A DNA stretch of 64,000 bases from Micromonospora echinofusca (GTDB lineage Bacteria; Actinomycetota; Actinomycetes; Mycobacteriales; Micromonosporaceae): positions 5,917,001 to 5,981,000 of the forward strand of contig NZ_LT607733.1 of the NCBI RefSeq assembly GCF_900091445.1, read 5' to 3'. The notes under the pieces are model-generated. The model was not told the DNA's origin and made no database searches. It saw only the letters and a program-made list of their open reading frames with translations. Positions 1 through 64,000 of this stretch are shown here, piece by piece (within the stretch, counting starts at the first letter, position 1; the number at the start of each line of letters is the position of its first letter). The position numbers and the translations under genes were made by a program.

Positions 1-3000
1 CAGCACCCGCTCGATCTCACCCGGCTCGATCCGGACCCCACTGATCTTCACCTGCTGGTCGAGCCGGCCCAGGTACTCGATGACGTCGCCGTCGAGCCAC
101 CGTACGAGGTCACCGGTCCGGTACAGCCGACCACCGGGTCCACCGAACGGGTCAGGCACGAATCGGCTGGCGGTCTCGGCCGGTCGGCCCACGTAGGACT
201 GCGCGACACAGTGCCCGCCGAGATACAGCTCGCCCGGCACGCCGACCGGCACCGGGTTGAGGTCGACGTCGAGGACGAGGTTCGTCACGTTGTCGATCGG
301 GCGGCCGATCGGCACGCTCGTCGCCCCCGGGTGCGGCTGCGGGGCGAGCTCGTACCAGGTGCAGGCGATGGATCCCTCGGTCGGCCCGTAGAGGTTGTAC
401 ACCCTGGCGTCGGTCCGCTCGGCCAGGCGCCGGGCGGTCGACAGGGTGAACTTCTCCCCGAGCAGCATGACCTCACGCAGACAGCCGGGGATCCCCGGTA
501 CCGCGTCGAGGAACGCGTCCATCATCGACGGTACGAAGGTCGCGTGGCTGACCTGGTGCCGCTCGATGAACGCGGCCAGGCCCAGCGGGTCGAGGTGCAG
601 CCTGTCGGGCGCCATCACCAACGTCGCCCCGGCGACCAGCGGCCGGAAGATCTCGCCGACCGACACGTCGAAGGTGTAGGGGGTCTTCTGGACGACCCGG
701 TCACCGCCGCGCAGCGGCAGCGCCCGTTGCAGCCAGTGCACGTAGTTGGCGGCACCCAGGTGCGGCACGGCGACACCCTTCGGGCCACCCGTGGACCCCG
801 AGGTGAACAGGACGAAGGCGGGGTGGCCTCCGGTCGCCTCGACGGGTGCCCGCTCCGGGCCGCCCGCGTGGGGGCCGAGCACCGGCACGACGCCGGTCAG
901 CACCTCGTGCAGTTCCTCGTCGGCCACCACCAGCGCGACGTCCGCGCCGACCAGCCGCTGCCGCAGCCGCGCCGCCGGATCGTCCGGATCGAGCGGCACG
1001 AACGCCGCACCGGACTGGAGGATGCCCAGCAGCACGGTCACCAGGTGGGCACTGCGCCGCATGCAGACGGCGACCGGCCGGTCCGGCCCCGCCCCCGCCG
1101 CCGCCAGTCGCCGGGCGAGTGCCGTCGCGGCCACGACGAGCTCCCGGTACGTGAGCGTCCCGGTGTCGTCGCGGACCGCCACGGCGTCCGGGGTCATCGC
1201 CGCCTGCCGGAGGACGCCACCGTGCAGCGTCGTCTCGGCCGGGGAAACCGGCGCGGACACCGGCCCGGACAGCCGCCGCGCGAGCTCGGCGCCGGAGAGC
1301 AGCGGCCCGGTGGCGGACCCGCCGACATCGGCGAGCATGTCGGTCAGCACCCGGTGGTACGCCTGCGCCAGCCAGTTCAGACGTTCCGGGCGGACCCGCT
1401 CCGGCATCGCGGTGAACATGACGTACCCGGGCAGGACGGTCACGGCCAGCGGGAACTCGTTGGGGCTGTCGTCCTCGGTCTGGGACGTCTGCACCGCGGT
1501 GTCGCGCAGCAGGTAGTAGTCGAGGAAGTTGAAGACCGCCTCGACCAGCGGCTGCGTCGTCCCGGCCAGCGACTGGAGCCGGGGCAACGGGTAGCGCCGA
1601 TGGGGCAGCAGTCCGGTTTCCGCCTCGGCAGCGGCCCGGATCAGGTCCAGCCAGGTGCCGCGCGGGCGCAGGCCGAGCACCGGCGGCGTGTTGAGGTACA
1701 TCCCGAGCACCTCGTCACCACCGCTGACCTCCGGGCGGCCGTTGCTCACCAGGCCACACAGGAAGCCGTCGGCGCCGCTCAGGGCGCTCATCGTCTTGAA
1801 GAACGCGGCCAGGTACACACTCTTCACCGGGACGCCGACCGCCGCGGCCAGTTCTCGCAGCCGGTCGGCGTCGGTACCGAGCGGCTGCGCCACCGTGTGC
1901 GGGGCACCGGACTCGGCCGCTCCCCACTCCTGAGGAAGGCGCAGCGTCTCGTACCGGTCCAGCATCCTGGTCCAGTACTCGCGGCTCTCCGGATCGGCGA
2001 CCACCGCGCGTTCCATGGCGATGAAGTCCGCCCAGCGACGCGCCGGCCGGTCCATCGACGGCGGGGTCCGCTCCTCCCGCGCCGCCACGTAGCGGTCCAT
2101 CAACTCGCCGAGCAGCGAGTTGTGGCTCCAGCCGTCGAGAATGACGTGGCACTCCACCCAGGCCAGCACCCACTTGGTGGCACCGGTGCGGTAGGCGAAG
2201 AGACGCCACAGCGGCGCCCGGTCCAGCACGACGGGAGCCAGCCGGTGTCGGGCGGCCTCCTCCCGGATGAGGAGCTCCTGCTCGGCCTCGTCGAGCCCGT
2301 CGAGATCCTGCACCACCACCTCGGCCCTGGCCGACGCGTGCACCAGTTGCAGCGGCTCACCGTAACTGGTGAGGTCGAAGGAGGTACGCAGCACGTCGTG
2401 CCGGGCCACGACCTGCCGCACCGCGGCCCGCAGGGCGGCGGCTGACAGCGGCGCACCGTCGTCGACGACGTACAGCGTCACGTTCTGGTACGGCCGGCGT
2501 TCCGCGTCGGCCATCAGCTCGTAGAGCATGCCGGCCTGGACGTCCGACAACGGGTAGGCGTCGAGCACGTCCTCCGGGAGCTTCGCCCGGTCGGCGGCCG
2601 ATATCTGCCCGAACTCCTCGGTCACCAGGTCGTCCGGCCGGTCGTCGAGGCACTGCCGGGCCACGGCGGCGACGGCGGCGACGGTGCGGTGCTGGAAGAG
2701 GTCCTGCACGCTCACCGCCAGGCCGGCCTCGCGCAGCGCACCGACCAGTCTGATCGCGCGCATCGAGTCGCCGCCGAGGGCGAAGAAGTCGTCCGCGCCG
2801 CCCACCTGTCGCACCTGGAGGACCTCGGCCCACACCCGCGCGACCAGGTTCTCCTCCGGGGTGCTGGGCGCGACGTACGCGGTGCTGGTCGTGCGGGCCT
2901 CCTGCTCCGGGGCGGGCAGGGCGCGACGGTCGATCTTCCCGCTGCTGGTCCGGGGAAGTGCGTCCAGGGACACGAACCGGCCGGGCACCATCGCCGCCGG

Positions 3001-5895
3001 CAGCACCCCGGAGAGTCCGGCGCGGAGCCGGTCCGGCGTGGCGTCCGCACCGTCGCGCGCCACGACGTAGGCGACCAGTTGGGCGGGCATGTCCGCGGGC
3101 CGGTGCAGGGAGACCGCGGCCTCCGCGACCGCCGGGTGCTCCATCAGCCGTGCTTCGATCTCACCCAGCTCGATCCGGACGCCGTGCAGCTTGACCTGCG
3201 CGTCGATGCGGTCGAGGAAGTCGATGGTCCCGTCGGCGCGCAGCCGGACCAGGTCGCCGGTGCGGTACATCCGTTCGCCCGGCACGGACGAGAACGGGTC
3301 CGGCACGAACCGCTCGGCGGTGGTGCCGGGCCGGTTGCGGTACCCGTGAGCCAGCCCGATGCCGGCCAGGTAGAGCTCACCGGGCCAGCCCACCGGCACC
3401 ATCCGCAGCTGCTCGTCCAGGATGTGGACGCGGATGTTGCTGATCGGCGTGCCGATCGGTACGCCGGCGGTGTCGAGGGTGGCGAGCAGCCGCTCGTCGA
3501 CCCGTTGGGCGGTGACGTCGACCGACGCCTCCGTCGGGCCGTACAGGTTGTGCAACGCCGCCGACGACCAGGCCGCGAAGCGCCGGGCGGTGACGGCGCG
3601 CAGCGCCTCGCCACTGCAGAACACCTGCCTGAGGCTCGGCGGCGCCTGCGCGACGACGGCCAGGAAGGCGTCGAGCATCGACGGCACGAAGTGCAGGTGC
3701 GTCACCGCCTCGTCCCGGATCAGGCGGGCCAGCTCCAGCGGGTCCCGGTGCACGCCCGGCGGCGCCACCACGATGGTCGCGCCCGTGATCAGCGGCCAGA
3801 AGAACTCCCACACGGCCACGTCGAACGTGAACGGGGTCTTCTGCAACACCCGGTCGCCGGGACGTAGCTGGTAGCTCTCCTGCATCCAGGTGAGCCGGTT
3901 GACTATCCCGCCGTGATCGATGACCGCGCCCTTGGGGCGCCCGGTGGAGCCGGAGGTGTAGATGACGTACGCCCGGTCGTGTGCGGTCAGTTCCGGAAGG
4001 CCCGTGGGCTGCCCGTGGAGGTCGGCCGCCCCGTCTTCCGGGGCCCCGGTAACCGGAGGGACCACCGGCACGTCGCCGAACGCGGCCGCGTGGTCGGTTC
4101 CGGCCACCACCGCACGTACCTGGGCGTCGGTCGCCACCTCCGCCCGGCGCGCAGCCGGGTCCTCCGGGTCGAGGGGCAGGTAGGCGCCGCCGGCCTTCAG
4201 GACCGCGAGCAGCGCGCCGACGAGTTCCGCGCTGCGGGGCAGGCAGACCCCGACGACGTCGCCCCGACCGACGCCGTGCCGGCGGAGGGTGTGGGCCAGG
4301 GCGTCGGAGAGCTGGTCCAGCTCGCCATAGCTCCACCTGCGTCGCCCGTCCCGTACCGCGACCGCCGCCGGGTCCCGCCGGGCGCGGTCCCGGACCAGCT
4401 CGTGCAGGGGGCTGGCGGGGACGTCCCGGCGGACACCGGTCAGCACTGCCCGCAGCCGGTGGCGCTCAGCCTCATCGAGGACGTCCAGCGCGCCGACCGA
4501 CGTCCCCGGCGCGGTGACGGCGCGTTCCAGCAGGACGAGGTAACGGGTGACGAGCTCGTCGACGGTCCGCTCGTCGAACAGGGCGGTCGCGTAGTCGATC
4601 GCGCCGAACAGCCCGTCGGCGGTCCGCCGCAGCCCCATGCTCAGGTCGAGTTTGACGCCCCGTGGCGGGGTGGCGACGTCGACGACGTCGAGGTCGTCGA
4701 AGCGTCCCGGCAGCCCCCCGTTCTCGTCCTCGAACAGGAACATCGTCGACACCAGCGGGTTGCGGGACAGGTCCCGCTCCGGCGCGACCGCGTCGACGAC
4801 CCGGTCGAAGGGGATGTCCTGGTGGCTGACGGCGGCGTGCAGCGTGTCCCGCACCCGGTCGACCAGCAGGTCGAAGCTGGGTGCACCGGAGCAGTCGCAG
4901 CGCAGCACCAGCGTGTTGAGGAAGGGGCCGACGACGGCGTCCACTCCCGTCCGGGTCCGGCCGCTCACCGGCATCCCGACGGCGACGTCGTCCTGCCGCG
5001 TCAGCCGGGCCAGCAGTGCGGCGAAACCGGCGAGCAGCACGACGTACGGCGTGGTCCGGTGCCGCTGGGCCAACTCGGCGCAGGCCCGGTCGACGTGCGC
5101 CGGCACCGCGAAGGTCACCCGGGCGCCGGCCGGATCTCGCGGGGCCGACCGGGGCCGGTCGGCGGGCAGGTCGAGTTCGGTCAGCCCGGCCAGGGCGTCC
5201 TGCCACCAGCGCAGACCAGCCTGTGCCTCCGCTGTGCCGAGGTGTCGCTGCTCCCATCTCGCGTGCTCGGCGAACTGTCCCGGCCGGGCGGGCTGCGGGG
5301 CCCCGGTCCGGGCCGCGTGGTAGAGCCCGGCGAGGTCGGCGCAGAGCAGCTGCACGGACCAGCCGTCGCAGGCGATGTGGTGCAGGTGCGCGACGAGTAC
5401 CTGTTCGTCGTCGCCCAACCGCACCAGGACCGCTCGCCATACCGGGCCGGCGGCGAGGTCGAATCCGCGTCCGGCCTGGTCGGCCAGCAGGGCGGCGAGC
5501 CCGGCCTCGTCGGTGGTCACGACCGGCAGGTCGACCGGCGCGGGCGGATCGATGACCTGGACCGGCTCCCCGTCGTGCAGCTCGTACCTCGTCCGCAGGA
5601 TGTCGTGACGGGCGGCCAGGCTGGTCAACGCGCCGCGCAGCGCCTCGACGTCGAGCACACCGCGCAGCCGCAGCACGAGGGGCACCAGGTAGTCCACCCC
5701 GCCGGGCGCGAGTTGGTCCAGGAACCACATCCGGCGCTGCGCCGACGACAGTGGCGCCGGCCCGGTGTCGGTCACGTCGGCAGCGGGTCCCTCGTCGCGC
5801 CGCCGTACCCGGCCCGCGAGGCGTTGCGCCACCAGCCGGCGACGCAGCTCCGCCCCGCTGTCGGCCGCCGGACGTGGCCCCGCGGTGTCGCTCAT
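1..5895 (-). CDS. Nonribosomal peptide synthetase, C-A(Ser)-PCP-C-A..., truncated by the window edge
   Basis: Open for 1965 codons from ATG at 5895 with no stop before base 1, so the C-terminus is missing. The ATG overlaps the upstream NRPS stop by 4 bp (ATGA), implying translational coupling. Domains seen: condensation domain with HHIACDG at residues 172-178; adenylation domain with YTSGSTGRPKG at 646-656; carrier domain with GGDS, Ser1044; a second condensation domain with CHVILDG at 1249-1255, where the first His of HHxxxDG is Cys but the catalytic second His is kept; a second adenylation domain from FTSGSTGGPKG at 1697. The specificity pocket of the first A domain reads D-V-W-H-F-S-L-V-D, the established L-serine code (as in EntF). 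The second reads D-V-G-T-M-L-L-I-A, which I cannot assign. It would add the last residues encoded in this window. Any epimerase, thioesterase or further module would lie to the left. Confidence 0.93.
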   Translation of the reverse strand, partial: MSDTAGPRPAADSGAELRRRLVAQRLAGRVRRRDEGPAADVTDTGPAPLSSAQRRMWFLDQLAPGGVDYLVPLVLRLRGVLDVEALRGALTSLAARHDILRTRYELHDGEPVQVIDPPAPVDLPVVTTDEAGLAALLADQAGRGFDLAAGPVWRAVLVRLGDDEQVLVAHLHHIACDGWSVQLLCADLAGLYHAARTGAPQPARPGQFAEHARWEQRHLGTAEAQAGLRWWQDALAGLTELDLPADRPRSAPRDPAGARVTFAVPAHVDRACAELAQRHRTTPYVVLLAGFAALLARLTRQDDVAVGMPVSGRTRTGVDAVVGPFLNTLVLRCDCSGAPSFDLLVDRVRDTLHAAVSHQDIPFDRVVDAVAPERDLSRNPLVSTMFLFEDENGGLPGRFDDLDVVDVATPPRGVKLDLSMGLRRTADGLFGAIDYATALFDERTVDELVTRYLVLLERAVTAPGTSVGALDVLDEAERHRLRAVLTGVRRDVPASPLHELVRDRARRDPAAVAVRDGRRRWSYGELDQLSDALAHTLRRHGVGRGDVVGVCLPRSAELVGALLAVLKAGGAYLPLDPEDPAARRAEVATDAQVRAVVAGTDHAAAFGDVPVVPPVTGAPEDGAADLHGQPTGLPELTAHDRAYVIYTSGSTGRPKGAVIDHGGIVNRLTWMQESYQLRPGDRVLQKTPFTFDVAVWEFFWPLITGATIVVAPPGVHRDPLELARLIRDEAVTHLHFVPSMLDAFLAVVAQAPPSLRQVFCSGEALRAVTARRFAAWSSAALHNLYGPTEASVDVTAQRVDERLLATLDTAGVPIGTPISNIRVHILDEQLRMVPVGWPGELYLAGIGLAHGYRNRPGTTAERFVPDPFSSVPGERMYRTGDLVRLRADGTIDFLDRIDAQVKLHGVRIELGEIEARLMEHPAVAEAAVSLHRPADMPAQLVAYVVARDGADATPDRLRAGLSGVLPAAMVPGRFVSLDALPRTSSGKIDRRALPAPEQEARTTSTAYVAPSTPEENLVARVWAEVLQVRQVGGADDFFALGGDSMRAIRLVGALREAGLAVSVQDLFQHRTVAAVAAVARQCLDDRPDDLVTEEFGQISAADRAKLPEDVLDAYPLSDVQAGMLYELMADAERRPYQNVTLYVVDDGAPLSAAALRAAVRQVVARHDVLRTSFDLTSYGEPLQLVHASARAEVVVQDLDGLDEAEQELLIREEAARHRLAPVVLDRAPLWRLFAYRTGATKWVLAWVECHVILDGWSHNSLLGELMDRYVAAREERTPPSMDRPARRWADFIAMERAVVADPESREYWTRMLDRYETLRLPQEWGAAESGAPHTVAQPLGTDADRLRELAAAVGVPVKSVYLAAFFKTMSALSGADGFLCGLVSNGRPEVSGGDEVLGMYLNTPPVLGLRPRGTWLDLIRAAAEAETGLLPHRRYPLPRLQSLAGTTQPLVEAVFNFLDYYLLRDTAVQTSQTEDDSPNEFPLAVTVLPGYVMFTAMPERVRPERLNWLAQAYHRVLTDMLADVGGSATGPLLSGAELARRLSGPVSAPVSPAETTLHGGVLRQAAMTPDAVAVRDDTGTLTYRELVVAATALARRLAAAGAGPDRPVAVCMRRSAHLVTVLLGILQSGAAFVPLDPDDPAARLRQRLVGADVALVVADEELHEVLTGVVPVLGPHAGGPERAPVEATGGHPAFVLFTSGSTGGPKGVAVPHLGAANYVHWLQRALPLRGGDRVVQKTPYTFDVSVGEIFRPLVAGATLVMAPDRLHLDPLGLAAFIERHQVSHATFVPSMMDAFLDAVPGIPGCLREVMLLGEKFTLSTARRLAERTDARVYNLYGPTEGSIACTWYELAPQPHPGATSVPIGRPIDNVTNLVLDVDLNPVPVGVPGELYLGGHCVAQSYVGRPAETASRFVPDPFGGPGGRLYRTGDLVRWLDGDVIEYLGRLDQQVKISGVRIEPGEIERVL

Positions 5896-8800
5896 CGTCT
5901 CTCCCCAGGCTCGTCCTGATCCAGCAGGAGCGCGGCCACCTCGTCCTCGGGCAACGCGTCGACCTCGTCGACGACGAGTCGGGTGACCAGTTCCACCTGT
6001 TGCCCGACCGTCGTCGCCCCGAACAGGTCCCCCAGCGGGATGGTCACCGCGAAGAGGTCCTGGATCCGGGTACGGACCCGGGTGGCCAGCAGCGAGTTAC
6101 CGCCGATCGCGAAGAAGTCGGCATCGTGCTCGACCGCGGGGAGACCGAGCACGGCGCACCAGATCTCGGCTATCAGGTCCTCGACGGTCGCCTCGGCGGA
6201 CGCCTCCCCGGTGCGCTCGCCCTCGTCGTCGCCGGCCTCGGCGGCGATCGGCGGGAGCGCCCTCAGGTCCACCTTCCCCGCCCCGGACTTCGGCAGCTCG
6301 GCGAGGAAGACCCAGTGCCGCGGGACCATCGCCTCCGGTAGCCGTGCCCGCAGGTACGCACCGAGATCGCGCGCGTCCGGTGGGGTGGGGTCGGCGGCCA
6401 CGACGTAGCCGACAAGCTGCGCTGCGCCGCCCCGCGTGGCGGCGGTGACACTCGCCGCCCGGATCCCCGGGTGGGTGAGCAGGCACGCCTCTACCTCGGC
6501 GGGCTCGACCCGGAAGCCGTTGATCTTCACCTGACGGTCCGCCCGGCCGTGGAAGTCCAGCACCCCTTCGGCGTTCCGGCTGACCACGTCACCCGTGCGG
6601 TACATCCGGGCCCCGGGCACCGTCGAGAACGGATCCGGCAGGAAGCGCTCGGCGGTGAGCGAGGGGCGTCCGTGGTAGCCACGCGCGAGGCCGCCCCCCA
6701 GGAAGAGCTCGCCCCGGGCGCCGGGCCGCACCTGTCGCAGCTGCTCGTCGAGCACGTAGCCGACGGTGCGTCCCACCTCGGTGCCGATCGGCACGACCGC
6801 CCCGTGGGGCAGGCCGGCGGCACGCGCCTCGGTGACCTCGTAGAGGGTCGACGTGACGACGGCCTCGGTCGGCCCGTAACAGGCGATGAAGCGCGCGTCG
6901 ATGCCGAGTTCGTGCCACCGGTGCACGTCCTCGGCGTACACCACGTCCGTACCGATGTTGACCGCGCGCAGGGTATCCAGCCGGCTGTCGGCCTTCACGA
7001 CCCGGTCGAGCATGTCCCGCCACGCCATCGGCGGCAGGTCGAGGAAGGTGACCCGCGTGGCGGCGACCAGATCGGGCAGGTCGGCCGGGCTCCACCCGCC
7101 GGCGGCGGCGAGCACCAGGGTCGCGCCCGACACCAGGGTCATGCCGAGGTGTTCCATCGCGACGTCCACGAAGGGCGGACTCGTCGTCAGGATCCGGTCG
7201 GTGGCGGCCAGCCCGTACCGCAGCGCCACGTCCTCGCAGTGGGCCAGGAACGCGCCGTGTTCCACCTGCACGCCCTTGGGCTCGCCGGTGGAGCCGGACG
7301 TGTGGATGAGATATGCGAGCTGTCCGGCAAGGGCGGTGTCCGGCCGGTCTCCGGCTCCCGGGCGTCGTACCCCGCCGTCGTCCGTGGGGGCGGACGTCCG
7401 CAGGTCCTCCGGCACCAGCACCGCCGGGCCACCGGAGGGCACCGACCCGACGGCGTCCGGCGTCACCACCACGACGGCGGGGTCCATCGACGCCACGATC
7501 GACGCCAGCCGCGCTCCTGGCCCGGTGACGTCGAGCGGGGCGTGCACACCGCCGGCCGCCATCACCGCGAGCGCGGTCACGATCAGGTCCAGGCCACGGG
7601 GAAGACAGACCGCGACGGTCGACTCGGGCCCCACCCCGGCGGCGCGCAGGCGGGCCGCCGCCACGCTGACCCGCCGGGCCAACTCACCGTAGGTGAGGCG
7701 GTCGCCGCCCTGCTCCACCGCGACGGCGTCCGGCCGCGCCGCCGCCTGACGCCCGAGCAGTTCGGGCAGGGTACGGGCGGCCAGCCCACCGACGGACGCG
7801 TCCGGATCGGTGGCGACCTGCTGGAGCAGGTGTCGGTAGCGGCGGATCAGCCGTTCGATGCTCGCCGGCCGGAAGAGGTCCGTCGAGTACTCGACGAGCC
7901 CCAGGTAACCACCGTCCGGTTCCTCGCTCAGCGTGACGGTGAGGTCGTAGATCGCCGTCGGCCACGGCAACGGCAGCAGATCCAGCTGCTCCGGCAGGTC
8001 GGGAAGGTACGACGGCCGCTCCTGCCCCACCTCGAACATGATCTGGAACAGGGGGTTACGGGAGCGGTCGCGGGCGATCCGCAGGCTGTCCAGGACCCGG
8101 TCGAACGGGATGTCCTGATGCGCGTAGGCGGCCAGGGAACTCTCCCGGGTCCGCCGCAGCACGGCTCGGAAGTCGTCGCCCGGGTCCACCTCGGTACGCA
8201 GCACGAGGATGTTCGCGAAGTAGCCGATGAGCTTCTCCACCGCCGGGTTGGTCCGACCGGCGACGGGTGCGCCGACGACGATCTCCCGGGTGCCGGTCAG
8301 CTCTGCGAGCAGGCAGTTGAACGCTGCCAGGAAGGTCATGAACGGGGTGGCGCCGAGTTGCTGCCCGACCTGCACGAACGGGGCGGCGACCGGGGGCGGC
8401 ACCCGGAACACGTACAACGCGCCACGGCCCTGCCAGTGGGCGGGCCGGGGCAGGTCGGTGGGGAGTTCGGTCGCGCGTGCCCCGCGGAGCAGCCGCTGCC
8501 AGTGCTCGAGTCCACTGGCCGCCTGCGGGCCCGCCAACCAGGACGACTGCCAGGCGGCGTAGTCGGCGTACTGAACGGCCGGTGCGGCGGCCGGCCCGGG
8601 GGACGACAGTTCGGCGGCGAGGATCTGCGTCGACACGCCGTCCCAGGCGATGTGGTGCACGAGCAGGACCAGCGACTGCCGGTCGGGGCCGGAGCGGACC
8701 AGCCGGGCGCGCAGGACCGGGTCGGTGGCCAGGTCGAAGGACCGCTGGGTCAGCTCCCTGATCTGCCGGGTCACCGCGTCCGCGCCGGTGGCCTCGACGA

Positions 8801-11800
8801 GCTGGATCTCGACAGGGGCGGGCGGATCGACGACCTGGGTGAGCTGCTCGTCGACCATCTCGTAGCGGGTACGCAGGATCTCGTGCCGCTCGACCACGCG
8901 GGCGAGTGCGGCGCTCACCTCGGTGAGCGTCATCTGCGCCGGCAGCGGCACCACCACCGGCACCATCTGCTCCGGGCTGCCCGGACTCAGCTGCTCCGCC
9001 ATCCACATCCGCTGCTGTCCGGCCGACAACGGCAGCAGCCCGTTTCTGGGCAGCACCTCGATCTCGGGTGCGGCGGGTCGGTCCGCCGCGTCGGTCCCGT
9101 TGCCGGCCACCGCCGCGTCCCGGCGCAGCAGGTCGGCCTGGTCGGCGACGGTGGTGGCCTGGTACAGCTGTGCCAGCGAGACGGCCCCACCGGTACGCGT
9201 CCGCAGCCGGGCCGCCAGTTCCCCCAGTTGCAGGGAGTGTCCACCGAGCGCGAAGAAGTCGTCGTGCCTGCCCACGGTGTCGGCGGTCGCCAGTACCGTG
9301 GCCCACTCCTGCGCGACGACCTGTTCCAACTCGTCGGTGGGCAACGCCCGCTCGCCGGGCGGCAGCCCGTCCGGAACCCCGTTCAGCAGGGCAACCGCGT
9401 CGATCTTGCCACTGGACGTGGTGGGTATCGCGTCCACCCGGACGAACAGCGCGGGCAGCATCGCCTCCGGCAGGGTCCGACGCAGGTGCGCACGCAGCGC
9501 ACCGGTTTCGATGGCGGCGTCGGTGACCAGGAACGCCACGAGCTGACGCCCCCCGTCTGGACGCGGACGCCCCAGCACGACAGCCGCCCGCACCGGGGGA
9601 TGCGTCTCCAGCGCCCGCTCGACCTCGCCGGGCTCGACGCGGACACCGTTGATCTTGATCTGGTCGTCCGCCCGGCCCACGAACTCGAATTCCCCACCGG
9701 ACCGCTGCCGCGCCAGGTCACCGGTGTGGTACATCCGCGATCCGGGTGGCCCGTACGGGTCGGGCACGAACCGGGCGGCGGTCAGGTCGGGCCGCCCGAC
9801 GTACCCCCGGCCGACGTTGACGCCGCCGACGTAGAGCTGGCCGACGGCCCCCCGGGGAACCAGTTCGCCGTCCCGGCCGAGCAGGACCGCCCGCAGCCCG
9901 TCCAGCGGGCTGCCGATCGGCACCGGCCCCCGGCTCTGCTCCTGTGGCCACCGGTACGCGGTCACGTCGATCGCGCACTCGGTGGGCCCGTACGTGTTGA
10001 CGATCGTGACGTCGACCCGGTCGCGGACCTGCGCACACAACTCACCGGTGAGCGGCTCGCCGGCGCTGAACAGCAGCCGCAGCGAGGTGCAGCCGGCCCA
10101 GCCGTCCGCGGCGAGCAGCTGCCGCAGCACCGAGGGCACCACCTGGAGCACGGTCACCGCCCCCTCGGCCACCGCGCGCAGCATCACCGCCGCGTCACGT
10201 GGCGCGTCGGGCGGGGCGACGACGACGGTGCCGCCACTGATCAGCGGGCCGAACATCTCCCAGCCCGCGGCGTCGAAGGTCAGCGCCGTCTTCTGCAGCA
10301 CCCGGTCCGACGCGCCGAGCCCGAGCCGGTTGACCGGCCACCAGACCCGGTTGGCGATGCCGCCGTGGGTGACGACCACACCCTTGGGTCGCCCGGTCGA
10401 GCCGGAGGTGTACATCACGTACGCCGCGTGCCCGGCCGCGAGCCGGACCTGGGGGAACGGGACGCCGCGCGCGGATTCGTCCACCGTGAGGACCTCGACT
10501 CCGAGCTCCGCCAGGCGTCCGGCGTCGGCCGGGGCCGCGAGCAGGGTCCGTACGCCCGCGTCGGCGACGATCGTCTCGATGCGCGCCCGCGGGTGCTCGG
10601 GGTCGAGCGGGACGTAGCAGCCCCCGGCCCGCCAGACCGCCAGCAGAGCCACCACCGCGGCGGCGCCCCTCGGCAGGTGGACCCCGACCGGGGTCTCCGG
10701 CCCGACACCCCGCTCGGCCAGGCGGGCGGCCAGCGACTGCACCTGGTCCAGCAGCTCCCGGTAGGTCAGCGAGGTGCCGCCGTCCTCGACCGCCACGGCG
10801 TCCGGGGTGCGGGCGGCCTGCGCGGCGACGAGTTCGGGCAACAGCGCCGGTGGCGTCTCGGACCCGCCCGTGACTGCCGACCTGGCGGTGAGCGGCACCC
10901 GGCCCACCGCGAGCGCCGGGTCCGCCGTGAGCCGGTCCACCAGCTCGACGTACGTGGTCAGCAGGTCCGTGGCCGTCGACTCGTCGAACAGCGCGGTGGA
11001 GTATTCGAGTTCGACCCGCAGGGCGCCCTGCGCGGCCGGTACGACGTGCACGGTGAAGTCGAGCAGCGACCCCTGCGGTGTGATCGGCAGTGCGGGCCGC
11101 ACCCGGTAGGCGGTGTTCTCCTGCGTCGGCATGTTGAAGCCGACCTGGGCCAGCGGCGGCTGGCTGGGACTGTGCGTCGGGCTGGTCTCGCGCACCACCA
11201 CGGCGAACGGCACACCCTGGTGCTCCAGGGCCTCCGCCACCCGGTCACGGACCTGGGGCAGCAGCGTCTGGAAACTCTCCCGGCCGGTGACCGTGGCGCG
11301 GATCGGCACCACGTTGACCAGCATGCCGATCATCCGTTGCAGCTCGGGCCGGACCCGACCGGACACGCTGGCCCCGACGATGAGATCCGAGTCGCCGGTG
11401 TAGCGGTGCAGCAGCACGAGATAGGCCGCGAGCATCGTCATGTAGGTGGTCGCGCCGGACGCGCGGCCGACGGCGTGCAACCGGTCCACGACCGCCTTCG
11501 GGACGTCCCGGTGGATGGTCGCGCCGGAGAGGTCGCGGTGCGCCGGCCGGGGCCGGTCGGTCGGCAACGCCAGCGGGTCGGGCAGCGCCGCGAGCCGTCG
11601 GCGCCAGTAGTCCAGGTCGGCCTTCGCGCCGCCGTCGCGGATCCGGTCCCGCTGCCAGACGGCGAAGTCGAGGAAGCCGACCGGCGGTGGACTCCCCCCA
11701 CTCGCCATGTCCTCGATGACGAGGGCGAGCGACGCGGCGTCCAGGGCGATGTGGTGCGCGGCGAACAGGGCCAGCCGGCGTCCCGAGGGCGTGGTGATGA

Positions 11801-12266
11801 CCGCGGCCCGCCACAGCGGCGCCTGGTCGAGCCGGTACGGCCGGGCGGTGACGGCCAGGGCGGCGGCGAACACGCCGTCCGGACCGTCCCCGTCCGCCGC
11901 CGTCAACTCCTCCACCTCGACGGGCACCTCGGCGGCCACGGTCAGCAGCGGCCTGCCGTCGGCGCCCGCCTGGATCGCCATCCGCATCGCGTCGTGGCGC
12001 TCGACGACCCCGCGCAGCGCCCTCACGAAGCTCGCCGCGTCCGTGCCGTCGGCCATCCAGTCCGCGGCGACCACGTTGAACAGCGGCACGTCACCGGCGA
12101 TCTGGTGCAGGTGCCAGACCGCCTCCTGGGCGTACGAGAGCGGCACCGGATCGTTGCCGCGCCGGCGCGGCAGTGTCGCCGGCGCCGGCATCGGTGCGCC
12201 CACGCCGCCGCCCTTGATGATCTGGGCGAGCAACTGCCGCTGGAGCGGCGAGAGTTCGGCACTCAC
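5892..12266 (-). CDS. Nonribosomal peptide synthetase, two complete modules C-A-PCP-C-A-PCP
   Basis: 2124 residues. The reading frame is open further upstream, but the real start is GTG 12266: it lies within a GTGA overlap with the SbnB-like gene, 7 bp after AGGAGG, and the longer N-terminus is only a shadow of that gene. Domains: C1 with HHIALDA (171-177; final Gly replaced by Ala), A1 with YTSGSTGRPKG (619-629), PCP1 Ser1011, C2 with HHIAWDG (1204-1210), A2 with HTSGSTGEPKG (1655-1665), PCP2 Ser2058. My hand-aligned pocket for A1 is D-A-W-Q-F-A-T-I-D, close to glutamine codes (DAWQFGLID). For A2 it is D-V-E-D-N-G-C-V-T; two acidic residues at pocket positions 239 and 278 suggest a basic side chain such as arginine, ornithine or Dap. 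These substrate calls are inference. It sits between the Dap-synthesis gene and the Ser-activating NRPS in the same operon. Confidence 0.94.
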   Translation of the reverse strand: MSAELSPLQRQLLAQIIKGGGVGAPMPAPATLPRRRGNDPVPLSYAQEAVWHLHQIAGDVPLFNVVAADWMADGTDAASFVRALRGVVERHDAMRMAIQAGADGRPLLTVAAEVPVEVEELTAADGDGPDGVFAAALAVTARPYRLDQAPLWRAAVITTPSGRRLALFAAHHIALDAASLALVIEDMASGGSPPPVGFLDFAVWQRDRIRDGGAKADLDYWRRRLAALPDPLALPTDRPRPAHRDLSGATIHRDVPKAVVDRLHAVGRASGATTYMTMLAAYLVLLHRYTGDSDLIVGASVSGRVRPELQRMIGMLVNVVPIRATVTGRESFQTLLPQVRDRVAEALEHQGVPFAVVVRETSPTHSPSQPPLAQVGFNMPTQENTAYRVRPALPITPQGSLLDFTVHVVPAAQGALRVELEYSTALFDESTATDLLTTYVELVDRLTADPALAVGRVPLTARSAVTGGSETPPALLPELVAAQAARTPDAVAVEDGGTSLTYRELLDQVQSLAARLAERGVGPETPVGVHLPRGAAAVVALLAVWRAGGCYVPLDPEHPRARIETIVADAGVRTLLAAPADAGRLAELGVEVLTVDESARGVPFPQVRLAAGHAAYVMYTSGSTGRPKGVVVTHGGIANRVWWPVNRLGLGASDRVLQKTALTFDAAGWEMFGPLISGGTVVVAPPDAPRDAAVMLRAVAEGAVTVLQVVPSVLRQLLAADGWAGCTSLRLLFSAGEPLTGELCAQVRDRVDVTIVNTYGPTECAIDVTAYRWPQEQSRGPVPIGSPLDGLRAVLLGRDGELVPRGAVGQLYVGGVNVGRGYVGRPDLTAARFVPDPYGPPGSRMYHTGDLARQRSGGEFEFVGRADDQIKINGVRVEPGEVERALETHPPVRAAVVLGRPRPDGGRQLVAFLVTDAAIETGALRAHLRRTLPEAMLPALFVRVDAIPTTSSGKIDAVALLNGVPDGLPPGERALPTDELEQVVAQEWATVLATADTVGRHDDFFALGGHSLQLGELAARLRTRTGGAVSLAQLYQATTVADQADLLRRDAAVAGNGTDAADRPAAPEIEVLPRNGLLPLSAGQQRMWMAEQLSPGSPEQMVPVVVPLPAQMTLTEVSAALARVVERHEILRTRYEMVDEQLTQVVDPPAPVEIQLVEATGADAVTRQIRELTQRSFDLATDPVLRARLVRSGPDRQSLVLLVHHIAWDGVSTQILAAELSSPGPAAAPAVQYADYAAWQSSWLAGPQAASGLEHWQRLLRGARATELPTDLPRPAHWQGRGALYVFRVPPPVAAPFVQVGQQLGATPFMTFLAAFNCLLAELTGTREIVVGAPVAGRTNPAVEKLIGYFANILVLRTEVDPGDDFRAVLRRTRESSLAAYAHQDIPFDRVLDSLRIARDRSRNPLFQIMFEVGQERPSYLPDLPEQLDLLPLPWPTAIYDLTVTLSEEPDGGYLGLVEYSTDLFRPASIERLIRRYRHLLQQVATDPDASVGGLAARTLPELLGRQAAARPDAVAVEQGGDRLTYGELARRVSVAAARLRAAGVGPESTVAVCLPRGLDLIVTALAVMAAGGVHAPLDVTGPGARLASIVASMDPAVVVVTPDAVGSVPSGGPAVLVPEDLRTSAPTDDGGVRRPGAGDRPDTALAGQLAYLIHTSGSTGEPKGVQVEHGAFLAHCEDVALRYGLAATDRILTTSPPFVDVAMEHLGMTLVSGATLVLAAAGGWSPADLPDLVAATRVTFLDLPPMAWRDMLDRVVKADSRLDTLRAVNIGTDVVYAEDVHRWHELGIDARFIACYGPTEAVVTSTLYEVTEARAAGLPHGAVVPIGTEVGRTVGYVLDEQLRQVRPGARGELFLGGGLARGYHGRPSLTAERFLPDPFSTVPGARMYRTGDVVSRNAEGVLDFHGRADRQVKINGFRVEPAEVEACLLTHPGIRAASVTAATRGGAAQLVGYVVAADPTPPDARDLGAYLRARLPEAMVPRHWVFLAELPKSGAGKVDLRALPPIAAEAGDDEGERTGEASAEATVEDLIAEIWCAVLGLPAVEHDADFFAIGGNSLLATRVRTRIQDLFAVTIPLGDLFGATTVGQQVELVTRLVVDEVDALPEDEVAALLLDQDEPGERR

Positions 12267-13270
12267 GACAGGTCCTCCTTCGCCGGGACGAAGTTCTCGA
12301 TCCGCGCGCCGAGACCCGTGTCCCGGGCGATCCTGACGGCCAGCCCGGCCACCGCCAGGTCGAGCACACCCAGCCCGAAGGGAGAGACGACGGTGACCCG
12401 GTGCGGATCCCGCGGGGGAGTCCCCGGCCGGGCCGCGAGTTGACCGATGGTGGCGGCGATGAAGTCGTGGTGACCGACCTGTCGTGCGGCGACGTCGACC
12501 GAGGTCGCGGCGCGCAGGACGTGGTCGACGTCGTCGACCACGTTGACCGCCTCGAGGACGGCGTCGGGCAGCACGTCCCGCAGCGAGATGTGCAGCACCA
12601 GCGTGCCCGGCCGCAGCTGCCGGGTGTCCAGGTACGGCGTCAGCGCGTTGGTCGCGACACTCACCAGGGTGTTGCGGCCCAACGCCCGCCCCTGGTCCGG
12701 CTCGACGTGCACCGTGAGGGAGGGCAGCACCTCCGCGCACCGGGCCTGGAACGCGGTGGCCCGCTCCGTGTCGACGTCGTGCACCGTGACGTCGGCGAGG
12801 CCGGGGACGACCTGACTGAGGAACCGCAGCACGGCGAAGTTGATGACCCCGCAGCCCAGCAGGGTCACCCCGGCCTGGTCGCTCTCGGCGGGCAGGAGCC
12901 GGGCCGCCAGGGTGGCGCTGGCGGCCGTACGCCAGGCGGAGACCCGGGCCCCCTCGAGCAGCACCTCGGGCTGCCCGGTGCGCATCGAGTTGAGGATGAT
13001 GGCGGACGACGCCCGCGGCACCCCCTGCGTGATGTTGGCCGGGAACGACGAGATCCACTTGACCCCGGCCGTCGGTTCCGGGCCACCCAGGTAGGCCGGC
13101 AGCGCGATGATCCGGTTCCGGTCGTTCTCGGGGAACCGGAGGAACACCGAGTGCGGCAGCGCCGACCGCCCCGCCTCGTGCGCGAGATACGCCTGCTCCA
13201 CGGCGTGCAGCACCTCGGCCTCCCGGCCGTGCAGGGCCGCGCGCACGTCGGTGCTGGTGAGGATCAACAT
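12263..13270 (-). CDS. SbnB-like 2,3-diaminopropionate biosynthesis dehydrogenase (ornithine cyclodeaminase fold)
   Basis: 335 residues. ATG 13270 overlaps the stop of the LanB-like gene by 7 bp, and the end overlaps the next NRPS by 4 bp. The sequence has the ornithine cyclodeaminase/mu-crystallin architecture: GVKWISSFP around Lys71, RTAA at 114-117, and a Rossmann nucleotide site GCGVINF at 139-145. The N-terminus (LPHSVFLRFP, then RNRIIALPAYLGG) matches the SbnB/VioK subgroup rather than true ornithine cyclodeaminases. SbnB oxidatively cleaves N-(1-amino-1-carboxy-2-ethyl)glutamate, made by SbnA from O-phosphoserine and glutamate, to give L-2,3-diaminopropionate. No SbnA-like PLP enzyme is present in this window, so it should be left of base 1 or elsewhere. 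The location predicts Dap, or something derived from it, as a building block for the flanking NRPSs. Confidence 0.85.
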   Translation of the reverse strand: MLILTSTDVRAALHGREAEVLHAVEQAYLAHEAGRSALPHSVFLRFPENDRNRIIALPAYLGGPEPTAGVKWISSFPANITQGVPRASSAIILNSMRTGQPEVLLEGARVSAWRTAASATLAARLLPAESDQAGVTLLGCGVINFAVLRFLSQVVPGLADVTVHDVDTERATAFQARCAEVLPSLTVHVEPDQGRALGRNTLVSVATNALTPYLDTRQLRPGTLVLHISLRDVLPDAVLEAVNVVDDVDHVLRAATSVDVAARQVGHHDFIAATIGQLAARPGTPPRDPHRVTVVSPFGLGVLDLAVAGLAVRIARDTGLGARIENFVPAKEDLS

Positions 13271-15423
13271 GGGTTCTCCGTTCGCCCTGCGTCGGCCAGG
13301 CCGGGCAGCACCCGCGCCCTACGGTCCACCGCGACCATGCGGAACTCGCTGGTGTAACGCCGTCCTGCCGCGTCCCGCAGCCACAGCTGGTCGGGGCCGG
13401 GCAGCATCTCCTGGAGCACGACCGGTCCCCGGTCGGCCCGCCGCCAGCTGCGAGCCAGGTTCGTCACCAGCAGCGGCGCGTCACGATCGACGTAGAACGG
13501 CTTCGGTTCACCCGGCAGTTGTGCGAACAGGTGCCGTGGCAGGCCCCGCTCGGTGAGGAAGGCGCTGAGCACCTCGGGCCGGTAGCCACGGGCGCCGAGC
13601 ACCTTCGGCGGTAGGTCGTCGGCCGCGAACGCCCAGGTCGCCCGCCGGATGACCAGGTCGTCCAGGGTGATCCGCGGGCCGGGCCCGGGAATCCGGAACC
13701 GGTTGACCGTGATGGCCGAGAGGAACTCGCCGAAGAATTCGGCGACCGGCAGCTCCCACCGCCCGTCCCGGGGGCCGGCGGTGAGCCCCTCGTCGCGGTC
13801 CCGGACGACGAGTCCCGCCGCCGGCAGGACCGACACGCCGTCCGGGGCGCCCATGTCCGTGCTGTGCGCCCAGTACAGGTACCGGTCGGGCACGTGCACG
13901 GTCAGCGGCGGATACCGACGCGAGTCGATCTGCGGCCCGTACGGATAACTCGGCACGATCCGGCCACCGGCCATGTCCCGGGCCGTCAGCTCCACCAGTT
14001 GCCCGGGCTCGTCCGCGAGGGTGTGGAAGAACCGCGACTCCAGGGTGTTCATGGCGGTGTGCAGCTCACCGAGGACCCAGAGCGGCCGCCCCCCGCCCGT
14101 GGCGAGCATGAGGTCGGGACTGTGCTGCCGGGCCGCCGCCCAGCCGGGCTCGCACGGGGGGAACAGCCGGTCGACCAGCGCCTCGATGTCCTCGCTGGCC
14201 AGTTGGACCGGGTCGGTGCCGGTCGCGTCGCGCAGGATCTCCGACCACCGCAGCCGGAAGTCCTCGGCGATCTCGTCGATGAGCGTCCCGGGGGCGCCGG
14301 CCAGCACGTCCGCCGCGGCGATGTGCAGGTCGGAGAGGAGGACCGTCTCCCGCCGGTTGCGCAACTCCGCGTAGGCCTCGCACAGCCGTTCGTCCACGGC
14401 CGCCCGCACCTCACCGGTCAGCCACCGGGCCGACTGCAGGAGCAGCCCCAGCGGCTCAGCCACCTGATCGACGAGGCCGGCGGGCACCACCGCGTCGAGG
14501 TCCCGCCGGCAGTCGACGTACGCGAGGGTGCGTCCGGCCGCCGCCTCGTCCTTGGTCCGCTGGGCGGCCTGGCCGGCGAGTTCGGCGAACCGCTGTTCCA
14601 CCGCGGTCAGCACCGGGGCCAGTTGCGCCGGCTGCCGGACGAACCGCTCGGCCGCCGCGAGCTGGTCGATGAGGCCCGTCAGGTCCGCCACCGCCTGGTC
14701 GCGTGCCTCGGTCTCCGGCAGCTTCACCAGGTGGGCCAGCAGTTCCTGCTCCGGATGCGCGCCCGGTGGCAACACGAACTCGGCGACGACGATCCGGTCG
14801 GCGACCAGTCGGGCCAGGGCCAGCCGCTCGTCGGCGCTGAGCTCGGCCTCGGTGAAGCCGGCCTTGGCGAGGCGGTCCAGCAGGGCGAGCTGCGTCGGCT
14901 CCAGCGTCAGCGGCGCCTGGAACGGCCGGTGCGCCCGTCCCTCGTGGACGCTGACGCTGGGCACCCGTCGCACCGGGAGATGCGGCCGGATGGCGGGGTC
15001 CTCGGCCCACCGCTGCGCCAGGGCGCGCACCGCCCACAGTTCGAACGAGGCGCTGGTGCTGCGTACCCCCGCCGTTCCGGTCACCCTGAGCGAGTCGCCG
15101 GCCGCGCCACTGAAGGTGGCCCAGCCGACCGGGCCGAAGAAGCCGATGCTGTCGTTCTTCGCGCAGTACCGCTGGGCGTACCTGGTCAGCACCCCCGCGC
15201 GGTACGAGGTGAGCGCGGAACCGGGCCGCCGGGCCCATTCGGCCGCTGCCGGATTCTGCCAGGTGAGCGCGGCGAGGAAGTCCGGCTCGGCCAGCAGCTC
15301 ACGGACGGCGGCAAGCCCGTCCTCGGCGAAACCGGCGAGCCAGTCGAACGGCATGCCGGCAGCGCGTACCGGGGCCACCGGCCACAGCGCCCAGTCACTG
15401 GTGAGCACGACGGGTTCGTTCAC
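13264..15423 (-). CDS. LanB-like protein (lantibiotic dehydratase N-terminal domain) inside the NRPS/PKS operon
   Basis: 719 residues from GTG 15423, in a 4-bp GTGA overlap with the PKS stop; a longer upstream reading is only shadow of the PKS gene. The N-terminal third shows the lantibiotic-dehydratase signature, with RYAQRYCAKNDSIGFFGPVGW around residues 81-101. Full-length LanB enzymes such as NisB are about 990 residues, with an N-terminal glutamylation domain using glutamyl-tRNA and a C-terminal elimination domain. This protein is long enough only for the first, and I see no second domain encoded nearby. Stand-alone proteins of this type include split dehydratases and PEARL enzymes, which add amino acids from aminoacyl-tRNA. 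No candidate ribosomal precursor peptide is seen, so a carrier-bound or released NRPS peptide is a possible substrate (inference). A tRNA-dependent glutamylase, dehydratase or ligase role are the alternatives. Confidence 0.75.
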   Translation of the reverse strand: MNEPVVLTSDWALWPVAPVRAAGMPFDWLAGFAEDGLAAVRELLAEPDFLAALTWQNPAAAEWARRPGSALTSYRAGVLTRYAQRYCAKNDSIGFFGPVGWATFSGAAGDSLRVTGTAGVRSTSASFELWAVRALAQRWAEDPAIRPHLPVRRVPSVSVHEGRAHRPFQAPLTLEPTQLALLDRLAKAGFTEAELSADERLALARLVADRIVVAEFVLPPGAHPEQELLAHLVKLPETEARDQAVADLTGLIDQLAAAERFVRQPAQLAPVLTAVEQRFAELAGQAAQRTKDEAAAGRTLAYVDCRRDLDAVVPAGLVDQVAEPLGLLLQSARWLTGEVRAAVDERLCEAYAELRNRRETVLLSDLHIAAADVLAGAPGTLIDEIAEDFRLRWSEILRDATGTDPVQLASEDIEALVDRLFPPCEPGWAAARQHSPDLMLATGGGRPLWVLGELHTAMNTLESRFFHTLADEPGQLVELTARDMAGGRIVPSYPYGPQIDSRRYPPLTVHVPDRYLYWAHSTDMGAPDGVSVLPAAGLVVRDRDEGLTAGPRDGRWELPVAEFFGEFLSAITVNRFRIPGPGPRITLDDLVIRRATWAFAADDLPPKVLGARGYRPEVLSAFLTERGLPRHLFAQLPGEPKPFYVDRDAPLLVTNLARSWRRADRGPVVLQEMLPGPDQLWLRDAAGRRYTSEFRMVAVDRRARVLPGLADAGRTENPC

Positions 15424-18400
15424 CGAAGTCCCTGCTCCCGCAGCAACGTGGCCAGTGCCGCGATCGTCGGGTAGTCGAAGATCGCCCCGATCGAGAGTTC
15501 CACCTGGAACGTCTCCCGGATGGCGGAGATCAGCGCGATGGCGGTGAGCGAGTTGCCGCCGACCGAGAAGAAGTCGACGTCCATGCCGATGTCCGGGTCG
15601 CCGATCGCCTCGACCCACAGCGCCTTCATCCGGGACTCCAGGCTGTTCGCGTCGCCCGGCGCGGCGGTGGCCGCCACCGGCCCGGCCGACGCCATCCCCG
15701 CGACCGCCCCGGCCAGGGCGTCGACGACCGCGGTGGGAACTGCCGCTGCCGGGAGCTGACCGACGGCCGGACCGGTCGGACCCGGCCGTTCGGGAACTTC
15801 GCGGCTGCGCAGCGGCTGGGCTCCGCTCTCCACGAGAACCTGCCCGGGATGCCGGGCGCCGAGGATGGCCAGGGTCAACGCGACCCCCAGCCGGGGTGGG
15901 ATCCCGTCGGCCGCCTCGCTCGACCCGCCGTCAGAGGGGACGGTCACCTTCGTGCCGGGTTGGATCTGGCGCAGGGTGTACCCGGTCGCCACGCAGAGCG
16001 GCTGCCCGTCGAGCCCGAGCAACTCGAGATCCGCCCGGATCACACCCGGCCCGCTGGCCTGCCGCCGCACATGTACGAACACCTCTGCCGGCAACCGGCC
16101 GTAGAAGGCGATCGACTCGCAGCAGAACGGCAGGTGGAAGCCGTCGTCGGGCCGCCGGAACGCGGTCGACGCCGAGTCCAGCACGGTGGGGTGCGCCGGG
16201 TACACCTTCAGGTCGTCGGCGAACTCCTCGGGCAGTCGCAGCTGTACCAGCAGCTCGGAGGTGTCCTCCCCGGTCCGGGTCCAGGTGGCGACGGTGTTGT
16301 CCCACCTGCGGCCGAGGTGGAACAGCCGCGGCCCGTCGGCCTCCGACTCCATCAGCTGGTGGTTGAAGGACGAACGCAGCTCCTCGATCGGCCGGGGCCC
16401 GCCCGGCTCACCGGCCGCGACGACCCGGGCGCTGGCATGCCGTACCGCCGGGGCGCCCGGGTCGCTGCCCGAACGCGACCACGACTCCAGGGTGCCGTCG
16501 GTGTGCAGCCGGATCTCCACCCGTCGCTCGTCCTCGGTGGCGAGGACCTGGTGGTAGACCACGTCGGTGAGCCGCACCGGCAGGTCCCGCCCGGTCAGCT
16601 CGCAGTAGCCGCGCAGCATGAGGTCGAGCTGCCCGGTCCCGGGCAGGATCGCCTCGCCCTCCAGCCGGTGCTCGTCCATGATGGGGCTGAGCGCCGGGCC
16701 GATGGTGGTCGACCAGGTCCGCACCCCGTACTCGGCGGCCATCCCGACCTCCGCCCAGGACGGCCAGTTGATGGAGACCGCGGGCACCCCCGCCCGGCGC
16801 AGCGTCACGGCGTACGCGTCCTGGAAGGCGTTCGCGGCGGCGTAGTCCGCGCTGCCGACCAGCCCGTCATGGGCGGCCCGGCTGGAGAAGCAGGCGAAGA
16901 AGTCGAGTGGCGGGCCGGACCGCAACGCCTCGTCGAGCACCACCGTCCCCCGGACCTTGGGGTCGAGCACCGCCGCGACGTCGTCGAGTTCGCGCAGCCG
17001 CACCAGGCCGTCGCCAGGCAGCCCGGCCAGATGGAAGACCCCGTTGACCGGCCCGAACCTGGACACCGTGACGTCGAGGGCCCGGCGCAGTCCCCGGCGG
17101 TCGGCGACGTCGCCGGTCAGGACGCGGACCTGTGCGCCCAGCCCGGTGATCTCCGCGAGCTGGGCGCGCAGGCGCTCGGAGCGTTCGTCCGTCGCGTCGT
17201 CGTTCAGGCCGGTGCGGCTCAGCAGGATCAGCCGTGGTTGCAGCCCGGTGCCGGCGAGACCGCGCGCCAGCGCCATGCCGAGTCCGCCGGTGCCACCCGT
17301 GATCAGGTAGACCCCCTGCCGCCGCAGCGGCGACGGCGACTCCCACGGCGCCGCGTCGAATGCCACCTGGGTCGGCACCCAACGCCGCGTACCGCGCAGC
17401 GCGACGACCTCGTGCCGCCGCCACTGTCCCAGCTCGCACGCGAGCTCGTGGTCGGCGGGCAGGGCCACGTCCACCACCCGGCAGCCCAGCTCGGGCGCCT
17501 CCTTCGCCAGCGAACGGGCGAAACCGACGAGCATCGCGGCGGTCGGGTCGATCGGCTCGGCGCCCGTGACGTCGACCGCTCCCCGGGTGAGCACCAGCAG
17601 CCCCGCCGTGCCGCCCGCCGGCAGGGCGGCGACCGTCTGGGCGGTGACGAAGAGGCTGGTGAAGCCGGCCTCCACGGCCCGGTTCACGCCCGCGCTGGTC
17701 AACGCCGGGTCGGACCCGGCGGTGAAGGCGTGCACCACGAGCGTGACCGGTGTCCCCCGGCCGGCCAGCGCGGCCAGCACCCGGTCCAGGTCGACCCGGG
17801 AGCCGGGGCGGATCCGGAATTCCGCGCCCACCTCGGCGTACGCGTCCGCCGGCCGGGCGACCGTCACGGCGGCGCCGGCCTGCTGCACCGCCAGTACGAC
17901 GGGAAGGCTGTCCGCCTCGGACGCCGGCGCCAGGAGCAGGCACAGCCCCGACACGGTGCTCTTCGGCAGCGCCTGCGTCTCGGTCCACACCACGGTGGAC
18001 AGTGGTGTCCCGGCCTCGGTCGGCTCACCGCTGACCGGGAGGGCCGCCTCGACCGCCGGGACAGCCGCCACCGCCGGCGGCGTCGTCTGCGCCGGTGCGT
18101 CCACCCAGTGCCGGCGCCGCTGGTAGGGGTAGCCCGGCAGCGGCACCCGTCGTACCGGGCCGCCGTCGTCCGGCTCGGGCCACTCGACGTCGTGTCCGTC
18201 GACCCAGAGTCGCGCCACCACCGCCAGCAGCCCGGCGAGGTCCGTGTCGGTCCGCGGCAGGGCCGGCGTGAACGAGGAGCCCGGTCCCCCGGTTCCCCTG
18301 CCGAGATCGCTGAGCACCCGGCCCGGCCCGACCTCGAGCACGCGACGTGGTCCGTCGCCGAGCACGGCGGCCACCGCCCGGTCGTACCGGACGACGCCGG

Positions 18401-20696
18401 CCACCTGGTCGGCCCAGAAGTTGGGGTCGACAGCCTGGTCCTCGCCGATCAGACCGCCGGCGGCCGCGGAGTAGAACGGGATCGTCGGCGCCGACAGCTC
18501 GACTCCGTCGAACGCGGCGGCGAACTGCACCGCGGCCGGGATCATCAACGGGCTGTGGAAGGCGCCCGCGGTCGGCAGGACCTTGGCCAGGATCTTGCGG
18601 CTCTGCAGCTCGGACTGCGCGGCGAGCACGTCGTCGCGGCTGCCGCTGAGGACGACCTGTCGGGGTTCGTTCACCACGGCCACCGTCAGGCCGGCCAGCA
18701 GGTCGGAGGAGAGTTCCTCCAGGGGAGCGGCCACCGCCAGCATCGCACCCGTCGTGACGGCGGACATGGCGCGGGCCCGCGCCGCCACCAGGGCGACCCC
18801 GTCGGCCAGCGAGAACACCCCGGCCGTCACGGCGGCGGCCAACTCGCCGACGCTGTGCCCGAGCACCGCCCCGGGACGCACCCCCCGGGCCCGCAGGGAC
18901 CGCACCAACGCGCACTCGACGGCGAAGAGCGCCGCCTGGGTCACGACGGTGCCGGCCAGCCGGTCCGGGTCGCCCGAGAGCCAGTCCTCCCGAACGTCGA
19001 TTCCGTGCGCCCCGAACAGATCGAGCACCTCGTCCATGGCCTCGGCGAAGGCCTTGTCCTCGCGGTAGAGACGGTGTCCCATTCCCGCCCGCTGGGAGCC
19101 CTGACCGGGGAAGGCGAAGACCAGGTCCCGCCGCTCCGCACCGGCTCCCCGCAGCACGCCGTCGTCAGCGGCGAGTCGCGCGGCGGCCACCGCCGGGTCG
19201 TCCGCGACGACCGCGGAGCGCAGGGGGTACGGCCGGCGGCCGTGCTGCAGGGTACGCACCGCCGCGGGGAACGTCTGCGGGTCGTGGTCGGTGAAGTACC
19301 GGGCCAGGTTCTCCTGGTACTGCCGGCCGGCGGCCTCGCTCTGCGCCGACCAGACCACGATCCGGGGTTGTGACCGCACCGGCTGCGGTACGCGCGCCGG
19401 AGGCTCCTCGATGACCACGTGGGCGTTCGTGCCCCCCACGCCGAAGGAGCTGACCCCGCCGACCAGGGGCACTCCGGGGGCCCGGGTCAGCGGCGTGAGC
19501 CGGTCGGCGATGACGAACGGCGTCGAGTCCAGGTGCAGCTTGGGGTTCGCCTCCTGGAAGTTCACCGTGCCCGGGAGAGCACCGTGCCGGAGGGCGAGGA
19601 CGCCCTTGATCAGCGAGGCGATACCCGCCGCGTGACCGAGATGTCCGATGCTCGACTTGACCGAACCGAGCGCGACTGTGGTCCCGGCGTCGTCACCCAC
19701 CGCCTGCAGTGCGCGATGCAGCGCCGCCACCTCGATCGGGTCCCCGAGTGGGGTGCCGGTGGCGTGACACTCGACGAACGCCAGTTCACTCGCGGACACC
19801 TCGGCCATGGCGAACGCCTCGGCCAGCATCGTCGCCTGGCCGATGACGGAGGGGGCGGTGAAACCGGCCTTCGCCGATCCGTCGTTGTTGAGCGCGGTGC
19901 CCCGCAGGACGGCGTGCACGGTGTCGCCGTCGGCGAGCGCGTCACTGAGTCGCTTGAGCACCACGGCGCCCGCGCCGGTGGAGAAGAGCGTGCCGTCGGC
20001 CTTGCCGTCGAAGGGTCGCACGTGGCCGTCGCGGGAGAAGGGGCTGCCCTGGGCCCACAGATAGCCGTGCCCGAACGGCATCTCCACCTCGGCGCCACCG
20101 GCGACAGCCAGGTCACACTCCCCGTTGCGCAGCGCCTGGCTGGCCAGGTGCACGGCGACCAGGGAACTCGAACAGGCCGTGGAGACGGAGATCGCCGCCC
20201 CCCGCAGGTTCATCTTGTACGCGGCGGTGATCGCGACGTAGTCGGTGTTGTTCAGGGAGGTCAGCGCGAAGCTCGTGCTGGCCGAGGCGTCACTGTTAAG
20301 GCCCAGGTTGTCGACGTACCGGTTGGTGCCGGCGGAGCCGTAGACCGCGATGGTCGCCTCTTCGCGGTACGGGTCGTAGCCGGAGTGCTCCAGCGCCGCG
20401 TGTGCGCTCTCCAGGAACATCCGGATCTGCGGGTCGGTGAAGTCGGCTTCCTTCGGGGTGTAGCCGAAGAGCGCCGAGTCGAAGTCCTGGACCCCCGGGG
20501 CGGTGGCCACCGCCTTGACGTAGTCCGGGTGCCGCAGCATCTCCTCCGAGACCCCGTACGCGCGCAGTTCGTCGTCCGTGGGGAACTGGACGCTCTCCAC
20601 CCCGTCACGCAGGTTGGCCCAGTACTGGTCGAGATCCGCCGCTCCCGGGAATCGGGCAGCCATCCCGACGATCGCGATGTGGTGCCGGTCGCTCAT
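15420..20696 (-). CDS. Type I polyketide synthase module, KS-AT-KR-DH-ACP
   Basis: 1758 residues from ATG 20696, in an ATGA overlap with the upstream NRPS. The ketosynthase has Cys175, His311 (HATGTPLGDP) and His352. The acyltransferase has GHSVG with Ser615 and a GAFH motif at 711-714, which predicts malonyl-CoA. The ketoreductase has TGGTGGLG at 1133-1140 and a YAAAN motif with Tyr1285; the usual LDD fingerprint reads PGD. A dehydratase follows, with the hot-dog signature H-x3-G-x4-P starting at His1343 and Asp1507 in HPTVLDS. The carrier domain ends the protein with GGNS, Ser1716. KR before DH reverses the usual DH-KR order, so the DH is downstream of the reductase. Predicted outcome: one malonate extension of the upstream dipeptidyl chain, reduced and dehydrated to an alkene if both domains work. 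The next condensation domain is in the NRPS starting at 12266. Confidence 0.94.
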   Translation of the reverse strand: MSDRHHIAIVGMAARFPGAADLDQYWANLRDGVESVQFPTDDELRAYGVSEEMLRHPDYVKAVATAPGVQDFDSALFGYTPKEADFTDPQIRMFLESAHAALEHSGYDPYREEATIAVYGSAGTNRYVDNLGLNSDASASTSFALTSLNNTDYVAITAAYKMNLRGAAISVSTACSSSLVAVHLASQALRNGECDLAVAGGAEVEMPFGHGYLWAQGSPFSRDGHVRPFDGKADGTLFSTGAGAVVLKRLSDALADGDTVHAVLRGTALNNDGSAKAGFTAPSVIGQATMLAEAFAMAEVSASELAFVECHATGTPLGDPIEVAALHRALQAVGDDAGTTVALGSVKSSIGHLGHAAGIASLIKGVLALRHGALPGTVNFQEANPKLHLDSTPFVIADRLTPLTRAPGVPLVGGVSSFGVGGTNAHVVIEEPPARVPQPVRSQPRIVVWSAQSEAAGRQYQENLARYFTDHDPQTFPAAVRTLQHGRRPYPLRSAVVADDPAVAAARLAADDGVLRGAGAERRDLVFAFPGQGSQRAGMGHRLYREDKAFAEAMDEVLDLFGAHGIDVREDWLSGDPDRLAGTVVTQAALFAVECALVRSLRARGVRPGAVLGHSVGELAAAVTAGVFSLADGVALVAARARAMSAVTTGAMLAVAAPLEELSSDLLAGLTVAVVNEPRQVVLSGSRDDVLAAQSELQSRKILAKVLPTAGAFHSPLMIPAAVQFAAAFDGVELSAPTIPFYSAAAGGLIGEDQAVDPNFWADQVAGVVRYDRAVAAVLGDGPRRVLEVGPGRVLSDLGRGTGGPGSSFTPALPRTDTDLAGLLAVVARLWVDGHDVEWPEPDDGGPVRRVPLPGYPYQRRRHWVDAPAQTTPPAVAAVPAVEAALPVSGEPTEAGTPLSTVVWTETQALPKSTVSGLCLLLAPASEADSLPVVLAVQQAGAAVTVARPADAYAEVGAEFRIRPGSRVDLDRVLAALAGRGTPVTLVVHAFTAGSDPALTSAGVNRAVEAGFTSLFVTAQTVAALPAGGTAGLLVLTRGAVDVTGAEPIDPTAAMLVGFARSLAKEAPELGCRVVDVALPADHELACELGQWRRHEVVALRGTRRWVPTQVAFDAAPWESPSPLRRQGVYLITGGTGGLGMALARGLAGTGLQPRLILLSRTGLNDDATDERSERLRAQLAEITGLGAQVRVLTGDVADRRGLRRALDVTVSRFGPVNGVFHLAGLPGDGLVRLRELDDVAAVLDPKVRGTVVLDEALRSGPPLDFFACFSSRAAHDGLVGSADYAAANAFQDAYAVTLRRAGVPAVSINWPSWAEVGMAAEYGVRTWSTTIGPALSPIMDEHRLEGEAILPGTGQLDLMLRGYCELTGRDLPVRLTDVVYHQVLATEDERRVEIRLHTDGTLESWSRSGSDPGAPAVRHASARVVAAGEPGGPRPIEELRSSFNHQLMESEADGPRLFHLGRRWDNTVATWTRTGEDTSELLVQLRLPEEFADDLKVYPAHPTVLDSASTAFRRPDDGFHLPFCCESIAFYGRLPAEVFVHVRRQASGPGVIRADLELLGLDGQPLCVATGYTLRQIQPGTKVTVPSDGGSSEAADGIPPRLGVALTLAILGARHPGQVLVESGAQPLRSREVPERPGPTGPAVGQLPAAAVPTAVVDALAGAVAGMASAGPVAATAAPGDANSLESRMKALWVEAIGDPDIGMDVDFFSVGGNSLTAIALISAIRETFQVELSIGAIFDYPTIAALATLLREQGLR

Positions 20697-23600
20697 GACA
20701 TGTCCCTTCGCAATGTCTCGCGTATCCGCAGCCGGCGCGCGGAGTCCAGGGAGACTGGTCGCCTGACGGAACGGACCTCGACCGCTGTCTCCTGCTCGCC
20801 CGCGACATACGCGGCGAGCGATCGAACCGTCGGAAGTTCGAAGAGTTTGAGCACCGGCACGGGGCGTCCGAGGCGCTCCTCCAGTGCCTGCTGTACGCCG
20901 ATCGCCAGCAGCGAGGTGCCACCGAGGTCGAAGAAGTTGACCTCGCGGCCGACCTGCGCGACGCCCAGCACGTCCTGCCAGGTGCGGGCGATCGTCTCCT
21001 CGACAGCCGTGGCGTAGACCGGGGCGGCGGTCTCCTCCGAGGCTCCGTCGACGCCCGGCCGCCACGCCGGCAGGCGGGTCCGGTCCGGCTTGCCGTTGGC
21101 CGTCAACGGCAGGTGGTGCAACCGCACCACTCCCGCCGGCAGCATGTGCGCCGGCAGCAGGATGCGCAGGTCCGCTCGCAGCTGGGCGGTGGACACGGCC
21201 TGGCCGTCCACGGAGGTGAGATAGCTGACCAGGCGTGCCTCGTCACCCGAGCCGACCAGCACGGTGACGCAGTCGGTCACGTACGACAGGCTCCGGGCCG
21301 CCACGTCCACGTCCTGGAGCTCGACCCGGTATCCGGCGATCTTGACCTGGCCGTCGTCCCGGCCGAGCACCTCGATCATGCCGTCCGGCAGCGTCCGTCC
21401 CAGGTCGCCGGTGTGGTATTCCGGACCGCACCCGTCGGCGAGCGCCTCGCCCCGTACCACGATGCGACCGCGCTCCCCCACCGCGGCGGGGCGGCCGTGC
21501 CCGCCCAGCACGACGACGCCGCCGCCGTGGATGCCGGTGTCGACCGGTATCCGGCGATCCGGTCGACCCACCGGCTGACCCGGCCGGATCGCCGACCAGG
21601 CCGCGACCTGCGGGGTTTCGGTGGCCCCGTAGGCGTTGACCACCGTCACCCCCGGGGCCGACCGTCGGATGGCGGTGACGTCGCCGGCGAAGAGCTGGTC
21701 GCCCGCGACGACGGCGAGCCGCAGGTGCGGCAGCGGCAGGTCCGCGACCAGGAGCAGCCGCAGCAGCTGCGGCGTCAGGTGGACGACGGTGACGCGCTCC
21801 CGGACGAGCCAGGCGTGCAGCTCGTGTGGGGAGCGGATCACCTCCTCGGGCGGTACGCAGAGCGTCGCACCGACGGTCAGCGGCGCGAAGACGTCCCGCA
21901 GCAACGGGTCGTGGCCGAGACCGGAGAGCAGGGCGAACCGGTCGGCCGGCCCGAGGCCGAACTCCGCGGTGTAGCGGGCCAGGAAGTGGGCCAGCGGTGC
22001 GTCGCCAGCCCGCACGACGCGCGGTCTGCCCGTCGTGCCCGAGGTGAAACCCACGTGACCGGCCGGGCCGGCCACCGGGGAGAACTGGCCACCGCCCCGG
22101 ACCGGACCGACCTGGATCACGGTCGGCGCGATCGCGGCGAGAGCGGACGGCAGATCACCGTCGACGAGGACGGCTCGGGCCTGCGCGATCTCGCGGAGTT
22201 GCGCCACCAGCCGGGCGGGCGGATATCCAGGGTCCAGCACGCAGAACCGCGCGCCGATCGACGAGACGGCCAGCAGCGCCGCGACCAGTGCGACGCCGCG
22301 CGGCGCGAACACCGCCACGAGGTCTCGACGGTGTACCTCGCCGAGCGACAGGTCCTGGGCGATGGCGCTGACCCAGTCGCCGAGCTCGCGGTAGGTGAGC
22401 GTGCCGCCGGACGCGCTCAGGGCCGTCGCCTCCGGCGCGCGCTGCGACTGCTCCGCGAAGCGGGTGCTGACCACGACCTTCTCGGCGTGGTCCAGCTTCG
22501 GGGTCAGGGGCGCGGCAGGTGCCGGCGCGCCGCCACCGACGCCCAGGACCTGCCGGTCGAACGGCATCTCGGGGTCGGTCGACATCGCCGACAGGATCTC
22601 GATGAACTGGTCGAGCAGTTCCGCGCCGAGGCGGGGCTCGATCGTCGCCCGGTCGTGCACGACGGTCACCGCGATCCGGTCACCGAGGTCGGTGAGGTAG
22701 ACGTTCAGGTCGAAGATCGCCCCCGCCGGGTCCTGGTCGACGACGCGGGTGGTGAGGCCGGGCAGCTCCGGGGGGATGTCCGGGCCGCCGAGGAAGTTGA
22801 ACCAGGAGGTGAAGGACAGGTCCGTCCCGCGCCTGCGCAGATGGTGGTGCAGCACCTCGAAGGGCACGTCCGCGTTGGCGGCCGCGTGCGCGACCGCCGC
22901 TCTCGCCGCGCGGATCAGGTCCGCGTACGACGGCGCCTCGGGCACGGTCACCCGCAGCGCGGCGGTGCTGACGAAGAACCCCACGAGCGATTCCGTGCCC
23001 GGCACGGTACGGGCACCGAACGGTGCCCCGATCAGGGCCTCGTCCTGCCCGCTCCACCGGCGCAGCAGGCCGGCGTAGGCGGCCAGCAGCGTCACGAACA
23101 TGGTGCTGCGGTACTCGGTCGCCAGCTCCCTGAGCTCGGCCGTCCGGTCCGCGTCGAGGTGCCGGCGATGGGTGACCGTCCCGGGCACGGCGTCGGCCGG
23201 GGCCGGGAAGCGCTCCGCCGGGACGCAGCCGTCCAGCCGATCGACGAGTTCGGCGAGCTGCCCCTCGTAGGCTCCGGCCGCGAAGCGGCGAGCCTGCCAG
23301 GCGCTGTAGTCGAGATAGGTCAACGAGCCCGGTGGATCGGCCGGTGGAGGGTCTGCGGCAACGGCGGCCCGGTAGTGCCGGCCGAGGTCGTCGAGGATGA
23401 TCCGGACGCTCTGCCCGTCGGCGACGAGATGATGCAGGGTGAGCACCAGCCGGGAGTCCGCGCCGGGCAGCCGGACCAGGGCGGCCCGCAGCATCGGCGG
23501 CCGGGCCAGGTCGAACGGACGCCGGATCTCGGCGTTGATCCACTCCTCGGCCTCCTGCGGACCGGCCACCTCGACCTGGCGCAACGGCGGTGTGGCCAGG

Positions 23601-25642
23601 TCCCGCACCCGCTGCCGGGCCCGGCCGTCGTGGACCTCGAACGCCGTACGCAGGGCGCCGTGACGGCGAACCAGACCGGCGACGGCGGCAGCCAACGCGG
23701 GCACGTCCACCTGTCCGTGCAGGGCGAGGACGATCGGGATGTTGTACGCCGAGGAAGCCTTGTCCGTCTTGTCCAGCAGCCAGAGTCGCTGCTGTTCGGG
23801 AGCGAGCGGACCGACCAGGGCGGCCGTGTCGACCGGGACCGGCTCGGCGGCGACGGCCCGGCTGACCAGCCCGGCCAGCTCTCCGAAGGTGGGCTGGGTG
23901 AAGAGCACACCGGGCGGCAGTTCCACGCCCAGCTCGGTCCGGACCCGGATCACCAGTTCCGCCGCCCGGAGCGAATCCCCACCGCAGTCGAAGAAGTCGT
24001 CGGTGCCGCGTACCCGGTCGGCGGCGAGCAGTTGCGACCAGATCCGCCGCAGCGCCTCGCGGGGACCGTGCCCGGCATCCTCGGCCGGCACCGCCTCGAA
24101 CCCTCCGGCTGCCACCTCGGACCGCAACGCGGTGAGGTCGACCTTGCCGCCCGAGGTCGTCGGCAGAACCGGCACGACAGCCATCACGGTCGGCACCATC
24201 GCCCGGGGCAGACGAGCGGCGACCCACCGACGTACCTCGGCGACATCCAGCTCGGTGCCCGGATCGGCCGAGACCAGGTAGGCCGCGAGCACCGTCCGTG
24301 CGTCGTGTTCGAGCAGGTCCACCCGGGCCGCGCCCACGCCCGGACAGTCGGCCAGGACGGTCTGCACCTCCGCGAGACTCACCCGGACGCCGTTGACCTT
24401 GACCACGTCGTCCAGGCGCCCCAGGTGTACCAGGACGTCGTCGGCGTCGTAGTTGACCAGGTCCCCGGTGCGGTAGAGGCGGGCTCCCGGCGGCCCGTGC
24501 GGAGCGGGCACGAAGCGGGCCGCGGTCGCGGCCGGATCGCCCAGGTATCCGCGCGCTACCTGGCCGCCACCGAGGTACAGCTCACCGTGCCGCACCGGCT
24601 GCAGGTCCTCGTCCAGCACCAGCACCTCGGTCGAGGCGAAGGCTGTGCCGATCGGCACGCTGCCCTGGGAGTAGCCGGCGTCGACGTCCGTCTCGTACCA
24701 GGTGTTGTCGACCGTGACCTCGGTGAGACCGCAGGTGTTGAAGATCCGGACACCCGGGCCGGTGACCGCACGGGCCGCGCGGTACTCGGCACCGGACCAG
24801 AGCTCGCCACCGACGACGAGGTGGGTCAGGCAGTCCAGCCGTTCCCCGGCAGCCGCCAGGTGGGCGACGAGCGGGCGGAGCACCGACGGGGTGATCTCGA
24901 CGTACTCGACGTCGGCGGCGCGGATGAGCCGGACCAGGTCCGGCGGGCTGAGCACCGTCTGCTCGGGGCACATCACCAGGCATCCGCCGGTGAGCAGGGT
25001 ACGCGCGACGTCGGCGGTGGCGACGTCGAAGCCGAAGCCGGCGAGCTGGAGGACCCTGGTCACCTTCTCCCCCACCCCGTACAGCCGGCGGTAGGAGTCG
25101 ACCAGGGACAGCAGGGACCGGTGGCTGACGGCGACGGCCTTCGGCTGGCCGGTCGAACCGGAGGTGTGGATGACGTAGGCCAGGTTGTCGGGGTGGACCG
25201 GTGCCGCCGGCGACGCCGCCGCCCTGTCACAGACGTCGGCTGCGCCACGCTCGTCGTCCCCCGCGCACCGCTCGTCGATGACGAGCGTGGGAGCGCCCAG
25301 CGCGTCCGCTCGCCGGCGCAGTCCCGACTCGGTGAGGACGGCGGCCGGTCGCAGCTTGCCGCCGATCGACCGCAGCCTCCTACGCGGCGTGTGCGGGTCC
25401 AGGGCGATGTAGGCGGCGCCTGACTGCCAGACACCGAGTACGCACGCCGGCAGCGCGGCCGAACGATCCACCATGACCGCGACGAGCGACTCCGGGCCGA
25501 CCCCCAGGTCGCGCAGCAGTCCCGCCACCGCGTCCGCGCGGCGGTCGAGTTCCGCGTAGGTCAGGATCCGCTGACCGTCGACCACCGCCGGTGCGCCCGG
25601 CCGGTCCGCGACGACCGCGCGGAATTGGCTGTGGCAACTCAC
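20693..25642 (-). CDS. Nonribosomal peptide synthetase loading and extension, A-PCP-C-A-PCP
   Basis: 1649 residues from GTG 25642, which forms a GTGA overlap with the carbamoyltransferase stop; in-frame GTGs at 25666 and 25669 are alternatives. It starts with an adenylation domain, as expected of a loading module. A1 has HTSGSTGQPKA at 159-169, PCP1 Ser557, condensation HHLVADG at 737-743, A2 FTSGTTGRPRV at 1199-1209, PCP2 Ser1577. The A1 pocket reads D-V-A-E-V-G-T-V-D, and its core A5 motif is CGLTE instead of YGPTE; I cannot assign a substrate, though Glu at position 278 would suit a cationic side chain. A2 looks like the LYS2-type clade: GLGHDPLLRD replaces the normal core, the pocket reads D-P-R-H-V-A-A-Q-V, and the A3 lysine is Arg. 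The invariant A10 lysine (NGKPDR) is kept. The carrier then feeds the PKS module. Confidence 0.94.
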   Translation of the reverse strand: MSCHSQFRAVVADRPGAPAVVDGQRILTYAELDRRADAVAGLLRDLGVGPESLVAVMVDRSAALPACVLGVWQSGAAYIALDPHTPRRRLRSIGGKLRPAAVLTESGLRRRADALGAPTLVIDERCAGDDERGAADVCDRAAASPAAPVHPDNLAYVIHTSGSTGQPKAVAVSHRSLLSLVDSYRRLYGVGEKVTRVLQLAGFGFDVATADVARTLLTGGCLVMCPEQTVLSPPDLVRLIRAADVEYVEITPSVLRPLVAHLAAAGERLDCLTHLVVGGELWSGAEYRAARAVTGPGVRIFNTCGLTEVTVDNTWYETDVDAGYSQGSVPIGTAFASTEVLVLDEDLQPVRHGELYLGGGQVARGYLGDPAATAARFVPAPHGPPGARLYRTGDLVNYDADDVLVHLGRLDDVVKVNGVRVSLAEVQTVLADCPGVGAARVDLLEHDARTVLAAYLVSADPGTELDVAEVRRWVAARLPRAMVPTVMAVVPVLPTTSGGKVDLTALRSEVAAGGFEAVPAEDAGHGPREALRRIWSQLLAADRVRGTDDFFDCGGDSLRAAELVIRVRTELGVELPPGVLFTQPTFGELAGLVSRAVAAEPVPVDTAALVGPLAPEQQRLWLLDKTDKASSAYNIPIVLALHGQVDVPALAAAVAGLVRRHGALRTAFEVHDGRARQRVRDLATPPLRQVEVAGPQEAEEWINAEIRRPFDLARPPMLRAALVRLPGADSRLVLTLHHLVADGQSVRIILDDLGRHYRAAVAADPPPADPPGSLTYLDYSAWQARRFAAGAYEGQLAELVDRLDGCVPAERFPAPADAVPGTVTHRRHLDADRTAELRELATEYRSTMFVTLLAAYAGLLRRWSGQDEALIGAPFGARTVPGTESLVGFFVSTAALRVTVPEAPSYADLIRAARAAVAHAAANADVPFEVLHHHLRRRGTDLSFTSWFNFLGGPDIPPELPGLTTRVVDQDPAGAIFDLNVYLTDLGDRIAVTVVHDRATIEPRLGAELLDQFIEILSAMSTDPEMPFDRQVLGVGGGAPAPAAPLTPKLDHAEKVVVSTRFAEQSQRAPEATALSASGGTLTYRELGDWVSAIAQDLSLGEVHRRDLVAVFAPRGVALVAALLAVSSIGARFCVLDPGYPPARLVAQLREIAQARAVLVDGDLPSALAAIAPTVIQVGPVRGGGQFSPVAGPAGHVGFTSGTTGRPRVVRAGDAPLAHFLARYTAEFGLGPADRFALLSGLGHDPLLRDVFAPLTVGATLCVPPEEVIRSPHELHAWLVRERVTVVHLTPQLLRLLLVADLPLPHLRLAVVAGDQLFAGDVTAIRRSAPGVTVVNAYGATETPQVAAWSAIRPGQPVGRPDRRIPVDTGIHGGGVVVLGGHGRPAAVGERGRIVVRGEALADGCGPEYHTGDLGRTLPDGMIEVLGRDDGQVKIAGYRVELQDVDVAARSLSYVTDCVTVLVGSGDEARLVSYLTSVDGQAVSTAQLRADLRILLPAHMLPAGVVRLHHLPLTANGKPDRTRLPAWRPGVDGASEETAAPVYATAVEETIARTWQDVLGVAQVGREVNFFDLGGTSLLAIGVQQALEERLGRPVPVLKLFELPTVRSLAAYVAGEQETAVEVRSVRRPVSLDSARRLRIRETLRRDMS

Positions 25643-26601
25643 CGGCTGTCGGTCCCGCCAACGCACCACTCGAGGACCGCCTTCGCGCTGTGGAACTTCT
25701 GCTCCGCCTGCCGGAAGGCGATGCTGGCCGGCCCGTCGAGGACCGCGCTGGTCACTTCCTCGCCGCGGTGTGCCGGAAGGTCGTGCATGAACACCGCCTC
25801 CGGGTACCGGGCCATCAGTTCACCGTCGACCTGGAACGGCGCGAACGTGTCCCGCCAGTTCGGATCCGGCTTGGACGTCCCCGTCGTCTGCCAGCGCGTG
25901 GTGTAGACGACGTCGACCTCGGACGGCCCGGCCGCCAGCTCGTGCGTCTCGGTGATGCTGCTGGCGTTGGTCTCCGCCGCGCGCTGGGCGCGGGCGAGCA
26001 GCGCCGGGTCCATCCCGTATCCCCGGGGGGTGGCCAGGCAGAGACTGACGTCGCGGAACCGGGCCAGCGCGAGAGCCAGCGCGGCAGCGGTGTTGTTGCC
26101 CTCGCCCACGTACAGGATCCGGATGCCGTCGACCCGCCCGAACTGCAACTCGATCATGGAGAGGTCCGCGATGGCCTGGGTCGGGTGTTCGTCGGCCGTC
26201 ATCGCGTTCACCACGGCCATGCCGTCCTGCGCGGTGAGGGCGGCCAGTTCGGCCGGGTCGCCGGCGGTACGGACCACCAGCGCGTCCAGCATCATGCCGA
26301 GCACCCGGGCCGTGTCGGCCATGGTCTCGCCCGTGTTCAGCTGCAGATCGTGCGGACCGTAGGCGATGTGGGACGCGCCGAGCCGCAGCGCCGCCGACGC
26401 GAAGGCCGTCCGGGTCCGGGTCGAGGTCGCACGGAAGTAACTGCCAACGACCCGGCCGCGAAGCGGCTGCCCGACGGCCTCACCTTGCTCCGCGTACCAC
26501 GCGGATCGCCGGACAAGCCGGTACAACTCGTCATCGCTCAGATTGTCAACCGAGGTGAGGTGCCGCACGCCGTACAGCCTGGCCGAGCGATGACCGGGCA
26601 T
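25639..26601 (-). CDS. Carbamoyltransferase of the ornithine/aspartate transcarbamylase family
   Basis: 320 residues from ATG 26601, preceded by GGTGG; a longer GTG start at 26640 is possible. The carbamoyl-phosphate half is intact: STRTRTAF at 60-67 and HPTQ at 139-142. The amino-acid half differs from true ornithine carbamoyltransferases: the HCLP motif is HDLP at 273-276, and the SMG substrate loop is replaced by RWQTTG at 236-241. The C-terminal QAEQKFHSAKAVLEW helix is family-typical. The altered pocket argues for a different amine substrate. Viomycin and capreomycin clusters use such an enzyme (VioL type) to carbamoylate a diaminopropionyl side chain to a ureido group. With SbnB in the same operon, carbamoylation of Dap, free or peptide-bound, is the best inference. 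It is the first gene of the minus-strand unit. Confidence 0.85.
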   Translation of the reverse strand: MPGHRSARLYGVRHLTSVDNLSDDELYRLVRRSAWYAEQGEAVGQPLRGRVVGSYFRATSTRTRTAFASAALRLGASHIAYGPHDLQLNTGETMADTARVLGMMLDALVVRTAGDPAELAALTAQDGMAVVNAMTADEHPTQAIADLSMIELQFGRVDGIRILYVGEGNNTAAALALALARFRDVSLCLATPRGYGMDPALLARAQRAAETNASSITETHELAAGPSEVDVVYTTRWQTTGTSKPDPNWRDTFAPFQVDGELMARYPEAVFMHDLPAHRGEEVTSAVLDGPASIAFRQAEQKFHSAKAVLEWCVGGTDSR

Positions 26602-26972
26602 CAACGCCACCGGAGAACGTTGGCGAGAAGTCGTCACCACCTTGACCAGCCCAGACGGATCACATCATCCCGACGCACGCCTGAAGCGAACCCAGTGGCC
26701 CCGGCCTGGCGGTCCAGCGGTCCAGCGGTGAAGGACGGATGCCGGACCTCAGCGCCGACGGAGGCGCTGCGCGCGCTGACCCGGCCTTGTCTCGTCATGG
26801 CGTTCGGGGCGGATCTCATCACGCCCCCGCAGAGCGGACGTGACGTCGAAGAGACCGACTGGAAGGCTGGCCGCGCTGGTCTTAGGCTGTCGCGGCGCTG
26901 GTCTCAGGCCGTCGCCGCGCGCAGGCAGACGGCTCCGCCCGGGGCGCAGCCCATACGATCAGGGGAAGAACC
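26602..26972. other. Divergent intergenic region of the biosynthetic cluster
   Basis: About 370 bp between the leftward carbamoyltransferase/NRPS operon and the rightward PRMT-like gene. It must carry promoters for both directions. I see no convincing -35/-10 pair or inverted repeat, and no ORF with coding-like composition of its own. AGGGGAAG lies 5 bp before the ATG at 26973 as a ribosome binding site. Confidence 0.5.
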
Positions 26973-28070
26973 ATGGCGTTGAGCCGAGAGACCTACAACT
27001 ACCGCGATGGCCGTGTCGGCATCGCGATCGACTCTTCACCCGAGTACGGCAGCCCGGCCATCTGGCCCTCGGTCGGCGAGTATCCGATCTACGATCCGTA
27101 CCTCTACTACGCGATGAGCAACGACACCGTCCGGAACGACGCCTTCCGGGCGGCGCTGCTGCCGGCCTGCCCGGGTCGCCGGGTGCTCGACATCGGCACC
27201 GGCGAGAACGTCCACTGGGCGCTGGAGGCCGCCCGTCAGGGAGCCCAGAGTGTCGTCGCCCTGGAAGCCATGCCCCGCAGCCACGCCGTGGCGACGAAGC
27301 GGCTGGCCCAGGCACCGGAACGCGAGAAGGTCGACCTCCGCTACGGCGTCTCCTTCGACCACGACCTCGACCCCCGAGCGGACGTCTGCGTCGCCGAGCT
27401 CATTGGCTCGTTCGCCAGCTCGGAGGGAATGCTGGCGGCGATGGCGGACGCCCACGCACGGCTGCTGAACCCCGGCGCGGTGGTCGTCCCGGCCGCCTGC
27501 GACACGCTCGTCGCCCCGGTCTCCCTGCGCGATCTCTTCCCGGCGGGCCTCGCCTTCTCCAGCGACGCGCTACCGTATCTGCGGCAGATCTTCGATTTCA
27601 ACGGCGGCCCCTTCGACCTCCGCCTGACGGTCGTCAACCCCGATCCGGGCTGCGTGCTGTCGAGCGGCGGGGTCGTGGAGCAGCTCCGGTTCGATCGTGC
27701 GGAGCCACTCGACGCCACGACCGAGGTGGAGCTCCGGATCGAGCGGGCCGGAAGGGTCGACGGGCTGCTGTGCTGGATTCGGCTGGACGCCGGTCCCGGC
27801 GCAGACACGACGATCGACTCGCTCCTGGACAAGACCAACTGGACGCCCGCCTACCTTCCGTTGTTCGATGAGAGCCTCGACGTGTGCGAGGGCGACGTCG
27901 TCACGGTGAGCTTCGAACGCCGGACGAGCCCCGACGGCGTCCATCCCGATTACCTCGTAGACGCCACGCTGACCAGATCCCTCGGCGTCGTTTCGGGCAG
28001 CTTCGTGTCGTGCTACCGGGGGCGGTCGTTCGGCACCGCTGCCGTCTACCGGGAACTCTTCTCGTCCTGA
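26973..28070 (+). CDS. PRMT-like SAM-dependent methyltransferase
   Basis: 365 residues from ATG 26973 with AGGGGAAG five bases upstream. Motif I is VLDIGTGEN at 71-79 with an acidic ribose-binding residue near Glu98. The diagnostic double-E loop of protein arginine methyltransferases is present: Glu142 and Glu151, nine residues apart, in AELIGSFASSEG, which resembles the PRMT5 version. The C-terminal half is beta-strand-rich, as in the PRMT barrel. I do not see a THW loop. Bacterial homologues can act on small molecules: SznE of streptozotocin biosynthesis N-methylates free L-arginine. Here it sits divergently beside an NRPS operon containing an A domain with an acidic pocket. N-methylation of arginine, a guanidine, or a ureido group of the product is therefore plausible but unproven. 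It marks the right end of the recognisable cluster. Confidence 0.8.
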   Translation: MALSRETYNYRDGRVGIAIDSSPEYGSPAIWPSVGEYPIYDPYLYYAMSNDTVRNDAFRAALLPACPGRRVLDIGTGENVHWALEAARQGAQSVVALEAMPRSHAVATKRLAQAPEREKVDLRYGVSFDHDLDPRADVCVAELIGSFASSEGMLAAMADAHARLLNPGAVVVPAACDTLVAPVSLRDLFPAGLAFSSDALPYLRQIFDFNGGPFDLRLTVVNPDPGCVLSSGGVVEQLRFDRAEPLDATTEVELRIERAGRVDGLLCWIRLDAGPGADTTIDSLLDKTNWTPAYLPLFDESLDVCEGDVVTVSFERRTSPDGVHPDYLVDATLTRSLGVVSGSFVSCYRGRSFGTAAVYRELFSS

Positions 28071-28169
28071 CCGCCTGCCGGTCGCTGGCCTCGGCCTCTC
28101 ACGCCGCTGTGGCTCGACAGTGCACGTGCCCGAGGAGTTCCGGGCGACCTTGCGGCAGACTTGGACCTT

Positions 28170-28646
28170 GTGCCAACTCAGCCGCTGCTTCGCAAGGTTC
28201 GCTTCGAGATCCGTCCGTGGGGCCAGGGTCCCGACCCGGCGCGCGAGTTATTGCCGTACGCCGACAACGTGAGCTTGGTGGACCTGGTTTCGGGCTTCGA
28301 GCACGCCGCTGGCCACGATGTGCCCGGCGCCTATGCCGGAATCGTTCTCGATCACTTCAACTTCGGTGACCTGGCTGCCTACCTCACCGGACGATCGGAC
28401 TCCGCCTACCGGTCCAGGCAAGGCGTGATCGCCCTACTCGGTTGCGACTGCGGCGAGGTCGGCTGCTGGCCCCTGGAAGCGCAGGTGGTTACTACCGAGG
28501 ACTCGGTGATGTGGCGCGGCTTCTCCCAGCCCTACCGCCCCCAGCGCGACTATGGGGACTTCGGCCCCTTCGTGTTCCGTCGGGACCAGTACGAGCGCGC
28601 AGTTCGCGAGGCGATGGCCGCCAGCCTGCCCCCATCCCCCCGATAG
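28170..28646 (+). CDS. Conserved-looking hypothetical protein with a CDCGxxGC motif, possibly truncated
   Basis: 158 residues from GTG 28170; an in-frame TTG at 28161 is the alternative. I do not recognise a function. A cysteine cluster CDCGEVGCW lies near residue 108, where metal binding is conceivable. The remainder is soluble, without signal peptide or membrane helix. The TAG stop at 28644 is followed in the same frame by about 40 further codons with strong G/C third positions, ending at TGA near 28765. This suggests that the ancestral protein was longer and has been cut by a nonsense change, or that a short remnant lies downstream. It stands alone between the biosynthetic cluster and the tRNA. 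Confidence 0.6.
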   Translation: MPTQPLLRKVRFEIRPWGQGPDPARELLPYADNVSLVDLVSGFEHAAGHDVPGAYAGIVLDHFNFGDLAAYLTGRSDSAYRSRQGVIALLGCDCGEVGCWPLEAQVVTTEDSVMWRGFSQPYRPQRDYGDFGPFVFRRDQYERAVREAMAASLPPSPR

Positions 28647-28785
28647 GGTGTCAACGCGGGGCTGTTCGGTGACGACCTGGACGCGGTCGCCAACCGGCTG
28701 GACGAGGCGTTCGCGGCACGGGATGCGGATCATTTGCGGACTGGCACCACGGACGGTGCACCGTGACCGACCTCGGGAAACGGCG

Positions 28786-28810
28786 AAGCCCAGGTCGTTG
28801 ACCTGGGCTT
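28786..28810 (-). terminator. Hairpin downstream of tRNA-Thr
   Basis: A perfect 11-bp inverted repeat with a 3-nt loop lies just 3' of the tRNA gene (minus strand) in the gap to the mature 3' end. It lacks a long U-tract, as is common for actinobacterial terminators. Confidence 0.6.
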
Positions 28811-28818
28811 CTGTACCG

Positions 28819-28892
28819 AGCCGCCTGACGGAATCGAACCGTCGACCTACGCATTACGAGTGCGTCGCTCTAGCCGACTGAGCTAAGGCGGC
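28819..28892 (-). tRNA. tRNA-Thr (anticodon CGT)
   Basis: Complete 74-nt cloverleaf on the minus strand. The acceptor stem GCCGCCT pairs with AGGCGGC. The D-arm (GCTC...GAGC), an anticodon stem ACGCA/TGCGT enclosing loop CTCGTAA, and a T-arm GACGG-TTCGATT-CCGTC are all present. The anticodon CGT reads ACG, threonine. CCA is not encoded. The 3' end faces the biosynthetic cluster, the usual orientation for integration of islands at tRNA genes. Confidence 0.96.
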
Positions 28893-29016
28893 AACGATCA
28901 GCAAGTGTACGGCACGACCCGCCCGCCGATCGAACGGGATCCCCATCCGGACATCCGGCCCCGATCCGTCGTCCGCCGGACAGCGACCGCCGCCGGCCGG
29001 GACTACGCTGCGGCGG

Positions 29017-30777
29017 GTGAACGACGATCGCGCCCCCGCCGCGGATCCGCAGGACGCCGCGGCGGTGAGCCCGCACGCGAGCGAGGCGGCCGGCGGGCGG
29101 ACCGCGCGCCGGCCGCGTGGCGTCGACCCCCGGGAGCTGGGCTTCACCCCACGCAGGCCGGTGCCGTGGCTCGCGCCGTTCCTGCTGGTCAGCACCGGCA
29201 TCCGCACACTGCTGGCGATGCTCTTCGGGGCGTACCTGGACAAGCGGGAGCTGCAGAACTCCCTCGACGCGGGCATCGCGCGACAGGTCGGGCCGGACGG
29301 CGGGCTCTGGCTGGACTACGTGGCCGACCTGGGCGACGGTTTCAACGCCACCTACTCGGTGGCCTACCTGATCGCCCAGCCGGAGCTGGAGGTGGACGGG
29401 CACCGCCTGCCCCGCGCGCAGACCCTGGTGATGGGCGGCGACCAGGTCTATCCGTCGGCGGCCTTCGAGGCGTACGAGGACCGCTGCAAGGGGCCCTACC
29501 AGGCCGCGCTGCCGGTCACCCCGCCCGAGCGGCCCACGCTGTTCGCGGTACCCGGCAACCACGACTGGTACGACGGCCTGACCGCCTTCCTGAGGCTCTT
29601 CGTCCGCTCCCGGGACCGGCACTTCGGCGGCTGGGACACGGGCCAGTCCCGCTCGTACTTCGCGGTGGAGCTGCCCGCCGGCTGGTGGCTGCTCGGCCTC
29701 GACGACCAGTCCGGCTCGTACCTGGACGATCCGCAGCTCACCTACTTCGACCGGGTCGCCGAGCGGCTGGGCCCCGAGAGCCGGGTGATCCTGGCCGTGC
29801 CGGCGCCGACGTGGGTCAAGGCCGTCGACCAGCCCACGGCGTACGACTCGATCGACTACTTCGTCCGCACCATCGTCGCGCCCACCGGCGCCCAGGTGCG
29901 GCTGCTGATCTCCGGCGACCTGCACCACTACGCCCGCTACGCCGGCCCGGACCGGCAGCTGATCACCTGCGGGGGCGGTGGCGCGTACCTCTACCCGACG
30001 CACAAGCTCCCGGAGCGCATCGAGGTGCCGCCGCGCGACACCCTCGCCCGGCGGGCCAGTGCCTCCCACCCGTACGAGTTGGCCGGCCGCTACCCGGACG
30101 CCGCCCGCTCCCGGCGGTACGCCTGGGGCATCTTCCCCCGCCTGCCGCTGCGCAACCCGGGCTTCACCACGCTGCTGGGCACCCTGCACACGCTGCTGAT
30201 GCTGGCGATGGCCGGCGTCGCAAGCAACCCGGAGGGCATCGAGCAGCGGCTGTTCAGCGTGCCGCTGATGGTGATGCTGATCGTCACGATGCTCGGCGCC
30301 GCGTTCTTCGCCAAGCCGCCCAGCTCCGGCGGCAAGCGGCACGCCCGGCACTGGATCCTCGGCGTGGGCCACGGCCTGGCCCAGATCGGGCTGGGTGCCG
30401 CCGGCACCTGGGCCTGGCTGGCCCTGCCCTTCTACGACTGGCCGTGGCCACTGCCGGCCGTCGCCGCGGCGGTGCTCTACGGTCCGGTGATCGGGCTGGT
30501 GTCGAGCCAGTTGGTGGCCGCGTACCTGCTGGTGGCGGGCGCGTTCGGGGTGAACGTCAACGAACTCTTCGCAGGGCAGGGCATCGAGGACGCGAAGGCG
30601 TTCCTGCGGCTGCGCATCGACCCCGACGGCACCCTGACGATCTACCCCATCGCCGTCGACCGGGTCGCCCGCGACTGGCAGGTCAACCCGGACCAGTCCG
30701 CCGAGGCTTCCTGGCTGGCCCCGAGGCAGCCGCTGCGCCCCCGCCTGGCCGAGCCGCCCACCACCCTCACCCCCTGA
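29017..30777 (+). CDS. Membrane-associated metallophosphoesterase
   Basis: 586 residues from GTG 29017. It carries the calcineurin-like phosphoesterase motifs in order: an Asp-rich DLGDGFN segment near residue 112, GGDQVYP, GNHDWY at 180-185, and SGDLHHY near 306, which together form the dinuclear metal site. The region from about residue 395 to 520 holds several hydrophobic helices, so the catalytic domain is probably anchored to the membrane. The N-terminal 45 residues are Ala/Arg-rich and disordered-looking, followed by a hydrophobic segment (LAPFLLVSTGIRTLLAML). The substrate is unknown; family members hydrolyse phosphodiesters or phosphomonoesters. It is convergent with the RicT-like gene. 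Confidence 0.85.
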   Translation: MNDDRAPAADPQDAAAVSPHASEAAGGRTARRPRGVDPRELGFTPRRPVPWLAPFLLVSTGIRTLLAMLFGAYLDKRELQNSLDAGIARQVGPDGGLWLDYVADLGDGFNATYSVAYLIAQPELEVDGHRLPRAQTLVMGGDQVYPSAAFEAYEDRCKGPYQAALPVTPPERPTLFAVPGNHDWYDGLTAFLRLFVRSRDRHFGGWDTGQSRSYFAVELPAGWWLLGLDDQSGSYLDDPQLTYFDRVAERLGPESRVILAVPAPTWVKAVDQPTAYDSIDYFVRTIVAPTGAQVRLLISGDLHHYARYAGPDRQLITCGGGGAYLYPTHKLPERIEVPPRDTLARRASASHPYELAGRYPDAARSRRYAWGIFPRLPLRNPGFTTLLGTLHTLLMLAMAGVASNPEGIEQRLFSVPLMVMLIVTMLGAAFFAKPPSSGGKRHARHWILGVGHGLAQIGLGAAGTWAWLALPFYDWPWPLPAVAAAVLYGPVIGLVSSQLVAAYLLVAGAFGVNVNELFAGQGIEDAKAFLRLRIDPDGTLTIYPIAVDRVARDWQVNPDQSAEASWLAPRQPLRPRLAEPPTTLTP

Positions 30778-30878
30778 CGGGGAACGCTGCGGCCCGAACC
30801 GGCCGTCGCCCTGTCCCGCCGGCACTCGACTGCCAAGGGCGGGGCGGGATCACCGCCGTCGGCGCCGACGTACGTCGG

Positions 30879-31739
30879 TCATCGCGCTGCGCCCGCCGGA
30901 CCTGTCTGGTCACGGCCTTCGTAGGCGCGGCGGGAACCGCAGACGTCGGCGCGGGAGCACATGGAGCGCGAGCCGTCGGCGTCCAGGCGTACGGTCACGG
31001 CGTCTCTCGGGACGCTGTGGCCGACCACGCGGCCGTCCCCTTCCGGCGTGGTGACGCGGGTGCCGACCGCCGGGGCGGTCTCCTGGAACTTGGCGTAGAG
31101 GGGATGTTCGTACTTCAGGCAGCACATGAGCCGGCCGCACGCGCCGGAGATGCGCAGCGGGTTGAGCGGCAGGTCCTGGTCCTTCGCCATCCGGATGGTG
31201 ACCGGCTCGAAGTCGGTGAGGAAGGTGGCGCAGCAGAGGTCCCGGCCGCAGGAGCCGATGCCGCCCTGCACCCGCGCCGAGTCCCGGGCGGAGAGCTGGC
31301 GCAGCTCGACCCGGCAGTGCAGGGTCGCGCCGAGGTCCCGCACCAGCGCGCGGAAGTCCACCCGGTGCGGGGCCGTGAAGTAGATGGTGCTCCGCTCGCC
31401 GCCGCCCTCGGCGGCTCCGAGGACGTGGTCGATCGCCACCACCTTCATCGGCAGGGCGTGCTCACGGATCAGCCGCTTCGCCGCGACCTTGGCCTCGGCC
31501 TTGCGGCGGCGCACCGTCTCGTCGCGGCGCAGGTCGTCCTCACCGGCCAGGCCGGCCAGCCGGGGAAAGCCGTCGGTCTCCTCGGTGACCCACTGCGCCG
31601 CCCAGACGCACTCGGCCACCTCCGGCCCGTCGTCGGTCGGCACCAGCACCTTGTCGCCGACCTGGGGCCGCAGCTCGCCCGGGTCCAGGTAGTAGAGGCG
31701 CCCGTACCGCTGGAAGCTGACCGCGCAGAGCATGCCCAT
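30879..31739 (-). CDS. PSP1-domain protein, RicT/YaaT family
   Basis: 286 residues. ATG 31739 is chosen because AGGG lies about 8 bp upstream and relatives start MGMLCAVSF; an in-frame GTG at 31748 is possible. The PSP1 C-terminal domain is clear, with two cysteine motifs CGRDLCC and CGRLMCC separated by about 36 residues and an SGACG stretch. In Bacillus the homologue YaaT/RicT is part of the Y-complex that assists RNase Y and binds iron-sulfur clusters. In actinobacteria this gene is commonly found next to holB and tmk, as here. The C-terminal 45 residues, rich in Arg, Ser and Cys, are variable. Confidence 0.88.
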   Translation of the reverse strand: MGMLCAVSFQRYGRLYYLDPGELRPQVGDKVLVPTDDGPEVAECVWAAQWVTEETDGFPRLAGLAGEDDLRRDETVRRRKAEAKVAAKRLIREHALPMKVVAIDHVLGAAEGGGERSTIYFTAPHRVDFRALVRDLGATLHCRVELRQLSARDSARVQGGIGSCGRDLCCATFLTDFEPVTIRMAKDQDLPLNPLRISGACGRLMCCLKYEHPLYAKFQETAPAVGTRVTTPEGDGRVVGHSVPRDAVTVRLDADGSRSMCSRADVCGSRRAYEGRDQTGPAGAAR

Positions 31740-31878
31740 GTCTGACACCCTACGACGCGCGGGCCGGGGCGGCCCGGCCGGCCGTCGCGGCCCGGCTACG
31801 GTGCGCAGCCATCCACGCCCGCCGAATCGGCGTGGTGCGGCGCGCGTCGTGCCGGCACGAGCACGCCGGCAGGGGGCG

Positions 31879-32556
31879 TCACCAGCCGACGCGGGTGGGG
31901 GTGTCGTAGCGGGGGCGTTCGGCGACCGGCTCGCGCCAGCGGGACTCGGCGAGGCTCGGCGCCCACTGGCGCAACAGGGTCTCGGCCCCGTCGTACGCGA
32001 CGCAGAGCACCGCCAGCACCCGCGCGGCGATCTCGGCGGCCTCCGTCCCGCCCGGCCCCGCCGCCCCCGGCGCGCGGGTCGGCACCGACGTCGCGGCGAC
32101 CACGGTCACCGCCTCGGCGCAGCGCAGGACGTCGGCCAGCGCCCGGGCCAGTGCGAGCCGGCTGCCCTCCACCCAGTCGGCGAGCGCGTCGGCGTAGCCG
32201 GCCGTCGACTCCAGGCGGCCGACCAGGCTCTCCGGCCCATCGTCGAGGTGGCGCAGCAGGGCCGCCCGGGCCTGCCCGTACGACGACGCGGCCGGACCGG
32301 ACCAGAGGACCGGGTCGGTCAGCGCGGCGGAGGCCTCGTCGTAGCCACGCACCAGGCGGCGGGCGGTGTGGCCGGCGGTCGCCAGCGGCGCCGGATGCAG
32401 ATCGAGGAAGTTGCGGACGGCCTCGCCGGGAAGCACCTGCATCCGGCGCAGCAGCGGCCACACGCGGTGCCCCTCGGGGGCGCCGACGGCGAGCAGCGTG
32501 TCGACCCGGCGGAGCAGGTCGAGGCCGGGCTCGGCGAGCCGGTCCAGCGCGTCCAT
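31879..32556 (-). CDS. Hypothetical protein co-encoded with an ESX/EspC-like small protein
   Basis: 225 residues from ATG 32556, overlapping the stop of the preceding small gene by one base (TGATG). The protein is predominantly helical, with an Ala-rich middle and a W-S-G motif (VLWSGPAASSYGQARAALL) of the kind seen in WXG100-like helical hairpins. No signal peptide and no catalytic motif are visible. The context with a YbaB-like and an EspC-like protein in a three-gene unit suggests a partner or substrate of a type VII-like system, but no secretion ATPase is in this window. I do not recognise a specific function. Confidence 0.7.
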   Translation of the reverse strand: MDALDRLAEPGLDLLRRVDTLLAVGAPEGHRVWPLLRRMQVLPGEAVRNFLDLHPAPLATAGHTARRLVRGYDEASAALTDPVLWSGPAASSYGQARAALLRHLDDGPESLVGRLESTAGYADALADWVEGSRLALARALADVLRCAEAVTVVAATSVPTRAPGAAGPGGTEAAEIAARVLAVLCVAYDGAETLLRQWAPSLAESRWREPVAERPRYDTPTRVGW

Positions 32557-32861
32557 CACGCCTCCCCGGTCAGCCGGTAGCGCGCGGCGCGGTCGACGTC
32601 GGCGTAGTGGTCGGCGGCGGCCCGCACCGCCGCCGCGACGGCGGCCAGCCGTTGGGCGGCGACGTGGGCCTCCCGGGCCCGGTCGCCGGTCGCGGCGGTC
32701 CACTGCCGGTGCAGGGCCCGCCCGATCTCCCCGGGCCGGCCGGGGGCGTCGGCGCCGAACGCGGCCTGGGCCGGGTCGCCTGCGGTGACCGTGCGGGAGA
32801 CGGTGGTCATGGTCTCGCTCGCCTCGTCGAGCCGGGCGGCGAGGGCGCGCAGGCTGTCCAT
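32556..32861 (-). CDS. EspC/WXG100-like small helical protein
   Basis: 101 residues from ATG 32861, one base after the stop of the YbaB-like gene. The size, Ala-rich amphipathic helices and central turn (around FGADAPGRPGEIG) fit the ESX-1 EspC/WXG100-type family found as type VII secretion targets in actinobacteria. The canonical WXG triplet is not present; the central segment has RQWTAATG. Function is inferred from fold and neighbours only. Confidence 0.7.
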   Translation of the reverse strand: MDSLRALAARLDEASETMTTVSRTVTAGDPAQAAFGADAPGRPGEIGRALHRQWTAATGDRAREAHVAAQRLAAVAAAVRAAADHYADVDRAARYRLTGEA

Positions 32862-32862
32862 C

Positions 32863-33192
32863 TCAGGCTCCCGCCAGCGGCCGGTAGGCGGCGAAGGTCT
32901 CGTTGTGCAGCTTCTCCCGGGCCCACTGGGCCGCGTCGGCCGCCGCCGTGACCGCCGCCTGCACCGAGCCGGCGACGTCGCGCGGGTTGCGGGAGTGCAG
33001 CGGGCCGCGGAAGCGCACGTCGGTGATCCGCCCGCCGGCGGTGACCACCACCTCGACCAGCCCGTCGGGCGATCGGACGGTGACCTCGACGGTCGACACC
33101 GCCTGGTCGAACTCGGCCTGGAGGGACTCGATCCGGCGGTAGCGCCGCACCGCCTCCTCGATCCAGGCCTCGTCGATCTCCCCCCGCGGCAT
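32863..33192 (-). CDS. YbaB/EbfC-like DNA-binding family protein
   Basis: 109 residues from ATG 33192, chosen for GGGAGGAG eight bases upstream; the longer open frame upstream lacks such a site. The arrangement of an N-terminal helix (RYRRIESLQAEFDQAV) followed by a beta-sheet core (VEVTVRSPDGLVEVVVTAGGRITDVRF) and C-terminal helix is that of YbaB/EbfC nucleoid-associated proteins. In actinobacteria, paralogues are often paired with ESX-like proteins, as here, rather than with recR/dnaX. First gene of a three-gene unit. Confidence 0.75.
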   Translation of the reverse strand: MPRGEIDEAWIEEAVRRYRRIESLQAEFDQAVSTVEVTVRSPDGLVEVVVTAGGRITDVRFRGPLHSRNPRDVAGSVQAAVTAAADAAQWAREKLHNETFAAYRPLAGA

Positions 33193-33361
33193 CGGCGGAC
33201 TCCTCCCGGAACAGGGAATCACTGTGCGTGCCGCCACGGTCACCACGGCACACCGGACCGTACCGCACAGCAATCGCGCCTGTCGATGCCTGTGGACGGC
33301 CGGTCCGGCCGGCGGGACCCATCCGCGCGGGACCAGCCCGCGCGGCCGGTGGTCGGCGGGC

Positions 33362-34636
33362 TCAGCCCTTCCAGAGCGCGAGCATCATCGCCTCGACGGC
33401 GATGCGGGGCTTCACGTTGGCCTCGATGGCCGCCCGGCACTCCAGCACCGCCTCCAGGCGGCGCAGCGTCCCCTCAGCGTCCCATTTCTGGGCGCCCGCC
33501 CCGGCCAGCGCCGCGGTGTCGGTGTGCACCGGCGCCACGGGGGCGCGCAACGCCATGGTGAGCGCGTCGCGGTAGAAGCCGGCAAGGTCGACCAACGCCC
33601 GGTCCAGCGCGTCCCGCTGCGCCCGGGTGGCCCGGGACCGCTGCCGCTTCTCCAGGTCCTTCAGCTGCCCGGCGGCGCCCCGGATCGCGCCGGCCGCCCC
33701 CCGCCCGGTGCCGCCGGCGCCGAGCGCGGTCTCCAGCGCCGCCCGCTCGGCCGCGTCGGCCTCCGCCACGGACGCCTCGGCCTCCGCCTCGGCCGCCTCG
33801 ATCAGCGCCGACGCCGCGTCGAACGCGGCGCCCACGCCGGTCAGCCGGCGCGGCACCGCGAGCACGGCCTCCCGGCGCTTGCGCGCCTCCGGGTCGCGGG
33901 CCAGCCGCCGGGCCCGCCCCACGTGCCCCTGCGCGGCCGCCGCCGCCCACCGCGCCACGTCGGGCGTGACCCCGTCGCGGCGGACCAGCACCTCGGCCAC
34001 CGCGTCGGGCGAGGGCTGCCCCAGCGGTACGACCCGGCAGCGCGACCGGATGGTCACGGAGATGTCCTCGGGGTGGGTGGACGGGGCGCAGAGCAGGAAC
34101 ACCGTACGCGGTGGCGGCTCCTCGATGGCCTTGAGCAGCGCGTTGCCGGCCGCCTCGGTGAGCCGGTCCGCGTCGGAGATGACCACCACCTGCCAGCGCC
34201 CGCCCGACGGGGTGCTGGCGGCGCGCAGCACCAGCGCCCGCATCTCGTTGACGCCGATGGAGAGCCCCTCCGGCACCACCATCCGGACGTCGGCGTGGGT
34301 GCCCGTCATCGTGGTGTGGCAGCCGGGGCACGCGCCGCAGCCGGTGCCGTACGCGCACTGGAGGGCGGCGGCGAAGGCCCGCGCCGCCACCGAGCGGCCC
34401 GACCCGGGCGGCCCGGTGAAGATCCAGGCGTGCGTCATCCCCGCCCCCGCGTCGGCGGCGGCGGACGTCGGCGGGCCGTCCGACTCCTCGGCGAGCGCGT
34501 CGGACCCGTCCCCGTCGGAGTCGGTCGTGGGCGCGACGGCGGCAGCGCGCAGCACGGCGGACGCCGCGGCGGCGGCGCGGCGCAGCGTGTCGACCGCCTC
34601 GTCCTGCCCGACCAGGTCGGCGAAGACGTCGGGCAT
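33362..34636 (-). CDS. holB: DNA polymerase III delta' subunit
   Basis: 424 residues from ATG 34636, overlapping the stop of the MFS-thymidylate kinase gene by one base. It has the clamp-loader AAA+ fold: MPDVFADLVGQDEAV start, GPPGSGRS in place of a Walker A (Lys to Arg, normal for a non-ATPase delta' in this group), a zinc module CGACPGCH, and the SRC motif (IRSRCRVV). Delta' acts with delta and tau/gamma to load the beta clamp. A low-complexity Asp/Ser/Ala-rich insert of about 40 residues (about 28-67) separates the first helix from the core (MTHAWIFTGPPG) and is probably a disordered loop. tmk-holB pairing is standard. Confidence 0.93.
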   Translation of the reverse strand: MPDVFADLVGQDEAVDTLRRAAAAASAVLRAAAVAPTTDSDGDGSDALAEESDGPPTSAAADAGAGMTHAWIFTGPPGSGRSVAARAFAAALQCAYGTGCGACPGCHTTMTGTHADVRMVVPEGLSIGVNEMRALVLRAASTPSGGRWQVVVISDADRLTEAAGNALLKAIEEPPPRTVFLLCAPSTHPEDISVTIRSRCRVVPLGQPSPDAVAEVLVRRDGVTPDVARWAAAAAQGHVGRARRLARDPEARKRREAVLAVPRRLTGVGAAFDAASALIEAAEAEAEASVAEADAAERAALETALGAGGTGRGAAGAIRGAAGQLKDLEKRQRSRATRAQRDALDRALVDLAGFYRDALTMALRAPVAPVHTDTAALAGAGAQKWDAEGTLRRLEAVLECRAAIEANVKPRIAVEAMMLALWKG

Positions 34637-36816
34637 CAGGTCCGGTGCTCCATCGGTACCAGCTCCGATTCGGATAACTCCGGCTGCACCGAGGTGTCCG
34701 GCCCGTGCGCGGGGCGGGGGTGCACGATGCCGCCGGGAGTGCCGAACATCTCCTCGATCCGCTGGGCCACCTGCCCGGCGATCTCCTCGACCGGGCGGGA
34801 CGCGTCGAGCACGAGATAGCGCTTCGGGTCGGCGGCGGCGAGGTCGAGGAAGGCGTACCGGACCCGCTCGTGGAAGGCGACGGACTCGGCTTCCAGGCGG
34901 TCGGCCGCCTCGGCGCGGGCCGCCGCCCGGGCCAGGCCGGTGCGCGGGTCGACGTCCAGCAGCACCACCAGGTCGGGCTTGAGCCCGCCGGTGGCCCAGG
35001 ACGACAGCCAGGAGACCTCGTCGACGGGGAGCGTGCGCCCCGCCCCCTGGTACGCCAGGGACGAGTCGACGTACCGGTCGCTGATCACCACCGCGCCCCG
35101 GACCAGCGCCGGCCGGACGACGGTGGCCACGTGGTGCGCCCGGTCGGCGGCGTAGAGCAGCGCCTCGGCGCGCGGCGACGGCCCGTCGGAGCCGGGCGCG
35201 CCGAGCAGCAGCGACCGGATCCGCTCGCCGACGGCGGTGGCCCCCGGCTCGCGCGTCACCACCACGTCGCGCCCCTGCCCGCGCAGCCGCTCGGCGAGCG
35301 CGGCGAGCTGGGTGGACTTGCCGGCGCCCTCGCCGCCCTCGAAGACCACGAAGAGGCCGGCGGAGACGAACGGCTCGGCCGGCATCAGCGGGCGGCCCCG
35401 GATCGAGCCCCAGAGGTCGGCCAGGACGGGGACGCCCTTCTTGTCGTCCATCTGCCCGAACGCGCTGATCCCGGCGAAGATGCCGGCGGCGCCGGCGGCG
35501 AGCAGCAGCAGTCGGGTGGACGAGATCGACACGCCCAGGTCGGCCAGCTCCAGCCGGCGCGAGCCGCCGACGCCGGCGAGCAGGCTGCCGAGGCCGATCG
35601 CGAGGATCAGCACCAGCCGGGTGCCGATCTGCACCACCGCGAAGACCCGGCCGCGCACCTCGTCGGCGATCTCCCCGCCGAGCAGGGTGGTGCCGGAGAG
35701 GAAGGCCATCCCGGCGCCCGCGCCGACCAGGATCGCGCCGACCATCGCCATGGAGAGGTGGATGGCGAAGGCCAGGGTCATCACCGAGGCGCTGGCCAGC
35801 ACGATGCTCATGCCGAACCAGCGCCGCCGGGACATGTCCTTGACGATCATCGGGCCGAGCCCGATGCCGAGCGCGAGGCCGACGAAGATGGCGCCGAAGA
35901 GCAGGTAGAAGGCGGCGTCACCGGCGCCGAGCGAGATGGCGAAGAACTTGGCGGTGCCGATCACGATGCCGCCACCGGCGAACGCGCCGAAGATGCCGAG
36001 CACCAGGCCGCGCACCAGCGGGGTCTGGCCGATGTAGCGCCAGCCCTCCTTGAACTGGCGCAGCATGCTCTGCTCGCCCCCGCCCCGCTCGGCGGCCTGC
36101 CCCTGGCTGATCTCCTTGATGCCGTACGCCACCACCAGCGCGGTGGCCAGCCGGGAGAACGCGTTGAACCAGAGCGCCAGATCGGCCGGCTCGGCCCAGT
36201 CCGGCGCCGCGCCCCCGGTGACCCCCCGCACGATGCCGTCGAGCGCGGCGAGGATCAGCGCGGCGAGGACCGGGGTTAGGCCGTACGTGGTGATCAGCGT
36301 GAGCTGGTTGGCGGCCTCCAGCCGGGCGCGCGGGATCAGGTTGGGGACCGCGGCCTCCTTGGCCGGGATCCACAGCAGCGTGAGCGACTCGATCAGGAAG
36401 GTGGCGATCGCCGCCCAGAGGACCACCGCCCCGCCCGAGGCGCCGAGCAGCGCCACCAGCGGGATCGAGGCGAAGAGCAGGAACCGCAGCACGTCGCAGA
36501 TGACCATGGTCCAGCGCCGGTCGAAGCGGTCGGCCAGCACGCCGGCGATCGGGCCGAGCACCAGCGCCGGCAGCAGCCGGATGGCGATGACGCCACCGAA
36601 GGCGGCGCCCTTGGCGGTGCTCCCCTCGACCTGGGAGGCGGCGAAGACGCTGGTGGCGAGCAGGCCGAACCAGTCGCCGAAGGAGGCCGCGCCGAGCACG
36701 ATCCAGAGCCGGCGGAACGGGGTGATCCGCAGCACCGAGCGGATGCCCGCGTAGCCGGACAGGTCGGCACCGGACTTCTCGGCGGCGCCGCCGGACGGGT
36801 TCGGGGACGGCGACAC
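34636..36816 (-). CDS. tmk: MFS-type membrane domain fused to thymidylate kinase
   Basis: 726 residues from GTG 36816. Residues about 1-470 form a major-facilitator-like domain with around 12 hydrophobic segments and the loop motif GVLADRFDRRW. Residues about 485-690 are a full thymidylate kinase: FEGGEGAGKSTQL P-loop, TREPGAT, and DRYVDSSLAYQG. The kinase converts dTMP to dTDP; the transporter substrate is unknown. Thymidylate kinase is normally about 210 residues, so this is a genuine fusion, with no internal stop and a linker after the last helix. The start is uncertain: GTG 36816 has no good ribosome site, while a GGAGG lies at about 36857-36861, before an in-frame ACG-GCC-ATC-GAA-AGC with no standard start codon. 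It overlaps holB by one base. Confidence 0.9.
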   Translation of the reverse strand: MSPSPNPSGGAAEKSGADLSGYAGIRSVLRITPFRRLWIVLGAASFGDWFGLLATSVFAASQVEGSTAKGAAFGGVIAIRLLPALVLGPIAGVLADRFDRRWTMVICDVLRFLLFASIPLVALLGASGGAVVLWAAIATFLIESLTLLWIPAKEAAVPNLIPRARLEAANQLTLITTYGLTPVLAALILAALDGIVRGVTGGAAPDWAEPADLALWFNAFSRLATALVVAYGIKEISQGQAAERGGGEQSMLRQFKEGWRYIGQTPLVRGLVLGIFGAFAGGGIVIGTAKFFAISLGAGDAAFYLLFGAIFVGLALGIGLGPMIVKDMSRRRWFGMSIVLASASVMTLAFAIHLSMAMVGAILVGAGAGMAFLSGTTLLGGEIADEVRGRVFAVVQIGTRLVLILAIGLGSLLAGVGGSRRLELADLGVSISSTRLLLLAAGAAGIFAGISAFGQMDDKKGVPVLADLWGSIRGRPLMPAEPFVSAGLFVVFEGGEGAGKSTQLAALAERLRGQGRDVVVTREPGATAVGERIRSLLLGAPGSDGPSPRAEALLYAADRAHHVATVVRPALVRGAVVISDRYVDSSLAYQGAGRTLPVDEVSWLSSWATGGLKPDLVVLLDVDPRTGLARAAARAEAADRLEAESVAFHERVRYAFLDLAAADPKRYLVLDASRPVEEIAGQVAQRIEEMFGTPGGIVHPRPAHGPDTSVQPELSESELVPMEHRT

Positions 36817-36840
36817 GCCGGGCGACTCGCCGTTGAACTG

Positions 36841-37048
36841 GCTTTCGATGGCCGTACCTCCACGTGCCGGCCCATCGCTGGGCAGTCCCGGTGGAACACT
36901 CTAGACCCGGCGGGGACCCGCCCCGCCGCGACATTCTCCTGTTCGCCGAGCCTAGGCCGCCGTGACCACCGCCCGCAGCCCGGACAGACGCGAGGGTGTT
37001 TCGCATTGCCTCCCAGACAGTTAGCGTGCACACGTGGCCATCGAAAGC
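36841..37048. promoter_or_regulatory. Divergent intergenic region bounded by a 13-bp inverted repeat
   Basis: GCTTTCGATGGCC at 36841-36853 and its exact reverse complement at 37036-37048 lie at the 5' ends of the two divergent genes (MFS-tmk leftward, the PLP enzyme rightward). Each copy would encode Ala-Ile-Glu-Ser in the outward direction. The roughly 180 bp between must hold both promoters. Whether the repeat is an operator, a remnant of a duplicated 5' end, or coincidence cannot be decided from one sequence. Confidence 0.45.
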
Positions 37049-38242
37049 GACAAAGTTCGTGAGCGCCTCGACCGGGCGACCGCGCACCTCGACCCGCCGT
37101 ACGCCGTCGTCGACCTCGCGGCCTTCGACGGCAACGCCGCCGCGCTGGCCGACCGCGCCGCCGGCAAGCCGGTCCGGATCGCCAGCAAGTCGGTCCGCGC
37201 CCGGGACCTGATCGGCCGGGCGCTGGCGCGACCCGGCTGGGCAGGCGTGATGGCCTTCACCCTGCCCGAGGCGAGCTGGCTGGTCCGCACCGGCGTGACC
37301 GACGACGCGCTGGTGGCGTACCCCACGGTCGACCGGGGGGCGCTCGCCGCGCTCGCCGCCGACCCGGCGCTCGCCGCGGCCGTCACGCTGATGATCGACG
37401 GCACCGACCAGCTCGACCTCGTCGACGCCGTGTGCCCGCCCGGCCGCCGCCCCGAGCTGCGGGTCTGCCTCGACCTGGACGCCTCCTGGCGGCCGCTGGG
37501 CGGGCGGGTGCACGTGGGGGTGCGCCGCTCACCGGTGCACAGCGCCCGGGCGGCCGGCGCGCTCGCCGCCACCGTCGCGGCGCGCGCGGGCTTCCGGCTG
37601 GTCGGGCTGATGGCGTACGAGGCGCAGATCGCCGGCCTCGGCGACGCGCCGCCCGGGCGGGCGGTGCTCGGCTCCGCGATCCGGCTGGCCCAGCGCGGGT
37701 CGTACCGCGAGTTGCTGGCCCGCCGGGGCGCGGCGGTGGCCGCCGTACGCGAACACGCCGACCTGGAGTTCGTCAACGGGGGCGGCACCGGCAGCGTGGC
37801 CGCGACCAGCGCCGATCCCGCGGTCACCGAGGTCACCGCGGGATCGGGCCTGTACGGGCCGACGCTGTTCGACGCGTACCGCGCCTGGCGCCCCACCCCG
37901 GCGGCGGCCTTCGCCTGCGCGGTGGTGCGCCGCCCGGGGCCCGGCCTCGCCACCGTGCTCGGCGGCGGCTGGATCGCCTCCGGCCCGGCCGAGGACAGCC
38001 GGCTGCCCCGGCCGTGGCTGCCGGAGGGCCTGAAGTTGATCGGCACCGAGGGGGCCGGCGAGGTGCAGACCCCGCTGGCCGGTTCGGCGGCCGGCGCCCT
38101 GCGGGTCGGCGACCGGGTCTGGTTCCGGCACGCGAAGGCCGGTGAGCTGTGCGAGCACGTCAACGAGTTGCACCTGGTCGACGGCGACACGGTCGTGGCC
38201 ACGGTGCCCACCTACCGGGGTGAGGGCCACGCCTTCCTCTGA
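37034..38242 (+). CDS. PLP-dependent alanine racemase-fold amino acid deaminase/aldolase
   Basis: 402 residues from GTG 37034 (MAIESDKVRERL). The N-terminal barrel carries the PLP-lysine region (RIASKSVRARD, near residues 56-66), matching the D-threonine aldolase/alanine racemase N-terminal family of 'amino acid deaminase/aldolase' proteins. The C-terminal domain holds the family's metal-site-like residues (FRHAKAGELCEHVNELHLV). Such enzymes act on D-amino acids or beta-hydroxy amino acids; the substrate here is not readable from sequence. It stands alone, divergent from MFS-tmk. Its role in cell-wall or D-amino-acid turnover is inference. Confidence 0.82.
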   Translation: MAIESDKVRERLDRATAHLDPPYAVVDLAAFDGNAAALADRAAGKPVRIASKSVRARDLIGRALARPGWAGVMAFTLPEASWLVRTGVTDDALVAYPTVDRGALAALAADPALAAAVTLMIDGTDQLDLVDAVCPPGRRPELRVCLDLDASWRPLGGRVHVGVRRSPVHSARAAGALAATVAARAGFRLVGLMAYEAQIAGLGDAPPGRAVLGSAIRLAQRGSYRELLARRGAAVAAVREHADLEFVNGGGTGSVAATSADPAVTEVTAGSGLYGPTLFDAYRAWRPTPAAAFACAVVRRPGPGLATVLGGGWIASGPAEDSRLPRPWLPEGLKLIGTEGAGEVQTPLAGSAAGALRVGDRVWFRHAKAGELCEHVNELHLVDGDTVVATVPTYRGEGHAFL

Positions 38243-38315
38243 TCCGCCGGCCCGGCGCGTCCCGGACCGTTCGCGCCCGGGCCGAAGCCCGCAGGCGGGC
38301 GCCGGCGCGGCCGGG

Positions 38316-38966
38316 TCAGCCGGGCTGGCCGGCGTCGGCCAGCGCGTCGACCTGGCGGTGCAGGTACTCCCGGATCAGCGCCTTGGCCTCGGCCAGCACC
38401 CGGTCGTCGCCCTCGGGCAGCCGGCGGAACGCCAGCTTGATCAGCGCGTCGGCCGCCTCCACGGCGATCTCGAGGTGGAACCGGAGATCGGGGACGTCCA
38501 GCCCGAAGCGCTCGGCGAGCACGCGGGCCAACTGGTCCGCGATCACCCCGTTGTTGTCCCGCTGCTCGTCGAGCAGGTGCAGGTCGACCACGTCGCCGAA
38601 GTGCAGGGTACGGAATCCCGGAACGGTACGGTGCATCGTGATGTACTCGTCGATGCCCGCGTCGACCCCGTCCCACCAGTGGGTCAGGTCGTCGGAGGCG
38701 AAGCGCTCGTCGAGCCGCTGGAGGTAGGACTCCATCGTGCGCAGGGTCAGCGCCTGCACGATCGCCCGCTTGTCCGGGAAGAACTGGTAGACCGACCCGA
38801 TCGCCACCTCGGCACGCTCGGCGAGGAGGGTCGTGGTCAGTCCCTCGTACCCCACCTCGTCGACGAGTTCGGCGCAGGCGTCCAGCATCCGCTGGACCCG
38901 CGCGACACTTCGACCCTGCACCGGTACGCGGCGCAGCGGCCCGGCTGTGGCGGCTGGTGTGGACAC
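38316..38966 (-). CDS. TetR-family transcriptional regulator
   Basis: 216 residues from GTG 38966 with AAGGGGGG seven bases upstream; a longer ATG start at 39002 would lack this. The helix-turn-helix is clear near residues 40-60 (LTTTLLAERAEVAIGSVYQFFPDKRAIV), followed by a helical ligand-binding domain (YLQRLDERF onward). Transcribed away from the FAD oxidase gene at 39111, it most likely controls that gene and itself through the palindromes in the shared 145-bp region. The ligand is unknown. Confidence 0.9.
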   Translation of the reverse strand: MSTPAATAGPLRRVPVQGRSVARVQRMLDACAELVDEVGYEGLTTTLLAERAEVAIGSVYQFFPDKRAIVQALTLRTMESYLQRLDERFASDDLTHWWDGVDAGIDEYITMHRTVPGFRTLHFGDVVDLHLLDEQRDNNGVIADQLARVLAERFGLDVPDLRFHLEIAVEAADALIKLAFRRLPEGDDRVLAEAKALIREYLHRQVDALADAGQPG

Positions 38967-39002
38967 TCGCCACCCCCCTTCGACGGATGAACATATCTGC
39001 AC

Positions 39003-39018
39003 GTCACGGGTTCGTGAC
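39003..39018. promoter_or_regulatory. Candidate TetR operator (GTCACG-4-CGTGAC)
   Basis: Perfect 6-bp inverted repeat with a 4-base spacer in the TetR/oxidase divergent region, just upstream of the likely regulator promoter (TATGTT on the minus strand near 38990). Position and symmetry suit autoregulation by the adjacent TetR protein. Confidence 0.4.
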
Positions 39019-39051
39019 TACCGGTACAACGAGCAAACCTCGATTGCGGTA

Positions 39052-39089
39052 TTTACCTGCTACAACGTTCCTGATATGAAGTCACTTCA
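39052..39089 (+). promoter_or_regulatory. Promoter for the FAD oxidase with an overlapping palindrome
   Basis: TTTACC at 39052-39057 and TATGAA at 39075-39080 are separated by 17 bp, a reasonable sigma-70-type promoter 30 bp before the ATG at 39111. A 13-bp palindrome TGAAGTCACTTCA at 39077-39089 overlaps the -10 box and start point, an ideal site for a repressor. Confidence 0.45.
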
Positions 39090-39110
39090 CGTTCATGTCG
39101 AGGAGTGCGC

Positions 39111-40427
39111 ATGGCCGGCACCGCACCGCCCACCCTGGCAGGCTGGTCCAACTGGGCCGGCAACCAACGCGCCACCGCCACCGCCATCCTGCGCCCCACC
39201 TCCCTCGCCGACGTGGCCGACGCCGTGCGCGCCGCCGCGACGACCGGGGACCGGATCAGGGCGGTGGGCAGCGGCCACTCCTTCACCGGCGTCGCGGTCA
39301 CCGACGGGCGGCGGATGGAACTGGCCGACCTCGACACCGGGGTACGGGTCGACGTCGATCGCCGACTGGTCACCGTACCGGCCGGGACCACCCTGCGCGC
39401 GCTCAACGATCTGCTCGCCGCCCACGGCCTGGCACTGCCCAATCTGGGCGACATCGACGCCCAGACGATCGCCGGGGCGATCTCCACCGGCACCCACGGC
39501 ACCGGCGCCGGGTACGGCTGCCTCTCGACGTTCGTCGAGGCGCTCACGCTCGTCACCGGCACCGGCGAGGTGCTGCGCTGCTCCGCCGACGAGCACCCCG
39601 ACGTCTTCGCCGCCGCCCGGGTGTCGCTGGGCGCGCTCGGCGTACTCGTCGAGGTGACCCTGCGCTGCGTGGACGCGTTCGTGCTCCTCGCCCACGAACG
39701 GCCCGCGCCGCTCGCCGCCGTGCTCGACGAACTGCCCTCGCTGGTGCGGGAGCACGACCACGCCGAGTTCTACTGGTTCCCCTACACCGATCGGGTGCAG
39801 GTCAAGACCAATGACCGGGTGCCCGCCGACGACCGGCCGCTGCCCCCGTGGCGCGGCTGGCTCGACGACGAGTTCCTGTCCAACACCGTCTTCGCCGGGG
39901 CCTGCCGGCTGGGCCGCGCCGTGCCGGCGCTCGCCCCGGGCATCAGCGCCGTCTCCGCCCGCGCGCTCACCGAGCGCCGCTACACCGGCCGCTCCGACCA
40001 GGTCTTCTGCACCCCGCGCCGGGTCCGCTTCTTGGAGATGGAGTACGCGCTGCCGCGCGACGCCCTGCGCGAGGCCCTCGACGCGCTGCGCCGGATCGTC
40101 GACGGGCTGCCGTTCAAGGTGCTCTTCCCGGTCGAGGTGCGCTTCACCGCCCCCGACGACATCTGGCTCTCCCACGGCTACGGGCGCGAATCGGCGTACG
40201 TGGCCGTCCACCAGTACGTCGGCATGCCGTACGAGCCGTACTTCCGGGCCTTCGAGCAGGTCGCCGCGAGCCTCGGCGGCCGACCCCACTGGGGCAAGCT
40301 GCACTGGCGCGACGCGGAGTCACTCGCCCCGGCGTACCCCCGCTGGGCGGACTTCCAGGCGCTGCGCGCCCGCCTCGACCCGCACCACCTCTTCACCAAC
40401 CCCCACCTCACCCGAACCCTGGGCTGA
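39111..40427 (+). CDS. FAD-linked sugar-lactone oxidase (gulonolactone/arabinonolactone oxidase family)
   Basis: 438 residues from ATG 39111, with AGGAG six bases upstream. The N-terminal FAD-binding (PCMH/VAO) domain shows VGSGHSF near residue 50 and a Gly-rich AGAISTGTHGTG near 124. The C-terminal ALO domain ends with the family HWGKLHW motif near residue 390 and a DPHHLFTNPHL tail. Relatives oxidise aldonolactones, alditols or similar sugars using oxygen. Because the His is retained in GHS, covalent FAD is possible. The exact substrate is unknown. Control by the divergent TetR protein is likely. Confidence 0.87.
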   Translation: MAGTAPPTLAGWSNWAGNQRATATAILRPTSLADVADAVRAAATTGDRIRAVGSGHSFTGVAVTDGRRMELADLDTGVRVDVDRRLVTVPAGTTLRALNDLLAAHGLALPNLGDIDAQTIAGAISTGTHGTGAGYGCLSTFVEALTLVTGTGEVLRCSADEHPDVFAAARVSLGALGVLVEVTLRCVDAFVLLAHERPAPLAAVLDELPSLVREHDHAEFYWFPYTDRVQVKTNDRVPADDRPLPPWRGWLDDEFLSNTVFAGACRLGRAVPALAPGISAVSARALTERRYTGRSDQVFCTPRRVRFLEMEYALPRDALREALDALRRIVDGLPFKVLFPVEVRFTAPDDIWLSHGYGRESAYVAVHQYVGMPYEPYFRAFEQVAASLGGRPHWGKLHWRDAESLAPAYPRWADFQALRARLDPHHLFTNPHLTRTLG

Positions 40428-40450
40428 CCCCACCGCCGCCCGCCGCCCGC

Positions 40451-40481
40451 CGTTGGGGAGCGGCGCCGTTGGGGAGCGGCG
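40451..40481. repeat. Two-copy 16-bp tandem duplication
   Basis: CGTTGGGGAGCGGCG occurs twice head-to-tail with a period of 16 bp, directly abutting the hairpin at 40481. It lies in the convergent gap after the FAD oxidase. Confidence 0.7.
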
Positions 40482-40532
40482 AGATCTTGGCAGGAAGCGG
40501 CCCTCAGACGGGCCGGTAGCTTCCAAGATCTC
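40481..40532. repeat. Long imperfect hairpin, AGATCTTGG-type, copy 1
   Basis: GAGATCTTGG at 40481-40490 pairs perfectly with CCAAGATCTC at 40523-40532. Inside, AAGC/GCTT and GGCCC/GGGCC continue the stem around a 6-nt loop. It lies between convergent genes and could terminate both. A related structure with the same outer sequence lies at 41561-41610, so this looks like a dispersed repeat (REP-like or a recurrent terminator) rather than a unique site. Confidence 0.75.
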
Positions 40533-40541
40533 GTTGCGGGG

Positions 40542-41504
40542 TCAGCCGGACCAGCCCGCTCTGCGCAGTGCCGTACGAAGTTGGGCCATGACCTCGGCCG
40601 GGTGGGCGCGGAGGGCCCAGGAAGGGAATCGGAGGACGCGATCCCCTTCGGCCCACAGGTCGTTCTGGCGGCGCATGTCGGCCCAGGCCGCACGCGGGTC
40701 GAGATGCTGTCCGCCGTCGATCTCGACGTGCACCTTCCACTCCTCGAAGTACGCGTCGAGGTAGCGGCGCCGGCCCGTGGCGTCGTACCTCATCTTCTGT
40801 CGAGTGGGTTCGGGCAGTCCGGCACGGCGGGTCAGGGTCAGGAAGTCCAACTCGGCCAGGGAGTGCGCCCCGCCGCCCGCGTCCGTGGCGACGCTCAGGA
40901 TCAGTTTCCGGCGACGCAGCCGTGGCATCCGGTCGAGGACCTCGCGCAGGTCCTCCTCGGACACGATCCGTTGCTGGAAGCCTGCCGCGACGATCGCCCG
41001 GGCCTCCGCGTCGGTACGCGCCCACTGCGCCGCGTCCACGACCGACCGGGCGGGCATCGTCCGACGTGGCTGCCCGACGGCGAGCACGTCTCGCTCCGGC
41101 AGATGGGTCGTCCGGTGTGCCACCACTCGTTGCGGCAGCTCCCGCCGCCGGCCAGCCGGCAACAGGAGATGGACCGCCAAATCGGGAAAGCCGCGTAGGC
41201 CTCCCGCCTGGGCGGCCGTGAGCCCACCGAGCATCGCGCCCGGCCCGGCGGCCAGCACCGCGATCCACCGAAGCTGTGCGGGGCCGATCGGCCCGCTGTG
41301 GGCGACGAAGACGGCACGGTGAACGTGTCGCCACCGTCCGCTGGTCACCCGGTGCCGGATCGCCTTGTGGGTCAGGTGTCGAAGCGCCTGGTCGAGGCTG
41401 ATCACCTCGTCCTGCCGGAAGAGCAACCAGGTCAATTCGTCGGCGTCGTCGCCGGGCACCGCCCGGCCCAGCGCCGCCAGGGATGGTGTGAAGCGGGCTA
41501 TCAC
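40542..41504 (-). CDS. AbiEi-like/DUF559 protein with Vsr-type nuclease fold
   Basis: 320 residues from GTG 41504; other GTGs at 41513 and further up make the start uncertain. The N-terminal part (DEVISLDQALRHLTHKAIRHRVTSGRWRHVHRAVFV) is the winged-helix type found in AbiEi-family antitoxin-like proteins. The C-terminal part (RRRYLDAYFEEWKVHVEIDGGQH, then FPSWAL) is a DUF559 very-short-patch-repair-type endonuclease fold, with the acidic D...EIDG residues of a restriction-like active site. These proteins occur in many copies in actinobacterial genomes and have no established role. No toxin gene is adjacent. The gene is flanked on both sides by related hairpins, suggesting association with the repeat. 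Confidence 0.78.
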   Translation of the reverse strand: MIARFTPSLAALGRAVPGDDADELTWLLFRQDEVISLDQALRHLTHKAIRHRVTSGRWRHVHRAVFVAHSGPIGPAQLRWIAVLAAGPGAMLGGLTAAQAGGLRGFPDLAVHLLLPAGRRRELPQRVVAHRTTHLPERDVLAVGQPRRTMPARSVVDAAQWARTDAEARAIVAAGFQQRIVSEEDLREVLDRMPRLRRRKLILSVATDAGGGAHSLAELDFLTLTRRAGLPEPTRQKMRYDATGRRRYLDAYFEEWKVHVEIDGGQHLDPRAAWADMRRQNDLWAEGDRVLRFPSWALRAHPAEVMAQLRTALRRAGWSG

Positions 41505-41560
41505 GCCCTCCACCCTGCCCACGCGGCACCGCCGCGCGCTGCCCCTGTGGACAAGGCAAG

Positions 41561-41610
41561 AGATCTTGGCAGGCGGTGGCCCTTCCAAGGGCCGGGACCT
41601 GCCAAGATCT
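41561..41610. repeat. Long hairpin, AGATCTTGG-type, copy 2
   Basis: AGATCTTGGCAGG at 41561-41573 is the perfect inverse of CCTGCCAAGATCT at 41598-41610, with a nested GGCCCTT/AAGGGCC stem inside. It lies 34 bp after the topA stop (minus strand) and may act as its terminator. It shares its outer arms and the following GTTGCGG with copy 1 at 40481-40532. Confidence 0.75.
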
Positions 41611-41644
41611 GTTGCGGCAGCAGTTGCCGGCTAGCGGTGGGCGG

Positions 41645-44485
41645 TCAGTCGGGGCTGGTGGTGGCCTTCCGGGGGGCCGCCTTCTTGGCTGGGGCCTTCT
41701 TCGCCGTGGTGGCCTTGGCCGTCGTGGTCTTCTTCGCGGCCGTCGACTTGGTCGCCGCGGCCGTCTTCTTCGCCGCCGTGGCCTTCTTGGCCGGCGCCTT
41801 CTTCGCGGGTGCCTTCTTCGCGGCGGTCTTCTTCGGCGCCGGCCCCTTCGCCCGCTTCTCGGCGAGCATCTCGGAGGCCTCCTCGATGCTCAGCGCCTCC
41901 GGGGTCTGGCCGCGCCGCAGCGACGCGTTGGTCTCGCCGTCGGTCACGTACGGGCCGAAGCGGCCGTCCTTGATGACCAGCGGCTTCTCCGTCAGCGGGT
42001 CGACGCCCATCTCCCGCAGGGGCGGCGCGGCGGCCCGACGCTGGCGGGCCTTCGGGGCGGCCAGCAGGGCCAGCGCCTCGTCCAGCGTGACGGTGAACAT
42101 CTTCTCTTCGGAGTCCAGCGAGCGGAACTCGTCGCCGCGCTTGACGTACGGGCCGTAGCGGCCGTTGTTGGCGAGCACCTCGGCGCCGTCCGGGGCCAAA
42201 CCGACCACCCGGGGCAGGCTGAGCAGCTTCAGCGCCTCGTCGAAGGTCAGCGAGTCCGGCGACTGCGAACGCAGCAGCGACGACTTGCGCTCGCCGCTGG
42301 CCACGTAGGGGCCGAAGCGGCCCGACTTGAGCAGGATCGGCTCGCCGGTGGCCGGGTCGTCGCCGAGCTTGCGCTCGCCCCCGCCGCCGAGGAACAGCTC
42401 GTGCACCTTCTCGGGGGTCAGCTCGTCGGGCGCCAGCCCCTCGGGGATCGGCGCCCGGTCGCCCTGGCCGCCGCCCTCCTCGCCCTCGGCGGCCGGCGCC
42501 TGCTGCTCGCCCGGCACCGCCCGCTGGAGGTACGGCCCGTAGCGGCCCACCCGCACGACGACCTCGCGGCCCTCGTCGTCGGTGAAGAGCGGGATCGAGT
42601 TGACGCTGCGCGCGTCGATCTCGTTGAGGTTCTCGGTGACCAGCTTCTTCAGCCCGCCCGAGCGGGCGATGTCCTGGTCGCCGGCACCGTTGGCGCTGCC
42701 GAAGTAGAACGCGGTGAGGAAGTCGACGGCAGCGTGGTCACCACCGGCGATCTCGTCCAGCTCGTTCTCCATGCTGGCGGTGAAGTCGTAGTCGATCAGG
42801 CGCGGGTAGTGCCGCTCCAGCAGGCCGATCACCGCGAACGCCAGGAAGGTCGGGATCATCGCCTGGCCGCGCTTGGTCACGTAGCCGCGGTCCTGGATGG
42901 TCTGCATGATCGACGCGTACGTCGACGGGCGGCCGATGCCCAGCTCCTCCAGTGCCTTGACCAGCGACGCCTCCGTGTAGCGCGACGGCGGCTGGGTGTG
43001 GTGGCCCTGCGCGGCCAGCTCGTCGGCGGTGAGCGGCTGGTCCTTGACCAGGTTGGGCAGGCGGCGCTCGGCGTCCTCGGCCTCGGCGTTCTCGTCGTCG
43101 CTGGACTCGACGTACGCCCGCAGGAAGCCCGGGTCGGTGATGGTCTTGCCGGTCGCGCCGAAGTCGGCCTCCTCCTGGGCGGAGGAGACGGCGCGGATGC
43201 GCACCGAGACGCTGGAGCCGACGGCGTCGGTCATCTGCGAGGCGATGGTGCGCCGCCAGATCAGCTCGTAGAGCTTGAACTCCTCGGCCGACAGCTCCTT
43301 GGCCACGTCGCCCGGGGTGCGGAAGTTGTCCCCCGCCGGGCGGATCGCCTCGTGCGCCTCCTGCGCGTTCTTCACCTTGCCGGTGTAGCGGCGCGGCTCC
43401 GGCGGCACGCTGCGCTCGCCGTACAGCTCGACGATCTGCCGGCGGGCCGCCGCGATGGCGGTCTCCGACAGGTTCACCGAGTCGGTACGCATGTAGGTGA
43501 TGTAGCCGTTCTCGTAGAGGCGCTGCGCGGTGCGCATCGTCTGCTGCGACGAGAACCGCAGCTTGCGGGCCGCCTCCTGCTGGAGGGTGGAGGTGATGAA
43601 CGGCGCGTACGGGCGGCGGCGGTAGGGCTTCTCTTCGACCCGGGTGACGGTGAACGGCCGGCCCTCCAGGCGGGCCGCGAGCCCCCGGGCGCCGCCGGAG
43701 TCGAGGTGCACGACGCCGGCGCCGGCCTTCACCCGGCCGGTGGTCGGCTCGAAGTCCTTGCCGGTGGCGATCCGGTCACCGTTCAGCGCGACCAGGGTGG
43801 CGTTGAAGGTGCGCGGCCCCTCACCGGCGTTCGCGACGGCCAGCGTGGCCAGGATGTCCCAGTATTCCGCCGTGCGGAAGGCCATCCGCTGCCGCTCGCG
43901 CTCCACCACGATCCGGGTCGCCACGGACTGCACCCGGCCCGCCGAGAGCTTCGGCATGACCTTCTTCCACAGCACGGGTGAGACCTCGTAGCCGTAGAGG
44001 CGGTCGAGGATGCGCCGGGCCTCCTGGGCGTCGACCAGGTCCCGGTCGATCTCGCGGGGGTTGGCCACCGCGGCCTGGATGGCCGGCTTGGTGATCTCGT
44101 GGAAGACCATCCGCTTGACCGGCACCTTGGGCTTGAGGGTCTCCACCAGGTGCCAGGCGATCGCCTCGCCCTCGCGGTCCTCATCCGTCGCCAGGAAGAT
44201 CTCGTCGACCTCCTTGGCGAGCTTCACCAGCTTGCTGATCTGCTGCCTGCGGTCGGCGGAGACCACGTAGAGGGCGTGGAAACCGTTGTCGACGTCCACC
44301 CCGAGACGGGCCCAGGGCTCGCCCTTGTACTTCGCCGGCACGTCGGCGGCGTTGCGCGGGAGGTCCCGGACGTGGCCGAAGCTGGCCTCCACGACGTACC
44401 CCGGGCCGAGATAGCCCGAGATCGTCTTGGCCTTCGCCGGTGACTCGACGATGACCAGACGGGTGGTTCCAGCTTTGCTCGGCAC
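41645..44485 (-). CDS. topA: DNA topoisomerase I
   Basis: 946 residues from GTG 44485, preceded by GGGGAG five bases away; the open frame extends upstream but without family similarity. The Toprim domain starts LVIVESPAKAKTISGYLGPGY and contains DEDREGEAIAWHL. The active-site tyrosine is in GYITYMRTDS. The C-terminal half consists of repeated Topo_C modules of the FGPYV type, instead of zinc fingers, as in other actinobacteria. The last 90 residues are an Ala/Lys tail (KKTAAKK-type repeats) that aids DNA binding and processivity in mycobacterial TopA. It relaxes negative supercoils. The location near holB/tmk and the helicase is syntenic with other actinobacteria. Confidence 0.97.
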   Translation of the reverse strand: MPSKAGTTRLVIVESPAKAKTISGYLGPGYVVEASFGHVRDLPRNAADVPAKYKGEPWARLGVDVDNGFHALYVVSADRRQQISKLVKLAKEVDEIFLATDEDREGEAIAWHLVETLKPKVPVKRMVFHEITKPAIQAAVANPREIDRDLVDAQEARRILDRLYGYEVSPVLWKKVMPKLSAGRVQSVATRIVVERERQRMAFRTAEYWDILATLAVANAGEGPRTFNATLVALNGDRIATGKDFEPTTGRVKAGAGVVHLDSGGARGLAARLEGRPFTVTRVEEKPYRRRPYAPFITSTLQQEAARKLRFSSQQTMRTAQRLYENGYITYMRTDSVNLSETAIAAARRQIVELYGERSVPPEPRRYTGKVKNAQEAHEAIRPAGDNFRTPGDVAKELSAEEFKLYELIWRRTIASQMTDAVGSSVSVRIRAVSSAQEEADFGATGKTITDPGFLRAYVESSDDENAEAEDAERRLPNLVKDQPLTADELAAQGHHTQPPSRYTEASLVKALEELGIGRPSTYASIMQTIQDRGYVTKRGQAMIPTFLAFAVIGLLERHYPRLIDYDFTASMENELDEIAGGDHAAVDFLTAFYFGSANGAGDQDIARSGGLKKLVTENLNEIDARSVNSIPLFTDDEGREVVVRVGRYGPYLQRAVPGEQQAPAAEGEEGGGQGDRAPIPEGLAPDELTPEKVHELFLGGGGERKLGDDPATGEPILLKSGRFGPYVASGERKSSLLRSQSPDSLTFDEALKLLSLPRVVGLAPDGAEVLANNGRYGPYVKRGDEFRSLDSEEKMFTVTLDEALALLAAPKARQRRAAAPPLREMGVDPLTEKPLVIKDGRFGPYVTDGETNASLRRGQTPEALSIEEASEMLAEKRAKGPAPKKTAAKKAPAKKAPAKKATAAKKTAAATKSTAAKKTTTAKATTAKKAPAKKAAPRKATTSPD

Positions 44486-44828
44486 GTCTCTCCCCGACCT
44501 CACTCCTGCTCGTAGCCACCGGCGCCCGGTTCGGGCCGCATTCGGCCCGCCGACCCCCGGCGGTCCGGATGTCCAACGTAACGCGCCGCCCGCGTTTCGG
44601 GTTTCGCGGGCGGCAAACCGTCCCGTGGGGCGGCCTCTTCGATCCACCGGCGGCTGGGCGTGCCGGACGGCGCCACCGTACACCGTGCGTGTGCCGTCGG
44701 GCGGGACACTGTGACGATGGCGGACCCTCGGCCGAGGCGTCACCCGGCCGTTTTCTGCGAAATTGCGCACTTGCTGTCCCGCATCGGACAGGCGCGACCG
44801 GCTCGACAGGGCGGGCGCCGCCGGGCGG
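44486..44828. other. Intergenic region upstream of topA
   Basis: About 340 bp between topA and the hypothetical gene ending at 44829. It contains no convincing ORF. An AT-richer patch (44753-44775) is the likeliest promoter area for topA, but I cannot define -35/-10 boxes with confidence. Confidence 0.4.
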
Positions 44829-45539
44829 TCAGGAGCGGGCCGGCCACTCCGTCGCGGGGGCGGTGGGCGGCGGGTCGCCGACCAGCTCGGCCAGGCGGGC
44901 GAGCCGCCGGCGGCCGGTGATCCGGTACGCCGGCCCGCCCTCGCCGGGCCCGAGCAGCGCCCCGGAGAGGCCGACCGCGTCGAGCGCCCCGCCGACCGGC
45001 CCCCAGCACTCCTCGTCGTCGGCGCCGAGCCCGAGCAGGAAGCCGGACGGCTCGGCGGCCCCGGCCGCGGCGAGCCAGATCCGCAGCCGCCGCCCGTTGA
45101 GGTGGAGGCCGGCGGGCGGTCGCTTGCCGGTGCCGCGCAGCCAGGCCACCGCGAGCGGCTTGAGGGTGCGCGCGTACGAGGTGCGCACCGCGTGCCGGCC
45201 GTCGGCGGTCGCCTCCCAGGTGGCCGCCACCCCGCGCAGCGCCAGCTCGGCGATGAGCACGTGCACCCGCCAGGCGGCGTCGACCACGACCGAGAGCCGG
45301 GCCGTGCCGCCCATCCGGACCACCTCGCCCGGGCCGGCCAGCAGCCCGGCGAGGTCGGCGAGGGACGGGTCCGCCGCCTCCGCGCCGAAGAAGGTCAGCT
45401 GCCGGGCGGAGCCGTCGGCGTCGGCCGGCGGGGGTGCGGCGGTACGGCGGGCGGCCGGCGCGACCCGCTCCGCGGGGGCCGGGAAGAGCACGGGCAGCGC
45501 CTCGCCGCCCGCCGGGTCACCGGTCCCGCTCAGCGACAC
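44829..45539 (-). CDS. Hypothetical protein
   Basis: 236 residues from GTG 45539, overlapping the 3' end of the lipoprotein gene by 10 bp, so the two are probably co-transcribed. The first 45 residues are Pro/Ala-rich. The core has alternating beta-strand and helix patterns (MGGTARLSVVVDAAWRVHVLIAELALRGV; VRTSYARTLKPLAVAWLRG), with no catalytic motif, signal peptide or membrane segment that I recognise. Coding composition is strong. Function unknown. Confidence 0.72.
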   Translation of the reverse strand: MSLSGTGDPAGGEALPVLFPAPAERVAPAARRTAAPPPADADGSARQLTFFGAEAADPSLADLAGLLAGPGEVVRMGGTARLSVVVDAAWRVHVLIAELALRGVAATWEATADGRHAVRTSYARTLKPLAVAWLRGTGKRPPAGLHLNGRRLRIWLAAAGAAEPSGFLLGLGADDEECWGPVGGALDAVGLSGALLGPGEGGPAYRITGRRRLARLAELVGDPPPTAPATEWPARS

Positions 45540-46072
45540 TCCGGCACCTCGTCGAAGGCGCGTTTCAACTCCTCGGAGTTGAGCCGGCTGGTGTCGAGCG
45601 CGCTGGCGTCGTACTCCTTGTTCAGGGTGTCCACGGCGGCGCGGACGCCGTCGTAGAAGACGGTGGGCTGGCCGGTGCCGAGCCCGTCGATGGTGTCGCG
45701 GGCCCTGCCGTACGCGTCACGCATCTTGGCCAGCGACGTGCGGAAGCCGGCGGAGACCTCCTCGCCCTGCTCGGCCTCCGGGACGCCGGCCTCCTCGACC
45801 TTGCGTCGGGCGGTCTCGCTGGCCTGCTCGGCGCCCCCGAAGAGCCGCACCAGGTTCTCCTTCGCCTGCGCCGGGGTGGTCTGGGCGGTCATCTGCTGGT
45901 CGGTGCTGCTGGTCAACTTGCTGATCTCGGCCCGCCACGGGGTGAGCGCGGAGCAGACCGACGCCGCCCACGCCCGCGGGCTGGGGCCGCCGCCGCAGCC
46001 GGCGAGCACGAGTACGAGCGTGGCCAGGACCACCGTGAGCTTTCCGGCGGCTGCCGCCCGGCACGTGCGCAT
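45530..46072 (-). CDS. Putative secreted lipoprotein
   Basis: 180 residues from ATG 46072. The N-terminus is a lipoprotein signal: Arg/Lys-containing n-region, hydrophobic stretch LTVVLATLVLVLAGCGGG, lipobox LAGC with the lipidated cysteine near residue 26. An in-frame GTG at 46108 would only lengthen the n-region. The mature part is helical and charged (ISKLTSSTDQQMTAQTTPAQAKENLVRLF onward), with no recognised domain. It would be anchored on the outer face of the membrane. Function unknown. Confidence 0.8.
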   Translation of the reverse strand: MRTCRAAAAGKLTVVLATLVLVLAGCGGGPSPRAWAASVCSALTPWRAEISKLTSSTDQQMTAQTTPAQAKENLVRLFGGAEQASETARRKVEEAGVPEAEQGEEVSAGFRTSLAKMRDAYGRARDTIDGLGTGQPTVFYDGVRAAVDTLNKEYDASALDTSRLNSEELKRAFDEVPECR

Positions 46073-46184
46073 GCGTTGCAGCGTACGGCCTCTGTCGAGT
46101 CGCGGCACCGGACAGGTTTGCCGGGCGGACGGGCGGTCCCCGGCCGGCCACGCGGGCCGACCGGGGACCGGGACACCGGACGGA

Positions 46185-48539
46185 TCAGGCGTTGACCGTT
46201 TCCGGCCGCTGGCCGGGGCTGCCCGCGCCCGAGCCCGAGTCGGAGTCGGACATCGCCACGCCCTTGCGCTTGCTGAACACCACCGCCGCGACGATGATCA
46301 GCGTCGCCACCACGGCGATCCCCACCCGCAGGGCGGTGTTCCGCTCGTCGCCCACGCTCCAGGCCACCACGGCCGGCGCGATCAGCAGCGAGACCAGGTT
46401 CATCACCTTGATCAGCGGGTTGATCGCCGGACCGGCGGTGTCCTTGAACGGGTCGCCGACGGTGTCGCCGATGACCGTGGCGGCGTGCGACTCGGAGCCC
46501 TTGCCGCCGTACGCGCCGTCCTCGACGAGCTTCTTGGCGTTGTCCCAGGCGCCGCCGGAGTTGGACAGGAAGACCGCCATCAGCGTGCCGGCGCCGATCG
46601 CACCGGCCAGGTACGCCGCCAGCGCGCCCGGCCCGAGGCCGAAGCCCACCGCGATCGGCGCGAGGATGGCGAGCAGCCCGGGGGTGATCAGCTCGCGCTG
46701 CGCGTCCCGGGTGCAGATGTCGACGACCTTGCCGTACTCGGGGCGTTGGGTGCCGTCCATGATGCCGGGCAGTTCGCGGAACTGGCGGCGTACCTCCATC
46801 ACGACCGCGCCGGCCGAGCGGGAGACCGCGTTGATGGCCAGGCCGGAGAAGAGGAACACCACCGCGGCGCCGATGATCAGGCCGACCAGGTTGCGCGGGT
46901 TCGCCACGTTCAGCGAGTTGAGGATCTCGGCGCCGACGTCGCCCACCCCCGCGTCGGAGTACGCGCTGCGCAGCGTGTCGGTGTACGAGCCGAACAGCGC
47001 CGTCGCGGCGAGCACCGCCGTGGCGATCGCGATGCCCTTGGTGATCGCCTTGGTGGTGTTGCCGACCGCGTCCAGCTCGGTGAGTGTCCGGGCGCCGTGC
47101 TCGTCGATGTCGCCGGACATCTCCGCCACGCCCTGGGCGTTGTCGGAGATCGGGCCGAAGGTGTCCATCGCGACGATCACGCCGACCGTGGTCAGCAGGC
47201 CGGTGCCGGCCAGCGCCACGGCGAACAGCGAGAGCGTGATGGAGCTGCCGCCGAGCAGGAACGCGCCGAACACGCCGGCGCCGATCAGCAGCGCCGAGTA
47301 GACCGCCGACTCCAGGCCGACGCTGATGCCGGCGAGGATGACGGTGGCGGCGCCGGTCTGCGAGCTCTTGCCGATGTCCTGCACCGGGCGCCGGTTGGTC
47401 TCGGTGAAGTAGCCGGTCAGCGCCTGGATCGCCGCCGCCAGCACGATGCCGATGACGACCGCGCCGATGGCGACCACCCGCGGGTTCTCGCTGACGTCGG
47501 TCAGCCCGCCCTCCAGCTCGGCGAAGGTGGCCGGCAGGTACGCCCACGTGGCGATCGCCACGAGCACCGCGGAGAGCACCGCCGAGATGTAGAAGGCCCG
47601 GTTGATCGCGGTCAGGCCGTTGCGGTCGGAGGCGCGCAGCCGGGTGATGAAGACGCCGACGATCGCGATGAGCACGCCGATGGTGGAGACGATCAGCGGG
47701 AAGACCAGGCCCTGCTCGCCGAACGCGGCGCGGCCGAGGATCAGCGCGGCGACCAGGGTGACCGCGTACGACTCGAAGAGGTCGGCGGCCATGCCGGCGC
47801 AGTCACCCACGTTGTCGCCCACGTTGTCGGCGATGGTCGCGGCGTTGCGCGGGTCGTCCTCGGGGATGCCCTGCTCGACCTTGCCGACCAGGTCGGCGCC
47901 GACGTCGGCGGCCTTGGTGAAGATGCCGCCGCCGACCCGCATGAACATGGCGAGCAGCGCGGCGCCGAAGCCGAAGCCCTCCAGCACGGTCGGCGCGTCG
48001 CTGCGGTAGAACAGCACGACCAGCGCGGCGCCGAAGAGGCCGAGGCCGACGGTGAGGAAGCCGACCACGCCACCCGTACGGAAGGCGATCTTCATCGCGG
48101 CTTCCCGGCCGCCCTCGCGCTCCCGGGCGGCGGCGGCCACCCGCAGGTTGGCCCGGGTGGCCAGCCACATGCCCGCGCCGCCGATGAACGCGCTGAACAG
48201 CGCGCCCACGACGAAGAAGACGGACCGGCCGATCTTCACCGCCGTCTCGCTGCCGTCGGTGTCGTGCACCGGCAGCAGGAAGAGCAGCACCACGGCGACG
48301 ACCACGAAGATCGCCAGGGTCCGGAACTGCCGCAGCAGATAGGCCGAGGCGCCCTCCTGGACCGCGCCGGAGATCTCCTGCATTTTGTTGGTGCCCTTGC
48401 CGGCGGCCAGCACGGCCTTCGTCAGCGCGCCGGCGAAGGCGAGCGCCACCAGCGCGATGACCGCGGCGATGACGACGTACGTGACGTTGTTTCCGGTGAG
48501 GGAGATCCCGCCGCCCTCGGCGGCCAAGGTGTCGGACAT
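46185..48539 (-). CDS. hppA: Membrane-bound proton-translocating pyrophosphatase, K+-independent type
   Basis: 784 residues from ATG 48539, with AGGAGG seven bases upstream. Around 16 transmembrane helices are apparent. The catalytic loop DVGADLVGKVEQGIPEDDPRN and the following DNVGDNVGDCAGMAADLFESY are intact. GNTTKAITKG carries Lys and Thr at the two positions that are Ala in potassium-dependent enzymes, so this should be a K+-independent H+-pump. It couples cytoplasmic PPi hydrolysis to proton export. The C-terminal extension is Ser/Gly-rich and variable. Confidence 0.96.
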   Translation of the reverse strand: MSDTLAAEGGGISLTGNNVTYVVIAAVIALVALAFAGALTKAVLAAGKGTNKMQEISGAVQEGASAYLLRQFRTLAIFVVVAVVLLFLLPVHDTDGSETAVKIGRSVFFVVGALFSAFIGGAGMWLATRANLRVAAAAREREGGREAAMKIAFRTGGVVGFLTVGLGLFGAALVVLFYRSDAPTVLEGFGFGAALLAMFMRVGGGIFTKAADVGADLVGKVEQGIPEDDPRNAATIADNVGDNVGDCAGMAADLFESYAVTLVAALILGRAAFGEQGLVFPLIVSTIGVLIAIVGVFITRLRASDRNGLTAINRAFYISAVLSAVLVAIATWAYLPATFAELEGGLTDVSENPRVVAIGAVVIGIVLAAAIQALTGYFTETNRRPVQDIGKSSQTGAATVILAGISVGLESAVYSALLIGAGVFGAFLLGGSSITLSLFAVALAGTGLLTTVGVIVAMDTFGPISDNAQGVAEMSGDIDEHGARTLTELDAVGNTTKAITKGIAIATAVLAATALFGSYTDTLRSAYSDAGVGDVGAEILNSLNVANPRNLVGLIIGAAVVFLFSGLAINAVSRSAGAVVMEVRRQFRELPGIMDGTQRPEYGKVVDICTRDAQRELITPGLLAILAPIAVGFGLGPGALAAYLAGAIGAGTLMAVFLSNSGGAWDNAKKLVEDGAYGGKGSESHAATVIGDTVGDPFKDTAGPAINPLIKVMNLVSLLIAPAVVAWSVGDERNTALRVGIAVVATLIIVAAVVFSKRKGVAMSDSDSGSGAGSPGQRPETVNA

Positions 48540-48708
48540 CTGTGTCCTCCTGTACCGAACGCTCGCGCCGGCCGGTGGAGACGCACCGCCCGGCGCCTGG
48601 ATGCGGAGTCGCAAGCGCGCGCCACCCCACCCCGGGCGGACCAGCGATGAACAACCGTTCCCGCTGGCTGCGGGATGGATCACTTGCTGACAACCCGCGT
48701 ACTGTAGC

Positions 48709-48726
48709 CCTCCACAGTGTTGGAGG
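48709..48726. promoter_or_regulatory. Inverted repeat upstream of hppA
   Basis: CCTCCA-6-TGGAGG lies 170 bp before the hppA start. Directly downstream on the minus strand is TACAGT, a possible -10 box, with GTGACC about 18 bp further upstream. The repeat would sit between the two boxes. The 345-bp region 48540-48883 otherwise contains an AT-rich patch (48770-48795) and no convincing gene. Confidence 0.35.
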
Positions 48727-48809
48727 TCACACCGAGGGGGCACCCCGGGCCGATGATCTTCGTCGCTGTGTTATGAGGAAAAATCTGATATAGGAGTCCA
48801 TCCATGCCA

Positions 48810-48842
48810 GAGAGGCCGCGCCCCGGCGGGACACGGCCTCTC
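48810..48842 (-). terminator. Hairpin after the anti-sigma gene
   Basis: GAGAGGCCG and CGGCCTCTC form a 9-bp stem with a 15-nt loop 40 bp beyond the stop of the anti-sigma factor gene. There is no U-tract, but position and strength suit a terminator. Confidence 0.5.
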
Positions 48843-48883
48843 ACGGCGTACGACGCCCTCGACGAGGGCGGTGGAAGATCAGC

Positions 48884-49318
48884 TCAACGGCCGACGGGCC
48901 AGACCATCCGCACCTCGGTGCCGACGCCCTCCTCGACCGGGCGGACCTGGAGATCCTCGACGAAACCGGCCAGCAGGGCGAAGCCGACGCCGGTGGTCAG
49001 GTCGTCCTCGTTGAGCGACTCGTTGGCGAGCTGGTCGGCGTTCAGCGCGGCCAGGCCGAGACCCGCCTCGATCGGCGCGCGGTCGACGACGCGCACCGCG
49101 TACACCCCCGAGTCGGACATCTCCACGAGCACGGGCTCGGGCACGCCGTACTGGCGGTGCAGGGCGACCGCGCGCGTGCACGCCTCGCCGATGGCCAGCC
49201 GTACCTCGTCGAGCAGCTCCTCGCGGACCCCGGCCCGCCGGGCGACCGCCACCCCGACCAGGCGCGCGGTGCGCACGTGCACCGGGGCCGGCGAGAAGGA
49301 GAGCTTGACGGTGGCCAT
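48884..49318 (-). CDS. RsbW-like anti-sigma factor / HATPase-fold regulatory kinase
   Basis: 144 residues from ATG 49318, overlapping the STAS gene stop by one base (TGATG). The GHKL/HATPase fold is visible: an N-box region DEVRLAIGEACTRAV at 37-51, a metal/ATP segment VRVVDRAP, and a glycine box LTTGVGFALL. In the N-box the canonical Asn (ExxxN) is Arg49, as in a subset of actinobacterial anti-sigma proteins, so kinase activity may be weak or absent. It presumably binds a sigma factor and is released by the neighbouring STAS antagonist. The cognate sigma factor is not in the window. Confidence 0.82.
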   Translation of the reverse strand: MATVKLSFSPAPVHVRTARLVGVAVARRAGVREELLDEVRLAIGEACTRAVALHRQYGVPEPVLVEMSDSGVYAVRVVDRAPIEAGLGLAALNADQLANESLNEDDLTTGVGFALLAGFVEDLQVRPVEEGVGTEVRMVWPVGR

Positions 49319-49674
49319 CAGACGCCGGTGCCGGCCGGGCCGGCGCCGATCGCCGCGTCGACCGTGGGATGCAGCGGGAAGACCTGGTCGAGCGCCGTGA
49401 TCCGGAAGATCTTGAGCAGCGGCTCCTTGTCGCAGACCAGCGCGAACGAGCCGCCGGCCGCGCGCAGCCGCTTGAGCGCGCCGACCAGCACGCCCAACCC
49501 GGTGGAGTCCAGGAAGTCGACCCGGCCCAGGTCGACCACGACGTGGCGGGCCCCGCCGTCGATCAGCTCGAGGAGCCGTTCCCGCAGCCGCGGCGCGGTG
49601 TAGACGTCCACCTCACCGCCGACCTCGAGCACCGTGTGCTCGCCCACGGTGCGGGTCGTCAGCGACAGCTCCAT
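49318..49674 (-). CDS. STAS-domain anti-sigma factor antagonist
   Basis: 118 residues from ATG 49674, with GGGAGG six bases upstream; a longer in-frame start at 49713 lacks similarity. It shows the complete SpoIIAA/RsbV fold: [20 protein letters not shown], then [26 protein letters not shown]. Ser57 in DSTGLG is the residue phosphorylated by the partner kinase in this family. It is first in a two-gene unit with the anti-sigma factor, a partner-switching module. Confidence 0.92.
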
Positions 49675-49807
49675 CGGTCCTCCCTCGCAAGAGCCGTAAA
49701 CTCTCCTGGGCATCTAACCATCCCCGCCGGAGACCGGCTCTGCTCACCGGCGGAGGCCTCCCCATACCCCGGCCCCCCGTATTCCATCTCCGAACACCAG
49801 TGCGAGA

Positions 49808-52387
49808 GTGCAGGACGTGACCTCCGACCCGGCGCGCCGCAACCCGGGGCCGTCGTCCGCAGCCACCGTAGTCGCAGGTGGCGGGCTCGGGCGAACGCCG
49901 GCCGACCTGCTGGGCAGGCTGCGCGCCCGCACCGGCGCCGACCCGGTCACCCACGTCGAGCGGGTGCCGGCACGGGCCGGCGAGCCCGCCGGATGGCCGG
50001 ACTGGGCGCCCGAGGAACTGCGCGCGGCGTTCGCCCGCCGCGGCGTGGTCGCGCCCTGGCGGCACCAGGCCGAGGCGGCCACCCAGGCGTACGACGGCCG
50101 GCACGTGGTGGTGGCCACCGGCACGGCGTCCGGCAAGTCCCTGGCCTACCAGCTTCCCGCGCTGGCCACCCTGCTCGCCGACCCCCGGGCCACCGTGCTC
50201 TACCTGGCGCCGACGAAGGCGCTCGCCGCCGACCAGTTGCGCGCCGTCGCCGCGCTGGAGCTGGAGGGCGTACGCCCGGCCTGCTACGACGGCGACACCC
50301 CACGCGCCGAGCGGGAGTGGATCCGCAAGCACTCCCGGTTCGTGCTGACGAACCCGGACATGCTGCACCACGGCATCCTGCCCGGGCACGCCCAGTGGTC
50401 CGGCTTCCTGCGCCGGCTCACGTACGTCGTGATCGACGAGTGCCACACCTACCGCGGCGTCTTCGGCTCGCACGTCGCGCACGTGCTGCGCCGGCTGCGC
50501 CGGCAGTGTGCCCGGTTCCGCAGCACGCCCGTCTTCGTGCTGGCCTCGGCCACCTCCGGCGACCCGGCGACGGCGGCCGGGCGGCTCACCGGGCTGCCCG
50601 TCGCCGCCGTCACCGAGGACACCTCGCCGCGCGGCGGGGTGACGTTCGCGCTCTGGGAACCGCCGCTGCTGCCGCCGCCGGACTCCGCCGCCGACCAGCA
50701 GGCGGACCTCACCCAGGTCCGCCGCTCGGCCCTGCGGGAGACGGCCGACCTGCTCGCCGACGCGGTCGCCGAGGGCGTACGCACGCTCGCCTTCGTGCGT
50801 TCCCGGCGCGGCGCCGAGGTGGTCGCGGCGAACGCCCGTCGCGCCCTCGACGAGGCGGTACCGGGGCTCGGCGACCGGGTGGCCGCCTACCGGGCCGGCT
50901 ACCTGCGCGAGGAGCGGCGCGAACTGGAACGCGCACTGCTGCACGGCGACCTGCTCGGGCTGGCCTCGACCAACGCGCTGGAGCTGGGCGTCGACCTGGT
51001 GGGCCTCGACGCGGTGCTCATCTGCGGGTACCCGGGGACCCGCGCCTCGCTGTGGCAGCAGGCCGGCCGGGCGGGGCGCTCCGGGCAGGAGGCGCTCGCC
51101 GTGCTGGTCGCCCGGGACGACCCGCTCGACACCTACCTCGTGCACCACCCCGAGGCGGTCTTCGGGCGCCCGGTGGAGGCCACCGTGCTCGACCCGGCCA
51201 ACCCGTACGTGCTGGCCCCGCAGCTCGCCTGCGCGGCGGCCGAGGCGCCGCTGACCCCCGACGACCTGGCACTCTTCGGCGACGGGGCGAAGGAGGCGGT
51301 GGACCAGCTGGTGGCGGCCGGGGCACTGCGGCAGCGGCCGACCGGCTGGTACTGGCGGCACCGGGAACGGCCCGAGGTCGACCTGCGCGGCGAGGGCGGC
51401 GTGCCGGTCTGCGTGGTCGAGGCGGCGACCGGGCGGCTGCTCGGCACCGTCGACGGCGGCTCCTCGCACTTCCTGCTCCACCCCGGCGCGGTCTACCTGC
51501 ACCAGGGCGTCTCGTACGTGGTGGACTCGCTCGACCTGGCCGACGGGTGCGCGCTGGTGCACCCCGAGGAGCCGGACTGGTCCACCCACGCCCGCGACGT
51601 CACCTCGCTGTCGGTGGTGAACGTGCGCTCGTACGTGGACGCCGGTCCCGTCGGGCTCTTCCTCGGCGAGGTCGACGTGACCAGCCAGGTGGTGTCGTAC
51701 CAGCGGCGGCGGATCGCCACCGGCGAGGTCATCGACACCCGTCCGCTGGACCTGCCGGCCCGGGAGCTGCGTACCGTCGCGGTCTGGTTCACCCTGTCGC
51801 CGCAGTCGCTGACGGCCGCCGGCGTGGAGCCCGCCGACGTACCGGGCGCACTGCACGCCGCCGAGCACGCCGCGATCGGCCTGCTGCCGCTCACCGCGAC
51901 CTGCGACCGCTGGGACATCGGCGGGCTCTCCACGGCTCTGCACCCGGACACCGAGGCCCCGACCGTCTTCGTCTACGACGGGCACCCGGGTGGGGCCGGC
52001 TTCGCCGAGCGCGCGTACGGGACGGCGGCCGCCTGGCTGCGCGCCACCCGGGACGCGATCGCGGAGTGTGGCTGCGAGACGGGCTGCCCGTCCTGCGTGC
52101 AGTCCCCGAAGTGCGGCAACGGCAACAACCCGCTCTCCAAGCCGGACGCCGTCCGGGTGCTGGAGGTGGTACTCGCCAACCTGCCCGACGGCGTACCGGC
52201 CCCCGGCCCGTCCGAGGGCCGGCCGGGCGACCCTCCGGTTCCGGCGGGACGCGCCGCTCCGGACGACGACACCGTCCCCGGCGCGCCGAGCGGCCCGGGT
52301 GCTCAGCGCGATCCGGGCGGCCCGTCCCGGCTCGCGGAGGCGGGCTCGGGGGACGTTGCCGTCCCGGGTGGTGGAAAGCAGGCATAG
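49808..52387 (+). CDS. MrfA/YprA-family DEAD/DEAH-box helicase with C-terminal zinc-binding domain
   Basis: 859 residues from GTG 49808. Helicase motifs: ATGTASGKS at 103-111 (Walker A), a DECH box (VIDECHTYRG) near 210, SAT (ASATSGDP), and the motif VI region QQAGRAGRSG. The C-terminal DUF1998-type domain ends with four closely spaced cysteines, C-x-C-x3-C-x2-C (ECGCETGCPSC), the zinc cluster of Bacillus MrfA, a 3'-5' helicase in mitomycin-C repair. The last 70 residues are Pro/Gly-rich. The corresponding gene lies beside the tad locus in other actinobacteria, the 'helicase/secretion neighbourhood'. The DNA-repair role is inferred from the homologue. Confidence 0.92.
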   Translation: MQDVTSDPARRNPGPSSAATVVAGGGLGRTPADLLGRLRARTGADPVTHVERVPARAGEPAGWPDWAPEELRAAFARRGVVAPWRHQAEAATQAYDGRHVVVATGTASGKSLAYQLPALATLLADPRATVLYLAPTKALAADQLRAVAALELEGVRPACYDGDTPRAEREWIRKHSRFVLTNPDMLHHGILPGHAQWSGFLRRLTYVVIDECHTYRGVFGSHVAHVLRRLRRQCARFRSTPVFVLASATSGDPATAAGRLTGLPVAAVTEDTSPRGGVTFALWEPPLLPPPDSAADQQADLTQVRRSALRETADLLADAVAEGVRTLAFVRSRRGAEVVAANARRALDEAVPGLGDRVAAYRAGYLREERRELERALLHGDLLGLASTNALELGVDLVGLDAVLICGYPGTRASLWQQAGRAGRSGQEALAVLVARDDPLDTYLVHHPEAVFGRPVEATVLDPANPYVLAPQLACAAAEAPLTPDDLALFGDGAKEAVDQLVAAGALRQRPTGWYWRHRERPEVDLRGEGGVPVCVVEAATGRLLGTVDGGSSHFLLHPGAVYLHQGVSYVVDSLDLADGCALVHPEEPDWSTHARDVTSLSVVNVRSYVDAGPVGLFLGEVDVTSQVVSYQRRRIATGEVIDTRPLDLPARELRTVAVWFTLSPQSLTAAGVEPADVPGALHAAEHAAIGLLPLTATCDRWDIGGLSTALHPDTEAPTVFVYDGHPGGAGFAERAYGTAAAWLRATRDAIAECGCETGCPSCVQSPKCGNGNNPLSKPDAVRVLEVVLANLPDGVPAPGPSEGRPGDPPVPAGRAAPDDDTVPGAPSGPGAQRDPGGPSRLAEAGSGDVAVPGGGKQA

Positions 52388-52486
52388 AACCCCTTCGCTC
52401 GGGGCAACTGAAGGCATGGGAGCGCTTCCACCGGTGCTCGCGGATCCATAGCCGTCCTTGCCGTCCTCGCCGTCGAAGGAGGAGTC

Positions 52487-52693
52487 GTGGCCGACACCAT
52501 CGCCGAGACCGTCGACCTGCTCTACACGATCAACCAGGAGAAGCTCACTCCCGACCAGCAGATCGCCTTGGGCACCGCGCTAGCCAGCCTGGCGCAGGCC
52601 GAACGCCTGGAACAGATCAACGAGCGGCTGCGCAGCATCCACCAGGTCCTCAACGCGTGGGCGCTCAAGGCGACCGTCGACGGGGGCCGATGA
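52487..52693 (+). CDS. Small helical hypothetical protein
   Basis: 68 residues from GTG 52487, preceded by AAGGAGG at about 6 bp, the best ribosome site in the area. The sequence is a probable long helix pair (DQQIALGTALASLAQAERLEQINERLRSIHQVL) without cysteines or membrane segment. Its TGA overlaps the ATG of the repeat-rich ORF. It could be a small regulatory or adaptor protein. I do not recognise a family. Confidence 0.75.
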   Translation: MADTIAETVDLLYTINQEKLTPDQQIALGTALASLAQAERLEQINERLRSIHQVLNAWALKATVDGGR

Positions 52694-52920
52694 ACCCGGC
52701 CGTCCCGGATCAGCGAGGGCCCCGCCAGCAGCAGCGCACCGAGCAGCCCGACGAGACCGCCCGCCGGGCTCGGGACGGATTGCGCAGGCGGGGCGGCTTG
52801 CGCAGGCGGGGCGGCTTGCGCAGGCGGGGCGGCTTGCGCAGGCGGGGCGGCTTGCGCAGGCGGGGCGGCTTGCGCAGGCGGGGCGGCTTGCGCGGGCGGG
52901 GGGTGGCACCGCCCGGGTAG
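52690..52920 (+). CDS. Arg/Gly-rich repeat protein, translationally coupled
   Basis: 76 residues from ATG 52690, in an ATGA overlap with the preceding small gene. After a 30-residue Gln/Arg/Glu-rich N-terminus it consists of six tandem RRRGGL hexapeptides encoded by a perfect 18-bp repeat. The product would be extremely basic, with RGG motifs reminiscent of RNA-binding RGG boxes. Against it: the repeat is open in several frames, so the ORF may be a by-product of expansion in high-GC DNA. Coupling to the upstream gene is the main argument in favour. Confidence 0.4.
   Translation: MNPAVPDQRGPRQQQRTEQPDETARRARDGLRRRGGLRRRGGLRRRGGLRRRGGLRRRGGLRRRGGLRGRGVAPPG
52780..52905. repeat. 18-bp tandem repeat, six perfect copies plus one degenerate
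   Basis: The unit TTGCGCAGGCGGGGCGGC starts at 52780 and repeats every 18 bp to 52887; a seventh, diverged unit ends at 52905. Six identical copies indicate recent expansion, probably variable between strains. It lies between the small helical gene and the LURP-one gene. The following 52921-53144 stretch carries no evident gene. Confidence 0.95.
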
Positions 52921-53144
52921 CGGGGGTGGTCGGGGCAGCCGGTGGCCGGGCGGGGACGGCTTCGGGCACTCCCTTCGGGGGCGGCAGCCTTGTGGCGGGA
53001 GCGGTAGCGGCGGCGGTGGGTGGGGCCCGGCGCGCCGAACTTCGGTCGGGCGGGCGCGTGACCTGCGGGGAGGGCCGCGTGACCTGTCGGCGGCGGCGCG
53101 GTTGAAGCTGTGCGACACTCCGGCGACCCCTCGAAGGAGAACCC

Positions 53145-53723
53145 ATGCAACTCGACAACCTGCAGGCCCAGCAGCAGTTCCACATCCGGCAGCGGCTCCG
53201 GATGATGGTCAACCAGTACGAGGTCCACGCCGTCGCACCGGACGGCTCCGAAGGCGGGCTGCTGGCGTTCGCCCAGCAGAAGCGGCTCGCCTTCAAGGAG
53301 CAGGTGACGATCTACACCGACGACTCGAAGCAGCAGCCCCTGCTCGGGTTCAAGGCCCGCCAGCGCCTCGACATCGGCGCCACGTACGACGTGACCGACC
53401 ACGCCGGCAACCCGATCGGCCTGTTCCGCAAGGACTTCGCCCAGTCCCTGCTGCGGTCCACCTGGCACGTCGAGCAGCCCGGCCTGCCGCAGGTCACCGG
53501 CCAGGAGCGCAGCATGCCGGTGGCGCTGCTGCGCCGGTTCGTCGACTCGCTGTCCTGGCTGCCTTACCACTTCGACTTCGTCGCCGGCGGTCAGCCGGTC
53601 TTCTCCGTCATCAAGCAGTGGGGCCTGCGCGACCGGTACGTCGTACAGATCCACAACCCGCAGGTCGACCGCCGCCTCGTGATCGCGATGGCCGTCGCCC
53701 TCGACGCCCTCCAGGGGCGCTGA
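53145..53723 (+). CDS. LURP-one/phospholipid-scramblase-fold protein
   Basis: 192 residues from ATG 53145, with GAAGGAG about 7 bp upstream. The protein is a beta-barrel type with alternating strands: FHIRQRLRMMVNQYEVH, then LLAFAQQKRLAFKEQVTIYTDD, LLGFKARQRLDIGATYDVTDHAGNPIGLFRKDF, and a C-terminal DRRLVIAMAVALDAL helix. This matches the LOR/scramblase (DUF567) fold, which bears a buried C-terminal helix. Molecular function in bacteria is not established. It is convergent with the tad operon. Confidence 0.82.
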   Translation: MQLDNLQAQQQFHIRQRLRMMVNQYEVHAVAPDGSEGGLLAFAQQKRLAFKEQVTIYTDDSKQQPLLGFKARQRLDIGATYDVTDHAGNPIGLFRKDFAQSLLRSTWHVEQPGLPQVTGQERSMPVALLRRFVDSLSWLPYHFDFVAGGQPVFSVIKQWGLRDRYVVQIHNPQVDRRLVIAMAVALDALQGR

Positions 53724-53788
53724 CCCGCCCGGGTCGGGGTGCCGACTGCCGTCGCCCCGGCCCGGTCGTGTCCGTACCCGCCTGCCGC

Positions 53789-54289
53789 TCAGCCACGGAC
53801 GGGGCCGGCGCGGGCGCTCGCCGTCGCCACCCGCGCCAGGCCGGGCAGCGGGGTGACGGCGACCTCGGCGGTCACCAGGAGGTCCAGGCCGTCGAGCCGA
53901 CAGGCCAACAGCCGCCCACCGTTGGCGCCGGCGATCTCGGCGGCCCGACCGCAGGCCGCCGACTCACCCAGGAGGGCCTGACCGGCACCGGCGAGCGCGC
54001 CGAAGTCCGCCGCCACCCGGGCCTGCTGCCGGGCCGTGCGGGCCGCACCGACGGCCGCGCCGAACAACCCGACCACGACGAACGCCAGCCCCACGGCGAG
54101 CAGGCAGACGGTCGCCCCACCACGATCTCCGGTAGGCCGCGCCCCTTCCTCCCGCGCTTGCGCCGAGCCGCCGCGCCGGTGACCGGCGCCCCTGCCCCGC
54201 CCGGTGACCGCCCGCCCTCCCCCGGCTCGACGGTCGGCGTCGCGACCTGCGCGGCACCGGCGGCCGGCACCCCTGGGCCGCCCGGTCAC
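53789..54289 (-). CDS. TadE/TadG-like pilus-associated membrane protein
   Basis: 166 residues from GTG 54289, in a GTGA overlap with the upstream TadE gene, which fixes this start. The Arg/Gly-rich N-terminal 55 residues precede one transmembrane helix (ATVCLLAVGLAFVVVGLFGAAVGA), then an extracytoplasmic part with two cysteines. This is the 'helicase/secretion neighbourhood TadE-like' protein (Rv3654c type). Last gene of the tad operon; a minor pilin or assembly factor. Confidence 0.85.
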   Translation of the reverse strand: MTGRPRGAGRRCRAGRDADRRAGGGRAVTGRGRGAGHRRGGSAQAREEGARPTGDRGGATVCLLAVGLAFVVVGLFGAAVGAARTARQQARVAADFGALAGAGQALLGESAACGRAAEIAGANGGRLLACRLDGLDLLVTAEVAVTPLPGLARVATASARAGPVRG

Positions 54290-54747
54290 GGCCCGCTCTC
54301 CGCCGGCTCGGCGACCGACGTGGCGGACTCCGCGACACCGGGCGGCGCCGACGCCCCTGGGGTGGTCGACCGGACAGGTCTGCCGGCGGACTCCGCGACG
54401 CCGGGTTCGATGGCTGCCACCGCCGTGGCGGTCACGGAGATGCGGGGCAGCCGGGAGCCGAGCGCGCGTACGGGCGCCCGGACGGTGGCGACGACCCGCT
54501 GGCCATCGACGGTGACGGTCACCTCCGCTCCCGGCGGGGTCGCTCGGCTGGCTGCGGCCGCCCCGTCGGCGCCCCGGGAGGCGGCCAGCGCCGCCTCCCG
54601 GGCCGCGTGCAGGCAGCCCGCCCTCGTGCCGACGGCGTTGACCGCCGACAGCCCGGCGAGCAGGAGCAGCAGGAGCGCCGGCAGGCCGGCCGCCAGTTCG
54701 GCCGTGAAGGAACCCCGGTCACGGCCGGCCGGCCGGCGCCGGTTCAC
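54286..54747 (-). CDS. TadE-like pseudopilin
   Basis: 153 residues from GTG 54747, overlapping the prepilin gene stop by 4 bp. The N-terminus GSFTAELAAGLPALLLLLLAGLSAVNAV is a TadE-type signal: short basic leader, Gly, Glu near +5 and a single hydrophobic helix. The middle (CLHAAREAALAASRG) is typical of TadE proteins; the tail is Pro/Ala/Ser-rich. It should be processed by the prepilin peptidase and incorporated into or near the Tad pilus. Confidence 0.87.
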   Translation of the reverse strand: MNRRRPAGRDRGSFTAELAAGLPALLLLLLAGLSAVNAVGTRAGCLHAAREAALAASRGADGAAAASRATPPGAEVTVTVDGQRVVATVRAPVRALGSRLPRISVTATAVAAIEPGVAESAGRPVRSTTPGASAPPGVAESATSVAEPAESGP

Positions 54748-54911
54748 TTGAGTGCCCGGTCGATGACGGCGGTCAACGCGGACTGCACGTTGCCCGAGGT
54801 CAGCACCTTCAGCAGGATCCCGGCGAAGGCGACCGCGGCCAGGGTGCCGACGGCGTACTCCGCGGTGTTCATTCCGGCGTCCCCGCGCAGGCGGGCGAGC
54901 AGTTTGCGCAC
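54744..54911 (-). CDS. DUF4244/Flp-type prepilin
   Basis: 55 residues from GTG 54911, preceded by AAAGGA 8 bp upstream; its stop overlaps the TadE start by 4 bp. A short basic leader ends with Gly-Met-Asn-Thr-Ala-Glu: cleavage after Gly would put Glu at +5, the type IV prepilin rule. A hydrophobic helix (AVGTLAAVAFAGILLKVL) follows. This is the Rv3656c-type Flp pilin, likely the major pilus subunit. It is easily missed because of its size. Confidence 0.9.
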   Translation of the reverse strand: MRKLLARLRGDAGMNTAEYAVGTLAAVAFAGILLKVLTSGNVQSALTAVIDRALK

Positions 54912-54935
54912 GTTCTGGTCCTTTCTCGAAGGTGG

Positions 54936-55724
54936 TCAGAGCACGTCGCCGAGGACGGCGACGATCACCGGCACCAAGCCGGCGAGAATGAAGGCCGGCA
55001 GGAAGCAGAGCCCCAACGGCAGGACGATGAGCACACCGGCCCGGCGCGCGGCCGCCTCCGCGGCGGTGGCCCGGTCGGCGCGCAGGTCGTCGGCGAGTCG
55101 GGTCAGCGCGCCGGCCAGCGCGGCTCCGCTGTTGGCGCTACGCAGCACGGCGGCCGTCAGCCGGTCGGCTCCCGGCACCGCCGCGAGCGGCGCCCACGCC
55201 TCCTCGGGGCCGCCGCCGAGCCGCAGCAACCGGCCGACCCGGGCGAGTCGGTCGGCGAGCGGCCCGTCCAGCGCCCCCGCCACGGCCAGGACCGACCTGT
55301 CCACGGGCGCCCCCGCGCGCATCGCCGCCGCCAGCAGGTCGGCGGCGAGCGGCAGGTCGGCCGCCTCCCGCAGCCGCCGGTTCCGTACGGCCGGGGGCTC
55401 GATGCGACGGAGCAACCGGTCGAGCAGCAGCGTCGTCGGCAGGGCCGCCACCACCCCGGGCCAGCCGCCGACGACGACCACCACCGCCACACCGCCCAGG
55501 CCGGAGGCGACCCGGATGGCGTCCGGCCGCCGCCGGGGACGGGCGCCATCGGTCGCGGCGTCACCGGGCCCGGCAGGTAGGCGGGGCGGCGCTGCCGGGT
55601 GGACGCCGACGGGTGCCCTGCGCAGGGCGCGCAGCCGGCGCAGGGGCCGCCGGCCCGCCGCGAGCGTCGCGGCGAGCAGGGCCACCGCCACCACGAGGCC
55701 CACCACCAGCGTCAGCCGGGGCAT
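54936..55724 (-). CDS. tadC: TadC-like type II/IV secretion membrane protein
   Basis: 262 residues from ATG 55724, overlapping the TadB stop by one base. GspF/T2SSF domain in the middle (LPLAADLLAAAMRAGAPVDRSVLAVAG), with an N-terminal helix pair and a C-terminal helix (GVLIVLPLGLCFLPAFILAGLVPVIVAVLG). It is an inner-membrane platform component that works with TadB and the TadA ATPase to assemble the pilus. Confidence 0.93.
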   Translation of the reverse strand: MPRLTLVVGLVVAVALLAATLAAGRRPLRRLRALRRAPVGVHPAAPPRLPAGPGDAATDGARPRRRPDAIRVASGLGGVAVVVVVGGWPGVVAALPTTLLLDRLLRRIEPPAVRNRRLREAADLPLAADLLAAAMRAGAPVDRSVLAVAGALDGPLADRLARVGRLLRLGGGPEEAWAPLAAVPGADRLTAAVLRSANSGAALAGALTRLADDLRADRATAAEAAARRAGVLIVLPLGLCFLPAFILAGLVPVIVAVLGDVL

Positions 55725-57046
55725 CAGCTCGCCCGTCCCGGCGTCGCGCCGAGCCGTTCGGCCCAGAACAGCCCCGCGACCTGGAGCGCGATGGCGACGA
55801 CCGCGCACGCGCCACCGACGGGGGTGTGCAGCAGGACCGCCACCGGATCGACGCCGATGCCGTAGCCGAGCCCGATGCCGCCGAGCGGCAGGGCGGCGAG
55901 CAGCAGGGCGGTGGCACGCGCCCCGGCCGCCTGCGCCTCCGCCGCGGCCAGTCCACGGTCCGCCGACCGGGCGTCCGCCTCGATCCGCTCCAGCAACTCC
56001 GCCAGCGGCGCGCCCGTCTGGTCGGCGAGACGTACGGCGGCGCGGGCCAGGTGGTCCAGGCGTCCCGGCCGGCCCCGCTCGTCGCGGCCGGCCGCGTCGC
56101 CGCCTGCGGTTCCGCCCCCGCCCGGACTGCCACCGTCGCCCGTGGTTCCGCCCCCGCCCGTGGTCCCACGCCTGCCCGGGATTCCGCCGTCCCCCGAGGT
56201 GAGCCGCTCGGCGGCGACCGGCACCGGCAGGCCGGCCCGGAGGTCGGCGGCCAGCCCGCAGAGCTGGTCCAGCCGGCGCCGCCGGGCCCGGACGGCGTAC
56301 CGGCCCTCCCTGCGTCGGAGGAGCGCGCGGGCGGCCAGCGTGCCGTAGGCGCCGACGGCCACCGCCGCGACCGGACCGGCCAGCAGCAGGCCCACCCCGG
56401 TGCCGGCCGCCGCGGCGAGCAGCAGGACGCGCCCCCGCGACGCCGTCGACGCGTACGACCGCAGCCACGCCGGTCGCCGTTCCTCGCCGGGCGGACCGGT
56501 CGCCGCGCCGGGCCGGCGAGACGAGGCAGCTGGCGGGGCGGGCGTCCCGCCGGGGCGTCGGGCATCCCGCCGGGCCGGTGGCCGCAGCCGATCGGGGCCG
56601 CCGCCCCCGGGTCTGGTCGATCCCGTCGCGCCACGGTCGTCTCCGGCCGGCCAGGGCCACGGCGACCGGTCGACCGCGTCCCACGACGCCCACCGCGCCC
56701 CGCCTTCCGCCTCGCGCACACCTCGGAGGGTGCCGCCGGCCGGAACGCTCGGAGGCTGCCCCGGACGGACCGGAGGTTCGTCGTACGGGTTCCGCCGGTC
56801 GGCGGCACGCGGACGAACGACGCCTCCGGCCGTGCGCGCCGCCGCAGCGGTCTCCGCGCCCTGATCGGGTGTCCGGCGCAGCTCGGTGACCCAGGCGACG
56901 AGCGGGTCCTCGGTGCCGGCGCCCGCGCTTCCCCCGCCGACGGCCAACACGCCCCGCCGGTTGCGACCGCCACGCACCACCCCGGCCACCAGCACCGCCG
57001 CGGCGAGCGCGGGCAGCAGCGCCACCAGCGCGTACGGGGCGGTCAC
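55724..57046 (-). CDS. tadB: TadB-like type II secretion F-domain membrane protein
   Basis: 440 residues from GTG 57046, in a GTGA overlap with tadA. It has an N-terminal transmembrane helix, a long Pro/Arg-rich linker (about residues 60-200), paired helices (LLLAAAAGTGVGLLLAGPVAAVAVGAYG) and an F-domain around CGLAADLRAGLPVPVAAERLTS. A Gly-rich insert of about 40 residues (GGGGTTGDGG-type) interrupts the F domain, making it longer than mycobacterial TadB. It forms the platform with TadC. Confidence 0.9.
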   Translation of the reverse strand: MTAPYALVALLPALAAAVLVAGVVRGGRNRRGVLAVGGGSAGAGTEDPLVAWVTELRRTPDQGAETAAAARTAGGVVRPRAADRRNPYDEPPVRPGQPPSVPAGGTLRGVREAEGGARWASWDAVDRSPWPWPAGDDRGATGSTRPGGGGPDRLRPPARRDARRPGGTPAPPAASSRRPGAATGPPGEERRPAWLRSYASTASRGRVLLLAAAAGTGVGLLLAGPVAAVAVGAYGTLAARALLRRREGRYAVRARRRRLDQLCGLAADLRAGLPVPVAAERLTSGDGGIPGRRGTTGGGGTTGDGGSPGGGGTAGGDAAGRDERGRPGRLDHLARAAVRLADQTGAPLAELLERIEADARSADRGLAAAEAQAAGARATALLLAALPLGGIGLGYGIGVDPVAVLLHTPVGGACAVVAIALQVAGLFWAERLGATPGRAS

Positions 57047-58254
57047 TTCGGTCCCGCCGATCCGGGCCACGGCTCGGTCAGGACCGGCGGCACCGGTACA
57101 CCCCGCTCCCGCAGCAGCTCGGCGAGCGCCGGTGCGGCGAGGTCGGGCCCACGCCCGCGTACCCAGGCGGGAACCGCCGTGACCAGCCGGTCCGGGCCCT
57201 CCGGCAGGAGCAGGCAGACCGACTCCAGCACCCGCCCCTCGGCACCACGGCGCACCTGGAGCAGCACCTGGAGCGCGGCCGCCACCTGGGCGTGGAGCGC
57301 CGGGCGGGGCAGCCCGCCGAGCATCCCGAGCGCCTCCAGCCGCGCCGGCACGTCCGACGGGGTGTTGGCGTGCAGGGTGCCGGCACCTCCGTCGTGGCCG
57401 GTGTTCAGGGCGGCGAGCAGGTCGACCACCTCCCCGCCCCGGCACTCGCCGACGACCAGCCGGTCGGGCCGCATCCGCAGGGCCTGCCGCACCAGGTCGG
57501 TGAGCCCGACCGCGCCGGAGCCCTCCACGTTGGCCGTCCTCGCCTGCAATCCGACGACGTGCGGGTGCCGGGGGTGCAGCTCGGCCGCGTCCTCCACCAG
57601 CACGATCCGCTCGGTGCCCGGGACCAGCCCGAGCAGCGTGTTCAGCAGGGTCGTCTTGCCCGAGCCGGTGCCGCCGGTCACCAGGTACGCCAGCCGGGCC
57701 GCCACCACGGCGGAGAGCACCGGCGCCACCGGGCGGGGAACCGTCCCCTGGCTCACCAACTCGTCGAGGGTGAATGGCCGCTGCCGGAAGGTCCGCAGGG
57801 ACAGGTAGGGCCCGTCGGTCGCCACGGGCGGCAGCACGGCATGCAGCCGGGTGCCGTCGGGAAGCCGGGCGTCCGCGTACGGGGAGCCGTCGTCGAGCCG
57901 CCGGCCGGCGCTGGCGGTGAGCCGTTGCGCGAGTCGGCGTACGTCGTCGACCGTGCCGAGCGGCACCGCGACCTGGTGCAGGCCCCGCCCCCGGTCCACC
58001 CAGACCCGCACGCCGTTGACCAGCACGTCGGTGACCTCCGGGTCGGCCAGCAGCGGGGCGAGCGGCCCGGCTCCCACCAGGTCGTCGTGCACCTGGTCGG
58101 CCATCCGCAGCACGGCGGTGTCGCCGAGGACGGCGGCGGTGGGCTCCGCCCGTACGGCCGACACGATCGCGGCGGGGGTGACCGGGGCCGCGGCGGCCGC
58201 GATGCGCTGTCGCACCCGTGCGGCCAGGGTCTCGCCCTCGGACGGCCCGGTCAT
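57043..58254 (-). CDS. tadA: TadA secretion/pilus ATPase
   Basis: 403 residues from ATG 58254, in an ATGA overlap with the TadZ-like gene. GspE/VirB11 family: VTDVLVNGVRVWVDRGRG, Walker A GGTGSGKTTLLN, Asp box (IVLVEDAAELHP), Walker B-type RMRPDRLVVGECRGGEV, and the His-box HANTPSD. It is the hexameric motor for Tad pilus assembly. Like other actinobacterial TadA, it lacks an obvious N-terminal extension. Confidence 0.95.
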   Translation of the reverse strand: MTGPSEGETLAARVRQRIAAAAAPVTPAAIVSAVRAEPTAAVLGDTAVLRMADQVHDDLVGAGPLAPLLADPEVTDVLVNGVRVWVDRGRGLHQVAVPLGTVDDVRRLAQRLTASAGRRLDDGSPYADARLPDGTRLHAVLPPVATDGPYLSLRTFRQRPFTLDELVSQGTVPRPVAPVLSAVVAARLAYLVTGGTGSGKTTLLNTLLGLVPGTERIVLVEDAAELHPRHPHVVGLQARTANVEGSGAVGLTDLVRQALRMRPDRLVVGECRGGEVVDLLAALNTGHDGGAGTLHANTPSDVPARLEALGMLGGLPRPALHAQVAAALQVLLQVRRGAEGRVLESVCLLLPEGPDRLVTAVPAWVRGRGPDLAAPALAELLRERGVPVPPVLTEPWPGSAGPK

Positions 58255-59354
58255 GCCGCACCCGCCGCCGGCGCACCGGTCAGCTCCGCGACGATCCGCT
58301 GGCAGAGCGCGGCCAGCGGCCCCCGACCGTGCGCGGCGGGTGCCTCGCCCCGCTCCAGCCCACGGGTCAGCGCGGGTTCCGGGCGCAGCGTGCCGGCCAG
58401 CGGCAGCGCGAGCGCCCGGGCCACCTCCGCCGCGCCGAGGCGGCCCGGTGCCGGACCGCGCACGATCACCGACATCGCGGCGCAGTGCGGAGCGGCGGCG
58501 GCCACCACCCGGGCCGCAGCGGCGGTGGCCCGCAGCTCGGCCGGGACCACCACGTAGACCTGGTCCGCCGCCTGCAACGCGGTAACGGCCGCGTCGTCCA
58601 ACTGCCGAGGCAGGTCCACCACCACGAAGTCCCGGCCCCGCCGGGCGGCGTCGACGGTCGCGGCCATCGCCTGGGCGGGAAGGGCGAGCAGGTCGCCCCG
58701 GTCCCAGGAGAGCACCACCAGGTCGCCCCGGCTCGGCAGGGCCCGCACCAGCGCCGGCGCGTCCACCCGGCCGTCGGCGCCGGTCAGCGCCGGCCAGCGC
58801 AGCCCCTCCAGCTGCTCCCAGCCAAGCACCAGGTCGAGCCCGCCGCCAAGCGGGTCGGCGTCGACGAGCAGGGTGCGCAGCCGGGCCCGGGCGGCGGTGA
58901 CGGCGAGCCCGCCCGCCAGGATGCTCGCGCCGGCACCGCCCCGCCCGCCCAGGACGGCGACGATCCGGGCGCCGCCCCGCTCGACGCCCTCCGGCCCACA
59001 CTCGGCGAACCGGTCGACCAGCCAGGGCTCGGCGGCCGGCAGCGTCGCCACGTGCTCCGCGCCGATCAGCTCGGCAACCTGCCAGCCGGGGTCGAGCTCT
59101 CCGGACCGGCCGACCAGCACCATCCGGAGCCGCTGCGGCAACCGCGCCCGCAGGCAGGGCTGGGCCTGGTCGGCGCCGACCAGCACGAGCGGGGCAGGCA
59201 GCCAGCGGGTGCGGGCCGCGGCGGGGTCGGCGGCGAGTTCCACCTCGACGCCGCCCGCCGCGGCGAGTCGGAGCAGGTCGTCGAGCAGGTCGCCGTCCGA
59301 GGTGACGAGCAGCGGCAGGGGCCGGTGCGGCGGGACGGAGGTACGGGGTGGCAT
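58251..59354 (-). CDS. TadZ/Ssd-like ParA-family protein
   Basis: 367 residues from ATG 59354, with GGAGG six bases upstream. A receiver-like N-terminal half (LLVTSDGDLLDDLLRLAA) is followed by a MinD/ParA-type ATPase domain with a deviant Walker A, GGRGGAGAS (no lysine in the usual place), then LLVDADPLGGGLDLVLGWEQ. Matches the 'septum site determining' Rv3660c family, which heads the tad operon and is implicated in localisation of the apparatus. First gene of the tad operon; a 6C RNA lies upstream, as in mycobacteria. Confidence 0.88.
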   Translation of the reverse strand: MPPRTSVPPHRPLPLLVTSDGDLLDDLLRLAAAGGVEVELAADPAAARTRWLPAPLVLVGADQAQPCLRARLPQRLRMVLVGRSGELDPGWQVAELIGAEHVATLPAAEPWLVDRFAECGPEGVERGGARIVAVLGGRGGAGASILAGGLAVTAARARLRTLLVDADPLGGGLDLVLGWEQLEGLRWPALTGADGRVDAPALVRALPSRGDLVVLSWDRGDLLALPAQAMAATVDAARRGRDFVVVDLPRQLDDAAVTALQAADQVYVVVPAELRATAAAARVVAAAAPHCAAMSVIVRGPAPGRLGAAEVARALALPLAGTLRPEPALTRGLERGEAPAAHGRGPLAALCQRIVAELTGAPAAGAA

Positions 59355-59592
59355 CGCGGCCTCCAGCGGTCGGGGTTGCTGACCGAGACCCTGCTCCAGT
59401 GCCACCCCGGTCGCCGCCCTGTACCCACAGCCTGTGGACAACCGCGCGCCCTGTGGACAACGCCCGCCGGGCGAGTCGATCTGCTATGGACTCCGGCGGG
59501 CCGCACGCGCCCGCCCGGTCCGGAATCACCCCGGCTACCGCGCCGGCGGCGCGGGCTCCATGCGGGCCGTACGGATCGATAGTCTGCGCTGC

Positions 59593-59973
59593 ATGCATCG
59601 CAGTCGCGTGTACGCCGTCCTGATCGACACCCCTCGTGCCGAGGCTGCCCGGGCGGTGTCCTTCTGGTCGGGAGCCCTGGGTGTCCCAACCGAGTCCGAC
59701 CCGTCGTATCCGCAGTTCATCGGCCTGCATGACGCCCTGCCCGGGCTGGTCATCGCCGTGCAGGCGGTCGACGACGAGCCCCGTTTCCACCTCGACTTCG
59801 AGACCGACGACGTCGAGGCCGAGACCGCCCGCCTGGTCGCCCTCGGTGCCACCCGGGTGGCGCAGTGGCAGGAGTGCCGGGTGCTGCGCGTACCCGGTGG
59901 GCATCTGGTCTGCGTCCTGCCCGTGGAAAGCCCGCCGGAGGTCTTCGACGCGGAGGCCCGGACCTGGCCGTGA
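59593..59973 (+). CDS. VOC-family (glyoxalase/bleomycin-resistance fold) protein
   Basis: 126 residues from ATG 59593. It has a single vicinal-oxygen-chelate module: RAVSFWSGALGVPTESDPSYPQF, then FHLDFETDDVEAETARLVALGATRVAQWQECRVLRVPGGHLVCVLPVE. The HxD/E metal-ligand pattern is partly present (His, Glu, His). Substrate unknown. The ribosome binding site is weak. Lies between the tad operon and a recombinase remnant, so it may be accessory. Confidence 0.83.
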   Translation: MHRSRVYAVLIDTPRAEAARAVSFWSGALGVPTESDPSYPQFIGLHDALPGLVIAVQAVDDEPRFHLDFETDDVEAETARLVALGATRVAQWQECRVLRVPGGHLVCVLPVESPPEVFDAEARTWP

Positions 59974-60149
59974 CACCTGTGCCAGCACACCGAGAGCCGC
60001 CCGGCGAGCCGGCCCGTCGACGAGCAGATGCCGGGCATCGTTACGCCCGCCTTCGCAGGTTGTCGGCTTTCCTCGGCTGGGCGCTCTACGTCGCAGCGGG
60101 CATCGGGCTGAGGTGGTACCCGAAGTGGTGGTAGGCCAGAGCCGGCGTG

Positions 60150-60500
60150 CTCTGGCTGCCCTCGCTGGTGCGTTCCGGGCTGCTCGGCCAGGTCGTCAGC
60201 CCCGGCCCGCATCGGTCCCGCCCCGCTGGCCGGACCGGGATGGTGTCGAGTGGTCCGCCGAGTTCATCACCGAGCGGGAAGCAATCGTCTGCGTGGCGCC
60301 GAAGGCTGTCGGCGGAATGCGGTTCCACGATCTGAGACACGCCTACGCTACCTGGCCACCAACGGCGTCCCGATCAACCTGGTGCAGCGGGTCATGGGCC
60401 ACGAGCAGGCGTCAACGACGCTCAATCGTTATACGCACACCCCGGACGACTACGCCGCCCGGGTCCTGGTGGCCTACGGCCTCTCTGCTGCCTCCGGCCG
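60150..60500 (+). pseudogene. Decayed tyrosine-recombinase (phage integrase) C-terminal fragment
   Basis: Coding similarity runs through three frames. First, LVRSGLLGQVV (about 60160-60200). Then DGVEWSAEFITEREA leading to GGMRFHDLRHAYAT (60239-60352). Then YLATNGVPINLVQRVMGHEQASTTLNRYTHTPDDY (60349-60450). The Arg and His of HDLRH and the Tyr of NRYTH identify the integrase family. Two frameshifts and the missing N-terminus make it a remnant. The surrounding 59974-60150 stretch shows nothing else. It marks a past mobile-element insertion next to the 6C RNA. Confidence 0.8.
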
Positions 60501-60568
60501 AGAATCCGCCTCCGGAGAGCGGCCTCCATGGGGATTGAGACGACCTGCGGCCTGGGTAGAAGCGCTCC

Positions 60569-60690
60569 AAGGGGAAAGGGACGACCCCCGTCGGGGGGAG
60601 ACGGGGGTCGTCGAAGGTTCGGCTCCGGGGGGGTCGAGCCGAACCCACTCGGCGGTCACGGGGGGTGCAACCGCCGAGGGTCTGCCTGTT
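60569..60690 (-). ncRNA. 6C small RNA
   Basis: On the minus strand, two strong hairpins carry runs of six and seven cytosines in their loops. CTCGGCGGT/ACCGCCGAG (60678-60648) has loop C6; GGTTCGGCTC/GAGCCGAACC (60645-60616) has loop C7. A third, 12-bp hairpin (60611-60581; loop also C6) followed by CCCTTTCCCCTT acts as terminator. This is the definition of the actinobacterial 6C RNA (M. tuberculosis B11). Position and orientation agree: between the TadZ/Ssd gene and the HAD phosphatase, as B11 lies between Rv3660c and Rv3661. A TTGACG at 60722-60717 may be its -35 box. In mycobacteria the RNA targets mRNAs through its C-rich loops. Confidence 0.9.
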
Positions 60691-60891
60691 GTACGAGATG
60701 TGAACACTCGTCGCGTCGTCAAGTCTGCCTGAGCGGACCTGTATACGTCGAGTGGTGTCGCCTCCACTCCCTGCGAAATAATGTTCGCAGAGTGTGACCA
60801 TCGTCACTATGCGCGAGGGTGGGTGGGGGCCGGCCCGCAGGTCCGAGGGGTCGCCGGGCCCCGGGCACCCGCCGACCATAGACCATCCGGC

Positions 60892-60908
60892 TAGACTTTC
60901 GCGCCGTG
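60892..60908 (+). promoter_or_regulatory. Promoter of a probably leaderless HAD gene
   Basis: TAGACT at 60892-60897 is a good actinobacterial -10 box. The GTG start codon follows after 8 bases, at 60906, so transcription should start at or within a base or two of the start codon. No ribosome site is present, consistent with leaderless translation. Confidence 0.6.
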
Positions 60909-61712
60909 GGCCGAAGTGCCGCTTTCTTCGATCTGGACAAGACCGTCATCGCCAAGTCGAGCGCCCTGGCGTTCGGTCGGCCGTTCTACCGGGACGGCCT
61001 GATCACCCGGCGTGACGTGGTCAAGTCGGCGTACGCGCAGCTGATGTTCCGGCTGGGCGGCACCGACGAGCAGACCATGGCCAGGACCAGGGACTACCTC
61101 GCCGCGCTCTGCAAGGGCTGGCAGGTGGAACAGGTCCGCCAGATCGTCGCGGAGACGCTGCACGAGCTGATCAACCCTTACGTGTACGCCGAGGCCGCCG
61201 CTTTGATCGAGGAGCACCAGGCCGCCGGGCGGGACGTCGTCCTGGTCTCCGCCTCCGGCGAGGAGATGGTCCGACCGATCGGTGTGCTGCTCGGGATCAC
61301 CGACGTGATCGCCACCCGGATGGGCGTGGTCGACGGCCGCTACAGCGGCGAGGTCGAGTTCTACGCCGCCGGCCCGAGCAAGGTCGACGCGGTCGGCGAG
61401 CTGGCCGCCGAGCGCGGCTACGACCTGGCCGACTCGTACGCCTACTCCGACTCGTACAGCGATCGGCCGCTGCTGGAGTGCGTCGGCCACCCGTCGGTGG
61501 TCAACCCGGACCGGCAGCTGCGCCGGCTGGCGGTCGAGAACTCCTGGCCGGTGCTGGAGTTCCGGCACCCGATCCCGCTGGGGCGGCGGCTGCGCGAGCG
61601 CCCGGCCGTCCCGGTCGCCGCCGCGGCGCTGGGCGTGGGCGTCGGCGTGGCCATCGGCATCGCCTGGTACGGCCGCCACCGCCGCACCCGCACCGCCCCC
61701 GCGCCCGCCTGA
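60906..61712 (+). CDS. HAD-IB family phosphatase (SerB-like) with C-terminal membrane helix
   Basis: 268 residues from GTG 60906. Motif I is FFDLDKTVIAKSS (Asp9, Asp11), motif II LVSASGEEM, motif III Lys in GPSKVDAV and motif IV AYSDSYSDRPLL. A hydrophobic helix (VPVAAAALGVGVGVAIGIAW) and basic tail end the protein, suggesting membrane anchoring. It is the Rv3661 orthologue, in conserved position next to the 6C RNA. Streptomyces relatives are annotated as differentiation-associated HAD proteins; the substrate is not established. Confidence 0.9.
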   Translation: MGRSAAFFDLDKTVIAKSSALAFGRPFYRDGLITRRDVVKSAYAQLMFRLGGTDEQTMARTRDYLAALCKGWQVEQVRQIVAETLHELINPYVYAEAAALIEEHQAAGRDVVLVSASGEEMVRPIGVLLGITDVIATRMGVVDGRYSGEVEFYAAGPSKVDAVGELAAERGYDLADSYAYSDSYSDRPLLECVGHPSVVNPDRQLRRLAVENSWPVLEFRHPIPLGRRLRERPAVPVAAAALGVGVGVAIGIAWYGRHRRTRTAPAPA

Positions 61713-61816
61713 GCCCCGCCCGCGCCACGAGAACGGCGCCCGGCCCAGCCCGAGGACCGCGCGCGACCGCCCGAGCCGCGAGGACGGCGCCGACGACAAC
61801 GCGGGGACGGGCCGGC

Positions 61817-62563
61817 TCAGGCCGCCGCGAGGACCTCGTCGCCGATGGCGGTGAGCTGGTCGGCGCCCACCTCCACCGCCGCCATGTAGTGGCGCAGCCA
61901 GGAGCGCAGGCCGTCCGGGGTGCCGGTGGCGAAGGCGCCGGCCGAGCCGACGTACTCGGGCTCGCGCTCGTGGTGACCCACGTCCACGGCGAGCAGGCCC
62001 CGCGGGTCGAGCCCGCTGGACAGCAGCACCAGCCGGGCGGCGCCCCGGGCCACCACCCCGGACGGCCCGGCGAAGGGGCGCAGGTTCAGCAGCTCGCCGT
62101 GCACGACGGCGGCCAGCACCAGCGGCGAGACCTTCGTGCCACCGGCGACGAGCCCGGCCAGCGCGTCCAGCCGGGCGGCGACGACCGGGTCCGCCACCGG
62201 CCGGCCCAGCTCGGCCTCGCCGACGACGTCGCGGGCGGCGAGCACGTGCAGCCGGGCCAGCGCCTGCCGGGGCGCCTTCGGCCAGAGTTCAGACAGCCCG
62301 GGCAGCGCCCCGGCGACCCGCAGCGCGCCCTGCACCACCGGCTCGGTCACGGTTCCGGCGCGTACCGCCTCGCGCTCGCGGGCGTACCCCTCCAGGGCGG
62401 CGCTGGCCACCGCGGACCGGAGGCTGACCTCGGCCGCGACCTGGCCGCCGTGGCGGCGCAGCGCGCGGTGCCCCAGGGCCTGGTCGAACCGCTCGCGGGC
62501 CCGCTCGACGGCGGAGGCGATGTCGGCGAGCGCGAGCAGCGGGGCGAGCGGGTCAGCGGTCAC
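61817..62563 (-). CDS. Fic-fold protein with a degenerate catalytic motif
   Basis: 248 residues from GTG 62563. I read a Fic inhibitory helix motif, S-x3-E-G, at Ser54-Glu58-Gly59. The region that should hold the Fic signature HPFxxGNGRxxR instead reads R-P-F-A-G-P-S-G-V-V-A-R at 162-173: the catalytic His is Arg, and the acidic residue, Asn and first Arg are lost, while P, F, one G and the last R are kept. The protein is therefore probably not an AMP transferase. Orthologues (Rv3662c type) sit in the same place between the HAD and acs genes and are of unknown function. The Fic assignment is my inference from motif spacing. Confidence 0.72.
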   Translation of the reverse strand: MTADPLAPLLALADIASAVERARERFDQALGHRALRRHGGQVAAEVSLRSAVASAALEGYAREREAVRAGTVTEPVVQGALRVAGALPGLSELWPKAPRQALARLHVLAARDVVGEAELGRPVADPVVAARLDALAGLVAGGTKVSPLVLAAVVHGELLNLRPFAGPSGVVARGAARLVLLSSGLDPRGLLAVDVGHHEREPEYVGSAGAFATGTPDGLRSWLRHYMAAVEVGADQLTAIGDEVLAAA

Positions 62564-62817
62564 CCCGTCACGCTATCGACTGCCCGGCGCGACCCGCCGG
62601 CGAGCCGCCCGGAAGCGACCACCGCCACCCGCGGCCGGTCGGCCGGCGAGCCCTCCCGGACAAATGGCGTCGGCACGGCGGCCCGCGTCGCCGTCCGGCG
62701 CGCGGTGGGGGCCGCTCGGCGCGCGTCGGCCGGACCGGCGGTCGCCCGCACCGGCCGCCACGACTAACCTCGTGCCCTAGAGAGACGCAGGTCACCTGAG
62801 CGACGAGGGAGTACGGC

Positions 62818-64000
62818 ATGAGCGAGGCATTGGCAAATCTGCTGAACGAGACGCGCCAGTTCCCGCCGCCGGCCGAACTCGCCGCGAACGCCAACGTCAC
62901 CGCCGACGCGTACGCGGAGGCCGAAGCCGACCGACTGGCGTTCTGGGAGCGACAGGCCGGGCGGCTGACCTGGGCGCGGCAGTGGGACCAGGTGCTCGAC
63001 TGGTCGAAGCCGCCGTTCGCCAAGTGGTTCGTCGGCGGGCAGCTCAACGTGGCCTACAACTGCCTGGACCGGCACGTCGAGGCCGGGCTGGGCGACAAGG
63101 TCGCCATCCACTGGGAGGGCGAGCCGGGCGACACCCGGACCATCACGTACGCCGATCTGCACCGGCTGACCTGTCAGGCGGCGAACGCGCTGACCGACCT
63201 GGGCGTCTCCGCCGGCGACCGGGTGGCGATCTACCTGCCGATGGTGCCGGAAGCGGCGGTCGCGATGCTCGCCTGCGCCCGGATCGGTGCCACGCACAGC
63301 GTGGTCTTCGGCGGCTTCTCGGCCGACGCGTTGACCAACCGCATCCAGGACGCCAGCGCGAAGGTGGTGATCACCGCCGACGGCGGCTACCGCCGGGGCA
63401 AGCCGTCGGCGCTGAAGCCGACCGTGGACGAGGCGGTGGCGAACTGCCCGTCGATCGAGCACGTGCTGGTGGTCCGGCGTACCGGCGAGGAGGTCGCCTG
63501 GTCGGCGAAGGACCGCTGGTGGCACGAGACGGTCGAGACCGCGTCGGCCGAGCACGCCGCGCAGCCGTTCGACGCCGAGCACCCGCTGTTCATCCTCTAC
63601 ACCAGCGGCACCACGGCCCGCCCGAAGGGCATCCTGCACACCACGGGCGGCTACCTGACCCAGACGTCGTACACGACGCACGCGGTCTTCGACCTGAAGC
63701 CGGAGACCGACGTCTACTGGTGCACGGCCGACATCGGCTGGGTGACCGGGCACTCCTACATCGTCTACGGCCCGCTCTCCAACGGCGCCACCCAGGTGAT
63801 GTACGAGGGCACCCCGGACACCCCGCACAAGGGCCGGTTCTGGGAGATCGTCGGCAAGTACAAGGTCAGCATCCTCTACACCGCCCCGACGCTGATCCGC
63901 ACGATGATGAAGTGGGGCGACGACATCCCGGCCGGCTACGACCTGTCCTCGCTGCGGCTGCTGGGCAGCGTGGGCGAGCCGATCAACCCCGAGGCGTGGA
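62818..64000 (+). CDS. acs: Acetyl-CoA synthetase, N-terminal part
   Basis: 394 codons from ATG 62818, with GAGGGAG seven bases upstream; the gene runs off the right edge. ANL-superfamily signature: [11 protein letters not shown] near residue 260 (the usual Gly-Lys is Ala-Arg), [20 protein letters not shown], then [16 protein letters not shown], the standard ACS motifs. It converts acetate, ATP and CoA to acetyl-CoA. The lysine acetylation/AMP-forming C-terminal domain lies beyond the window. The genomic neighbourhood corresponds to that of Rv3667 in mycobacteria. Confidence 0.95.

Follow-up and report, generated by a model that had tools for sequence, protein, structure and literature searches.

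A conserved PEARL-like gene, probably encoding an amide ligase, in a two-PEARL NRPS/PKS cluster of Micromonospora echinofusca

In the threopeptin (sna) cluster of Stackebrandtia nassauensis, addition of Thr to a ureido-dipeptide/PKS product requires the enzyme SnaE, whose acceptor owes its free carboxylate to a ureido-forming C domain bearing the signature EHHXXHDG (Yu and van der Donk, 2024; PMC11212132). SnaE is the one characterised NRPS-associated peptide aminoacyl-tRNA ligase (PEARL) that we found in the literature, and it is explained by chain reversal. Enzymes with the same annotation as SnaE are found in about two thousand NRPS/PKS clusters (PMC11212132). As regards the PEARLs of RiPP pathways, studies of BhaB7 and TglB place ATP, Mg and the carboxylate at D558, E575, H577, R715, F755, K763, E813 and R815 of BhaB7, and the 3'-CCA end of the tRNA at Y205 and R208, with R197, Q201 and R429 as other named contacts (PMC11962472, PMC12945691).

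The PEARL1 gene and its cluster

The window analysed here is a stretch of 64,000 nucleotides (G000:C1:5917001-5981000) of the 7.0-Mb, one-contig genome of M. echinofusca. PEARL1, a gene for a predicted PEARL-like peptide aminoacyl-tRNA ligase, occupies positions 13264..15423 on the minus strand. The plus-strand reading of 15423-13264 is broken by an internal stop, and the minus strand holds a GTG-started frame of 719 aa, whose GC content by codon position (0.77/0.52/0.91) is of the coding type. The sole Pfam match in the protein is PF04738 (Lant_dehydr_N; 62.9 bits, residues 46-337), which together with the minus-strand frame confirms the 719-residue lantibiotic-dehydratase N-domain protein described in the initial annotation. 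The predicted fold is that of the LanB glutamylation domain, as in TbtB, NisB and MibB. The elimination domain (PF14028), which the initial annotation had held to be missing and had proposed to search for with HMMs alongside Lant_dehydr_N, was indeed found neither in PEARL1 nor elsewhere in the cluster; its matches in the genome lie near 6.93 Mb only, about 1 Mb from PEARL1. The 723 homologues retrieved at E<=0.001 among 7,995 scored candidates and the conserved gene order put PEARL1 far beyond chance. The gene is genuine and conserved, and its kind has been recognised only recently.

The cluster genes of the window are transcribed from the minus strand in the order carbamoyltransferase, NRPS1, PKS1, PEARL1, SbnB, NRPS2 and NRPS3. 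The carbamoyltransferase (25639..26640, minus strand) belongs to the OTC/ATC family, scores below the ornithine carbamoyltransferase cut-off, and is found upstream of NRPS1 in related clusters too. NRPS1 (20693..25669, minus) has the organisation A-T-C-A-T and the C motif LHHLVADG, not EHHxxHDG, while the Pfam domains of PKS1 (15420..20696, minus; start taken as the ATG overlapping the NRPS1 stop) describe a single KS-AT-KR-DH-T module. The PKS1 stop codon ends at 15420 and PEARL1 starts at 15423, which gives an overlap of 4 bp; the end of PEARL1 at 13264 and the start of the next gene at 13270 overlap by 7 bp. The coordinates thus agree with both overlaps claimed at the outset, with the PKS and with the Dap-synthesis gene. 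The latter (12263..13270, minus) encodes an SbnB-type Dap biosynthesis protein of 335 aa (TIGR03944, 373 bits, above cut-off). Domain matches show C-A-T-C-A-T for NRPS2 (5892..12266, minus) and C-A-T-C-A-T-TE for NRPS3 (minus), which fills positions 1..5895 of the window and runs to 1520 bases left of it.

Beyond NRPS3, to the left of the window, there are genes for an ABC ATPase and permease, SbnA (plus strand; TIGR03945, 254 bits, below cut-off), PKS2, an LLM-class oxidoreductase, PEARL2, MbtH, a type II thioesterase, and another ABC ATPase and permease. SbnA, this second PKS and the second PF04738 protein lie 3-13 kb left of the edge, outside the stretch that the initial annotation covered. 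PEARL2 (about G000 5904124-5906300, the start being estimated from the beginning of the family match) is located about 24 kb from PEARL1 in the same cluster, and the two proteins are 35% identical. To the right, a possible tailoring methyltransferase (26889..28070, plus strand) matched Methyltransf_23 only weakly, below the cut-off, and has homologues of about 60% identity beside PEARL genes in loci L038 and L086. Farther along, at 34636-36900 on the minus strand, an MFS-type transporter and a dTMP kinase are joined in a single frame (TIGR00041, 177.6 bits, above cut-off).

Dap is presumably made by SbnA and SbnB, and by analogy the carbamoyltransferase may form a ureido amino acid such as beta-ureidoalanine. 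Comparable carbamoyltransferase/Dap gene pairs occur in the viomycin and zwittermicin pathways. No precursor peptide was seen by eye in the two intracluster gaps longer than 30 bp or in the gap right of the cluster, an inspection that covered the gaps between genes only. The large left gap is occupied by the MbtH and type II thioesterase genes; for the gaps examined, including those left of the window, the earlier statement that no precursor is seen holds.

Active-site residues of PEARL1 and of LanB proteins

The sites of BhaB7 were mapped onto PEARL1 by spacing and not by alignment of BhaB7, the tRNA contacts mapped being Y205 and R208. The ATP-site counterparts, at nearly equal spacing, are D437, E453, H455, R594, F633, K641, E693 and R695, and the PEARL1 residues corresponding to ATP/Mg binding and carboxylate phosphorylation are invariant or nearly so across the 96 relatives of alignment A2. 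The counterparts of the tRNA 3'-CCA contacts, with the same spacing, are Y82 (conserved in 85 of the 96 relatives) and R85 (in all 96).

As a control, 20 full-length LanBs with PF14028 were profile-aligned to the PEARL-like set (hhalign probability 99.5, 672 columns). R20, Y82, R85 and E693 are common to all 20, whereas D437, E453, H455, R594 and R695, each present in 96/96 members of the PEARL-like set, occur in none of them; F633 is found in two, and the position of K641 falls in an unaligned stretch. The split thiopeptide-type LanB of the same genome (hhalign probability 95.9) retains R594, F633 and K641, while D437, E453 and H455 are replaced by A, H and Y, positions 693 and 695 lying beyond the alignment. 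R and K equivalent to R594 and K641 are present in the aligned stretches of TbtB and GodF as well. Because the split LanB keeps R594, F633 and K641, the residues that discriminate are D437, E453 and H455, joined by R695 when the comparison is with full-length LanBs. The split LanB belongs to a RiPP-type locus (L094, G000:C1:6928001-6946000), where the PF04738 glutamylation domain is in one frame and PF14028 in others; it gave no hmmsearch match to the A2 PEARL profile at E<=10, although hhalign does align the profile.

On these residues, PEARL1 is best read as a putative PEARL-type peptide aminoacyl-tRNA ligase and not as a dehydratase. Of the functions offered by the initial annotation, extension of a nonribosomal peptide from aminoacyl-tRNA is consistent with the ATP-site residues, the NRPS/PKS context and the SnaE precedent (PMC11212132), whereas glutamylation and dehydration lost ground, given that PEARL1 has PEARL ATP-site residues that are missing from full-length LanBs and the cluster is without an elimination domain. 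The proposed link between tRNA chemistry and an assembly line is possible, but the general idea is already known, since the SnaE work was published in 2024 (PMC11212132).

Relatives, conserved gene order and the ureido signature

The genome scan found 361 relatives and 79 loci were kept; the counts that follow are lower bounds, as 13 loci are shorter than 15 kb and no flank exceeds 10 kb. An A, C or KS domain is present in 74/79 PEARL loci, and two or more PEARL genes lie within 22 kb in 21/79. The pairs L015/L068, L016/L030 and L017/L058 look like three halved two-PEARL clusters, additional to these 21; the pairing of L016 with L030, halves on two contigs of one assembly, is inferred. One of the 21 loci, L070 of Streptosporangium minutum, has three PEARL-like genes in tandem (9788-16646) next to NRPS/PKS genes. 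SbnA or SbnB at >=33% identity occurs in 14 of the 79 loci, and a carbamoyltransferase >=45% identical to that of the window in eight. In these eight, L036, L041, L045, L048, L052, L053, L059 and L060, from Actinomycetota and Acidobacteriota, the carbamoyltransferase is 51-64% identical and near PEARL genes, which hints at a repeated carbamoyl-PEARL partnership.

In a sample of 36 further genomes from the genus, no close orthologue of PEARL1 was found (best identity 45%), so that the gene is sporadic in that sample. Micromonospora HK10 and Hamadaea again have a two-PEARL cluster in near-collinear arrangement, an observation that is new here. HK10 has the carbamoyltransferase, PEARL1, SbnB, SbnA, the LLM-class protein and PEARL2 at 59-70% identity; the carbamoyltransferase lies directly upstream of NRPS1, and the order of the NRPS and PKS genes is likewise conserved. 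The HK10 stretches examined showed no counterpart of the first ABC pair. Two Hamadaea assemblies carry the cluster parts covered by their contigs, and Planotetraspora keeps the block carbamoyltransferase-NRPS1-PKS1-PEARL1, the contig match in both genera being deduced from position.

In the tree, the clade of PEARL1 comprises 15 loci besides the window, the placement of the long-branched L043 being unsure. Two of the 15 are cut at a contig end, and in 10 of the 13 assessable loci a PKS gene ends directly before the PEARL gene (not in L023, L026 and L028). In a quick tree PEARL1 and PEARL2 fall in separate groups with SH-aLRT values of 99 and 100, and therefore do not derive from a recent duplication. 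A third PEARL-like domain of the same genome (G000:C1:2202217-2204298; L095:6220-11715, minus) forms the C-terminal end of a 1832-aa C-A-T NRPS frame and is nearest in the tree to L071, in which A-T-C(urea)-A-T-PEARL with the ureido signature is a single chain. In P0125, P0133, P0136 and others, a condensation domain (motif mostly FHHALLDG) is fused to a PEARL domain, with neither an A nor a T domain listed between the two, the Pfam scan having been run on P0125 only.

With all codons allowed, EHHxxHDG gave no match in the whole M. echinofusca genome, nor in those of Micromonospora HK10, Hamadaea Bin2.24 and Planotetraspora (Hamadaea Bin8.36 was outside the scan). In these three relatives NRPS1 has the C motifs LHHLISDG, LHHLVSDA and MHHIVSDG, and the other C motifs found in the cluster are of non-ureido types. 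The signature is present in 2/79 PEARL loci (L071 and L085), with flanks of at most 10 kb, and 77/79 are without it within 10 kb. Across 31 genomes, which are not all of those behind the 79 loci, the pattern was found in 15, at 20 places, as compared to one for the backward control; a DNA match of this sort need not be in frame. Among the 20 places, L071 and L085 were already known to be positive and were recovered by the same pattern. Three others were followed up, L176, L177 and L178 (from the genomes of L021, L054 and L025, respectively); in these three the motif is in a long frame, and no PEARL was found in the stretches around them. L176 and L177 are on contigs other than the PEARL contigs, whereas L178 shares a chromosome with the PEARL, at a distance of about 4 Mb. 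Among 120 listed relatives, 14 have a condensation-type HHxxxDG motif and none has EHHxxHDG. The absence of the signature from the genome and from relatives indicates that either the acceptor carboxylate arises differently or the signature rule is incomplete.

Proposed mechanism and comparison with known systems

PEARL1 is very probably a PEARL-type amide ligase that depends on ATP and aminoacyl-tRNA and acts on an NRPS/PKS product or intermediate. The predicted fold, residues, neighbourhood and conservation are those presented above, and the chemistry is proposed by analogy with TglB, BhaB7 and SnaE. ATP would phosphorylate a free carboxylate of the assembly-line molecule, the amino group of aminoacyl-tRNA would attack the acyl phosphate, and hydrolysis of the tRNA ester would leave the molecule one amino acid longer; PEARL1 and PEARL2 would each add one residue in this way. 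The acceptor carboxylate would not come from a recognised ureido-forming C domain. Its likeliest source, with a chance somewhat short of even, is the C-terminus of the chain after its release by the thioesterase. A residue such as Dap, if linked via its side chain, would keep its alpha-carboxylate free; this source comes second and is rather doubtful, and ureido chemistry by an unrecognised route, in third place, is unlikely.

Other explanations share part of this evidence. A LanB-type glutamyl transferase, esterifying Ser/Thr hydroxyls of the nonribosomal peptide from Glu-tRNA and leaving elimination to another enzyme or to none, would account for the fold in common with TbtB, NisB and MibB, for the tRNA-contacting residues that PEARL1 shares with LanBs, and for R594 and K641, which split LanB domains also have. 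It leaves unexplained why PEARL1 has D437, E453, H455 and R695, missing from all 20 full-length LanBs, the first three being replaced in the genome's own split LanB; as no PF14028 match lies within about 1 Mb and the gaps examined showed no precursor peptide, this explanation is very improbable. The dehydratase/glutamylation reading was rejected on the residues and on the absent elimination domain.

That PEARL1 works exactly as SnaE does, extending a carboxylate freed by a ureido-forming C domain, is suggested by the layout shared with the published sna cluster, namely an A-T-C-A-T NRPS, one PKS module and a PEARL (PMC11212132), and by the one-chain protein of L071. However, this reading is weakened by the missing EHHxxHDG, absent from the four genomes named above, by NRPS1 C motifs of another type here and in three relatives, and by the rarity of the signature among the 79 loci, and we consider it improbable. 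Equally hard to favour is a termination or off-loading device, in which the amine of aminoacyl-tRNA would aminolyse the thioester of a neighbouring carrier domain, no free carboxylate being needed. The C-terminal placement of PEARL domains on C-A-T proteins, as with the third PEARL of this genome, and the PKS gene directly upstream in most assessable clade members are in line with it, but the invariant ATP-site residues would be left without a role, and a terminal TE and a type II TE are already present in the cluster.

Returning to the amide ligase, what is new is the cluster beyond the window with its second PEARL-like gene, the missing ureido signature, and the carbamoyltransferase and Dap genes alongside. 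This cluster and the 77 sampled relatives without the signature within 10 kb raise the question of where the free carboxylate comes from and of how a single assembly line accommodates two ligases supplied by tRNA. The results support an amide-ligase interpretation of the "lantibiotic dehydratase" annotations found in some two thousand NRPS/PKS clusters (PMC11212132), in which case product predictions based on modules only would miss residues. Tentatively, we propose a conserved hybrid NRPS/PKS family in which two tRNA-dependent ligases would add amino acids of the ribosomal pool to carboxylates not derived from ureido chain reversal. If so, PEARLs would be a second machinery for amide formation, of general use in assembly lines and tied here to Dap/carbamoyl chemistry.

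Among the known systems, TbtB works in RiPP dehydration alongside a separate elimination partner. PEARL1 has the same fold as this thiomuracin glutamylation domain (PDB 6ec7, 6ec8), the columns of D437, E453, H455 and R695 being outside the comparison, and shows the LanB glutamylation fold without the elimination domain that class I lanthipeptide dehydratases have in the protein or alongside. The RiPP PEARLs TglB, AmmB and BhaB have the same kinds of residue as PEARL1, similarly spaced, in the ATP site and in part of the tRNA 3'-CCA site, but extend a ribosomal carrier peptide, and none is encoded in the gaps examined here (PMC11962472, PMC12945691). SnaE, compared by its published description and not by direct sequence comparison, shares with PEARL1 the lantibiotic dehydratase annotation and the lack of a precursor peptide, and its cluster shares the A-T-C-A-T NRPS, the one-module PKS and the PEARL (PMC11212132). 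In the broad sense of a PEARL-like enzyme in an NRPS/PKS cluster with no precursor peptide seen, PEARL1 is of the SnaE class, without the ureido-forming C domain of threopeptin chain reversal. The cluster differs from this one studied case, described with one PEARL and a ureido-forming C domain, in three tested respects: the genome is devoid of the signature, two PEARLs are encoded, and Dap and carbamoyltransferase genes accompany them.
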